The position numbers and the translations under genes are program-made. DNA of 64,000 nt, from the NCBI RefSeq assembly GCF_021155765.1, contig NC_060108.1, positions 26,437,025 to 26,501,024 of the forward strand, in the 5' to 3' direction. This document shows, in pieces, positions 1 to 64,000 of the stretch. Numbering within the stretch: the first letter of the stretch is position 1; every line of letters starts with the position of its first letter. A model generated the notes under the pieces. The model saw only the letters and a program-made list of their open reading frames with translations, was not told where the DNA came from and searched no databases. Source of the DNA: Diprion similis. Lineage: Eukaryota; Arthropoda; Insecta; Hymenoptera; Diprionidae.

Positions 1-1523
1 CATCATAGGTTTTTGAGGAAGGAAATGGAAGTGAGCTCAAATTTAATATTCAGCAGAGATAAATAGAGGGACAATTAATTTTTACTGCCTCGAATTTCGG
101 ATAGTGTGCGATGCGATTTAGGTAATTTTAGCGAGGCTTCTGTCGGTCATTACACAGCTGAACTGATCACCAAGGAAACTTGATTATGAAATACGTCAGT
201 CATATTTCCGCAACATTTAACTCAATCAGCTTATACGAATCAGTTCCGCAATATGGCCCAATCTAGTCATAGGCGAATATCGGGGATTGTCAAGTGAATT
301 TTTTCCGCACGTGAGCCATCTGAAATAATGAAGGATGCTACGAAGATCCAACGTAGTTCGTACCACGTACCGCTAACGAATTACGTAAGCTCAGCTGCAA
401 AGGAAGCAGAGACATGGTACAAGAAAGTCCGATCAAAGTTCTGGGGTATATTTTATTTAAAATAGAAAATAATTCTTAGCTATCATTTACGCACTCAAGG
501 TGGAAAGCAATCTTTCACTAGAAATTCTTTCCTGGCCAAAACGATCCTTCTGCGTATGTTTCGCCAAAGGATTGGTAAAAATGGAAAATAACTCATAAAA
601 ATCCAGGTAGAAATTTGCCTGCAATTTTATTATCCAGTCGGCATCTAGCTGAGAATCTGGCAAGAAATCTTCTCCTTTCATTCGTTCGACGTTCAATGCA
701 AAAGATATTTGATTCAAGAAACATAACAAGTATAAAGTTTGAAGTAGTTTTAACTTAGTTTTTGAACGTCTCTGTGGATAGTGGAAAATATTCTTTACGC
801 AGACAATGGAAATTCTGCCACGTACCATGAAATTATTCCAAAACTAGTTTTGCTTCAGTTTCTAAAAAGTCTTCTGGAAATTTTGAATTATTAGTTACGC
901 AATTTCAAAATTTTTCACTACACACGACAGTGAGCTTTGCCGAGCATTTTTTCTCAAAAGTTTACGTAATGTTTAAACATACATGCGGTCATTATTGTAA
1001 ATCCTTCGCTTGAAAAAAATGATTTCGCACGGAGAATATTCTTCCGCAATGTGGTTTGATTTGCTCAGATGATATTTTGCGTCATTGAATAGTTTCCGCA
1101 ATGTGTCCTACGCTTGGTTTGATGTCGATTTATCACGAATATTTCACGTGTCTCCTAAGCATCAGCGAGAACCTGTATTTGAACACTTAAATTCTGGAAA
1201 TTTGTTCAGCTTGAAAACGATACACATTTTGTTCACATTTCGTCACTCGGAAAGAATTCCAAGTTCACCTCGTGTAAAGTAGCGTTAATTCGAGTCTTCT
1301 GCGCGGTGAAATTCCCAAGTCCGGCATGTCTCAATAGAACTGAATGCGGATCCAATTATTCTACGGAACATCCGAGGTTTTCTCGAAATCAACTGGAGTA
1401 ATTTCATCCAATCGTAGTCTCCGGATTGGATCCGGTTAACAATATAGGTTAAACGACGCGTCCTCTTCTCACCCTTAACTCGCTACCTTGATTTCCATGC
1501 CGGGTCAGCAGCCTGCTCCCCTG
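1..1523. other. Intergenic, no gene seen
   Basis: No coding signal is convincing here. Short open frames (for example 487-828 on the minus strand) have no recognisable domain, no splice context and no second copy. The stretch ends where the duplicated maltase block begins at about 1524. Confidence 0.5.
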
Positions 1524-2547
1524 CACTGCTAGTTGCACAACCAATCTGTTCAACAACCGGTAGCCACACGATCCAGCCTACAATAAAATCTGACGAAGAA
1601 TCTTTTTATCATTTTTAAAGAGCCGAGGTTCCGCATCATTCGAGACGCCCGTCTGAAATCGAGGGCAGAACATCGGAATGGCTTGGACTGTACATGCTTT
1701 CCGTATCATCCGAGATTTCACATTTCAGAGAATGAAAATTATTCAAACCAAGAAACGTCTTTGGAATGGCATCAAAATCTGGGAAACTTACTTCCGGTTC
1801 ATACTATCGTTGATCATTTGTTGTTTTTTACTTTTGTATAAACTATCTTTCATGTTTACAGAGCATTTCAAAACTTGATTGGAGATAGTATTTTCCCTCA
1901 ATTTCCGTAGTGACAGCGTATTACTGATATATTTTTGGAGTGGACACTGTCCAAAAGCCGTTCGACAAGCAGCCCCCCGTGCTAAATATATATTTCCGAT
2001 GATTGTATCAAAAGCTAGGTACGATTGAAAAATTCAACCACCTGATAAGTACTGTTTTTGCACCAACTTCGAACCATGATCGTCAATGAATGTAATATCA
2101 ATCAAAAAGATACGACACGAAAATATAATATAATATAAATGTGAAATTTTTTTATGGTGGTCATACGAGTTGTTTAGGCAATCGAATTGATTTCTAAATA
2201 ATTCAGACGCCTGTTTTTAACATTCTCATCTATCTGCGCCTTTTTAAAAAGACTACTAGAATCATTATAGCGTGTGAATTATATGTATGGCTCAGTTAAG
2301 AAGTTATCCATAAGCGTCATTAAAAATGTTTGACTCGTAACAAAAACCACTCGGTATGGAGAATCAATCTTTCCAGTATGGGACTAATGAAATCGTTTAG
2401 TGGTTAATGCGTATCACAGTTTCACAGCAAACGGATTCGGCGATCACGCTAATATTAAAAATATGCTCTCACACAGGCGCATGAAATAACGTGGAAGCTT
2501 TTCCGCCATACAAATATAAGTATTGATACTTACCCTTGATTGAAGGG

Positions 2548-2990
2548 AAGTTTACCCGCTTCGTGGTTTTTTTCTTTAAATTATGCACGAGTATGCGTGC
2601 ACAACATTCGTGTTTTCGATAAAATGGCACCAGTCATATCGGAATGGATCGGCAACTGTAAGATGCCGTGAATAAATTGGAAAGTAGAGAGAGGGTAGTT
2701 CACCCTCTGAAACACGCCAAACAATTTTGTGACTTGATGAAGCGTCAACAACGAGCTCACAGATATATTTTGAATCAACAGACACATTTCAACAGACAGG
2801 AGACAACAGCTATTACAAAGAAATTCGTGTGAGGAGTAGTTCACCCTTTTGAACTTGCGTTTTTCCGAAAATGCAAAAACGGGTAAACTTCCATTTTTCT
2901 TCTCCTTCAAAACAGCACTGGTTTCATTCAATTCGATCCACCCTTTGGAATAAATGGGGCAAGAAAGAAAAGGTGAGGGTTGGCTCACCT
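2548..2990. promoter_or_regulatory. Cluster of AGTTYACCC motifs and small hairpins
   Basis: AAGTTTACCC occurs at 2548-2557 and inverted at 2881-2890. AGTTCACCC occurs at 2697-2705 and 2838-2846, and a related GGCTCACC at about 2982. The 2697 copy sits in a 7-base stem (AGAGGGT / ACCCTCT), and the last in AGGTGAG / CTCACCT. The whole cluster is repeated in the second block at 13515-13957. A role as binding sites is speculative; it could be debris of an old repeat. Confidence 0.3.
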
Positions 2991-3461
2991 TTCCATATTT
3001 TCGTTGTCTTTTTTTTAATGCGTATAGTGATCTTTTCACTCATCTACGTGAGAATCATTTTCGTTTTTGATTTACTGAAATCGGTCGATAGCTTATAGGT
3101 AGAACCAAACCGCCCCTTGACATGCCTTACTTCGGGGGGTCGTTTCAACTGTTTAAATTTTTTTTCCACTGATTGCAAGAAGTCTCTTCGTTTTCGATTT
3201 GTGCAATATACATGTAAAACGATTATATTTTTAGCTACAAGTGGTTATCGGGAACTTTGAAACAATTCACGAAGCGAGCTTTCCTACGCGATAATATCTA
3301 ACAAATCTACCGTCTTCGCAATATCTACGTTGTACAGGATTGCAATTGTCAAAAAAAAGGGTAGCGCGCCTTGTAGAAGAGTATGAATTATGATTGTGAT
3401 TTTACACGCGTGAAAATAACGACCTCTAATTGGTCGAATGCTTTATGGCGAACCTAATGTT

Positions 3462-3469
3462 ATGCAAAT
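3462..3469 (+). promoter_or_regulatory. Octamer ATGCAAAT in maltase 1 promoter
   Basis: An exact ATGCAAAT octamer lies about 80 bases upstream of the TATA box. It is retained at 14429-14436 in the second maltase although surrounding bases have changed. The octamer is the classic POU-domain site; use here is an inference. Confidence 0.35.
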
Positions 3470-3540
3470 AACACGTTTTATTTTCGTTCCCCCACGGCGC
3501 AAATCGAAGATTGATTGCGAAAGACGGTCTGAAGCACTCG

Positions 3541-3548
3541 TATAAAAA
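3541..3548 (+). promoter_or_regulatory. TATA box of maltase 1
   Basis: TATAAAAA lies 57 bases upstream of the start codon. This predicts transcription starting near 3570 and a 5' leader of about 25-30 bases. The same element is conserved at 14508-14515. Confidence 0.7.
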
Positions 3549-3597
3549 CCGCCATTGACGGACAAAATTTCAAACGACGAAGAATTCGAGTGCCACG

Positions 3598-5851
3598 ATG
3601 TGTGCTCTGCAACTGCTCTTCTGCATCCTTGCTGCTACGGCATCGATTGATGCCATCACTTACAATGTCACCGTGCCAACAGAGTGGTGGCAAGAAAACA
3701 TTGTTTACGAAGTGTGGGTCGAATCCTTCAAGGACAGTGATGGCGATGGAAAAGGAGATTTGAATGGTAAGATACTTGATTTTCTTTACGATGAAAAGAA
3801 TTTTTTTTTTTGCTGTTCAACTCGTAGACAAACGTAGGGTGGTGAATACCGCCGAAGTATCAGGTTCGATATGTCTGACAATGCTCTGTAATAATTAAAT
3901 AGGTATCAAGAGCAAATTGAGTCACTTTGTCGACCTGGGCGTGACGTGCATCTGGCTTCCGCCCATATACGAGAGCCCCATGGTTGACAGTGGCTACGAC
4001 ATTTCCAATTTCACTAACGTGAACTCAGATTATGGGACACTTGCGGATTTCGATGCACTGGTAACTGCGGCCCACGAATTGGGACTCAAGGTGATCATCG
4101 ATTTTGTCCCCAATCACACGAGTGACGAACACGAATGGTTTGTCAAAGCAAAGCAGGGCATCGAACCATACTACAGTTACTACGTATGGAACAAAGGAGT
4201 TTATTACGGCGACTATCTCAGCTACCCAAATAATTGGTTGGACGTCTTCAACGACGGCACCGTTTGGGAATGGATCGACGATGTCGAAGCTTATTACTTG
4301 CACCAGTTCAGCGTGCACGAAGTCGACCTTAACTGGACCAATCCTTTGGTGATGGCGGAAATGAAGGTAAAACATACTTCCGTTTAAATAACATCTGTTG
4401 GTAAGAGGCAGCGAAAGTTCACCTGAAATTACATGACTTTTCAGGACGTTCTTACGTTCTGGATGGATCGTGATGTGGACGGCTTCCGTGTCGACGCTGT
4501 GCCATACTATGTAGAGTCTTCTACTCTGGAGAACGAAACTAGGTCCGACAATGATGTCGATTCAACCAATTATTTCTACCTGAACCACACCCAAACAAAG
4601 GATCAACCAGAAAATTATCCTATCGTACAAGAGTGGAAGGAACACATAAACAATTACACAGCCGCAAAGGGTAACGACAAGGTGCGGTTCATCTGCACAG
4701 AAGGATACTCTGACATTGAGTACGTTATGAAATGGTACGACTACGATGTTGACATCCCATTCAACTTTTGGTTCATCAAAGACGGAGATATCTCCAAGGA
4801 CGCTGTTATAGATACAGCGGAGGACATCTACAACATATTCATCAATTGGCTCGACAATATGCCTTCGGGTAAAACAGCTAATTGGGTGGTAAGTCATCGT
4901 TTCATTGCTCAACCTTAGATCCGTAAAGTTTGTATGTTCAGCGAGTTTCACGATCCTTGTTTCTACGCAGTTGGGAAATCACGACATGAATCGAATCGCC
5001 ACACGTGTCGGACTGTACCGAACTGATGGGCTTCACTTGTCCACACTTTTGCTGCCTGGTGTATTCACGATGTACAATGGCGATGAGCTCGGTATGACTA
5101 ATACATATCTCACGTGGGAAGAAACTACCGATGTTCGAGCTTGCAGTACGACTAATACAACTTACACTCTGTACTCACGGGATCCCGTGCGCACACCTTA
5201 CCTATGGGATAACACCACTTCTGCCGGTTAGTATGCCCCGTTCTTCTTGAGAAAAGTCACTAACTTCACTAACTAAATGGCAAGACTTTATGCTCAAGTC
5301 TCCTGAAAATTCCTCTGAGAAATAGTATTCGGATCGACAACTTTCAGGTTTCTCCACAAACTCTACTACCTTCCTCAAGGTCGACCCGGACTACGTGACA
5401 GTGAACCTTGCCGCTGAAAAAGAGGCCAATTTCAGCCATTATCAAAATATACAAAAAGCTATCGCTCTGCGTAACACCACCGTATGGCGAGAGGGAACAG
5501 TCGACATCGAGCTTATCGATGATCAGGTAGTAGCTATCGCTAGGCAAGCTGATGGCGAGGATTCAATAGTTGTGTTGATGAACTGGGAGAATTCCACCAT
5601 GACGGTCGACTTGGATGATTACTTTGAAGATCTGCCCGATAATCTGGAACTTGTTATAGCTGATATGTACTCCGGATTGAACGACAAAGTTGGGTGTGTA
5701 GACAGTTTCTTGTTGCAGAGTGCAAGTAGCCTCGATTTTTGGTCGAAGCAATTTATGACTCTCCTTTTCTACTTCCAGAGATACGTACAGCAAGTCGAGT
5801 ATTGAAATTCCCGAGCATGGCTCGATGGTACTCCTGGGTACAAGTTCGTAA
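3598..5851 (+). CDS. Alpha-glucosidase (maltase, GH13), copy 1
   Basis: Predicted secreted maltase hydrolysing terminal alpha-1,4-glucosidic bonds of sucrose or maltose. Six exons read 3598-3766, 3903-4366, 4445-4888, 4971-5226, 5348-5693 and 5779-5851, with GT-AG introns and matching phases, giving 583 residues, the usual insect maltase length. Residues 1-18 form a signal peptide. The calcium-site-like DSDGDGKGD is in exon 1. GH13 regions are intact: DFVPNH (N127, H128), GFRVDAV with nucleophile D228, the acid/base E297 in CTEGYSD, and GNHD ending at D364. The final exon was chosen because the 5693/5779 splice yields a family-like C-terminus ([16 protein letters not shown]), whereas reading through does not. 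Unusual: the family's YQIYPRSF motif reads [13 protein letters not shown] box lies upstream and AATAAA at 6057. Nearly identical to the copy at 14565. Confidence 0.93.
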
Positions 5852-6056
5852 GATCACCTCTGAATCAATCAGTAACATTTTGGCATAGCAAAAAATGGGC
5901 AAGAAACGTACCGAAACATCTGACAAAGTAACTGGACGAAACTCGTCGCATACCAGATTTATAATCCCTTGAGAATTACTAACCAACTAAATTTTTGGCC
6001 TGGTACCTGCGAAAAGTATTCGACGTTTACTCCGAGATGTAATACAATAACTACAA

Positions 6057-6062
6057 AATAAA
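6057..6062 (+). other. Polyadenylation signal, maltase 1
   Basis: AATAAA 206 bases after the stop codon, conserved at 17024-17029 behind the second maltase. No better candidate lies nearer the stop. Confidence 0.65.
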
Positions 6063-6239
6063 GACTTATCGACTACTACTTTGAACCTGCGTGGCTGTTA
6101 CTTGTCCAATTACAGTTTCCACAGTCATTCCTACCACGGAGGTAAAAAAGCCATCAAATAAAAAAAAAAAAATTGTTTCGATCCACTAAATCCGGCAGTC
6201 ACGAGCGGCAAGGTGAATATCATGCTATTTCAACAATTT

Positions 6240-9200
6240 GTAAATTGTTCGAACAAAATGAAAAATACTTTTGTTGAGTAAATCATTATTCGATACATAT
6301 AAGAGGATGTACAGTCGATGAAATATTAAGTTGAATGACCTGTGTTACATAGTCAATGTGAAAAACATTTCTTTAAACTGAATATCCTACTAATTGATTC
6401 AACGAATGTTTGATTAATGTAAGATCATATTCTGATGGTTTCACAAAATCTCAGTTAACGTAACTGAATATTGAGTTGGAAACATCACAGCGAGGTACAA
6501 GCAGCTGAACGTTCAGTTCAGTATAGTCATACTGAATACTGAATTTCAATCGTTAATTGAAACAACTCATTCGTCGACTGCAGTCCCGTATCGTGGGGAT
6601 AAACAAATGCTCGAATTATAAAGTAAGATAATGTTTCATCGAACTTACTGTAATTTTCGATTAATGAGACTGAATGGAATGAGAGGAAATCCTACAATGA
6701 TTTTAAATGCTTCTGATCACAAAGAAAATTGGAATTTTATCTTAATTACGACGCTCTCAAGGCATTGGCTCAAAAGTAACTGGAAATATTTGAAACCCAT
6801 ACGCAAATGTGTATAGACGATTCAACTGATTATTTTATATGAAAATTTTCGAACGCTGGCTTCGAAATTTCTGTTTCCCAAAAAACTCTGTTAAACGCAT
6901 TTTCAATCGTGCGGCGCTCAGCTATTCCCCTGTACCAAGTTCACTTGCTACCTAATGAAAATGTCGCTGATAAGAATCACCGCCCTGCAAAAACAAGGTA
7001 ACAGTAAAAGATACAAATTAATTTTTCTTCTCAGGTTTGACTGCATCGATTTATTTCGAAATGAATCACTTCATTCAGATAGTCAAGAGTTTTCATAAAC
7101 ACAAGCTCGAGCATAAAAATGTATAAACTCAAAATCTGTCCGCTACGTCTATGAAAAGTCTTGACAATTTCAATAACATATCAAATTTCCAATCAAATTG
7201 GTTAGGTCAATCCTGAAAAAGAAAATTATTTCTTTCACCAATAGGTTGAGATCTGATAGTTTTAAGGTCGTAGTATATCGATTTGGACTGTGCAGCGTTC
7301 CAAAAACTCGGTACAAATAGTTGGGGCTGGTACAGGTTTGTATGGAATCACGTTTTTTGGCGATCCTGCAATGGTCGGGAAACTGGAAATTTCGCAAAAC
7401 TCAAAATCTTCGGGCAGCCAGAAATTTTGGACGAACTCGAAACTTGAGTAACTTCACTCACCTAATATTGATAATATTGGATGAATAGTAAATACTTAAT
7501 ACTAATAGTAAACAGATATCTTTTTTCTTTTATCAGGAAAAAGCAGAGTTTGGGAAGCGCTATCAGCGTATACGAGAAACAGCCATGCTTGCAGACTACC
7601 GTTGGTGCCTTCAGAGGGATACCGTGATCACTTGACTGCAAGCGAAAAAGCGATCGTTCAAAAAAGTACGAGTTTTTTCATGAAAAATGAAGTTTTGTGT
7701 TACGAGGTGGCTCAATGATAAGTTTTCGGAAATTAATTACTCAACGAAATCATGCAGTCGCACGGCGGCTCGCAGCACCTCAACGACCGTGGACCATGAT
7801 TCACAACAATACTGGCATCACTTGATGCAACCAAAACGATAATTAAGATACGATAAGAGATATAGAAATTTGAGCAACTCCGTAACGATACTATCTAAAG
7901 GCAAAAGCCTTACCTTAGTCGGCGACGGTACTCAAAGACACTGACTTTAATTTAAAATAAACTTAACGATCGAAAAAGGTGGAAGAAAGGAAGGAGTTGA
8001 GTTTACGGGAAGGAAAGAAGCTAAGCGATAGATAAAAACGGTAGAGAGCAAAAAGATAGAACGGTAGCAATAGAATGAACGATAAAGGATAGAAGGAAAA
8101 GGAAGAAGGAATGTTAGAGAGAATCCAGGCACGAGAGAGAAGTAATACGGCAACGTGTTCACTGGCGGGTTGAGCGTAGAGTTCGGAGTCCGGATCAGCG
8201 ATCTCGCCGTTGTCGTCAAGTGATTCTTCCTCCCCTTCAGTGGTCATTCGATCCCCACCATAAATGGGTCATCCCTCTGGCGAATATCGGCTAGGCGTTG
8301 TCGACGATTACCGCTGGATGATGCGTAGTTGACACCAACGCGTACTTTTCTCTGGCTGCTTCGTTATACTGCGCAGGTTGCCTGTCATTGGGGGTTCCCT
8401 TGACGAAGGCAGATACGTAGGCTAACTCCGGAAGGTTACCGGATGGAGTGCAACTCCAGTACAACAATCTAATCCAGTATAACTCCACACACACGCCAGT
8501 ATAACAATGTCCGTGGACCATGACTCACACTGATTGTGGCCCTCACTGACAGGAAAGCTGCGTCGATCCTCAGAACGAGGGCTTTATCAACTCTGGACGT
8601 AGTGTTTTGGGGTCGGTCCGGCTCCTGGCCGGTAAGTCGGGGGACGACAGGCTGCGATCTGCCCTTGATAACGACCTTACCGCATCGAAAAGAATTGGCA
8701 TTCGAATTTGGACGGGAGGTTCATAATTACGGAAAATTCCATTCCAATTCATTCCTAAATCCCACGTTACAGTATCATCACTTAAGTTCAGCCTCAGCTG
8801 AAGATCAATAAATGCCGAAATAGCTTGAAACTATGGATGCTAGTTCTGTGAAGAACAACCCTACAATTCACCAGTCGTGCCAAGACTATTAACGGATCTG
8901 AGGACGGATTCAATTATGAGCAATACTGGTTACCGATTAGTCGACCGCAAAAATTTGTTCTGGGCATCATAAACTTCGAAGAAGTCAAATCAAGTAAGAT
9001 GCAATTGTTATCGCGACAAAAATTTCACTGTAACTTTCCAAATACGTTTAGTCAGCTAATTCGGCGGATGCAAATTGATACCGAGATTTAGCGACTGTCT
9101 ATTGACTGTTGTCAACGTTAGAATAATTCATGAAAACTCAGAAGCTAGCAAGCAAGTCAACCACTGGACATCGATGTGGAGAAAAGTTTGGTGCCACTGA

Positions 9201-9519
9201 CATCGAGTAAATTAGGGTTAGGTAACTAAATTTAATGACAGAGTGCGTAATATGGGGTCATTGGAAAATGCGCATACGGCAAAGAATGCCCTAGTCAACG
9301 TCGTTTTACCGCACTGTTCAGAAACAGGGCACATTACGCACGCTCCACAGGCTTCGCAAATCCAAGTTGCCACTCAGGTGTTGGAAAAAGAGCTTCAATA
9401 CGAAAATTCAACTACAGATTGAGAAGAACATGTGAGACCAAGTTGATACAAACAAAAGAAAGCATCCAGAAATGTCTAATTCGGATGATTAATCATCCTT
9501 CTCTTCCACCTCTGTTCAG
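6240..9519. other. Intergenic with diverged duplicate and repeats
   Basis: To about 7700 this is the diverged right flank of the maltase block. From about 7880 to 8700 it is purine-rich on the + strand and shares a GGCTCCTGGCCG-type segment (near 8628) with the repeat region at 36949. From 8773 to 9213 it is a dispersed repeat. No gene is seen. Confidence 0.5.
8773..9213. repeat. Dispersed repeat, copy A
   Basis: About 440 bases closely matching 27445-27884 in the same orientation, with only scattered substitutions. No terminal repeats or coding potential are seen. It is probably a fragment of an interspersed element; the second copy abuts the inverted-repeat element at 27922. Confidence 0.8.
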
Positions 9520-9733
9520 GTGTTATTGGCATAATAACCTTACATCGCAGTCCGCCAGTAAAGTCGACATTACAAAATACGTATTTCGTACGGTCAGAGA
9601 GAACGTTGAGATCACGACAACCCAGTTCTAAGAAATATGTAATGATACTCTAGAGTTCAATGTGAGAAACTTTAGAATCTTCAGCGCCACGGTAAAAGCC
9701 CTAGTCAAGGACTGTGAATTTCAGTCACCCTGA
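9520..9733 (+). pseudogene. Yellow/MRJP-like relic, last exon
   Basis: Remnant of the final coding exon of a yellow-family gene. It begins after an intact acceptor (gttcag) and aligns along its length with the last exon of the gene at 25235. Recognisable blocks are QSASKVDITK (for QFASGIKVTK), ENVEITTTQF (for EDLWVSTNRF) and NFRIFSATVKALVKD (for NFRILSAPIKVLVKD), ending in a stop at 9731-9733. It is broken by in-frame stops near 9533 and at 9630 and by a small deletion. The other exons were not found between 7700 and 9520. It records a former MRJPL gene left of the present array. Confidence 0.75.
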
Positions 9734-11289
9734 TTTTGGAACTAGCTTATCAGAATTAAGTTTATAGGCTTCAAGCGGCATGATACCAAAACGTATCTTA
9801 TTGTTAGTTGGTGCTGATGTATGTAATCGATTTTCACCAGTCAATGATACATAAGTAACAGAATATAAATGCCATCAGTGTTGAAAACTTTTCCTCCTTG
9901 CTTTGCGTCATTAAAGCTCTTGAGTGTTGCTCTTTATCTAAGAATAACGTTTTTTCAACGCGACAATTCTGTAGTTATAGAAAACTTACACTTACAGAAG
10001 TCTTGGAATGATCGTAGAGTTTATAAAAAATGTACATTACGACAGTCGAAATGCGCAATATCTTTCGAAAATATCACGCTAGTCGTGATTTCAGAAAAAC
10101 AGATATCGCCGCAACGCAGACTTGAGGCAGCAATATTCTTCAACCATTAAACCGGTTGCATATTGAGAAACGACACGACCCCAATAAAACGGTTATCTGT
10201 ATCGGCTTTGACGGGATTTGTATCTGCACTAAAGTAGCAATAAATGGTTTTTTAGTATTTCGCTTTACTGACAAGTAAGTGACAAAAGGAGAATCATTCG
10301 TGTCAGCAACTCTACTGAAAGTCTTGGTCGGAAGTCACTCGTTGAATTCGTATCAAAGAAGATTCCTCACGTAAGTTTGATAACTAGCTATATCGTTTAA
10401 ATAAACATGAGCAAAGAATTTTCGATCTCAAGTTTAGCAGCCTTTCGACGAAAATCAACAATCGAAGCTGGTACAAATGCATCTCGTAACGCAATCAAAT
10501 TTATCGTCACTTGATCTGAATAATAAGGCACTCATCGACGCCAGACGCGGTAGCATCAAGTATTAGATAAGTAGAAAAGAGAAGAGGAAAAGAAAAGATC
10601 AGATCCAAAAACGGTTTTGTGCAGCTGAATCAGTATAGACAAGATAATGGCAGAGGGGAGAGGTCGTATCCAATAGATAAAACACAGAAAATAGGTAAGG
10701 CGGTAACAGCATCAAGTGTATAGACAAAATGCAGTATATTATGTAAAATCGAAAAACCCGTTCAAAAGTAATTCAACATCAAAGATGAACTTATATGAAA
10801 TAAGACATTTTTCTGAGAGCAAGACTATCGGACTTGACACAAAATGTCATTTTTACCATTTTCGTAGAAGGTCTTGCTGAACATTAAAAAACAAATTGAT
10901 ACAAACTGACGTTTTCAATTTATTTTGTATCTGCACCCGTTGGTGAGTGATTAAATTCAGAATTAAACAACAAAATTCCTCCTCGGTTGGATGCATGGGT
11001 GAAAGAAAATTCGGATAGGGCGCCTCTAAATATTCACACGAGGGTTCGTATTTTAACAGGTATATCATTCGACTTCACTGCAATTATTGACTGTGCAAAT
11101 TTGGTACCTACGTAGTTTTCATGCATAAGCAAGCATTGCAATTATTGATAGCTCGTTTCCATCCCAAAAACGGCGTGAGTTCCGGAAGCAGGGGTGGTGG
11201 TGTGGAATAATGAATTGGTTCGCGAGAAGCCTAATCCAAGTTAAACTATAATCCCGCAATTATTTGAGCACACATTTTATATTTGAAAC
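9734..11289. other. Intergenic, repeat fragments
   Basis: No gene seen. About 10521-10740 resembles 34508-34700 (shared cgccagacgc, cggttttg and gaggtcgtatccaat-like stretches), so the purine-rich repeat family of the 34-37 kb region has a fragment here. Confidence 0.45.
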
Positions 11290-12440
11290 TACTGAATAAA
11301 TGCAATCCGCTGACAAAGTTGAATGCGGTAAAAAAAACGATGGCACACAGCAGCATAAATAGTGCCTGTTCGAAAGGAAGCGTCATGTTCACATCTAACG
11401 CTTCAAACGAAGGATCTGGGAGATTTCGCGACGGAACTCTATCGCACCGTGGGTATTGGATTTTTGAGGAAAAATTTTCTCATCCCAGACGCGAAATATT
11501 ATTTTATTTTTACCCAGAATTGCATCTCGGCACCAAACTGGTCAATATTCAAACGCGGCCACTCTGACCAAAGTTTAACTATTCAAAATGTTGTGCTAGT
11601 CATTGACATACTGTGTACATAGATAAATTCACCTAACCTGCAGCACCTTCGAGTGTTCAAATCAATAAATGAATCAATAAATAAATGTATAAGTGAATTG
11701 TCTATTTCGGATAGTATCATACTGCTTGTTTACTAAGCAAGAGAAACACGCACACGTGTGAGAAACGATTGTTTCCCACGTTACGCAAAATTGGTGAGAA
11801 TATGAAAATTACATCGCGGGTGATGAATCGCATCGGGTATCGAAATTGCGCAGCGATCATTAATCTTGTTGAAACCTGACGAAATCTTACTTCAATGAAC
11901 ACTTCGAGTAAGTCTGTAATCGTAAAAACTCATTGAGATTGCCGGATATCAATCATTTCATGCATAATATTCAGATAGAAATCACGTAGCTGTAGAATCG
12001 ACATAGTCAGTTTGCTTGGAGGATATTATTGAATCATTTCTGATCTTTTTTTTCACCCACTCACGTAGGTATTATAAAGTTTCAAATAAACAACGTTTTC
12101 GACTGTGTTCCAGTTCTACTTCGAGTAGAAATCGACGAATCGTGAAATGACAACGGCGTTTCGATCATTTCGTATACTGACAATTGTAGTGTCATGTGCT
12201 AGCTCGTTTTTGGCAGCAGAACTCAGAACTATCTATCAATGAAAGTACATAAAATACACCGGCGAAAATCCACTTGATGAGCAGACGTTCAAAGTTGCCG
12301 AAGAATACGATTACACGAAAATCATACCAATTGATTTCCAGAAAACTTCGGGTACAATCTGCAGCGAACATATAATCACAAAATCATCACCTGATGCTTC
12401 GACAGCTTGAAAATTTTGTTTCTAGATAATAGAGTTCTGG
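11290..12440 (+). pseudogene. Truncated MRJP-like gene (promoter, leader, exon 1)
   Basis: Duplicate of the 5' end of the gene at 32685, aligning with 31905-32978. It keeps the leader-exon region, the leader intron and the first coding exon (12147-12351, 205 bases as in the parent) with its GT donor. It is dead: the tryptophan of the WKYIEY-like motif is TGA (12240-12242), the TATA box has decayed to CATAAATA (11354-11361), and exon 2 stops after about 15 bases (12426-12440), where an unrelated short repeat and then maltase block copy 2 begin. The signal peptide and the PIDFQKTSG end of exon 1 are still readable. Confidence 0.85.
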
Positions 12441-12480
12441 CACGAAATACACCTTCAATCAAGAAGGAGAAACACTTGTT
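12441..12480. repeat. Short junction repeat
   Basis: About 40 bases (cgaaatacacctt to gagaaacacttgttat) sit exactly between the truncated yellow exon and the maltase block. A close copy lies at 20599-20645 in otherwise unrelated sequence. It may mark the recombination that joined the two units. Confidence 0.6.
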
Positions 12481-14507
12481 ATGCACTTAGCACTGCTAGT
12501 TGCACAACCAATCTGTTCAACAACCGGTAGCCACACGATCCAGCCTACAATAAAATCTGACGGAGAATCTTTTTATCATTTTTAAAGAGCCGAGGTTCCG
12601 CATCATCCGAGACGCCCGTCTGAAATCGAGGGCAGAACATCGGAATGGCTTGGACTGTACATGCTTTCCGTATCATCCGAGATTTCACATTTCAGAGAAT
12701 GAGAATTATTCAAACCAAGAAACGTCTTTGGAATGGCATCAAAATCTGGGAAACTTACTTCCGGTTCATACTATCGTTGATCATTTGTTGTTTTTTACTT
12801 TGGTATAAAATATCTTTCATGTTTACAGAGCATTTCAAAACTTGATTGGAGATAGTATTTTCCCTCAATTTCTGTAGTGACAGCGTATTACCGATATATT
12901 TTTGGAGTGGACACTGTCCAAAAGTCGTTCGACAAGCAGCCCCCCGTGATAAATATATATTTCCGATGATTGTATCAAAAGCTAGGTACGATTGAAAAAT
13001 TCAACCACCTGATAAGTACTGTTTTTGCACCAACTTCGAACCATGATCGTCAATGAATGTAATATCAATCAAAAAGATACGACACGAAAATATAATATAA
13101 TATAAATGTGAAATTTTTTTATGGTGGTCATACGAGTTGTTTAGGCAATCGAATTGATTTCTAAATAATTCAGACGCCTGTTTTTAACATTCTCATCTAT
13201 CTGCGCCTTTTTAAAAAGACTACTAGAATCATTATAGCGTGTGAATTATATGTATGGCTCAGTTAAGAAGTTATCCATAAGCGTCATTAAAAATGTTTGA
13301 CTCGTAACAAAAACCACTTGGTATGGAGAATCAATCTTTCCAGTATGGGACTAATGAAATCGTTTAGTGGTTAATGCGTATCACAGTTTCACAGCAAACG
13401 GATTCGGCGATCACGCTAATATTAAAAATATGCTCTCACACAGGCGCATGAAATAACGTGGAAGCTTTTCCGCCATACAAATATAAGTATTGATACTTAC
13501 CCTTGATTGAAGGGAAGTTTACCCGCTTCGTGGTTTTTTTCTTTAAATTATGCACGAGTATGCGTGCACAACATTCGTGTTTTCGATAAAATGGCACCAG
13601 TCATATCGGAATGGATCGGCAACTGTAAGATGCCGTGAATAAATTGGAAAGTAGAGAGAGGGTAGTTCACCCTCTGAAACACGCCAAACAATTTTGTGAC
13701 TTGATGAAGCGTCAACAACGAGCTCACAGATATATTTTGAATCAACAGACACATTTCAACAGACAGGAGACAACAGCTATTACAAAGAAATTCGTGTGAG
13801 GAGTAGTTCACCCTTTTGAACTTGCGTTTTTCCGAAAATGCAAAAACGGGTAAACTTCCATTTTTCTTCTCCTTCAAAACAGCACTGGTTTCATTCAATT
13901 CGATCCACCCTTTGGAATAAATGGGGCAAGAAAGAAAAGGTGAGGGTTGGCTCACCTTTCCATATTTTCGTTGTCTTTTTTTTAATGCGTATAGTGATCT
14001 TTTCACTCATCTACGTGAGAATCATTTTCGTTTTTGATTTACTGAAATCGGTCGATAGCTTATAGGTAGAACCAAACCGCCCCTTGACATGCCTTACTTC
14101 GGGGGGTCGTTTCAACTGTTTAAATTTTTTTTCCACTGATTGCAAGAAGTCTCTTCGTTTTCGATTTGTGCAATATACATGTAAAACGATTATATTTTTA
14201 GCTACAAGTGGTTATCGGGAACTTTGAAACAATTCACGAAGCGAGCTTTCCTTCGCGATAATATCTAACAAATCTACCGTCTTCGCAATATCTACGTTGT
14301 ACAGGATTGCATTTGTCAAAAAAAAGGGTAGCGCGCCTTGTAGAAAAGTATGAATTATGATTGTGATTTTACACGCGTGAAAATAACGACCTCTAATTGG
14401 TCAAATGCTTTAGGGCGGACTTAATGTCATGCAAATAACACGTTTTATTTGCGTTCCCCCACGGTGCAAATCGAAGATTGAATGCGAAAGACGGTCTAAG
14501 GCACTCG

Positions 14508-14515
14508 TATAAAAA
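14508..14515 (+). promoter_or_regulatory. TATA box of maltase 2
   Basis: TATAAAAA, 57 bases upstream of the start codon. It is unchanged from copy 1 although flanking promoter bases differ at about fifteen positions. Confidence 0.7.
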
Positions 14516-14564
14516 CCGCCAGTAACGGACAGAATTACAAACGAGGAAGAATTCGAGTGCCACG

Positions 14565-16818
14565 ATGTGTGCTCTGCAACTGCTCTTCTGCATCCTTGCT
14601 GCTACGGCATCGATTGATGCCATCACTTACAATGTCACCGTGCCAACAGAGTGGTGGCAAGAAAACATTGTTTACGAAGTGTGGGTCGAATCCTTCAAGG
14701 ACAGTGATGGCGATGGAAAAGGAGATTTGAATGGTAAGATACTTGATTTTCTTTACGATGAAAAGAATTTTTTTTTTTGCTGTTCAACTCGTAGACAAAC
14801 GTAGGGTGGTGAATACCGCCGAAGTATCAGGTTCGATATGTCTGACAATGCTCTGTAATAATTAAATAGGTATCAAGAGCAAATTGAGTCACTTTGTCGA
14901 CCTGGGCGTGACGTGCATCTGGCTTCCGCCCATATACGAGAGCCCCATGGTTGACAGTGGCTACGACATTTCCAATTTCACTAACGTGAACTCAGATTAT
15001 GGGACACTTGCGGATTTCGATGCACTGGTAACTGCGGCCCACGAATTGGGACTCAAGGTGATCATCGATTTTGTCCCCAATCACACGAGTGACGAACACG
15101 AATGGTTTGTCAAAGCAAAGCAGGGCATCGAACCATACTACAGTTACTACGTATGGAACAAAGGAGTTTATTACGGCGACTATCTCAGCTACCCAAATAA
15201 TTGGTTGGACGTCTTCAACGACGGCACCGTTTGGGAATGGATCGACGATGTCGAAGCTTATTACTTGCACCAGTTCAGCGTGCACGAAGTCGACCTTAAC
15301 TGGACCAATCCTTTGGTGATGGCGGAAATGAAGGTAAAACATACTTCCGTTTAAATAACATCTGTTGGTAAGAGGCAGCGAAAGTTCACCTGAAATTACA
15401 TGACTTTTCAGGACGTTCTTACGTTCTGGATGGATCGTGATGTGGACGGCTTCCGTGTCGACGCTGTGCCATACTATGTAGAGTCTTCTACTCTGGAGAA
15501 CGAAACTAGGTCCGACAATGATGTCGATTCAACCAATTATTTCTACCTGAACCACACCCAAACAAAGGATCAACCAGAAAATTATCCTATCGTACAAGAG
15601 TGGAAGGAGCACATAAACAATTACACAGCCGCAAAGGGTAACGACAAAGTGCGGTTCATCTGCACAGAAGGATACTCTGACATTGAGTACGTTATGAAAT
15701 GGTACGACTACGATGTTGACATCCCATTCAACTTTTGGTTCATCAAAGACGGAGATATCGCCAAGGACGCTGTTATAGATACAGCGGAGGACATCTATAA
15801 CATATTCATCAATTGGCTCGACAATATGCCTTCGGGTAAAACAGCTAATTGGGTGGTAAGTCATCGTTTCATTGCTCAACCTTAGATCCGTAAAGTTTGT
15901 ATGTTCAGCGAGTTTCACGATCCTTGTTTCTACGCAGTTGGGAAATCACGACATGAATCGAATCGCCACACGTGTCGGACTGTACCGAACTGATGGGCTT
16001 CACTTGTCCACACTTTTGCTGCCTGGTGTATTCACGATGTACAATGGCGATGAGCTCGGTATGACTAATACATATCTCACGTGGGAAGAAACTACCGATG
16101 TTCGAGCTTGCAGTACGACTAATACAACTTACACTCTGTACTCACGGGATCCCGTGCGCACACCTTACCTATGGGATAACACCACTTCTGCCGGTTAGTA
16201 TGCCCCGTTCTTCTTGAGAAAAGTCACTAACTTCACTAACTAAATGGCAAGACTTTATGCTCAAGTCTCCTGAAAATTCCTCTGAGAAATAGTATTCGGA
16301 TCGACAACTTTCAGGTTTCTCCACAAACTCTACTACCTTCCTCAAGGTCGACCCGGACTACGTGACAGTGAACCTTGCCGCTGAAAAAGAGGCCAATTTC
16401 AGCCATTATCAAAATATACAAAAAGCTATCGCTCTGCGTAACACCACCGTATGGCGAGAGGGAACAGTCGACATCGAGCTTATCGATGATCAGGTAGTAG
16501 CTATCGCTAGGCAAGCTGATGGCGAGGATTCAATAGTTGTGTTGATGAACTGGGAGAATTCCACCATGACGGTCGACTTGGATGATTACTTTGAAGATCT
16601 GCCCGATAATCTGGAACTTGTTATAGCTGATATGTACTCCGGATTGAACGACAAAGTTGGGTGTGTAGACAGTTTCTTGTTGCAGAGTGCAAGTAGCCTC
16701 GATTTTTGGTCGAAGCAATTTATGACTCTCCTTTTCTACTTCCAGAGATACGTACAGCAAGTCGAGTATTGAAATTCCCGAGCATGGCTCGATGGTACTC
16801 CTGGGTACAAGTTCGTAA
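14565..16818 (+). CDS. Alpha-glucosidase (maltase, GH13), copy 2
   Basis: Second secreted maltase with the same six-exon structure: 14565-14733, 14870-15333, 15412-15855, 15938-16193, 16315-16660 and 16746-16818, again 583 residues. Signal peptide, DFVPNH, GFRVDAV nucleophile, CTEGYSD acid/base and GNHD are identical to copy 1. The only protein difference I can see is one serine to alanine in the exon-3 stretch GDIxKDAV. Copy 2 also shares a G at 15609 with the broken third copy near 40 kb, while other variable exon-3 bases of that relic match copy 1, which suggests sequence exchange. Expression may differ from copy 1 because the proximal promoter is the most divergent part of the duplication. 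Confidence 0.93.
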
Positions 16819-17023
16819 GATCACCTCTGAATCAATCAGTAACATTTTGGCATAGCAAAAAATGGGCAAGAAACGTACCGAAACATCTGACAAAGTAACT
16901 GGACGAAACTCGTCGCATACCAGATTTATAATCCCTTGAGAATTACTAACCAACTAAATTTTTGGGCTGGTACCTGCGAAAAGTATTCGACGTTTACTCC
17001 GAGATGTAATACAATAACTACAA

Positions 17024-17029
17024 AATAAA
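17024..17029 (+). other. Polyadenylation signal, maltase 2
   Basis: AATAAA at the same distance from the stop codon as in maltase 1. Confidence 0.65.
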
Positions 17030-18657
17030 GACTTATCGACTACTACTTTGAACCTGCGTGGCTGTTACTTGTCCAATTACAGTTTCCACAGTCATTCCTA
17101 CCACGGAGGTAAAAAAGCCATCAAATAAAAAAAAAAAATTGTTTCGATCCACTAAATCCGGCAGTCACGAGCGGCAAGGTGAATATCATGCTATTTCAAC
17201 AATTTGTAAGTTGCACGAACTAAATGAAAAATACTTCTGCTATATGAGATATTATTCAATAGATATACGAGGATATACGGTCCATGAAATATTATGTTGA
17301 ATGACCTGTGTTACATAGTCAATGTGAAAAACAATTCCTCAAACTAAATATCCTCCTTGTTGATTCAACGAATGTTTGATCGATGCAAGATCATATTCTG
17401 ACGGTTTCACAGAATCTCAGTTAACGGAACTGAATATTGAGTTGGAAACATCACAGCGAGGTACAAGCAGCTGAACGTTCAGTTCAGTATAGTCATACAG
17501 TGTTCCAATCGTAAAGAGAAACAACTCATTTGTCGACTGCAGTCCCGTAACGTAGAAATAAACAAATTCTCAGGTTATAAGATAAAATAATGTTTTATTA
17601 AACATACTGTAAATTTCGATGGCTGAGATTGAATAGAATGAGAGGAAATCCTGCAATGATTCGAAATGCTTCTGATCAAAAACAAAATTGAAATTTCATC
17701 TTAATTACGACGATCTCGAGGCATTGGCTCAAAAGTAACTGAAAATATTTAGAACCCGTAAGCAAATCTGTTTAGTCGATTAGGCTGATTATTTTACAGA
17801 AATATTTTCTAACGCTGGCTTTGAAATTTCCCTTGTTTTTCGGAAAACTCTGTTAAACGCATTTCCATTCGTGTGGTGCTCAGCTATTCCCCTGTACCAA
17901 ATTCACTTGCTGCTTAATAAAAATGTCGCCACTAAGTTTCGCTGCCCCGCAAAAACAAGGTAACAATAAAAAATACAAATTGTCTCTTTCTCAGGATTGA
18001 CAGCACCGATTTATTTCAAAACGACTCACTTTGTTAAGATAGTCAAGAGTTTTTATAATCACAAGCTCGAGCATGAAGATGAATCAACTAAAAATCTGTC
18101 CCTTGCGTCTATGAAAACTCTTGACAATCTCAATAACATATTGAATTTCCAATCAAATCGGTTTTGTTAATCCTGAAAAAAAATGATTTTTTTCACCGAT
18201 AGGTTAAGGTCTGATACTTTTGAGATCGTAGTAATTTTATTCGGGCTGTGCAGCGTCCCAAAAACTCGGCAAAAGTAGTTGGGGCCGGTACAGGTTTGTA
18301 TGGGACCACGTTTTTTGGTGAACCCGCAATGGCCGGGAAACTGGGAATCTTCGCAAAACCCGAAATCTTTGGGCGCCAGAAATTTTTGAGAAACTCGGAA
18401 CGTGGGTAACTTAACTGACCTGATATTGATAATATTGGACAAATACTAAATACTAAATACTAATAGTAAACAGTATATCTTTTTCCTTTTATCATGAAAA
18501 AGCAGAGTTTGAAAAGCACTTTCAAAGTAGACGTGAAACAGCCATGCTTGCAGACTACTGTTGGTGCTTTCAGAGGGATACCCCGATCACTTGACTGCAA
18601 GTGAAAAGGCGATCGTTCAAAAAAGTACAAGTTTTTTGATGACAAATGAAGTTTTGT

Positions 18658-21330
18658 GTCGCTTATTTATATAATTTTTAGAAAATTATTAATTTCTCTC
18701 CGGTATGAAACCTGAAATGATGTTACACTCTCATTTATAAACCTGAATTGACTATAAGGTGAGTAATCATAATTACATAGTGTAAACCCGGTGAAAAATC
18801 GCGTGTTGTTCATGTCCGCCTTTTTGGTGACAAGTATGAAGCGAAGACTATTTTTTTGTGCGTCAAATTTTCATTACTTCAAGCACATCCCAATTTTAAT
18901 TATAATCGTTTCTTTTCCCATATAAGTTTCAAATCAGTCATATAAGTAGAATAGCGTTACAGTTCGGATGCAAATAAGCACTGCTGTGTAATGAAAGAAG
19001 ATTCGCCAATATTGATCGTATGACGTGATGCAAAATTTTACGCGCTGTCGTGTGGAAATGATACGTGTACCAGGTAACATGAGTTGATGATGTGGAACAT
19101 TTTGGAAATTGATTCAGATTGTTCAGATTCAGATTCTAGTCGTTATTTCTGCATGACGATTCACACAGCTGTTTAAAGAAACGGAATATTCTAGTAAATT
19201 CGACAGCATTGCGTAATCCATCATTGGCCATAGACTGAGGCCATGACAATTTCAAATGAGCACGATTTAGAAATGATTTTGTGGTCTGCAAATAAAGAAT
19301 ATAGGGAAAGGGGGGGCACGACGGGACTCTCAGCAAAATTTTCAAAAAAATAGATAATTTATTTATATTGCAATGTTGTCAGAGGTTTTGCTGAATATGT
19401 GTTAAATCTAAGTTTGCAGCATTCTTTTGGGACGGAATTTTGTTTTTTTTCTTACAGATTTTCCGAAAACGATATTTTAGGTAAAGGCCATGTGCTCTGG
19501 AACATGAATTTTTGCTGTCATATATATCGATGGATAAATAATCAAATATTTATTCAATAAGGGTAAAAGTAATGGAAGCAGAGTGATGCGGAAAAGATTT
19601 TTTCTCGATGATGAATGTGTTCGAGATAGATCAAAGCAGCTTGTGGGTGCCCGGTGCTCAAAAGTCACCAAAAATTATTAGCGCTTTAGGGGGTCCGTCG
19701 CACCCCAAGTACTCCTAAATCTTTGTTGCAGTCTCCATGCTCACGTACCTAACGAAAGCAATATGTATCTTGATGAATTTCCGTTGAACCAATGTCTGTT
19801 CTTTTCACTTTAGTTTTAATGCCCAGAAGCGAGATGAGAACTATTCTCTTGCCTAAGTTTCAACGCATCATCTTGAGTCGTCATCAATATTCCAACGAGA
19901 CGTAGACGTAAAAAATCTTCATTTCGGAACTTCATATCAATAACCTTGCCGAGACTGTCCTCTTCATACTTTTATGAAAACTTAATCGGGGGGTTGTAAA
20001 TATGTTAAAGAGTTGCCTATGCAATCATTTAAACAACTGCTACAACAATAACAAGAAGAATTAAATTTTTTCACTCGATAGCCTTTCCTGGAATTTTAAC
20101 CTGAGACTTTCGAGATGACATTCTTTTTTCGAATTAATTGGTGAGATTGATGTTTGACCAACAGCCACTGCCAGATACCTCTCGTAGGTAATCGTAGCGA
20201 TGGAATGTTGTTAATTGCAAATCTTTATTACCTGCATCAGTGCCGTATTTGTACTCATGATTGTCGATTCATAACAAGAATATTGCAGATGTGAACATGA
20301 ATTGGGTTGTCATCAATCAAACGGTTGCTACTAAATGGTTTACAACGGATCGCACTTGAAATTATAAAATTTCCAGACTACTTCGTCAAAAATGTCTAAT
20401 CTTCTATTGGAAATAAATCGGTTCAGATTTATCGCAAAGTCTCTTTCACTTGTGCCTACGTATACGATGAATGGTATTCACAACTCGGAAATTCTATAAT
20501 CACCCGGCGATTCGGTCGATATTTTTTATCAATTCACCAAAGCAGTACTTCTATACAACTTTTCCAAACTTTCAAAGTCTTGTGATACGCTTTATTCCTT
20601 GCGACGAAATACACCTTCATTAAAAAGGGAGAAACACTTGTTATAAAAAATCTTGCGAGCCTTCACATTTGCATAGATTCGTGTGGCGGTACAACCTTGT
20701 GAACCATTATACTAGACTGATACGGCCAATCTCCATGCTGTGCGGAAATTTGTCTTTGTAAACTATATTTCACATTTACCTTGATATCTTTTGTTAAGAA
20801 GAAAAAATTAGGAATTTTTTGACAATTAGAGACGAAAAAGTTGCGAAACGCAAGTATTTCTTGAAAGTTTTTTGGTAATGTAAAGAAGGTTTCATTTATA
20901 TCATTTCCTCATTACGTAGCGGTAGATTAAGGGCGCTTATTTTTTTTACGGTACTGATCTACTTTTCTACGTTGAATTCCGAATATCAATTATGGGATAA
21001 GCACATACAGGTTTTCAAGTATCCTGAATCTTGATTATCGAAAATTTTATGCATCCACGCCAGAATGAATCAAAGCATGTTCTTAACATTTGATTGAAAA
21101 AATTTTTCCACACGATGTATGAGAAAGGCAGATAAAATTATGAAGAAGTTTCGTAAAATATTATTCACAACGAAAGAACATTCGAGCAGAACGCGGAGAG
21201 GGGCTCGATTCCTAAAACAGCGATGGCGGTGGCAAGAGTGAAATTTTTGTATCGTTTCTCCGACCATTTGTGTACATATAACGTTGATCATAATAATTCT
21301 ATGTTCTGTTAATTTATGCATTCGGAGCAT
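18658..21330. other. Intergenic, no gene seen
   Basis: AT-rich sequence without supported genes. The only repeat noted is the 20599-20645 copy of the junction repeat. Short open frames at 19136-19345 and 21070-21363 (minus) lack any domain or splice context. Confidence 0.5.
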
Positions 21331-21339
21331 TATATAAAT
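21331..21339 (+). promoter_or_regulatory. TATA box of first complete MRJP-like gene
   Basis: TATATAAAT precedes a likely noncoding leader exon starting near 21361. That exon would end at 21418 with donor GTAAGC and splice to 21612 (acceptor aaattag), 17 bases before the start codon. The leader intron matches the architecture of the gene at 32685. Confidence 0.55.
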
Positions 21340-21628
21340 CGATACTCTAGTAGAAACAGGCATATCGACTACTCCACACCAGCAAGGAGGCAGCTGTTGG
21401 AAGTTCGATTGGAAACAAGTAAGCCGATTGACACAATATTCACGAAATTCTCACCATCAACTCACTCGAGCAACATGCTCTCATTATCGACGGTGATGTT
21501 TTAGAGAAAAGTGCGCTTGAGAAGAAGCAGCTTACGTAATCCGAAACTACTAAGAACACTGAATCGCATTGGATCAATCGCTATCGTAAACTCATCTGTT
21601 CTCTAAATTAGATCCAATACCGGAGAAA

Positions 21629-23288
21629 ATGATGATCCTATTTCAACCGACGTGGATATTGCCGATAATATTGGCTTGCACTGGTTGCTGTTTGGCGGAT
21701 CTGGACGTATTGTATACGTGGAAGTACGTAGATTACGTCTGGGAGAACGACACTCAGAAAGAAGCTGCGATCGCTTCTGGTCAATGCGATGCTACAAAAA
21801 TCGCTATTAACGATGTTCAACAACTTCCAGGTATCATTCTGTCATAGTTCATCATTGAAATTCAATCTATTCCTTACAACCCGACCTGTTCAAGACATTG
21901 GTCACATGAATTTTTGTAATTTCTTAGACGGTCGGGTGCTGGTAACCACTCCGAAGTATTTCGACATCCCCGCGAGTTTGTCCGTGATTTCGAATACGTC
22001 AGGTGATGGCGGTCCGCTACTGGAGCCCTATCCCGACTGGAGTTGGCATACGACAGAACGAGGTAGCTCCGCCATTATCAGCGTCAACAGAGTGAAGGTG
22101 AGTATCGGACAACGGCAGGAAACAACATACTGCAATTGCTTCACAGCTTCATATTTTTGGCCCTCCGTAGGTAGATAAGTGCGACAGACTTTGGGTCGTT
22201 GACTCCGGGAAAATAGGAAACGAGCAAGTATCGCCAGCTCGTATTCTGAGATTCAACCCCGCTACGGACGAGTTAGTCGAAAGCATTGAGATTCCAGACG
22301 AATTGTCCCACAATCCCAATGACGCGAGCAAAGGAAAACTCGAACTACAAGCGGTCGAAACGGAGGGGGATTGTTGTGAAAAGACTTGGGTATGTGAACC
22401 ACTAGTCCGCAGTACTGGGATTGGTGCGAATTTTGTAAATCTAAACTTTTCGTAAGCTTCGATTAAATACGAATCACTCGTGGGTTACAGCTGTACATTG
22501 CAGATCTGGAGGGATGGGGTCTCCTCATCTACAACGGATCTGACATATGGCGCATTAACAACGATAAACTCTTTGCCCCACAAGAGCCGTACACCACCTT
22601 CTCTCTCAATAATGAGAATGTAACGTTAACTACTGGACTATCCAGTATGCTGATCCTGCCCGATGGATTCTTAAGAGAAAAATCGACAATCTTCAAGCCC
22701 ATGGCTTCGGAAGTCGGGTACGGTGGCTCCGTTGACGATCTACACAACTCTTTCACGGGGAACGACGTCAGGTACTACAAGACCAACTTCACCGCCCCTA
22801 GCCAAGAACTTGCGAGAGATATATCCTCGGATGGTATTCTGATAGCCGGTTTTCCCACCGTCTCGATCCTTGCCTGCTGGAATATACAGTGGCCCTTGTA
22901 CGATGCCAACGTGGTAAGTAACCGTGATTGATGTTGCAGCAATCCTGGGGATCAAATTTACTTCGACACCACGTCAAACAGCATGATTATTGCTACCCAA
23001 ATTAAATTTCTTCAGGTAACCCTACAAACGAGTGACGAGTATTTACAATTCGTCAGTGGTGTAAAAATTACCGAAGGAATTCAAAACGGGGTCGAAGGTG
23101 AGAATGTGTGGGTTGCGTCGATCCATTTACAGCAGTTCATCTCGGGCACCCTGGACATCACTGAAGATAATTATTTCATCCTCGGCGGAAATGTGAAAAC
23201 CCTTGTGAACGGCACCAATTGTCAAACTCGGCCACACCCGTTGGTCGACGATCTCAACGACAAGTTCTTTTTCTCTTACAATCCATAA
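21629..23288 (+). CDS. Yellow/major royal jelly protein-like (MRJPL) gene 1
   Basis: Secreted protein of the Yellow/MRJP family (one beta-propeller-like MRJP domain). Five coding exons: 21629-21830, 21928-22097, 22171-22389, 22491-22913 and 23016-23288, all with GT-AG introns and matching phases, giving 428 residues, typical of the family. Residues 1-23 form a signal peptide. Family blocks in order: LYTWKYVDYVW, DGRVLVTTP, GGPLLEPYPDWSWH, VDKCDRLWVVDSGKIGNEQ, LYIADLEGWGLLIYNGSDIW, a CWN near the end of exon 4, and LQFVSGVKITEG with FISGTLDITEDNYFIL in exon 5. Exons 3 and 4 match the lengths of the 25235 gene (219 and 423 bases). MRJPs serve as nutritive proteins in bees; the role of MRJPLs elsewhere is unclear. 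Two adjacent ATGs exist and the first was chosen. Confidence 0.92.
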
Positions 23289-25090
23289 TTCTTTCCGTCC
23301 AAGCTCCATTTTCTCTGTCATATAAGTACTTTCCGGTCTGTCTGTGCCAAACTGCCGGTATTTCGAATTAAATGGATTTGTCGATGCTCAGATTCATCGA
23401 AAGCTAACTTGTTGGACGAGTTTAAATGGAACTCTTCTAGAAAGACATCGAGTCTTTTGCCAGAAAATTAAGCCTTCACACTGGCAAATTGTATTCGCAC
23501 TTTGTGCATTGCAGATATTGTCAACATTATTGTTACCCAACATTTCCATTATTAAAGAATTGAAAAAAAAATTGCGGTTATACTTTGAATAACATCAACA
23601 CGAAGTCTAATAATTCCTGACCATCCATAAACCTGCTCCCATCCGTGGTATTAGCTCGGTGCTCTGCCATCTAAGTGACTTTGAGACAGTGGGGTTGGGT
23701 GGAAACCTACTCCATACGCTAACATATTCATCATGCATGAACTTGAATGCACGTCAATATTGATGACAATGAAATGTGGGTCGTGTAAACGGTTTTGCGG
23801 CTTAAGTGACGCTAGGATAAGCCTAGTGTCGCAGAAAAGGCAATAACGGAGATGCAACTGCGTCAACATCAAGTCACTCGATTGTTTCCCAACACCAGGA
23901 ACTCGAGTCTCATCATTCATTTCGATTTAAGATGTGTTAGAATACAAGCTGAAGTTAAAAGATGAGCTTCTTTTCTTGCCTTAGTACAAAATTTGGCCAG
24001 CAACACGACTGTGAAACTGTATTAAAATGGATTTCTTAAAATAAATAAACACACTCGCATCCGAAGATCGTGCAAGTAAGACCTGAAACATAACATGCAA
24101 GTAACCTGTAGCGATTTCCACACTGATTCAGTTACCTGCGGGAATAGTCGAATCACCATTGTATTTTCAAAACGACGAACCGTTATGTTATAATGGTAAG
24201 AAAATGACTAATTAGGATAAAGCGGAAGCAGGTAGACAGACGCGACAGAATGTTCAGTGGCAAATTCGAGCTCCTCGTACCAACACTTGATCCGACTGTA
24301 CGAGCAAGTGTTGATTGTTAGTGAAAAGTTGTGCAAATCTGCAATGAGAGGTCAAAATTTCTACTGTCTACTTGCAAAATGTCGTGCTAGTGGGTGAAAA
24401 TATTTTTTTTGCATTATTTAAGAATGGCATTTGTTACTTTACAGACTAAATCGTCACTTTCACGTTGAATGTTTAAAAAGAATTCACATTCGACCAACGT
24501 CCGGGTACCGATAAAATTGAATCCTAATTACTGCAGCTACTACCATTGACAGTCCAATATGTGAACTGAGATTAGAAACGATTAGGTATTCAAGCCGTGG
24601 GAACAGGTTAAAGATGTTACGAAACACGGTGATAATATTTCCGACAATTTGATTTTCACCTGAAACCACCCAGAGCATTGTCAAAATCAGATTCGAAAAC
24701 TCTATCGCTATTTCATATTTCCGACATATTTTTGGTGGAACGAGGAGTTACGAAATCGTCAATTAGCCGTTTTGAAATCGACGTGATGGTTAGTTATCAG
24801 AAGTTCTGTTAGCCAGAGACCAGCAATACGTTCGTCGGCGATCAGTTGAATTCGATTCGTGGTGCCCGTCATGCAATTGAAATCAGTTGTGCAGACCAAA
24901 GAACCGTTTTTGCCACACACCCTCCCGCAATTAAAGTCGTTGATATGTAACACAGTAGAAAATTTGTTCCATAATTGAGGTCAATTATTATCACCTGGGC
25001 ATAAATTACGCTTAAAAACCTGTCTCGCCGGCCGTCATTAGAACGCTATCCAGTGTTGGTGAGTCATAATGGCCACCTTTATTAGGTATA
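23289..25090. other. Intergenic, no gene seen
   Basis: No supported gene. ATTAAA variants at about 23368 and 23549 are the only candidate polyadenylation signals for the upstream MRJPL gene. The rest, including a 24484-24684 minus frame, shows no domain or splice pattern. Confidence 0.45.
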
Positions 25091-25234
25091 CTTGACTTTA
25101 AAAAGAACTGCATTTACTGTTCATTGCAGTAACAGGCATCGTTTTCACTACATTGTCAGTGAGGTAATGCATAGTATATCGTTTCGAGGATGATACGTAT
25201 TGACTGTTTACGTTCCAGAAATTTTCTTCTGAGG

Positions 25235-26814
25235 ATGCATCGCCTCCTACTTGTTCTAACCATCGCCAATTGTGCAGTAGCTGCCAAACTAAACGTGATT
25301 TACCAATGGAAATACATCGACTACGTCTGGAACAGCAAAGAACATCGACAATGGGCAATCGCTGAAGGGAGATACGACTACACGAAGATCTTCACGATCG
25401 ACGTTCAGAAGGCTCCAGGTACGGACGTGAACCGCGAGTCTACAAGACTATTTCGAAAGTTATTTTGATCGACGCGATCGTTACCTGAAACTCTTTGTTG
25501 AACCTCAATGTTGTCCTCGTAGATCAACGAGTCTTTGTGACAACGCCAGCATTCAATGATCACGGAGTTCCGGCCACCCTTTCGACGATATCTTCACGTC
25601 AAGGTCCCGGTGGTCCGCTATTGAAGCCTTATCCAAATTGGTCCTGGCACATCCCTGGGAACTGCAACGGCATCACAAGCGTCTGGAGAGTGGCTGTGAG
25701 TTGTGACCAACGGGTTCTGGCCGATGTTATATCACGTTGATGATCACGTATTACTTTTTGTGCTCTTTTTCCGCAGGTCGACGAATGCGATAGACTCTGG
25801 GTCCTTGACAGCGGGAAAATTGGCAGTAACCAGGTCTGTCCAGCCCAACTTTTGGTATTTGATTCGAGAACCGACATACTGCAGCAACGGATCACTATTC
25901 CGAATTACCTCTCGCGTGATCCCACAAACCAGACTCTGGGGCTACTAATTACGCCTGTTGTTGAGACGGAGGACATCTACTGTCGCCGGGCATGGGTCAG
26001 TAGTCTACTGATTCTTTAGCAAAACTGAATCTATTCACGACTAAAGCCAGTGCACCGTCAAACGTGATGTTTCAAGGTTTACATAGCGGACGTAGATGGC
26101 GGGGGTCTCATAATCTGGGACGGATCGTGGATTTGGCGCTTAGACGACGAAGTATTCAAGGCGGATCCGACGGCCTCGACGTACACCATCGCTGGGGAGA
26201 ATTTCACTGTTGCGGACGGAATTTTTGGACTCGCGGTGTCACCCCGGAACTCGCGGCATCCCCGCCGTTTATTTTTCAAGCCGTTGGCCTCTCTCAAGGA
26301 ATACTCCTACGCTGTTGACGATCTGCACAGGCTGGGGTCCAGATTCAAGTCCGTTAAGTACGTCGCTTCCAACTATCAATTACCCAGTCAGGCTACCGCA
26401 CAAGCATTTTCACGGGAAGGTATCCTGTTCTTCGGACTGACGAAAGAAATAGCAATAGCGTGCTGGAACATGAATGACCCGATGGACGACGAGCACGTGG
26501 TAAGTAGAGGATTCATGATAGAATTTTTGCTTCGCATGGAAATTTTGAATTCCAGTACTTAGTTTGAGCCATTTTTCCAGGTGATCGTGGCTCAGAACAA
26601 CGACACTTTGCAATTCGCCAGTGGAATCAAGGTTACAAAACGCAGGCATGATGTGCTTAAAGAGGACCTTTGGGTCTCGACAAACCGTTTCCAAAAAATA
26701 TTTACTGGCACTCTGAACTACAGTGAAATCAACTTCAGAATCCTCAGCGCTCCAATTAAAGTCCTCGTTAAGGATTCCGAATGTCAACTCCCCCGATTCC
26801 GAAGCTACTCGTAG
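25235..26814 (+). CDS. MRJP-like gene 2
   Basis: Yellow/MRJP-family secreted protein of 410 residues. Coding exons: 25235-25418, 25523-25695, 25777-25995, 26077-26499 and 26581-26814. The ATG at 25235 was preferred over the in-frame ATG at 25190 because it begins a clean signal peptide (MHRLLLVLTIANCAVAA) and because a ttccag acceptor at 25217 suggests the upstream bases are leader intron. Family blocks: VIYQWKYIDYVW, DQRVFVTTP, GGPLLKPYPNWSWH, VDECDRLWVLDSGKIGSNQVC, GGGLIIWDGSWIW, LFFKPLASLKEYSYAVDDL, CWNMNDP, LQFASGIKVTK and FTGTLNYSEINFRIL; the last two are very MRJP-like. Exon 4 is locally GC-rich relative to its surroundings. Its last exon is the closest relative I see to the relic at 9520-9733. 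Confidence 0.92.
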
Positions 26815-27444
26815 TTCGTTCAAATTACATCCGAGATCTTCCAACAGCATTATATCTGTCAGCCTATATATCCTAGTCTATGTTTGCATGTTCATCCAAT
26901 TGAAGGTGAAAATTGAAATCATTCAAAATTGCACTTGTGAAAAATTCTCATCTTTGCTCCTGTTGGATACTTTTGCTTTGAGCGCTGTAGGTTTTGAGCG
27001 CTCTCAATTGCTGCTCTGTCATCTTTGTGAAAATTTTATAACAGACAGTTACTGTTCAGTCGTTAGTGAAAGAATTTAGCACAAAAAGACACATCGATAC
27101 GGCATAATAGTACTGTATAATAGTCAAGATACCAAAAATAGTCGAAAACTATATTTTCTTCACTTTCACATTCACTCAGATATATTCAAGCACTCTTATG
27201 AACACGTACCATTGTTACAAGACTCACTGTTATTATAATAACGGAGAAAAATTCACGCGTTCGGCGTTTCGCAAGGGTGAAAACTAATTATGGCAGTAGA
27301 AATATGAACAGCGTGGTAACAGAAGTTTAGCAAGGCAGGAATATAAAAATTCACACCTAGGATGAAAATCAATTTGCGAAATAACCATAATTTCTTGTGA
27401 GACCTGACGTATTCTACCAGAAAGGTGGGCTATATCCGATTATG
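26815..27444. other. Intergenic, no gene seen
   Basis: The 3' flank of the second MRJPL gene. No AATAAA is seen close to the stop, and no coding signal beyond it. Confidence 0.45.
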
Positions 27445-27884
27445 TATCATCACCTTAGTTCAGTCTCAGCTGATGATTAATAAATGCCGAAACAGCCTGA
27501 AACTATGGATGCTAGTTCTGTGAAGAACAACCCTACAATTCACCAGTCGTGCCAAGACTATTAACGGATCTGAGGACGGATTCAATTATGAGCAATACTG
27601 GTTACCGATTAGTCGACCGCAAAAATTTGTTCTGAGCATCATAAACTTCGAAGAAGTCAAATCAAGTAAGATGCAATTGTTATCGCGACAAAAATTTCAC
27701 TGTAAATTTCCAAATACATTAGTTAGTTAATTCGGCGGATGCAAATCAATACCGAGATGTGGTGACTGTCTATTGTCTGTTCTCAACGTTAGAATAATTC
27801 AAGAAAACTCTCAAGCTAACAAGCAAGTCAACCGCTGAACCACGATATGGAGAAAAGTTTCGTGCCACTGACATCGAGTAAAAT
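27445..27884. repeat. Dispersed repeat, copy B
   Basis: Counterpart of 8773-9213, same orientation. It ends 38 bases before the inverted-repeat element, separated by a small palindrome (cgaactt...aagttcg, 27897-27918). Confidence 0.8.
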
Positions 27885-27921
27885 TAAATGATCAAACGAA
27901 CTTACTTGTAAAGTTCGATCA

Positions 27922-29192
27922 TAATTATATTTTTCGCTCCGTCCTCTAGATCACCAGGTATTTCCCATCTCATGAGCTACGTGCCACCACTTTTAAAGTT
28001 ATTATACTGCAAAAAGACAATTGCAGCCACCATGTATGCGGTAACGTTGGCTGCTAACTTCATTCCTTTTCTTGGTGCGTTGCTACACGCCACAAAGAAG
28101 GGGAGGGATCACCAGCCCGTGAAACTTTTGAAGCGTCTCGAGAAGTTGGAGAAAAGACTACGGAAGCACAAACGCCATCGGCATCATCGACACTCGAGGA
28201 ATGATCGTAGGTTGAAATTTGTATTAAACCAACGCTCACACCAGATCCGCTGCAGATGAGTCCTGGGCACATTGGATGACAAGTTGTGTCTTCCCTATGG
28301 TTTCTTCCTAGACGAGTTCTTGGGAGATATTAGTCACTAGTTTATCAATAAAACCGATCTATTCTCAGACAAGTTCTGAAGATCACAAGTGCCTCGGGCT
28401 TCTCCCTAGACGAGTTCTTGAGAGATATTGATCACGAGTTGACCAATAAAGTCAATTTTTTATCAGACGAGTTTTGAAAATCACGAATGCCTTTTGGTTT
28501 CTCCATCGACGAGTTATTGGGAGATATTAGTAACGAGTTGACCAATAAAGCCGATATCTTTATCAGACAAGTTCTGTAGAATAAAAAATTTTCAGTAAAA
28601 ATCTTCGTAACAGGTTACGAAGATGCGTCGTTACACTCCTCACGACGGGAACGATCCAGATCAACCTCTCATCGAGTTGGTTCCAAATCACCAACACCTC
28701 GAGAATTAGATGTTGTTCCAATTCAAAACGACCTCCCTACCGTAACACAACCTCAAATAATTCCATCGGAACAGCCGAGTGCACCCGGTATCGAGACTCA
28801 ACCGCTATGTGAAAACATATTGAAAATACTGGGCAACAAGGCTAGTGAGAAAAAAATTATGAGCAAGGAGGTTCATCCAGATATTGCCTGCAGATGGGAA
28901 ATGATTCTTACAAAAAGAGTTTCCCCTGATTCAAAATCAGAATTAAATACGAAGTACACAACTCCATCTAATTGCACCCTTATGGAAGCCCCGGTATTAA
29001 ACCCAGAAGTAAAGGCGGCGATGTTACCTAACACAATTCAGAGAGAAGTTAGACTCGCAGTAATCCAAAACCAGATGGGTTGTTGTTTATCAGCAGCTTT
29101 TTGCAGTAAAATAACTTTAAAAGTGGTGGCACGTAGCCTATGAGATGGGAAACTACCTGGTGATCTAGAGGACGGGGCGGAAAATATAATTA
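27922..29192 (+). mobile_element. Terminal-inverted-repeat element with gag-like ORF
   Basis: A 1.27-kb element bounded by inverted repeats of about 96 bases (27922-28016 and 29097-29192), both containing the core gtcctctagatcaccagg. Inside on the + strand a lysine/arginine-rich helical segment (LLKRLEKLEKRLRKHKRH, near 28115-28200) is followed, after a possible intron, by an open stretch from about 28613 to 29143. That stretch has an SR-rich start and then blocks such as VHPDIACRWEMIL, EAPVLNPEVKAAM and AVIQNQMGCCLSA. This layout resembles the ORF1/gag-like protein of tyrosine-recombinase (DIRS-type) retroelements, from memory of the pattern only. No reverse transcriptase or recombinase is present, so the copy is non-autonomous. 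Confidence 0.65.
28296..28580. repeat. 98-99 base tandem repeat inside the element
   Basis: Nearly three units, each starting near a GACGAGTT (28311, 28409, 28508) and each containing an AATAAA in a CAATAAA context and a TATCAGACRAGTT-like segment. The array occupies the gap between the two coding halves of the element. Confidence 0.8.
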
Positions 29193-31189
29193 CTCTATTT
29201 CCATTCGGTGCTTCTGATGTAAGCGGTTTGTTTTAATTATTGATGGAAAATACATCTTAACGAAAGAAAGATTTTCAGGTTAAGCTAACTGGTGTTTCAG
29301 CTGGGCATTACTTAGCTCAGTTCTTCGTAATAACTAATTCGATACTTTACAAAACCTAATACTGGGGACTGTACGTGACTTTTTCAGGAGGGGTGCAAAT
29401 GGTTGTTATGCAAATAGGAGATTCAGCGTTATTTATCACGTTGTCGAACATCGAAAGTAATCCTCAAGCACTGTGGAGTGAAATGAAAGGCATATTATTT
29501 AGTTACAATTTAATTTTGAAAAGGTTTTGAAAAAAGTGCGCCGAGGCGATACGTCGGGGCGTAACATAATCATGGCGTCGGTAAAGTGATTTATATCCCA
29601 CGCTAAGATTTACCGCGAATTCGGGATCCTGGACCCTGTAATTTTTTTCCCCGAATGATATGTGCCTCTTCGCTTTACTTCTCATCCCCCCAATATCTTC
29701 GGCTCACCAAGAACCCGCTGTATATATTTGTACTGCAATAACTAATTCGTATCGTTATTCTGTCAGTGAGAAATGAAGTGTAACGAAATTTCAAACGTCC
29801 AAGTTTTCGGAACGCGTGATAGAATAAATTTACTCACATTCTTCAGAAATGCATCCCAGTTGGAAGATTCTACGCGCTAAGTGATTCTTCGCAGAAACGA
29901 AGGGATGATCTTGACAACAATTCGATTCGTCTGCATATTCATAACGAATTTACCCTAAGGTATTCTCCATTGGACGCAGTGTTAATCGAAATCGTCCGGT
30001 GTTAATCGAAATCGACCGGTGAAGAAAAAAGTGTATCATTTGTTGTGCGATGATATCATTGTCATATTCGCAAAACACATTTTTACCCTTTTTATCCACT
30101 ATGGCCGTTATTTTATTGGTGCGCGATGTTTTTAGGTGATTTTGGATTAGTAAAAATATATTTGTCGCAATAACGGTTCATCAAAACGAGCCTTAACATT
30201 CGGGAACCTGATTTGTCTCAAAACCGAAGAAGAATGATAACGTAGTAACGTACATACGATCGGTGGCTTACACGACCAACGTCGAAATCGACCACGATAC
30301 GCACCCCATTAATAGCATCGACGGTGTCTGCGTCTTACAATCGAAAGACTCTCTTCAACGCCTGTGAAACAACGTGCTTGAGAATACGCCACTTCGTGCA
30401 AAGACAAAACTTCCATCGCGCTCTCGCCTTTCTATACACTGAAACTACAAATAACACTCGAAGTATCGAATGAAAAAAGTCACGACAGATTGCTTTTTTT
30501 TTTTCTTCTAAAACTCGCGGTTTTTGCGAAACGACGGGCAAGATTTTAACATCTTTTACTGTTTATTCAGGTGGAGTTCACAAATTGTACCTTGTGTACC
30601 GATACAATGTCAAATTCCAAGGCGCAAAATCAGTCAATGCCCTCCTCGTACTGCTCAACGACACGTGTTGCACATTTTCTTCATGATTGAATTTGGAAAA
30701 AAACTGCGCAGAACGGAACGCCAGAATTTTGAACGGGTTCGGCCCACGATTTATGCAGCTCGGCAAGCAGGTGGACATAATTTTTTAATGATTCAAGCGT
30801 GATTTTTCAAATGAATTGAAAAGAGGAATGTCTTTTATTGCGAAATTATAATAATTAATCTACCTTGCATGAGGCTCGATATGTACATAAGACACACGTT
30901 TTGCAGTTTAAAACACAGTTTTATATCCAAGGACACGGGTTCGAGAAATGTCCAAGAGATGAGTAGCCTGTGTTTTGCTTTCCGTCGGGATGATCTTCAA
31001 ATATTGATCGAGTCACATAATTTGTTATTCGTGTATTCAGACTTCAACGCAAAAACCGTCCTTCCAAAATTCGTTACATCGTTATCACGCGTTGAGGGTC
31101 CATAAGATTTCCGCCCATCTGATGATTCATAATAAAAGGTTAACAAACCTGCCAACAAGCCTGTGGTATCGGTGCGTGAGTAAGACAAG
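29193..31189. other. Intergenic, no gene seen
   Basis: AT-rich sequence without supported genes, domains or long repeats. A short tandem repeat of gtgttaatcgaaatcg occurs at about 29981-30015. Confidence 0.45.
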
Positions 31190-31440
31190 ATCTTGCACTT
31201 TCCATTTTCCAACACTCAATGGTAATCGGTTCAAATTACACCAAGACGATATATAGTCTAGATCATCCTGAAGGGCCTCACAGTCAGCCGGACGCCGTGG
31301 AGTTTGAGGTCATCTCCATAAAGAAGTGCGTCGCAGCTTAAGGATGAGACAATATCATTTATAAAGATGTTACAGAGACGGGGACCCAGATTCGATCTCT
31401 GAGGAACTCCGGAGGTGGGGACAAAGAAATCAGACCGATG
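31190..31440 (-). mobile_element. Non-LTR retrotransposon reverse transcriptase fragment
   Basis: On the minus strand this reads as part of a reverse transcriptase: SGVPQRSNLGPRLCNIFIND followed by LLYGDDLKLH (the YxDD catalytic motif, bases 31304-31321), then, after a frameshift, a segment like ALQDDLDY-SSWCNLNRLPLSV. This order is characteristic of jockey-like LINE elements. It is a short relic with a frame break, no endonuclease and no tail. Confidence 0.8.
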
Positions 31441-31975
31441 ATCACAAATTCAGAAAGCTTAAGCGAATCTCGAAAACCAAAATGCAGACTGCAAGTGACT
31501 CCCCTACCCCCACTGATTTCCGAAGGAACCTTCTTTCAGCCAGCATCCTTAACAATGCGTAAACACCCTTGTATGATCAAAAAGTACATCAGATTTTCAT
31601 GGCGGAAACTTACCATAAATGTACCAATCAATCCAGTGTTGAAATCATTATTCTGAGCAAACGGAGCATCTGGATTAAAAGAAAAAAATTATCTCTTCAG
31701 TAGAATATACTGGTTTCCAGGTATCGGATCGAACAATCCCACACACAGACACGAGTTGTGAGCACCACCCCTTCTCTCCTTTTCACATCGAATCGTGGAA
31801 TTTTTATAACCGCCTGTTTTTTCAGGTGTGCAAATTTTGAAAATTGACAGTAAATATATCTAACTTATACAACTAATATCACGTGAAATTGCACATTCGT
31901 TGGATGTAATAATACAATGACGCAATCTGCAAACAGAGCTAAATGAGGTCGAAAAAAAACGGCGGCACGAAGTAG
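31441..31975. other. Upstream flank of MRJP-like gene 3
   Basis: No gene seen. From about 31905 the sequence aligns with 11290 onwards, the duplicated promoter region now attached to the truncated pseudogene. Confidence 0.5.
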
Positions 31976-31983
31976 TATAAATA
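31976..31983 (+). promoter_or_regulatory. TATA box of MRJP-like gene 3
   Basis: TATAAATA with a likely leader exon running from about 32007 to 32070, donor GTGAGT at 32071, and an acceptor near 32651 or 32663 just upstream of the start codon. The pseudogene copy has CATAAATA here and GTGGGT at the donor. Confidence 0.6.
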
Positions 31984-32684
31984 GTCCCTGTTCCAAAGGA
32001 AGCATCATCTTCACATCCAGCATTCTGAACGAAGAATCTGGGAGATTTTGCGACAGAACTCTATCCCACCGTGAGTATTGGATTTTTGAGGAAAAGTTCC
32101 CCCATTCCATCACGCAAAAGATTCATTCATTTTTACCTACAAATGCATCTCGGAACCAAACTCATCAAAATTTAAACGGGGCCACTCCGACCAAAGTTTA
32201 ACTACTCAAAATTTTGTGCTGATCATTGATATACTACGTACGTAGATATATTCACATGAACTGCAGCAGCTTCAAGCGTTCAGAAAAATAAATAAATATA
32301 TACATAAAGTCCAGAAAGATCAGGGAAAACTCGTGAACTTAGCGGTTCTAAGACGCGACGATGACTCTACCAAGTTAGCCTTTTAAAGTCCCTTTCTTTA
32401 TATTTTTCACATGTTCCCATTCATTCATATTCAAAGTTAAGCCAGTGATCATAAAAACTCATTGAGTTTGCCAAATGTTAATCATTTCATGCATAATATT
32501 CGGATGGAAATTACGTAGCTGTAGAAACAACATGTCCATAATCAGTTTGATTGAAGAATGAATTATTGAATTATTTCTCATCTTTTCTTTTCACCTAGTC
32601 ACCTGGATACTATCAAGTTTCAAATAAATAACGTTTTCTACTGTGTTCCAGTTCTACTTCCAGTAGAAATCGACGAATCGTAAA

Positions 32685-34224
32685 ATGACAATCCCGTCCA
32701 GATCATTTCGTATACTGACAATCGTATTGTCATGTGTTGGCTCGTTTTTGGCAGCGGAACTCAAAACTATCCATGAATGGAAGTACATAGAATACGCAAG
32801 CGAAGACTCACTCGTGAATCAGACGTTCAAAGTTGCCGAAGAATACAATTACACGAAAATCATACCACTTGATTTCCAGAAAACCTCGGGTACAATCTGC
32901 AGCAAACATATAATCACAAAATAATCATCAGTTGCTCCCACAGCTAAAAATTTTTGTTTCCAGATAATAGAGTTCTGGTTACAACACCCAGACTTACCCA
33001 CACAGCGCCAAGTTTGTCAATTGTTTCCGCTCAGAACGGGGATGGTGGTCCGTTGTTGGAACCCTATCCAAGTTGGGATTGGCATAAGACAGGAAGTTGT
33101 GGCGACGAAATAATAACAAGCGTGTCTCGTCTGCACGTGAGTGCCGAATCATCCCACGTCGCCTCCTAAAACTAATTTAATATTTTTCCAGACTGACATT
33201 TGCGACAGGCTATGGCTCGTCGATTCCGGGAAGATAGGAAACGAGCAGGTATGTTCAGCTCGGCTGTTCGCCTTCAACACGACAACCGACCAGGTGATCC
33301 ATCGCGTTGATATTCCAAATGAGTTGACCCACAATTCCGTAAATTCGAGCAAGGGTCGACTTGAGATGCAGATCGTCGAGACGAAGGGAGACTCGTGCGA
33401 AGAGACTTGGGTTAGTCACAGGCTGTTAATTCGAAATCGTTCGAACTGAGAATTCGATTCTCACAAAAAAATTCTCCTTAGGTTTACATTGCGGACCCGG
33501 AGGGCTATGGGCTTATTATTTGGGACGGTTCGGACATGTGGCGTCTGGAAAACGACGACGTTTATGCCCCGGACTCGTCAGCTACGACGTTCAGCGTTGC
33601 CGGAGAGAACGTGACCCTGGAACTCGGGACTTCCATTTTGAAAATATTGCCTCCGGGATTCGTTGACGAGGATTATCTTTTTGTAAGACCATTGTCCTCC
33701 TACTCAGTCCACGCAGTGAGCATCCAGAGTTTGCACAATTCGAAGAACAGCAGTGTGACTTACTACAAGGGCAGCATTACGATGCCATCGCAAGAGCTTT
33801 TCAGCCTCTTTTCCAAGTACGGGGTCCTCATGGGCGCCTTCACCTCGAGTTTGGCAGTGTTTTGCTGGAATCTGGCAAATCCTCTGTCGACAGAGTACGT
33901 GGTGAGTAGAACCCCGATGAGAATTTAATGGTTCGTATTACAGCCAATTTACAACTGTTTTAGGCTACCGTGATAGAGAACGACGAGGCTCTTCAATTTA
34001 CGAGTGCTGCTAAAATTTTTGAAGGGAATGAGCCCGGATTCGAGTCTGAAGAGTACTGGATGATGACCGATCGGTACCAAAAATTCGCACTGGGTACCAT
34101 GGACTTTGACGATATCAATTTCAGAATCCTGTCACTCAATATCGCTGAAGCCATCAACGGCACTGTGTGTATGCCGAGCTCACACAATATGACTAGCATT
34201 GAGGATAAAATTTTGATTGACTAG
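32685..34224 (+). CDS. MRJP-like gene 3
   Basis: Yellow/MRJP-family secreted protein of 425 residues. Coding exons: 32685-32889, 32964-33136, 33192-33410, 33482-33901 and 33964-34224, all GT-AG and in phase. Signal peptide at residues 1-24. Family blocks: TIHEWKYIEYAS, DNRVLVTTP, GGPLLEPYPSWDWH, TDICDRLWLVDSGKIGNEQVC, VYIADPEGYGLIIWDGSDMW, LFVRPLSSYSVHAV, CWNLANPLSTEYV, LQFTSAAKIFEG and ALGTMDFDDINFRIL. The IGNEQV run and domain order are shared with MRJP-like gene 1. Many NxS/T sites suggest N-glycosylation. This is the parent of the truncated copy at 11290-12440, whose first coding exon has the same length. A leader intron of roughly 580 bases is predicted. Confidence 0.92.
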
Positions 34225-34479
34225 GAAACAGTATAAAAATATCTGTACGTTGCATATTAATTTATGCATTATTTTATGTCCGATTTATAATTATATGTTT
34301 GTTTATGTAACGATCGTTCATGAATTTATACCTTTCAGTTCGAATATATGTAACTACGATATTTAATCACCCTATATATTGCAACGTGAGTATTATTTAA
34401 AAAGGAAAAACAGAGATAATTCTTGAGGGAGGGACAATCACGCTACCCTACGGCGCAGGTACTGACCTGATCACTGAAT

Positions 34480-37190
34480 AAAACGATAATTAGAGAAAGA
34501 GATAATTGTTGGGCGCCAGACGCAGTAGCATCAGAGATGCGATAATTAGAGAATACGATATGACGAAATAGATCAGATTCTACGACGGTTTTGCACAGCT
34601 CACTCAGCAGGTAAAGATAATGGTAGAGGGGATGGGTCGTATCCAATTCGATAAAACACAATATTAAAGAAAATGGTAATAGTATCAATTGTATTGAAAA
34701 GGCAAGCAGAGAAATTCAGGTACAGCCAGAAAGAAAGTGAATTCAAAGATAACACGGTAGCGATACAATTATTCAAGTAATTTAGCGGTATGAAGCGGGT
34801 GATCGCGATACTATTACTCGGTATAACAATCAGCAAGTTTACAAAGCAAATAAGAAATAGGCTAGCATGCAATGCATAATCTAAGGTTCTTAAACTAATT
34901 GTTACAATTCAAGTCAAATAGCATAGTATGGCGAGAAAGATATGATCACATAGAAATACAGAATAATCGCAGCAATGTGTAACAATAATGAGGCACGATA
35001 ATAGATAGAAGATACGAAAATACAATTGGCAAAAGAAGGCAAGAGATGTTATCGTTAGTCGAAAAGCAAAAGATATTATAGTTAATCGAGAAACAAGAGA
35101 TATTACAATTAATAGAAGAGGCAAGGATTACAAGTCAGTTAGATAATTCGACACTTGAAGCGAAGTCAGAAATAATCAAGTATAGCGAAATAATATAAAA
35201 CAGGTATGATAGAAATTACGATAGAAATTACAAGAGAAATTAGAGAAATACGTAGGTTCTAGCTTGCGATATATGCGATACGACGAAATATTATAATTAC
35301 GATAAACAAGAAATAGATATCTTGACGTGTCAAGAACAGGTATTATAGAGAGCAAAATATTACAGTGCGATATATTACAAACTAGAGATCTACAGACAAA
35401 CTACGTAACAGCGGTATTAGCAAAGAAAGCGGTGAAGAAGGTGTTATTCGGTACGGCACAATACTCCAATGTCAAAAGAGAACACGGCTATACCGCGCAG
35501 CGATATAAGATCGCGCACGCGGTACGCTTACGATATAATTCCTCCAAGATATTCGATAATAATTAAATCAGAAAGATACTCGATAATATTCAAATCAGCA
35601 AAATATTAAGAAATCAAAGAAACGATATTTGAGAAATTATAAAAGAGAGACAGAGAGAAAATAGGTATTAGATAGCGAGAAACGGAATGAGAGACAAAAT
35701 TAGAGACTTTATAAGCTAATTGATTTAACAATCACTACTGAGAACAATAAATCAGAGATTTAAATAAGATACGGTATTCAGAGATATTCTACGAAAGAAT
35801 AAGTAAGGCGCTGCTATTCAGCGGTATCAGGAAAATCATTCAAACAAGATAAATCAAGGAAATAGATAATAGTCACTACAAATAATAGTAAACTAACCAG
35901 TCGCGAAATTACTTGCAATATTCTATAATAAGGGAGAGAATAAGATAAGAGATAAGAAGAGAATTCGATACGAGCCCACGTGGCTCACGCAGAGCGAACT
36001 GCGAGAAAAAAGAGAGAAAATCGATAATAGGTAAGAAAAGAGAGAAAAAGGATATAAAGCAAGTAAATTCGTGGCTTCACAAAATAGATAGAAAAACCTC
36101 ACTTACGAAGATAGAAGATAGAAGAAAGCGTAGATACAGGTAGTAGCGAAAAGGTAGAAGCACTGAAGTTATAGTATAAAAGTAGTATAGAGAGAGCGAT
36201 ATTACAATGTACGAAAGCACGTCTGACGAGATTAATAGCTGGACGTAGAGTGTGTAGAGACGAGCGGCGATCCTGACGATCCCGGTCGATTTTCGGCGAG
36301 ATTTCGTCACGTGATCCTTTTCCGGTGTTCGGTGATCGATAATTGGACAAGAGGGTCACGTGGTACGGGTCAACAGGTGTAGACAGGCGATAGTCCATTC
36401 CTGGGTGTCTTCTCCTCCCACGTTGTCATGTAGAGAATTATCGATCCGTCGAGCGATATGTGGGAGGGCTATGGTCAGCTGCTTGCGGTACTCGTGAGAG
36501 GGGAAGGTCTACCCCTCACGGTATTGCGGTATCGATGTGTGCGAGAAGATCTAGGAACGACGACGAGAAGAATGATCCTACTCACACTGTTGCGATATCG
36601 ATACTTTGCACCATCTCTCCGGTACTGCAACTCGGTGCGGGCCCTACGGCACTATTGCACCGAGCCTTCCTGATGGTGATGATTTTTACACGCAGGGTTC
36701 CCATCCTTAAGACCATCAGTCCGGCGTGGTCCACCACTGTTTCTCGGGCTTGTCCTCACGATGCAGTCCTTCGATAATCGTAGGTTTGTAGACAGCTACG
36801 ATTCTGCGGTATAGTAGGCGAGACAGTAGGTATTATGCTGGTTCAGCTCCAGGCTGATAAGTACCGCGACGGGAGGCTTGATTGTGTTTTTGACGCACAG
36901 CCCTGTACGCCGTCTACGATGCATCCATGCGGCAGTGGCGTTGTAGCGATGGTTCGGCTCCTGGCCGATAAGTCTAAATGATCGGAGGTCTTCGTTGTGC
37001 TTCACGCACGACCCTGTACGCAATCTAGGTAGGCATCCATCTGAAGTTGACTTGGCGATATCCGATCTGTTGCAATTGACGATAGTTGGCTGTTGACCCG
37101 GTACGTGACCTCTGCTTCGCGATATTCAGTTCCCTCGAAGCGGTGTCGTTGAAGATAGTTCTCGTAGTGCGATACAAAGATACAAAAAAA
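34480..37190. repeat. Purine-skewed repeat region, probably retroelement-derived
   Basis: From about 34480 to 36300 the + strand is strongly enriched in A and G (recurring agagaaat, gataatta and agaaatag) and nearly free of long pyrimidine runs. From 36300 on it is more GC-rich and contains a short tandem repeat. Related pieces occur at 10521-10740 and about 7900-8700, so this is a multi-copy family. No protein domain is recognised. A long LTR or internal region of a decayed LTR element is possible but unproven. Confidence 0.5.
36838..37041. repeat. Tandem repeat, about 111-base unit
   Basis: Two units begin with similar GGTTCRGCTCC segments (36841 and 36952), continue through a GATAAGT, and end with a CCTGTACGC then GCATCCAT block. 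A third relative of the GGCTCCTGGCCG segment lies near 8628. Confidence 0.7.
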
Positions 37191-37765
37191 AAGAAGACAG
37201 GAATTAGCTTAATAATTAAGTCTCACTTAGAAATTAATTAGTTGTTCTTTTTGGAGTATTGGCCCCAGACGTGTTTTCGTTACTTTTTACGACATTCTGA
37301 AAATAAGGAGAGCGATATTCAAACCATGTGACGGGGTATAAAATACCACGTCACAATATCTAAGTAAAATAATTCTGCTCTTTCAAGATAAAAGCATGTC
37401 ATAAAAATATGAATTACTGGGTTACTCTACGAACTGTTATTATTATTGTAAAAAAACATTCTATCGTTAACCAACAAACGAGCAGTACGTACCGCTAATT
37501 TTTGAAGAAACGAATCTTTAAAAAAACACATCATATTCATTTTCTATCGAAATAATAAATATATAAACATCTATATTAAATACATGTTCTTTGAGGATTA
37601 ATGTTCGAAAGAACGTACTTTAATTAGTACAATATACCCACACTCTCGTCCATATTCTGGCGTTGGTTACTGTAATAGTCACTCAGTTTCCCCTGTAGTG
37701 TACTTCTTTATAAACTACGCGACTTATGCATGTATCATTAGCCCTGAAATATATTCTTCGTCCGA
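37191..37765. other. Intergenic, no gene seen
   Basis: AT-rich spacer between the purine-skewed region and the 0.5-kb duplication. Nothing recognised. Confidence 0.5.
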
Positions 37766-38250
37766 AGTACTCACTCTCTGAAATCGAATCTGACAATCTT
37801 TCCAGCAATTCATCACATCGTCTGTTAAAACTGAATCCGGAAACGATAAGTATAGTGATAAAGGATTATTCTGAAAATTATACCGACAGAATTATGTACG
37901 GGCGGGGGGAAGAGTTGCTATTAAGGGGAAAACTTCAAAGTCTTATTCGCGACTGATAAGAAACTAAACTTTTTCTGCAAGAATTACGTAATGGAGTATA
38001 TACAATATTCATATATAATCCATTCATTATATATGGAGGCGTCGGAAATTTATCTACGGTGAAACCTATTTGTTCTATGGCAAAGTATATTTTTTATTTT
38101 ATCTCAATCATTCTAATCACATAAATTCAAACAATACTGAATGATAAATACAGAATTAAAAAAATTCGTGGCTTTCGTGATAAATTGTACATTGATTAAT
38201 TGAAGTACTTTGAGAACCAAGAAAAGTTTGTTTGAAAAATCATCCTATAA
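37766..38250. repeat. Noncoding duplication, copy 1
   Basis: About 490 bases similar to 38790-39260 in direct orientation, with many substitutions but long shared stretches such as gaaacttcaaagtcttattc-like and attgaagtactttgagaacc. No coding signal. Confidence 0.8.
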
Positions 38251-38789
38251 TATGCAAAATTGACCAACAGTGTTCATCCGTCGTCGCTGGGTGTTTGACG
38301 TTATTCAAAACTTTAGTCATTTCCTTCGACTGGTGATAAACACGCCCATGCAAACATGCATTTAACGTTATTTTATTTTATCAGTTCACACATTTCAATC
38401 GCTAATATTCACGATAAACTAAGAACGTCGTTTCACAGACTGAGCCAGGTCAGATATAGGCTTAACACTGATAGAAATACTAATTTGCAGAGCAACAAAG
38501 TCGCAACGTCCACATGCTTCTTTTGACTACGAAAATTATACACGACAGATTTCTCACAACTCAAAATCACCTACTTCATTTACACCAAATGTTTTATAAC
38601 TTGGAGAAATCCAAAGTTCTGCGAAGTCGAAACGACGCTCGACCAATTTATAGAACAGCAATCACTTGCCATTTATTAATTTGCATTCTAGGAATTCACG
38701 TTTCACGGACTAATGATTACGGCCTCAGAATGAAGGTTTTTTATTGTTAACGTTTAAAAAACCACATCGAGTCGCATCGACACAAACGA

Positions 38790-39260
38790 ATCTCTGAAAT
38801 AGAATCTGAAAATCTTCCCAGGAATTCAACGCATCGTTGGTTAAAATCAAATTCGGAAATGTTAAGTATAATGATGAAGGATTATTTTGAAAATTATACT
38901 GACAGAATTATACATGGGGGAGTGGGGGAGTTGTCATCAAGGGGGAAACTTCAAAGTCTTATTCACTACTGATAAGATACTGAACTTTTTCCGCAAGAAT
39001 TATGTAACGTTACTATATATATAATATTCGTATATAATGCATTTATATACGGAAGGTCCAGTATTTTAGTTACGGTGAAACTTATCTGTTGTATGGCAAA
39101 GTATATTTTTTCTCGATCTGAATTAATCAAATTACAAAAATTCTAACAATTCTGAATAACAAATGAAAAAGTAGAAAATTCCGTGGTTCTCGTGAGAAAT
39201 TGTACATAGATGATTAATTGAAGTACTTTGAGAACCAAGAAAATTTAGTTCAAAAAAACG
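38790..39260. repeat. Noncoding duplication, copy 2
   Basis: Partner of 37766-38250, separated from it by about 540 bases of unrelated sequence. The divergence suggests an older event than the maltase block duplication. Confidence 0.8.
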
Positions 39261-39917
39261 GCATCGATCTTCACATTAGTTGGTCCTCGTTCCTTCGAAA
39301 CAAAATAAAAATTTGATCAAACAATAAAGCTGTATGAGAAACTGTACTGCGAATATTGAAACCGGTTAAATGTATCTGTTAATTCGGCTGACCTTAATTG
39401 CTATCCTTCAAACCAGCAGCAAAAGAGAATAATCGGTGAGGTTGGGTACAGCAACGAGCGAAAAGTACGGGAAATACATTTAGGTTAGATAACAAAATGA
39501 ATACCCATAAATCTTGGCTGTAAGTTATGCGCTTGAATGCTCACCTTTTCCATATTGTGAATAAGCTTCATCATTGGTGACTTGGGTACAAACTTCTGCA
39601 CCCCAGTTAGGTACAGTCTGTTAGAATCAAAAATCTATTATAAAAAAAAAGAAATCGATATGCTTCTGTATTAATTTCGCCATGCGATTTCGAATATCCC
39701 AAAGCTAGATTCGAAAATCTTGCATGTGGACTTCAAATTTCGGAGTCTCAATTCGAATTTCCCAAACCTGAGTTCTAAGGTCAGTATGTTACACGTACTG
39801 TATTAAAAAAAAACTCCATGGACAAGCAAGGATTCTACTGTTAAAGTCCGAAGTTCTTCCAATCACCCCAAAACGCCATTACCCACAAAAATACGTTTTC
39901 CGTTAAAAAATGTATGC
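39261..39917. other. Intergenic, no gene seen
   Basis: No supported feature up to the maltase relic. Confidence 0.5.
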
Positions 39918-40557
39918 ATACCGAGTGAAGGTAAAACATACTTTAGTTTGAGTAACATCTTTCTGTAAGAAGCAGCGCAAACTCACCTGAAATTTTATTA
40001 CTTTTCCTTACATTCTTACGTTCTGGATTGATCTTGATGTAGACGATTCCGTGTCGACGCTGCGCTGTACAATGTAGAGTTTTCTACTCTGGAGAACGAA
40101 ACCAGGTCCGACAAAGATGTCGATTCAACCAATTATTTCTACCTGAACCACACCCAAACAAAGGATCAACCAGAAAATTATCCTCTCGTACAAGAGTGGA
40201 AGGAGCACATAAACAATTACACAGCCGCAAAGGGTAACGACAAGGTGCGGTTCATCTGCACAGAAGGATACTCTGACATTGAGTACGTTATGAAATGGTA
40301 CGACTACGATGTTGACATCCCATTCAACTTTTGGTTCATCAAAGACGGAGATATCTCCAAGGACGCTGTTATAGATACAGCGGAGGACATCTACAACATA
40401 TTCATCAATTGGCTCGACAATATGCTTTCGGGTAAAACAGCTAATTGGGTGGTAAGTCATCGTTTCATTGCTCAAGCTTCTTTCCCTCAAGTTTGTATGT
40501 TCAGTGAGTTTCACGATCCGCGTTTCATCGCAACTGGGAAATCACCACATGAATCGC
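39918..40557 (+). pseudogene. Maltase relic (intron 2 to start of exon 4)
   Basis: Third copy of the maltase gene, reduced to the end of exon 2 (gtgaaggtaaaac), intron 2, exon 3, intron 3 and about 25 bases of exon 4. It is dead: the exon-3 acceptor AG is lost (ttttcag has become ttttcct), a one-base deletion disrupts the GFRVDAV catalytic block near 40048, the GNHD histidine-aspartate region is altered, and exons 1, 5 and 6 are missing. The 3' three-quarters of exon 3 (about 40105-40450) is almost identical to the live genes, while both sides are clearly diverged. That pattern points to gene conversion. Confidence 0.9.
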
Positions 40558-41036
40558 ATAAACTTTGGTTGGCTATGCATATAACAATCTTGAATTACTA
40601 CCGACCGTGGTACCATCGCGTCGTGCTAGCGTGAACAAATGTAAGACGGGTCACGTCGCTTAGGCGCCAAATCGATGAATAATCAGGTTCCAAGTCAGTC
40701 TGGCTACAACTGAGAAAGATTTTCTGCAGCTTTCCTTGTCTCGTACTGTAAAAATACAGGTATTTCAACTGATCGTTACGAGACAGCTGCAGACGCGTAA
40801 GCCCAATTCTATATATAATCTTACACACTCGAATGAAGATTTAATCTTTCACAGTAACAAATTATTTCTTACAAAGTGTGGATTCTCATATTCAAAGTAA
40901 ATCGATTCTCTATTTCTCCCTACTTGATGCCCAATCTTTCAGAATCACCACCGTCCTCGATATTTGTCCTCTTGATAAAAGACAGTGTACGAAAAGCAGC
41001 GGTAAGTTTCAACTAGTCAGAGTCTATCGAGTGTGA
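40558..41036. other. Intergenic, no gene seen
   Basis: Short spacer between the maltase relic and a yellow relic; nothing recognised. Confidence 0.5.
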
Positions 41037-41190
41037 AGTTTCGACGACTGTAACGAACTTTGGGTACTGGACGACGGAAACGTTGGAAACGACCTCGTTT
41101 CCTCGGCAAAGACTTTGACTTTCAATTTGACAAACGGCGAACTAGAGCAGGAAATTCAATTCTCAAAAAATAGTAAAAAATCCAATGGAA
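41037..41190 (+). pseudogene. Yellow/MRJP-like relic, exon 3
   Basis: Reads FDDCNELWVLDDGNVGNDLV and then SSAKTLTFNLTNGELEQEI, which aligns with the third coding exon of the MRJPL genes (CDRLWVVDSGKIGNEQV). The frame is still open here, but no adjacent yellow exons with correct splice sites are seen and the match fades after about 41170. It marks another lost gene between MRJPL gene 3 and the yellow-h-like gene. Confidence 0.75.
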
Positions 41191-44100
41191 TAAATGAAAA
41201 ATCCATAACAACCTCAAGGACTTCCAGGACCACTGGATAACATGATATCCAACGACCTTAGTACGCTACCGTCCATATCGTGCTTTTCAGTTAAGTTACC
41301 GCAGAAGCATTTCCTTATAAGTGGTACTAATCACAGAAATAGCATTCGGAGACTAAAACGTTTACAGTCGTACAAATAAACCAGTGAGTAAGCTGTAGTT
41401 TGTCTTCACTTTACCCGAGCCTAAACTCCTTAGATTTTATCAATGTTCTAAATCTTAGATTTAAATTGGCCGTGGTAGTCCTGTATCGGTTTTTATCCGA
41501 AAACCACAACCGCACGTTGTTACGCTGAAAAGTTTCTGGTCCGTTTACTTGTATCTTGCGGCCACGCGTCGGGCACGCTACCACAACAGGAAATCATGAT
41601 ACGCTATCCTCACCGAAGTTGGTTTCCATGGTGAACTTGAGATAACTATAAAAGCCACAAATGTAAATTAATACTAAATACAAATCTTTCTTTCCAAGAT
41701 GCTGAGCTATACTCGATAAATTGACGCGTCTAAAATTAATTGTGTCGTTTTTTAAGGACACTGTTTATGCAAGGAAAATAATCAGATTTTTCTTTGGAGA
41801 AACGAAAGTAAACTTTGAGTAAACAATAAACACAAAAATATTGTACTGCGAGGTGAAATAATAATTGGCACTCAAACGTATAACATCTTGTTTGAAAGTG
41901 ATTCAATACACCCGAAACTCAACATCAATTTAGCAATTCTTAAAATTCCTCCAAAAATCATATTTTTCGTCACTTGTACCCTTTTCCTCTACCCCCCCCT
42001 CCCCCCCTCCCCATCAATTATCTCACAGAGAGTAATTTTCTTAATTTTGTTTAACGAATCGTCCACTAGTGACGAAGACAATATAAAAATTCCATGAAAC
42101 ATGCTCGAATTCCATGACAATTCCCGGTTTTCCAGATTTCCTCGAAAACTAGGCACCCTGGATTACCGTTTTAGCCGTGCGAACTGCCCTTTGAAGTAAT
42201 GGCAGGATTAAATTTATACAGTCCTTCGTGAGTATGATCTCATTGTAATAACCTTATGTTAGTCTATGGAATAATAATCAATTCATCATGTAATCACTTT
42301 ATGCTAGTGCAAGCATGTTTCCACCTACGACCACATATATGCAGGATATTGTGAAAGTAAAAAAGAGATTTGATTTAATTTTATTTCTTCCATTCTTTTC
42401 CTTTCAGTTTCGGCCTCCCGGATTTCACTGACCAATAGTTGCTCCGTGCTCTAAATTTCGTATGGTAAACCATTCGTTGGATGGATGGCTTATAATTACG
42501 CAGGAATTGGTTTCGCAATCCTCGGCATTATTCTCGCTCAAGATCCAAGGACTCATTTACTCGGAACCAGGTTTATAACTCGAGCCATCAGCAATGAAAG
42601 TATTGGTTCAAATTAATATGAACTCTTCCTTTGTTGCAGGAAGGTCAAGATCTAGCTTACGCTTTACTGCGATAGCTCAATCAACCGGACGTGTCCATTT
42701 CTCTTTAAAAATACCTCGAGATTCAACCGCAAACTTTTTTTTTTCACGTTGTAACAATTTTGACAGCCATTCTAGCCGAAAATTATTTCAGTTCATTTAT
42801 ATCATCGGTATATCGACTGAATTCGATTCCATGCATTGGTAAATTTTGCGCAAGAACATCAATGCTTAAACCGTCGATTTCCCATTGGCGCCATATTTTG
42901 TCTTTCATGGCCAGTCTGAGTAAATAATTCATGAAATAAGTTAGGTAAGTAGCAGGATACAGGCTAAATAAAACAAACAAAAAGCAACAAAAAAAAAGTT
43001 CTGGATTAGATGACCATTCTAAAATTGAATGGTCTGTTGAACGAGTGGGCGGCTACTACTTATTGCTTAAAATACTTGATGGAACCTGGCAGATTATCTT
43101 AATTGGCGTTTCAAATAGCAACAGAGCCTGCAGTGTTGTGGTGCGTGCGATTGATCACAACACTAATTAATATACCGGGCAAATTGGGTTCAGGCTGCAA
43201 CCGACAAAATTGGAACAGGAATGAAATTTTCGTCACGTCAAAAGTTGATCAAGGAACTAGCACAAAATAAAAAAAGTAAAAGTAAAAAGTCGTGTGTATA
43301 AAAGCTTGGGATTGATTCGTAGCAAAATTAGTATTACGGAGTGGAGTATGGAGCGATATAATTGTTGTAATTGCTGGTGAATCAGTATTACTTCAGAAAA
43401 TCAGTGTAACCAAACTTCAACAAATTGGGATAGCAAAAATCCAGACATTTCGAATTGCAATTCTGTTCTTGTGAGATTTAAAGGGCCTGGATGTCGCTGA
43501 TGCTTGAACACAAATCGAAATAACGAATTATTCAAAGACAATCCAGGTCGGCAAAAAAAATATTGATATTCGATTTAAAAAAAAAAAACCATGTTACGTG
43601 AAAGTTTTGCAGGGATTATGTATCGCAACTACATTTAAGTACACGGATACTTTACATAATTTGCTGAAACGACCGCTTTCAAAGGTCGTTTTCACTTTCT
43701 CTGGGTTATTAATTAAAAGCCATAAAATGAAAGCAAAATTTTAAGGTGAATTATGGCGATAGCATGCGTATCTAAATTATGCAAGGTGCGTATAAAGCTT
43801 CCCGTTTCTCGGTGCGGGTGTAAGTTTAACGAATTCTTCCGGAATTGGGCTGTTGCTTTAATTTTCTACTATAGTCTGTAGACAAGAGGAAACCGGACTA
43901 CAATAACTTCAGTGCGAAGGCTTTCTCCAAGTGGGGCGGCCAGAGCTAGTCACTCAGCCTAGTCGGCTCTAGAGATTGATCTGTCGTTAAATGTTACAAC
44001 GAACCGACCGTGTCGTAGTAGTAAAATAACTATAGACTGGCCTGACAGCTGCCCGGACGGTTCAGAGTATTATCCAGTGATCTTTGACGTGGTCTAGTTT

Positions 44101-46820
44101 AATTTTTACGGGGAGAGAAGGTAAAAGAACCGGAAGTGAATACGGAAGGAGCAATTGCATCCGCGGATGAAAGTCTCAGCGTGAAATTTATTAGGAAGCA
44201 GCAAGGCAAGCAGGGTCAGTTCACAAGTGAAAATTGCGTTGCTTAATGAGCTCTCATGAGAAGTGAATAGAGTGATGAATTTGCTCAGCACGTAAGCTTA
44301 CGCGAGCTAACAACAAGGTCGATTACGATCTCGCGGCTATTCAACTACAATAAAAATTCTACCTTTAGTGTGAGGATGCCACGTGAGATTAAAAGAGAAG
44401 AAATGCCGACTGACTCAACTCTGGAAGTTTTTACACCTTACAGTCTGGACTACTGAGGTACCTGAGGACTCTGTCTCAAGATTTTCTTACGACTTTAATT
44501 TCGACAAATAATTGCACCCAAAATTATGCAGCATTTTAACTTGTTAGTTATTTTGTTTCTCATGCTAATACACTGATAATGATGACGTTATTAACAAGCT
44601 AGTTGTAAAAATTATTCTGGTCTTCGTACCTTGTAAACATCCAACATATTTTCTCACGTAATTCAAGTAACAACAGATCTTTGTAGATCGGGAATTATAA
44701 AATAGCAATTGTTTCATTCAAAGAATATGAAACATCAATTGTACGTGCGCACATCTAGAAACGATAAATTGGAATATGCAAGAACCTTGAGCAATCATCT
44801 AAATGCCTAAATAATTACCTTAAAATTTCGTTTCATTCCATTTTTAAAATGAGCTATCCGCTTCAGCTTCAGCTTTAGATAGTTCGAACTGTTTGACAAA
44901 ATTCATCATCAATACAGGAAAGAAATCGATGTCATAAGAATATTTATACGACATTTGATCCGCGCATAAAATCATCATAAATATATTTTTCCAACTACAT
45001 GGAAGTAAAAATAAATAAATATCCACCAGCTCACTTTCGCAAAACTCGCGTAGCTTGAATGGCGACGTAACCGATCTGAAATCTAAATAAATTGATACAA
45101 TGCTCACACGATAGCATCGTTTTGCCATTCCTGATTATTGTACATTCATTTCACGATCGACGATTTCTACAAGAGCGATACACCGGTTCGTGGACTAAAG
45201 TTGAACTCGAGTTGTTGGCACGTTGACATAAATTTATTTCACGCCTGTAAGGCGAGAAGATTTGCTGAAATATTGCCAAACATGGCTATGACATAAATTA
45301 CGAGAAACGAAAGCCTCGAGCAACAATGTATATCGATGCTGAGTTTAGCGACTGTTGCAAATCTCTGAACATTTTCTGTTACGTGCACTGTTTGTAAGCA
45401 TTCCGTGCTCACATGCGGCAGCTACGTAAGTAGTTTGGTAGAAATCAGGTGCGAGAGAAACCAAAGCAAGGAACGTAAGTAAATTACCATTGAAAGTGTG
45501 CAAGAACTATTTGCCCGTCAAATATCGCTGTTGCGTGTCACATTTTTCATACTTCATTTGTTCTTTTTTTCACACACACTCCTTTATACGCCTCCACACT
45601 AGTGGAGTACATTGCAATGAGCTGAATAATATTTTGAATGAATTCTACATTTAAGAGATGCAACATGACGAGGATGCCCAAGAATACCAAACAAGATCTT
45701 GCCAGCACTGGCTGGATTTACAAATGGAGTCCAGGAGAGAATGCCGGATCTCCAAGCACCTATTTCCACCAACTGGACCAGGCAACATGGACCAACCCTA
45801 CGATCTTTAAATACCACGAAGAATTTTTGCAGAATAATAGACCAACGGTCAGAAATACCAGCGGCAAGGGGAGTAAGTAGATTTAGATTTAGATGAATGT
45901 AGATTTTACAAAAATTTTGTTGTGAATAAATGGACAGCATTTTTTTCGATTCAAAACTACACCAATTGTTGTATATCTACCTAAGTTGCAATATTGCGAC
46001 TCTTATTATCGAATTTGCAAATCTTGCCAAAATTGTTGTAAATTCAAATCGAAATAAGTGCTGCCCACATATTCACCACGTGATACGTAAAATCCATGAT
46101 ATTTTTTTTGGTGCGTGCGAAATCCCTGACATCTGCGACTATACAAAACGTGTTTCCTAATTTTCAAACGCAGCGAAGAATTCATTATTGAAATAAATAC
46201 AACAACGTGTGATGTGTTAGGAAAAACGGCGACTGAATGGACCATTCGGTGTCCAACGTAAATAATTGGCATTACGTAAATCAAAATATTTTACTACTAG
46301 GTAACTGTAGAAGTTGGAACTCGTAGTTATGAAAGCGACTCTTTGTTGCAACGTGCCGTACTTTTTACCGCAATGGTTGTATTTACTTGTTACTCGACGT
46401 ATTTGCAACGACCATCACCCAGCGATCTGGCTTTTTTCACACTCAGCTTGAGGTCGGGAGAAGAACCGATTAACGACTGACCAGAATCCGCGAAGATTTG
46501 CAAAACTTTTTCACAACGGAAGTCTCTTCTTCTTCAGCGAACACTTTTTTCAAAGCCATTGTAAAATAGCACTCGCGCGAAGCAAACATAACGGCGATTA
46601 ATTTTTGCAAAAATTGATCATCAGTGATCCGCGCAAATTATTCACGCTCGCTTGTTCGCACAGCTGTATATAAAATAAAATTAATTAAAGAGTTTAACAG
46701 CGCAGTCTGCAGTTAGGGTTTTACATAATTTCTGACCCACTTGTGATATTATCTGGCACCGGCGCTTTTTCAACGTTGATCAGCCGTAGGTATAAGGTAT
46801 CGATTTATTCACTTGAGCAA
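41191..46820. other. Long intergenic stretch, no supported gene
   Basis: Contains a C-rich microsatellite (41991-42012), TATA-like sites at about 43294 and 43794, and a possible noncoding leader exon ending with donor GTAAGC near 44292. That exon could in principle belong to the yellow-h-like gene 5 kb downstream, but nothing in the sequence confirms it. Confidence 0.4.
45665..45880 (+). CDS. Small unassigned ORF
   Basis: An ATG-initiated frame of about 71 codons containing GWIYKWSPGENAG and YFHQLDQATWTNPTIFKYHE. I do not recognise it. Other frames on both strands are also open here, so lack of stops alone means little. The tryptophan/tyrosine pattern looks more protein-like than its neighbours. 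It could be a small gene, an exon or a decayed insertion. Confidence 0.2.
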   Translation: MTRMPKNTKQDLASTGWIYKWSPGENAGSPSTYFHQLDQATWTNPTIFKYHEEFLQNNRPTVRNTSGKGSK

Positions 46821-48258
46821 CAATTGGCAAACAAATTGCCACTACATAACAGACACCCGTACAAAAAAGAGGATCCGCCAGCGTCTAAAAGAAATTTATA
46901 AAAAGTTCTTCAGCTCGATTCTTTGCATTAAATACTTCTATATGGGGCATTCCAGTCGAACTCGACCCACGTTTGACCTCATGTTTTCGGATTCAGCTCT
47001 CAATTTATTTCGAAATTCTATCAGCCCACAATAAGACTCTCAATATTTTCCGATTTTTTTAAATCAAACGGTTTCGAGCTGTGATTTTTTTTTTTTTTAA
47101 TTTATACACCTTTTTTAAAAAATTACACTTTTCAAGAGGACGTAGCGCGAAAACGTCAGGTTTGTTTGACAGTAAAATTTGACTAAAACAAAGTACTCAG
47201 TTCAATTAAAAGCTTCATAAGAAAAATAGTGAATAAAATTTACAACCTCCCCAAAAGATGATTTTTTTCTTCTTGAAGCAAAAAAAAAAACGATTTTTCG
47301 TCAAGTGCATCATGATTAATTTTGGACGAATTTTTTTCATAAAAAGGTGCATTCATCACAAACATTGGAAGATGCGGAAAATTATACCCCGATTTTTAGT
47401 TGTTGAGTTAAAACGATTTCAAGTCAATTTGGGAGAGTCATCGGGAAACACGACAATGTTTTGTAAAAGAATGAATAACCCGGATGACGTTAGAAAGGTT
47501 TTTCCCGTTTATTTTATCTGATGATATATATGAGGAAATTAGAGTAACCTGTTTCCGTTGTCTTGTGATACATGTATAAATAAATTAAAATAATCTTTTT
47601 TCCGCCATCCGAGGCGAGTTATTCATTCTTTTACGAAACACTGTCGACTTTCGAATTCCGATGAATCTTCCGAAATGATTTGAAATCGTTATAACTCTTC
47701 AACGAATAGTCGGGGCATAATGTTCCGGATCTTGAAATGTTTTTAATGAATGCACCCTTTTATAAAAAATATTCGTGACACATTATTCATGACAATCTTG
47801 ACGGAAAATCTTTTTTTTCCTTTAAGAAAAATCACCTTTGGGGAGGTTTTTTTTTGTGAAACTTTGAACTGAACTGAGTATTTTGTTTCAGTGAAATTTT
47901 ACTCTCCATTTTCGAGTTTTTGCGCTACGTTCTCTCGAAAAATATCATTTTTAAAAAAGGCGATTTAAAAAAAAAATCATTACTCGAAACTGTTTGATTT
48001 AAAAAATTTGAAACAGGCGAGATTCTTATTGTGGGCTGATAGAATTTCGAAAAAATTAAGAGTTGAATCCGGAAACATGAGGTAAAAAGTGGTTCGAGTT
48101 CGGCTGGAATGCCCCATAATATAAATATTGCGAAGTCTTGAATGGAAAGAATCGAGCTAAGGAACGTTTTATCAATTTCTTTTAGACGCTGACGGATCCT
48201 CTTTTTTGTCCGAGTGTCTGTTATGTAGTTGCCATTTGCCATTTGCCATTTGCAAATG
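46821..48258. repeat. 1.4-kb imperfect palindrome (foldback element)
   Basis: The left arm (46821 to about 47480) is matched by the reverse complement of the right arm (about 47605 to 48258). Shared blocks include tacataacagacac at one end, gaggatcc, ggggcattcc, tattgtgggctgatag and aagaatgaataac near the centre. The arms differ by substitutions and small indels. A central spacer of about 120 bases remains. The outer ends carry repeated ttgcca/tggcaa motifs. No transposase is present, so it looks like a non-autonomous foldback or long-inverted-repeat transposon. Confidence 0.85.
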
Positions 48259-49398
48259 CTAGATTTCTTCCCCTACCGTCGAAAAAGTGATATACATAAC
48301 TTTTTGCCAACGGCAGCAAAAAAAAAAAAAAAAAACAGGAACGTAAAAGCAACTGAGTAATAAATTCTATCAACCGATTTCTTTTAATGCAACACTACAA
48401 CGTCAAAAGTTTACTCACTCCATCCCGCTCGAAAAAGCACGAACGTATCTTACAAAACGTAAAAGTGAAAAAATGATTATCGGTGATTGAATTGAATCGC
48501 GTAGCTACATGTAAAAAAAATATTGTAGATATTTAGATTACGATTAGAGACAGAACTTTTTTGGACTTAAATCCACGTCATTGTGACAAGATTTATAAAC
48601 TCGATAATAAGAGTTACAAAATCAATAGTATAAAAACTTAAAATACGCTTGGATAGATCTACGACAATATTGATGTAGATTTGACATTAATTACCTCAAT
48701 TGCGTTGAGTAATTGCAAAGTAAATGCTCACATGCAGAGACGTTTGCATCGTGGTCGTCCGATTCGTACAAGCTGATTAGCATTTTTTTGCTAATTCGAC
48801 TTGTGCAGCCGACAATGGAATCCTTGTGCTGCACTCGTGTTCCCATTCGAAACAGAGGTTGCGTTTTGCCTTTTACAAATGAATCTAGGCCTTCGTATGA
48901 GCGTACTTGTATGCAGATGCCTCGAGGCAGTTACGTCACAGGGTTTTCACGGAGAGAAAGGTAGGGATTCTCAGGCTCTGATGGGGAGGAGCGCCTCGGA
49001 TGATATGCCAATACGATCTCACACTGCAGCGTGTATCAGCAGCGACATCATCTCATACGCAAGCCTCTTGAAGCGACGAACGCCCGCTCCCTTGTGAACG
49101 TCGTCGTGCCGCTTTCCTTCTACAGTGCGTTCGTTGCACGTTGTGAGAAAAACGTGGTTGAAAACAGCAGGTTATTTATTTTCATCGTCTATACACCTTG
49201 ATTAAGCGTTGAGTAACCGATCGCGATCACCCATATCATTTGCGAAAAAATTCCCCTGTATAAAGAAAAATACAATATTTACTGTAGCGTAAAAAAGAAA
49301 GAGTGAATCGAGTTAAAAAATTGAGGAAAAAGATCGCTTTTTCTCTCATCGCATCTCAGTGATATCGGTGCGGTCGAATCGAGTCGTCTTGGTGTGCC
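48259..49398. other. Intergenic, no gene seen
   Basis: Spacer before the yellow-h-like gene. Open frames at 48713-49097 have no recognisable domain or splice context. Confidence 0.45.
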
Positions 49399-49466
49399 GT
49401 TCAGTCGATTTCACGCTGATCTTCGCTCGTTCTGTGTAACAATTTAACAACTTGTACTTTCTCGTA
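49399..49466 (+). promoter_or_regulatory. Possible initiator and leader exon, yellow-h-like gene
   Basis: TTCAGTC at about 49400 fits the arthropod initiator consensus. A leader exon could end at the donor in cgtac/gtaaag (49466) and splice to 49505, two bases before the start codon. The implied intron would be very short (about 38 bases), so this is tentative. Confidence 0.3.
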
Positions 49467-49506
49467 CGTAAAGTGACAATAAGAACTTGCTTGAATTTTC
49501 ACAGGC

Positions 49507-51669
49507 ATGGCCAACCTGATTCCATGGCTTATGTCGATGTCCCTGATCGGGGCCCAGAACTTCGGGAACTTACCGGGGCCCGAACCAGTTTCGCAAGACC
49601 TGTTACCTCCTCTGGAAAGCTCAGGGTACTACGGTCCTCCGGTAAGGACTTTGTTAGTTACAAAATTATTATTCTGGTTTCTTTGTCTTGTATATTTTTT
49701 GAGCAAGCGTCAAAAGGTCATGCTTGAGTCATACTTTTGCTCCTTCAAGCCAGTGTGGAGTTGAATTAACGCCAGGAATTATCGTCAGCAACAAGAATAT
49801 CAAATAACTTAACATAAAGGTGGACAATTAATTACAGGAGTGAAAATAATCTTGGCTTGTTTTAGAGTCAAGTTAACACGTACGCTGTGCAACAAGTGCC
49901 AATTCCCGCTCCAAGAAGCATCATCGACGTCCGGACGGAGGAGTATAGTACTGCGCACAAATTCATTCCGCCAGAAAACAACGGGTACAATGACGAGTAC
50001 AGTGGACCAGCCATGGAGCAGGTGACATTTTCACTTTTTTAAAACAGAAAGAATCAGTGACGAGCAGTGTGTTGGTGGTCACGTTACTTAAGTTATACTA
50101 GTGCAAACCGGTTATGATGAACCCGGAAGTACGGTAACGTGAGAATCTGAAAAGGTTGATATATGGTTTCAGAATTCAGCATTTTGAAACTCAGCTGAAT
50201 ACCGAGAAACAAAGAGCTCGTAATTTATGAGCAGCACATCTCCATCTTGTTCTTACTTAGCTGCAGGCAATTTTGACAACGCAATTTAAAGAATGAAAGT
50301 CAAACTTTCGTTTTCTCCGCAATATATTTACCCTCTACTTTTTTCAAACTAACTCTTGACACTTGTTTATATATTTGGCAGATTTATTCATGGAGAACCG
50401 TTGATTTCGAATTCGACAGCGAGTCGTCGAGGCAGCGTGCTATCGATGCTGGTCATTATAACCTGGAAAACTCTCTGCCTCTAGGAATTGAGGTATGGAA
50501 GGATAAAATATTCTTGACTCTACCGAGGTGGAAGAAAGGCATCCCTGCCACCCTCGCTACCGTTCCGCGATATCCAAGAGAGAAAAGCCCAAAATTGCGC
50601 CCATATCCAAACTGGGCCTGGCACGACCCAGGTAGAGTTGTAGAAAGAAAAACGTTTAACGCCAAAACATTAGCTGGCATTCGCTTGGAAATTGTTCATA
50701 ACAATACAAGGATATAAATTTGTTGCAGAAAATTGCGTTGGGTTAACGTCTGTCTTCCGGGTTCAAGTGGACCAGTGCGATCGATTGTGGGTCTTGGATT
50801 CGGGACAAACGAACATCATGTCGGATCCGCAGCAAGTCTGTCCCCCTGAATTATTCATCTTCGATTTAAAGACTGACAGACTACTGAAAAAGTACACTTT
50901 GCCGAAGAAGTATATAAAGCAAGATTCTCTATATTCGAACCTTGCGGTAGACATCCGTGCCGGAGAGTGCGATCACGCGTTCGCCTATCTCGCCGACGTC
51001 TGGCGATTCGGAATAGTCGTCTATGACCTCTTCAAGGACAAATCCTTCCGAATCGAGCACCACTTTTTCTACCCAGACCCGCTTTCATCGAGATACGAAC
51101 TTCACGGTCTTCACTTTCAATGGACCGACGGGATCTTCGGGCTCTCTCTGAGTCCCGTCGACGTGAATAACGACCGCACACTCTTCTTTCATCCGATGTC
51201 AAGCTTCCGGGAATTCGCGGTCTCGACATCGGTGCTCAGGAACGAAAAAATCGCTGAAGATAATCCGGAGATGTTCATTCCGATCGGTAAGCCGAGAGCC
51301 AAGTATTGCGGACACTCTTCAGGATCCGCCATGGATAGAAACGGCGTGATGTTCTTCAACATGGTGACAAGAGACTCCATATGGTGCTGGGACTCCAGGA
51401 AGGAATACATACCACAGAATTTGGGAGTCATTGGTCAGAGCAACGTCTCCCTGGTATTCCCAAATGATATTAAAGTGGATCACGAACTGGATCAGAGCGT
51501 CTGGGTGTTGTCGAACAAGCTTCCAATGTACTTGTACGGGAAACTCGAGCCCCATGACATCAAGTACAGACTGCTTCGAGCGAACGTAAAGGAGGCTATA
51601 AAAAATACCATCTGCGATCCCAACTACGTCGTACCGCCTTCGGAGCAAAGCTACGATGAGACTTGCTGA
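49507..51669 (+). CDS. Yellow-family protein, yellow-h-like
   Basis: Secreted Yellow-family protein of 493 residues. Coding exons: 49507-49641, 49866-50021, 50382-50631 and 50729-51669, with matching phases. Residues 1-17 form a signal peptide. Residues 18-97 are a proline-rich, low-complexity extension absent from the MRJPL genes. The MRJP/Yellow domain follows: IYSWRTVDFEF, LPLGIEVWKDKIFLTLPRWK, GIPATLATVPR, RPYPNWAWHD, VDQCDRLWVLDSGQ, GLSLSP, CWDSRKEY and YRLLRANVKEAI. The long N-terminal extension, the PLGIEVW block and a large last exon fit yellow-h, which borders the royal jelly protein cluster in honeybee. Other yellow subfamilies cannot be excluded. It ends with AATAAA at 51953 and converges on the giant minus-strand gene. 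Confidence 0.88.
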
Positions 51670-51952
51670 GGAACCGGTTTCCTTTCCTGTTCTTTCAACA
51701 GGCACCATTAACAGAAGAGTTGAGGAAAAAAATTAGCAGTACACTTCTGCGAATGCTATATTACATCGATCAGTTTAGATGGTGAACCAGGTTCAACCAT
51801 CGTGTGCTATATTTCAAAGGATATTCAATCCACCGATAGGAATAAAACGGTATACGTCGTTGTCTTGCACGATTGCCGTGCCCATAATGTACATACATAC
51901 TATAATTTTTTGTAAGCCAGTAAATTGTTTTATACGATGCATATGTTAAATA

Positions 51953-51958
51953 AATAAA
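51953..51958 (+). other. Polyadenylation signal, yellow-h-like gene
   Basis: AATAAA in a taaataaataaag context, 284 bases after the stop codon. It leaves about 230 bases before the stop of the convergent minus-strand gene. Confidence 0.7.
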
Positions 51959-52185
51959 GTGAGATCGTTTTTGAGATAATCAAAAATTACATAATTCTTT
52001 TTTCTCATCCGGTTGTCCATTTGTTCATCAATTACTTACAGAACGAAATTTTTTCCAAAGTTTACACAATGAATTGTACGAAACTCGACGTGATACGTAG
52101 TACTTTTTTTTCATTTCTATTTGATAATTGTGAACTTGAATATGAATTTAATTACAAATCTCAGTCCCGATTTCCTTGTCCTAAG

Positions 52186-55100
52186 TCATGTCTCTCTGCT
52201 TCCCTTACTGTTTTTCATTGGTCTAGGTATTGCGCTTTTCTTTGGCACCGCGTCTTTCTTTGGTTCAGCATCACACTTACTGCTACTCGTTGAGGCTGAA
52301 GCTAAGTGGCTACCATTTGTGTCAGAACTAACAACACTTGTTTGTTGTTTCAAACTCGTTTCGTCTTCACCAAACTCGGATTTCATCGATTCGCTCGACC
52401 GTTTATCAGTCACTTTACTGGACTTGGGTAAAGAATTTATGTCGCTCTCAAGCTGCTCGGGAAACTCTTCAAGGAATGTGTGATTGGAGATGGAAATTTC
52501 CCGGGAAAGTAACTCGGATGCATCGGTAGTATTTCGGAACGACAAACTCGCAAAACTGTCGTAGCTATGAAAAGCTGAACCAGGAGAGTCGAGTTTCTCA
52601 AGAAAATTTGTGAACTTGACCTGCTCAATCTTAGTACTGTTCACTACATCTTCGTGAGAGTGGACTTCACTGATTCCTGCATCTGAATATTCTTCCCTGA
52701 AACTCTGCAAGTGCAAAAGCTTTACTGTACTGTCTAAATCCTTAGTTGGAGGAACATCAAGCGATAAGTCGATTCTGGAAGAATTCGATGTCCCTTTCAA
52801 ATATATTTCATCTGAAGAATCAAACGGCGGGATAGCACCCGGAGATCCTCCTCCAGGCATATTTCGGTCAGATTCTGAAGCCACGTTAATCAGGGGATGA
52901 ACATTTAGTTGGCTAAGAACATCTAATCGATTGTTTACATGATTAAATTCCTCACTTTCCGGAGTAGTCACTGGCTTCAGATTATTTCCTACGGTAAGGA
53001 GTTTGTTAAACAAATGCAAAAGATCTTTGTAGACTTCAACGTTGTACTCGGTTCCAATGCCCACATGTCTTAGACTAATTCTAGACCTTGGCTCTGCCGT
53101 TTCAACTGGCACATTGTCTGAAGTTTCAGATATTGATTCGACTGATTCCGTGAGGTGAGCGATGAGTTTATCAATAGGTGTGTCATCAGACCTGTCCAAA
53201 ATATCCACGAACTTCTTCTGGCACTCTTCTTTCATTCGGTTTTGTTTTTGAACCTCTGCTTCCGGATCCGCAGCAATTTTCGTAGGACTAGAAACCGAAA
53301 TGAAACTTCCAATCTTCGAATCAGATGGAGAAGGAATCTGAGGTTCGACTCCGCTGAATTGGTGATTCAAAATTTGCTGCATCACGTCTTTCAACTTATC
53401 TTCAATCCTCGTAGAGTAAATTGGTGACATACGATTCAGTTCACTTTTGGTGGGAAGAATTTTCGTAACTAATTCATGCGATTTTTCATCTCGCGATAAA
53501 TCTTTCGCACTTTGATGAGCACCGATCACTTCAGGCAGAACTGACTCTGCAAGTGAAGGGATTTCTGGTTCAACCACAACTAACGAGCTAGGCATTTCTG
53601 AAGATTGTTGAGTTTCGATCATTTCATTTCGATATAAATGACTTTTTGATTCACTATTACAAAGCAGCAAGTTGTTCATCAAATCCAGAGCATTTTCTGG
53701 TAAAACAGTTTCTCCAATACGATTCCGAGATGAGCTACTCAGGCAAATATCTTTAGGGAGGTCAGTGACGTGCGGGTGTTGAGATGATTCGAATGAGGGA
53801 AGAATGTCAGAAGCCTTCAACGAATCAGAAAAAACATCAGGTTGTTTAATATCCCATGACAAACTCTGGCTGGTCGCCGATTCAACGGAACTGGGCGTAA
53901 GAGGGCGTGAAACCGTGAAATTTCCGTCGCTGTCAGAATCCATCAGATAACCCGAAGACAGCGCTCTACCTCTCTGAGGTACGTATCTCGCACTAAAAAA
54001 ATCCAAATTCTTTTGCGCAATCAGTTTATCAACTTTGATCACTCTTCTGGAAGGCTCGGGGATAGTCACAACCTTTTTTGCCCGACTTTTCCGTTTACTT
54101 TTGGCCAGCTGGAGCCTCGTAGATGACGGAATCATCCGATCCCAACTCGAGAAACGGTTCATTTTGTGCCTTGACCCGTTCTGGGAACTTCTTAATCTTG
54201 ATCCAGGGTCCTGAATAGCCTGGAGACCATCGATACCTGGTAGAGTGTTGGATTCTTCTTCAAGATTTCCAGAAATCTTAGTCGTGCAGTCTTTATTAAA
54301 CTCTTTTCTTTGGACGTTAGAGTTATTCGATTGTTGTGATGTCTTAGTGGTGGACGACGTCGACTGTCCAGGCTCACTAGATGAGAAAATCCCCGAAGAA
54401 CATTCAGTGATCATTGCGTAATTCACGACAAGTTGCATGAGATTATGCAACTTTTGTAGCTCTCCGTTTTCTGGAAACCGCAAATTCGTTACCGAGGTAA
54501 CTTTGCCATCTATATCAACTGGCGTTTCGCACTTTTGAACTTGATCTTCATGGCTATTTCCATGAACGTGAAACTCTTCAAAAACAGTTTTTATTTTCAT
54601 ATTCACGCATTCTGCAGACTCAACATTTCTCAAGATTTTCTCCGACATTGCGTCATCAGGTCCGATAAAAAATTTATCTTCTGGTACGTTTCTAGATAAG
54701 CTCTGCTCATCAGTCGCTATCCACAATTCCGGAATGTTCGCTTCTACATCCACGTCTTTAGAATGAGGTGGATTAAAATCGTTTGGCTCGGTATGCCCTG
54801 AGGTTAAAAACGCGGTCTCAACTGTCATATCTTCACTGGCAGCTTCAAGTTTTTTCACCTTCGTTCCCTTTTGCAAGAAAACAAATCGGTTCATAGAGTT
54901 GTTTTGTTCTACAGCCTGATAAAACATGGAATTAATGAGATTTCGTCTAAAATTTGTTCTTCTCAGCAACTCAGAAGGCGTTGATGGAAGAATTTCTGAT
55001 TCCGTTTCCAAAATATTTGCCAGAAGTTTCTTCCCCTCGTCGTTATACGATTCATCAATTTTCTCAGCGGAAGAGACTCTGCTGTCTGGATTACTCTCAG

Positions 55101-58100
55101 TATCAATAACCACTTGATGATTTGAACGATGGTTTATCACCTCTTGATCCTCCTTTCGACCAAAATCATTACTCTCCGTTGAAGTCTTTGCTTCCAAATG
55201 TTCATTCTTCAGCGCGTGTGATGTCCTTGGCACTGCTTGTTCTTGTGAAATTCGATTTTGATCAACGGAATTATTCTGTGTACTCTGAGTCGATGTTTTA
55301 TGTGACTCTCCGCAGTCATCACTAACGTTGATAATTTTTTCAGCTGTATTTTTGGTTAGCTGAAAATTGGTAAGCATTTGTAAAGCTGTTACAAATTCCG
55401 GGCCTCGCAAATTTCCGAGTAGACCCTCATCGAGGTTAGCACGAAACTGAGAATTTGGATCCTCACTGCGAGTAAACGTTTTACAGCTAGGAAGTTGATC
55501 AAAAATTTTCACTATTAAATTCTGCATTTCTCTCCCCCCGGAATTGAAGTGGTTAAGAATACGTTGGCAGGACGTAACGTCAAACTCAAACTGTGATTCC
55601 TCATTGTCAGCAAACGGCCTCATTCTTAACGAGGTTCCCTGTATTGTGTCGGGAGATTCATGAATGACATCCTTTAGTGCCAATCGCTCTCGTTCGCAAC
55701 TTCTTCTCGGTGTAGATCCTATGCGAAGAGATCGTTCCGAATTATGTCGCCTTGAAGAAGTCGGCAACTTTTTAGGTATCGATAAGCCCTTCAATACGGA
55801 TTTAGAATAATCTTGCATACCCGTCATCTGAGGAATCGAAACATCTGGACTCGTGTCATTTAATTCATCTGAAGCAACTTCAAGTCTCAATGATGCTGCA
55901 TTCACTTCAGCCAACTTTAGCTGCACAGAAGTAATTATTTTGTCCAACAAGGATTCTTGTTCATCGTCAACTCTGGGTATCCCAAAATCGGCAGCTCGGA
56001 ATACGGTCTCCTGGTTATCTGAAACTATTGTGTTGGCAACCAAAAGTCGATCGTCATTCGGTGACCGTTTCACAAAGGCTTGCATAGTGTCGGCTGAGAC
56101 ATTGAACCCCAAAAATTGTCTGGATGATGATCTCCGCTGCAATGAGCAGAGGGGATCGACAAGATTATAAAGATCTGCATCAGAGATTTCCGGTATTTCG
56201 ATTTCTCTTGCTGGTTGACTGAAAAATTCGTTTCTATACCCTCTCAACGCTGCTGCCTTCACAATTTCGCCTATAGTGATAGAAATGTTATTGAATATTG
56301 GATAAAATTCATTCGCTCTTTCGCCCAGATGAAATCCTCTCTCAGAGCTCTCGCTATGGGCGAAAGCACTCTGTAGCATTTTTTCTGTAGTCTCATACAT
56401 GATATCTTGCTGTTCCAAGTTCCTATGATCCCTTGGCACGATTGTGTAATTCAACTCGTTTCGTTCTCGTTGAAAGATTTCGTTGCTATCCAACCACCCA
56501 CATGACCAATCGATACGTTTTATGGCTTCTCTAACGTTCTCCAGTCCATTTTTCTTCTCGAACTGTACATAGTACTCGTTGTCCTCAATTCGACGAGGAA
56601 TTTCTTCAGGGGTTGTTAAAACTTCGACGATTGGTGACCGGAATTCGTCGGCTATCGAAATCTCCGAAGACCCAGCAGTAGCGGTATCGACACCTCGTTT
56701 TGGGACAAACGATTTGATCGTTGTAATAGACACGTCCTTACTAGTCGTAGGTTTGTCATCGACATATCGTTCAAAAAAATAAACTTCGATTTCCTGATCC
56801 CTGAAGTTTGCTTTTGCGGTAGTTCTGTCCAAGTCCCGTCCTTTTTGTGAACCCTCGATTCTTTTGCACGATTTCGAACTGACATCAAACGCATTTCCTC
56901 CCCTGTCAGATTTACTGTACTTCGAATGTTGCTTCCTCGCTGCTTTATTGTGAATTTTAAGCGTTTTCGACTCCGTCTTCAGCCGTCCACCACCGCTGTA
57001 CATTTCGACGAAGTCTTTCGCCGCGCGTTTTCCATGTAGAATGGAGGGAGCGATTGGTTTCGACCTTGTGAACCTTGCATAAGCATTATCAATCTTCCAC
57101 ATCAATTCCCTCTCGGGAGTTTCAATTTCAGGTACCGAAGGGACGTACAGGATTTGGTTAGCGTGACTCCGACGTGTACTAGCAGGTGAAACCGAAGGTT
57201 CTGCATCCTCTCGATCTGAGCAAGAAATCACCGTTGACTGCTTCGATAACCGTAATCTAGTCCGAGGATCGTGGGCATCATCTTGACGGTACACAATGTT
57301 GGGTCTTTCATGCTGCTTTCGAGCATCCATTTCTCTCTTATATTTGAAGATAGTTTTTTCGTTATAAGCTTTGAGTGCTTCGATCGCTTTTAATTCCCAC
57401 TCTTTGGAGAATTTCCGAATTTTACCAGACCCCAATGAACTGGTCGGGGATTGCTGATCCATCCAATCTCTACAGCGGCTATCCTTTCGTGATGATTTTA
57501 CACCAGCTACGGGTTCATTCTCTCGAGCAGAAAGAACTGTGCTTTTATCAATTTCTATCATTTTCCGTGATTCCGAATTTGAATGGACTGCAGCACTTGG
57601 CTGGTCGGATTTCGGCAAACGATTTATCAAACTCCGTGAGACGGAATTTTTTTTTGTCATTATAGGTGAAATTTTCGAAGATCGAGGAAATTTTTCGTTG
57701 TCTTTTGTCGGACTCATTGGACCAGAAGAGATACTTTCATCTCCGAGCAATGACAAACTGTAGATTTTTTCTTCTGAATTTTCCCATTCAATCTTGAGAG
57801 ACACTCTCGAAGTAGCTGATGCTTTATGATCATGGTGACCCTGCGGCAGAATGGTCGATTTCGTGATGTCTTTTTCAAAGTCTTCTTCAAGCTCTGTTGT
57901 TGGATTATGAATCATGTGAGAATATGGCGAATAGCTTGATATTAAAAACGAGTCAGTGGGGACATCTTCTTGTGATGGAATCGATGATTTGTTTTTTGAA
58001 ACGGGCGTGGAGTCAGAGTTTTCGACACCTGAGATGGACTTCTTTTCCAAAACATGACTCGCTTTTAGAGCTGAAATATCAGCGTTGATCCCAAAGCTAA

Positions 58101-59759
58101 TTGAACTCGATGCTAAAAATGTATGGTTCCCTGCCGCAGAGGAACGAGGAAACTTGCTATCTTCACGCTCTGAGATCATTGTTTCGCAGCGATGATCACT
58201 TTGAGAATTGACTATTTCCTTTTCATGCCCACAACTCAGTCGAAGTCTCCAGTCAATTTCTTTGAAAAGACATTTCAAACTCTGCTCTGCATTGTCCCTC
58301 GATTTTTTATCTTCAAGGCAAATCCTATGCAGTTTAAATGGTTTAAATTCATCATAGAGCATCTTTTTTATTTCCGAAACAAAGTTTATCTCTTTTAGAT
58401 TCTCCCAGACGATACGATCTTTGTGTACAATGGCCTGGATGCAGGATGTAGGAAGACATGAATCATGAGTGTGGTAACCAAATGCCGTTGTTACTGTGTT
58501 TGATTTCAATTGATATTTTGCAACAATTTCTTCAGCCTTTCCATTTTCCGAATTGCCTTCATCCTGGTTATTGCTGCCATCTTCTTTTTCACGCGATTTT
58601 CTTTCGTCGTGACGATCCTGACCGCAGCAATCGGACGATTTTCCCCCACTCGATCGTTCTCTCTCAATATCGACTGATTCCCCAGCAATTCCTGACGCCA
58701 CAATTACGTGCGTTGATTCAGCCTCAGATGCAGAACTGCCGAAATCTTGATCATCTTCTTTAGAACACATCGTTTCTTCACAACAGATACATCTTCGCGA
58801 ACTTTGAATTAGTTCGTTTTTTAACCCAGAAATTGAATGCTCAACTTGCGTTGCCGCGGTGCGTGGTTCAACGGCTTCCTTCGAAACAGACAACGTCGAC
58901 GGCTTCCTTTCGGCCGCATTGAGGTCAGTTGATGGTTTTTTGTGAAGCTTTATAGTAGTGGCCTCAACTTCTTCGTGGGTGAGCCCGAGGATCTTCCTGG
59001 TTTTTTCGGCTGGAGTAAGATTCGCATCGTCGATGATATGCAAGCGCGAGTCATCATCAACGTCATCAGAGTCCTGACTTTCGATGCTCAACAAAGTGGT
59101 CAGAGACTTTGAGATCTTATGATCCGAAGGTATTTCCCAGTTCTTCTCACCAAAGAATTCATTGTACGTCAGGCAGCTGTAATTCATTCCTGATACGTCG
59201 TTAGGATCTGATGTTCTTGGTATTTTGCCGTCCAAAGATTTCGAAGCCCTGCGACGTTGGGCTAACGTCAGACTCCGACGGGGCTTGATCATTGGGAAAA
59301 CAGGAACACCATCTAACTCAGCGTAGTAAAGTTCAAAGTAATAAGATCTCAGCCGACGCCATAAGTATATCGAAGGCACTGCCGATGGAAAAATATAATG
59401 TGAATAAAAGGAGGAACTGATCACAAGTTATAATCTCTGAAGTCGAAAATTCTTTAGGATCGAAATGTGTACTATTCAAGAATATAAAATAACAGGATGG
59501 ATTCACTCACTCATCGATATTATTCTAACAATGAGAAACTCCACAGCCAATAACCCGCACGAGTGCAATATCCAACAAAGCAACAGGCCAGCAATTGTAC
59601 AAATTACATCCGAAACGATGTTCTTCATCATTTGGAGGTACAGCCAAGGCAACATTAGACGATGTCGATCTCCAGTAAAAACTGGGTACAGCATGACGAT
59701 GTAAAAGATGAGGTGAAGATGGGTTGTATAGTTTCGGAACAACACGACACACGAAACTA
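52186..59759 (-). CDS. Giant membrane-anchored disordered protein (5' incomplete)
   Basis: Minus-strand gene with at least two coding exons. Exon A (59759-59511) has acceptor gccattgcag and donor GTGAGT. It encodes about 83 residues with three hydrophobic helices (around LIFYIVMLYPVF, DVICTIAGLLLCWIL and LLAVEFLIVRII) and a short LPWLYLQMM loop. It splices in phase to exon B (59378-52186), a single 7.2-kb open exon. The visible protein is 2,479 residues. Exon B begins with a basic juxtamembrane stretch (YLWRRLRSYYFELYY), then becomes serine- and charge-rich with no domain I recognise. It has a cysteine patch (RRCICCEETMCSKED) about 210 residues in and a PKKDAVPKKSAIPRP tail. I infer a small multi-helix membrane head with a very long cytoplasmic tail. 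The 5' exons were not identified; they may lie between 59760 and 60200 or further upstream. Confidence 0.75.
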
Positions 59760-60208
59760 CTGCAATGGCGAAATTACACTGATTATTATTGCGGTATGAC
59801 TTGAAGACTTGAAAGAATATTACAGGAAATTCCCCTAAGGTTGAGAATAAGGTGGTATCTAGACCTCATCTAAGTCAGGCAGGCCTTTTGTTCTATTCAA
59901 AAGCGTAACGCGTATCAACTGTTATGGACAGAACCGGCGATGGTCTATTTGTACAGACATGCACTAATACAATCTTGACATAGATATGATGATTTTTTTG
60001 ACTCATCGTCGGTTAAGGTTGCAAACCTGCTCTAATTAAATTAAAAAAAAAAAACTAGCTCTTAGACTTCATTGTTCTAAATTAGATAGCAAATGGACAA
60101 AAAATGAAGCGTGACACCGTGTCAAATTCAATTACAACAGGTCGTTACTACTCAATGAGAGTGATCAAATAAAATCGCGTGCCAGTGCATGACACGGGAA
60201 GAAATTGA
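59760..60208. other. Upstream of giant gene, first exon not identified
   Basis: This interval between exon A and the polyadenylation signal of the next minus-strand gene should hold the promoter or first exon if the giant gene is compact. I found no start codon with a donor in the right phase that I would defend. Confidence 0.4.
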
Positions 60209-60214
60209 TTTATT
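60209..60214 (-). other. Polyadenylation signal (minus strand)
   Basis: AATAAA on the minus strand about 230 bases beyond a stop codon at 60442. It suits the 3' end of the putative gene at 60442-60773. Confidence 0.45.
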
Positions 60215-60441
60215 GGTTTGACCACAGCAATGGAAACCTTTCAAGCTTGCGTAGCATCATTGGTAGCATCTGGACCTGTATTAATAATGAACGACCTTTC
60301 TTCCTGTTCATTGTGACAAGCCACACAGCCTCCAAACTATTATGATAATTGAAATAGTCCCGCACAATTGACCTCCGCAAGCTATTAAGCTTGTAGTTGA
60401 TTATCATCAATTAGCTGTGCAAATAACATAGGTCAATTGGA

Positions 60442-60773
60442 CTAACTTGTCTTCAGCCAGTAGTCAATATGATACTTTGCTGTGAAAGAGGGCTCTGGAC
60501 CAGGTAAGTTCCATATTGCCTGAACGTTACCATCCCAGGTGAACGAAAACCAATTCATCGCATTTCTGACCTAGAATATAAACAGCGAAGTACTTCTCGT
60601 GATAATCAACGAATGACGAGTTAATTGAGGACTGACTTATCGTTAGCAAAGAAGTAAGTTACCGTGCCAAGTAAAGCCATGATCAGCAATTCGGTGTGCG
60701 GTGATATTCCAACGAGCTGTCTGAGTGTACGTCTAGGCATGTATATCCCGTTCCACCGCGATTGTGGAAGATC
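60442..60773 (-). CDS. Putative 3' exons of an unidentified minus-strand gene
   Basis: Two candidate exons in phase. One is 60773-60663, beginning LPQSRWNGIYMPRR and running into a hydrophobic helix (ELLIMALLG). The other is 60570-60442, which follows a good tatattctag acceptor, contains NWFSFTWDGN and ends YHIDYWLKTS at a stop. An alternative donor at 60637 would keep a fuller helix (TVTYFFAND) but breaks the frame of the last exon. The acceptor of the upstream exon has a weak pyrimidine tract. I do not recognise the protein; it would end with a membrane segment and a short polar tail. Upstream exons were not found. Confidence 0.3.
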
Positions 60774-63700
60774 CTAAGCGACCTCCGCACGCCCAGGTTG
60801 CCTGCGGCATCCGTTCTGCTGATCATCATCAAACGGACTCGAGAAAATTTATAGCCTGGACTAGCCTCAACAAGGTTCAAGGATTCTCTATCACATGGCA
60901 TGTACGCACGTCAATAATTTTGAAGCCTAAACTGACTGCAGACCCTTCCTTCGTTGCTACGAGTTACCTACACACGTCGATTTTTCAATGAAACAAGAGA
61001 AGAAGACGAATCGCTGATGCTCGATTTGATTTTTAGTCTCTCCCGTCTCTCCTATGGCATAAATAATTGCGAGCTCGTGTATCACAATCAATTCCTTTCT
61101 TCCGAGAGAAAACCCATTTCTCAGCGGTAATTAAAATCCTGATAGTTTGTTACTTCTTGTTCAGCAGGTTGTCGTAGTGTTTCGAGGAAATTAAGCCACC
61201 CGGTAAATTAGAAAACCGTCAACTGCATGTTTAATTAGCCGGTATACCGAGGGTAATTTAAAGTCACGGAACCTGTTCTCGTATTCCAACAGCTATCGAT
61301 ATTGTCCACGTTCTATGACGCCAACTGTGTGTAACTACGCATAAATATCGCGATTAGGTTTATGACACGGTAGGATAATGGTGCATAGCCTTGCGAGTAG
61401 ACACTATTACGTAATTGTTCACATCAGGTGTACTTATTACGAAGAGAACAAAAGGAGTGAACGAGCTTGTAAGTAGAAAGTTTAATGCGCGTGTAATTAA
61501 TGTCCTTATCACGTAAGATTATTAGACACGCTACGTAAACTAATAACTTCTACATTGTTTATAATAAACACACGAGTCACGTAACGAACGTTTAATCTTA
61601 ATCTCTCTTTACCAAATAATATTCCCTGCCAATTTCACCGTTTTCCTCGAATCCACATCACGTCCATTTGGCAAATGAGAAAAACCAGTTGCTGGATGAG
61701 ATAAGACGCTGGAATTAACCCGATCGACATCTATTCTATCTCTTCCGACCTAGAAATCTCAATATCACCTAAACAGACAGCTGGTTTACTTAATACAGTG
61801 TCGATTTCTGCCTGCAGGTGAACCACAGTTTATTCACGAATCGATCGATCGATCGCCCTTTTACCGCTAAGGTGTGCCTGACCCTGCAAACTTCGTTATT
61901 GGATAGGTAACTGATATCATAGTCGCTGTTTGTTAGAGAAGGATCGGAACGGCGCCTAGGCACATCGTTTCAACGTAAATTGACGAGGAGAAAGGTCGAA
62001 CGTCGGGTGTTACATCAGAATCTACCTATATACCCGGTTAATCATCAGCGAAATTCGTCAATAAATTACGTATAATGTGTAAATAAATGCTCGATTTTGC
62101 GAGTATAATAACTATAACAGTAAAATAATCATACTCATTGACTTCGCAGTGACGACGTGGATACGACAATCAAAACCAACCGACCTTGCACTTGGATGAG
62201 TTCATAGTTTCATAGTAACGAGTTCAGTTGCGATAACGGAGAACAAGCAAACGGTGCATATGTCACACACTGCATGGTGATGACAGTGCACGTAAGCACA
62301 TGTGTGTTTATACAGAAGGTTATAAAACATGTTTGCATTGCGTTAAGTAAGGCTGATTGTGTGGCGGGTTCAGTGGGTGGGAGGTCAGACATATTATCTT
62401 ATCGACTGCCGTACCGTAGTCGCGTAAGTCGTAGTAAATCACGATTTTGGAATAAAAAATACGCGCACTCTTTTCTCAAGTCTTCGAAAGATGGCATGAA
62501 AAATGCATGAAAGATGCTATGAGACGAATGACACGAGGTAGATGTCAAGTATTGGAAAATAAAAGAACGACAAATCTTTCATACCGCCTTACCATTATTA
62601 TTGATGCATTTCAGAATCTTAATAAGTTCTACTCTTCCTATTTCCGGCTTCTGTATACCTGATGGGTATAATACCCATCCATACTTCTTATTCTTGCCTT
62701 CACCTTCGTCCAAATCACTCATAAGTTCATATCTGCATACTAGGCGTCTCTACGATATTCTCTGGAATCTTATAGCCGGCGACCTTCCTCGGTTATAGTG
62801 TTGTCAACATCATACAGTGTTCCTTGCTAATCGTAAAGGTGACGTAACGCACCTGTGAACTGGTACCCGCCCATGTGCGCAACGCTAAAACGGAGTCTGC
62901 GTTACTCCGTTGTGTGTGCGTCCGTCTTTCGTATATGCAATAAACGTAACGCACACACGTCGAAATGCCGATGGATGATGTTAAGGCACACGGTGATGTA
63001 GGTTGCCCGAGTGCCCACGTATAGCGTATAGGTTTCCACACGGTCGAGACCAAGGTGGTATTGGTCACAGTCACGCATTTGGCGCGGAGTCGTGGTCTTG
63101 GCACAGTTTCTTGCCATCCTCTCTTCGGATCGGACTACACGCGAACGATCTGCGCGCAATTTTAAATCGGGATCCGTTCGGTGGTTTCTCATTTTTTTAT
63201 TCCGTACATAGGAAGAAATTTCGCGATATCAGTGTGGGGATAAATATATATTTTTTTTTTTATATAAAAGGAACGAATAAGGAAAACACGTGAGTATACA
63301 TCCTTCGTGTTGATACTGCTATCAGGAAGTATTTTTAGCCGATCCACGCACCGTCATTCGCGATGTTGAAAAGTTGCTTTGATCCTCCTGTTTTTTACGT
63401 CTTCTTTTTAAAACCGCCATCACTCGATCACATCGGCGTTCTCTTCAGACAGACGTTCGATTTCTTATCGGAGATTCGATCGGTGCAAAACGGCATCAAA
63501 GATGTTTCGACGCGGTTCGACGCAGCTTGACGTAACTCCGTTTCCGTGCCTGGGAGTGCTATCAACCTATAACCAACTCCCAGGATTTTTTGTCAAAAAA
63601 GGTATCGCGGTTCACCGGACGGCTGTCCACGCCTTTCAAGCACGGTTTTCAAAACTTAATTGTCTTGGCGCGTTATGCGCGGAAATGCTCTCCTCGACGC

Positions 63701-64000
63701 GCTAATAGCGTGATTAAAAAAAAAAAAAAGATAAAAAAGGACAGTGAATTGAGTAACCAAGACGGTCCACCGCGCTACTTTTGACTCATATAACGTTGCG
63801 AAAGTTTCGTGAGAACTGGCAAATCCTTATTATCATCCATAGAACAAGCGAACCGTGAGATAGATACCGACGAAATCTATCTCTGCAGGACTCCCTGCAT
63901 CCGGTAAAATATTACATCGGTTTCACGGTAAGAAGACCGCCCGTCTCTACGAGTCTCTAACACTAGCAGCAGCTTGCACTTGAGGGTAAAAAAAATTTTC
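60774..64000. other. Right end, no supported gene
   Basis: More GC-rich than the yellow array, with a (GATC)n run at about 61843-61857 and a small hairpin, CGGAGT-CTGCGTT-ACTCCG, at 62892-62910. Open frames at 62210-62510 and 62793-63293 have no domain. The area may hold regulatory sequence or upstream exons of the minus-strand genes. Confidence 0.4.

Follow-up and report, generated by a model that had tools for sequence, protein, structure and literature searches.

Our study revealed a giant coding exon, referred to here as exon B, on the minus strand of the 64-kb window (the whole stretch of DNA that was analysed), where positions 59427-52186 hold one uninterrupted open frame of 2,413 codons from stop to stop. 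This frame is a real coding exon of a protein-coding gene, because its length far exceeds the maximum of 266 codons reached in 40 random windows, which were generated by a first-order Markov model with the dinucleotide transitions of the sequence and in which the longest frame averaged 166.6 codons. The comparison bears out the huge single exon described by the first-pass annotation. The best explanation that we can offer is that exon B encodes the giant cytosolic, disordered tail of a multi-span membrane protein, the head of which would be completed by a hydrophobic exon directly upstream (exon A); this is put forward tentatively, at just short of an even chance. The remaining five frames over the same stretch contain 82 to 226 stops per frame, each frame being 2,412-2,413 codons long, and it is reasonable to suppose that a 7.2-kb frame that has been kept open is under selection. 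Scoring exon B by frame favoured the frame of the tail in 12 of 12 segments, which adds little weight, as these scores penalise the stops in the other frames. The features discussed below are listed in Table 1.

Table 1. Positions of the observed and proposed features, numbered from the first letter of the window
Feature	Positions	Strand	Description
Exon A (putative membrane exon)	59511..59759	-	Three hydrophobic segments, LPWL in a loop; 5' acceptor (GCAG before TA) one of several possible
Proposed intron	59379..59510	-	132 bp; GTGAGT...cggcAG, phase 1; from sequence and splice scores
Exon B	52186..59378	-	7,193 nt; 2,396 codons beyond the codon shared across the junction; stop TGA 52188-52186; serine-rich tail, predicted to be disordered
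Start of exon B, reading PSIYLWRRLRSYYFELYYAELDGVPVFPM	59290..59376	-	Ends in internal ATG 59292-59290, an alternative start in a rival reading
Cysteine cluster CICCEETMC	58765..58791	-	Tail otherwise cysteine-poor; pattern defined only after being seen
Basic sequence KKSAIPRPM of SxIP type, close to the C-terminus	52216..52242	-	Fits the nine-residue rule; compared with shuffles
MRJP-domain frames	22467-22928, 26068-26559, 33482-33925, 50674-51669		Pfam
Alpha-amylase-domain frame	3899-4384		Pfam

The proposed link between the two exons is a GT-AG join that is in phase. The 3' end of exon A reads ATATCGATGA followed by GTGAGT, the long exon reads TGCCTTCG immediately after cggcag, and the predicted product runs ...LLAVEFLIVRIISM-MPSIYLWRRLRSYYFELYYAELDG (...IISM-MPSIYLWRRLRSYYFELYYAELDG). 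The reading frame is thus continuous from exon A into exon B, as had been claimed at first sight, and such in-phase joining is expected by accident in one of three cases. The splice sites themselves are ordinary: using hand-entered splice matrices, and with the tested site itself included in each count, 13 of the 299 GT sites scored equal to or higher than the donor, as did 7 of the 247 AG sites for the acceptor. The join is a prediction that is plausible, not outstanding. Codon scores for exon A (-0.029) and the junction piece (-0.221) both lie inside the range of 167 non-coding control frames (mean -0.118, best 0.099), and the piece of the frame internal to the intron scored -0.433. This scoring discriminates poorly between coding and non-coding sequence, giving a mean of only 0.002 even for the tail, which had been included in the training set at half weight.

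The view of exon A as part of a membrane protein was upheld for its hydropathy and, by one method of counting, for its three segments, but not by its codon score, which falls in the non-coding range, nor by a second method of counting. Mean hydropathy was 1.18 over 82 residues, a value equalled by one of 62 control frames of at least 82 codons from outside the listed genes. A left-to-right count gave three hydrophobic segments, matched by 1 to 4 of the same 62 frames depending on the setting, whereas a greedy count gave one, with 35, 31 and 4 of 70 control frames (at least 80 codons) having zero, one and two segments, respectively. A single-sequence AlphaFold model of exon A had a mean pLDDT of 57.4, too poor for structure searching, and the N-terminal exons were not pinned down, as 9,264 exon chains satisfy loose filters. 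Beyond the last hydrophobic segment the charge is +8 over 30 residues, and under the positive-inside rule, which is established, this basic run would place the tail in the cytosol. Fusion of exon B to a membrane head is, on balance, somewhat likelier to be true than false, and we infer the splice, the membrane insertion and the topology jointly as moderately probable.

Under this preferred reading, the gene would be a minus-strand insect gene lying beside yellow/MRJP genes, with one or more first exons preceding exon A. Exon A would contribute the last membrane segments and would be spliced in phase to exon B, so that the protein would carry a long, disordered tail in the cytosol. Anchored at the membrane, this tail would most likely serve as a flexible scaffold or tether, and growing microtubule ends may dock, by way of EB proteins, at its basic C-terminus of SxIP type.

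The main competitor to a membrane protein with a giant tail is a large disordered protein in its own right, soluble and encoded mainly by exon B (a scaffold, cytoskeletal or nuclear protein), a serious possibility to which we give somewhat less than an even chance. Its translation would begin either from the internal ATG (59292; MIKPRRSL...) or from one that ends an otherwise untranslated exon (ATGA joined to TGCCT), and both candidate ATGs are present. Exon A would either be untranslated or belong to another small gene ending ...IISMSE, in keeping with its own frame, which when read past the donor stops 8 nt on, after two more codons. The codon scores, which lend no backing to exon A or to the junction piece, and the lack of a fixed first exon also agree with an independent protein. 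Against it, the frame is open from the ATG back through a basic, tyrosine-rich stretch at the start of the tail to the in-phase acceptor, and the exon directly upstream is very hydrophobic, to a degree seen in just one of the 62 control frames. The same stop two codons beyond the donor of exon A would also suit a single gene in which the two exons are joined in some transcripts only, giving a short membrane isoform (...IISMSE) and a long tailed isoform; a short read-through to a stop is expected by chance, however, and we consider two such isoforms improbable.

It is extremely improbable that the open frame arose by chance or belongs to a mobile element, and not to a host gene. The window does contain repeats and a duplicated block, but the 2,413 codons stand against a chance maximum of 266, exon B has no second copy within the 64 kb, and neither a transposon or viral family nor a viral or phage relative was matched. 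Self-BLAST found no internal repeats in the tail, the only tandem arrays there are two-copy arrays with periods of 8-12, and Rfam and tRNA searches gave no match.

The first-pass annotation had described the tail as disordered and had asked for a disorder prediction; on a simple residue scale, which is crude and was the only one applied, 92 % of the frame exceeds the disorder threshold, in agreement with that description. Serine makes up 13.5 % of the residues of the frame. Single-sequence AlphaFold modelling of frame residues 951-1180 gave a pLDDT of 34.4, again too poor for structure searching. The cysteine cluster could, as a guess, be a lipidation or metal site; its pattern exceeds shuffles, but post hoc, and none of the remaining short motifs tallied against shuffles was in excess. 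LC8 and NLS-like patterns were not found in the tail.

The proposed contact with microtubules was examined using the nine-residue SxIP rule, which is stated in PMC3649978 as [ST]x[IL]P with at least one K/R in X1-X4 and no D/E in X1-X6. Seven [ST]x[IL]P sites were observed in the frame against 2.9 expected, and two of the seven, KKSAIPRPM and KSTILPQGH, satisfy the full rule, with local charges per 24 residues of +6 and -2, respectively. In shuffles, rule-fitting sites averaged 0.535, with at least one in 42 % and two or more in 10 %. A rule-fitting site within the last 30 residues occurred in 0.7 % of shuffles, and when only the last 40 residues were shuffled, the core motif came back in 4.7 % of cases; as the motif was spotted before being tested, these figures describe a post hoc lead. 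In the same paper, colocalization with EB1 is reported to be lacking for three SxIP-bearing proteins that were tested. The SxIP-type sequence is a weak, post hoc hint of binding to microtubule ends, and a link of the C-terminus of the tail to those ends through this motif is unlikely. STIM1 and Theileria p104, described in PMC3649978 as membrane-attached, EB1-binding SxIP proteins, resemble the present protein in its possible membrane attachment and in having SxIP in a disordered, basic C-terminal region. They differ in that sequence kinship with them is not demonstrated here, that membrane attachment and EB binding are putative for the present protein, and that its tail is mostly not basic. 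The more far-reaching idea, that a small multi-span protein gained a giant tail and came to connect membrane and microtubules, as a linker that is confined to its lineage and resembles no described protein, seems to us more doubtful still.

Family searches were made for both head and tail. A profile search did not support the resemblance of the head to DUF4728 that had been suggested by the first-pass annotation: none of the four head versions that were searched matched the PF15860 model (91 positions; its cut-off is 26.7 bits) with an E of 10 or less, and exon A alone gave no match at E up to 1. The queries miss part of the head at its N-terminus and the HMMER filters discard weak matches, so that this null result lowers the DUF4728 claim and distant kinship is still conceivable. 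DUF4728 arthropod membrane proteins have an LPWL-like loop as well as multiple hydrophobic segments, and may be alike in these two traits; the protein proposed here differs from them in lacking a match to the model and in its 2,396-residue tail. Pfam gave no match for exon A or for the whole frame. The joined head matched only Stevor (E 2.1), as did three longer heads (E 0.96 and 0.73). Ten pieces of the tail gave no family at the cut-off, with weak matches to RUS6_N (0.03), ANAPC4_WD40 (0.12), DUF6382 (0.25), SpoIVA_C (1.1) and YqfQ (4.6), and the earlier description of exon B as free of any recognizable domain thus holds for Pfam, over the whole frame and over the ten pieces. PDB sequences gave no match to the tail at E up to 1 and a single chance match to the joined head (mitochondrial ribosomal S9, E 1).

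No relative of the tail was confirmed in viral, phage and prokaryote collections, where 1 viral and 11 prokaryote pattern stretches failed tblastn, and none of exon A was confirmed in viral contigs, where 25 pattern stretches failed. A control search of the viral contigs with a neighbouring MRJP protein was likewise empty (3 pattern stretches failed tblastn), and the viral, phage and prokaryote null results are therefore uninformative on insect orthologues. Among the literature matches listed, there was no paper on the gene. Large unnamed disordered insect proteins exist; exon B is like them in its long serine-rich tail without a recognized domain, and it differs in the possible membrane head acquired through an in-phase splice.

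The surrounding window contains four MRJP-domain frames, some of which may be yellow genes. This setting points to DNA of an insect, probably a hymenopteran. It also contains a tandem duplication of approximately 6.2 kb (1523-7700 and 12490-18659, 96.0 % identity), each copy of which bears an alpha-glucosidase-like gene; the alpha-amylase domain was found for the frame in the first copy. A third, partial copy of this gene lies at 39926-40556 (92-93 % identity over 632 bp) and is possibly a gene fragment; the frame at 40038-40631 had no Pfam match at 0.001. Separately, approximately 1.4 kb at 46821-48252 aligns with the reverse complement of itself at 75.9 %, forming a large imperfect palindrome that is perhaps a folded-back mobile element.

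In summary, yellow/MRJP loci of this kind are well studied in bees, and orthologues of the gene should therefore be readily identified and compared. Should the join between the exons be false, exon B would represent another large unnamed disordered insect protein. If it is real, the gene would encode a compact membrane protein with a disordered tail of 2,400 residues carried on a single exon, and it would be a good case in which to ask how extensions of this kind originate and how selection keeps them open.
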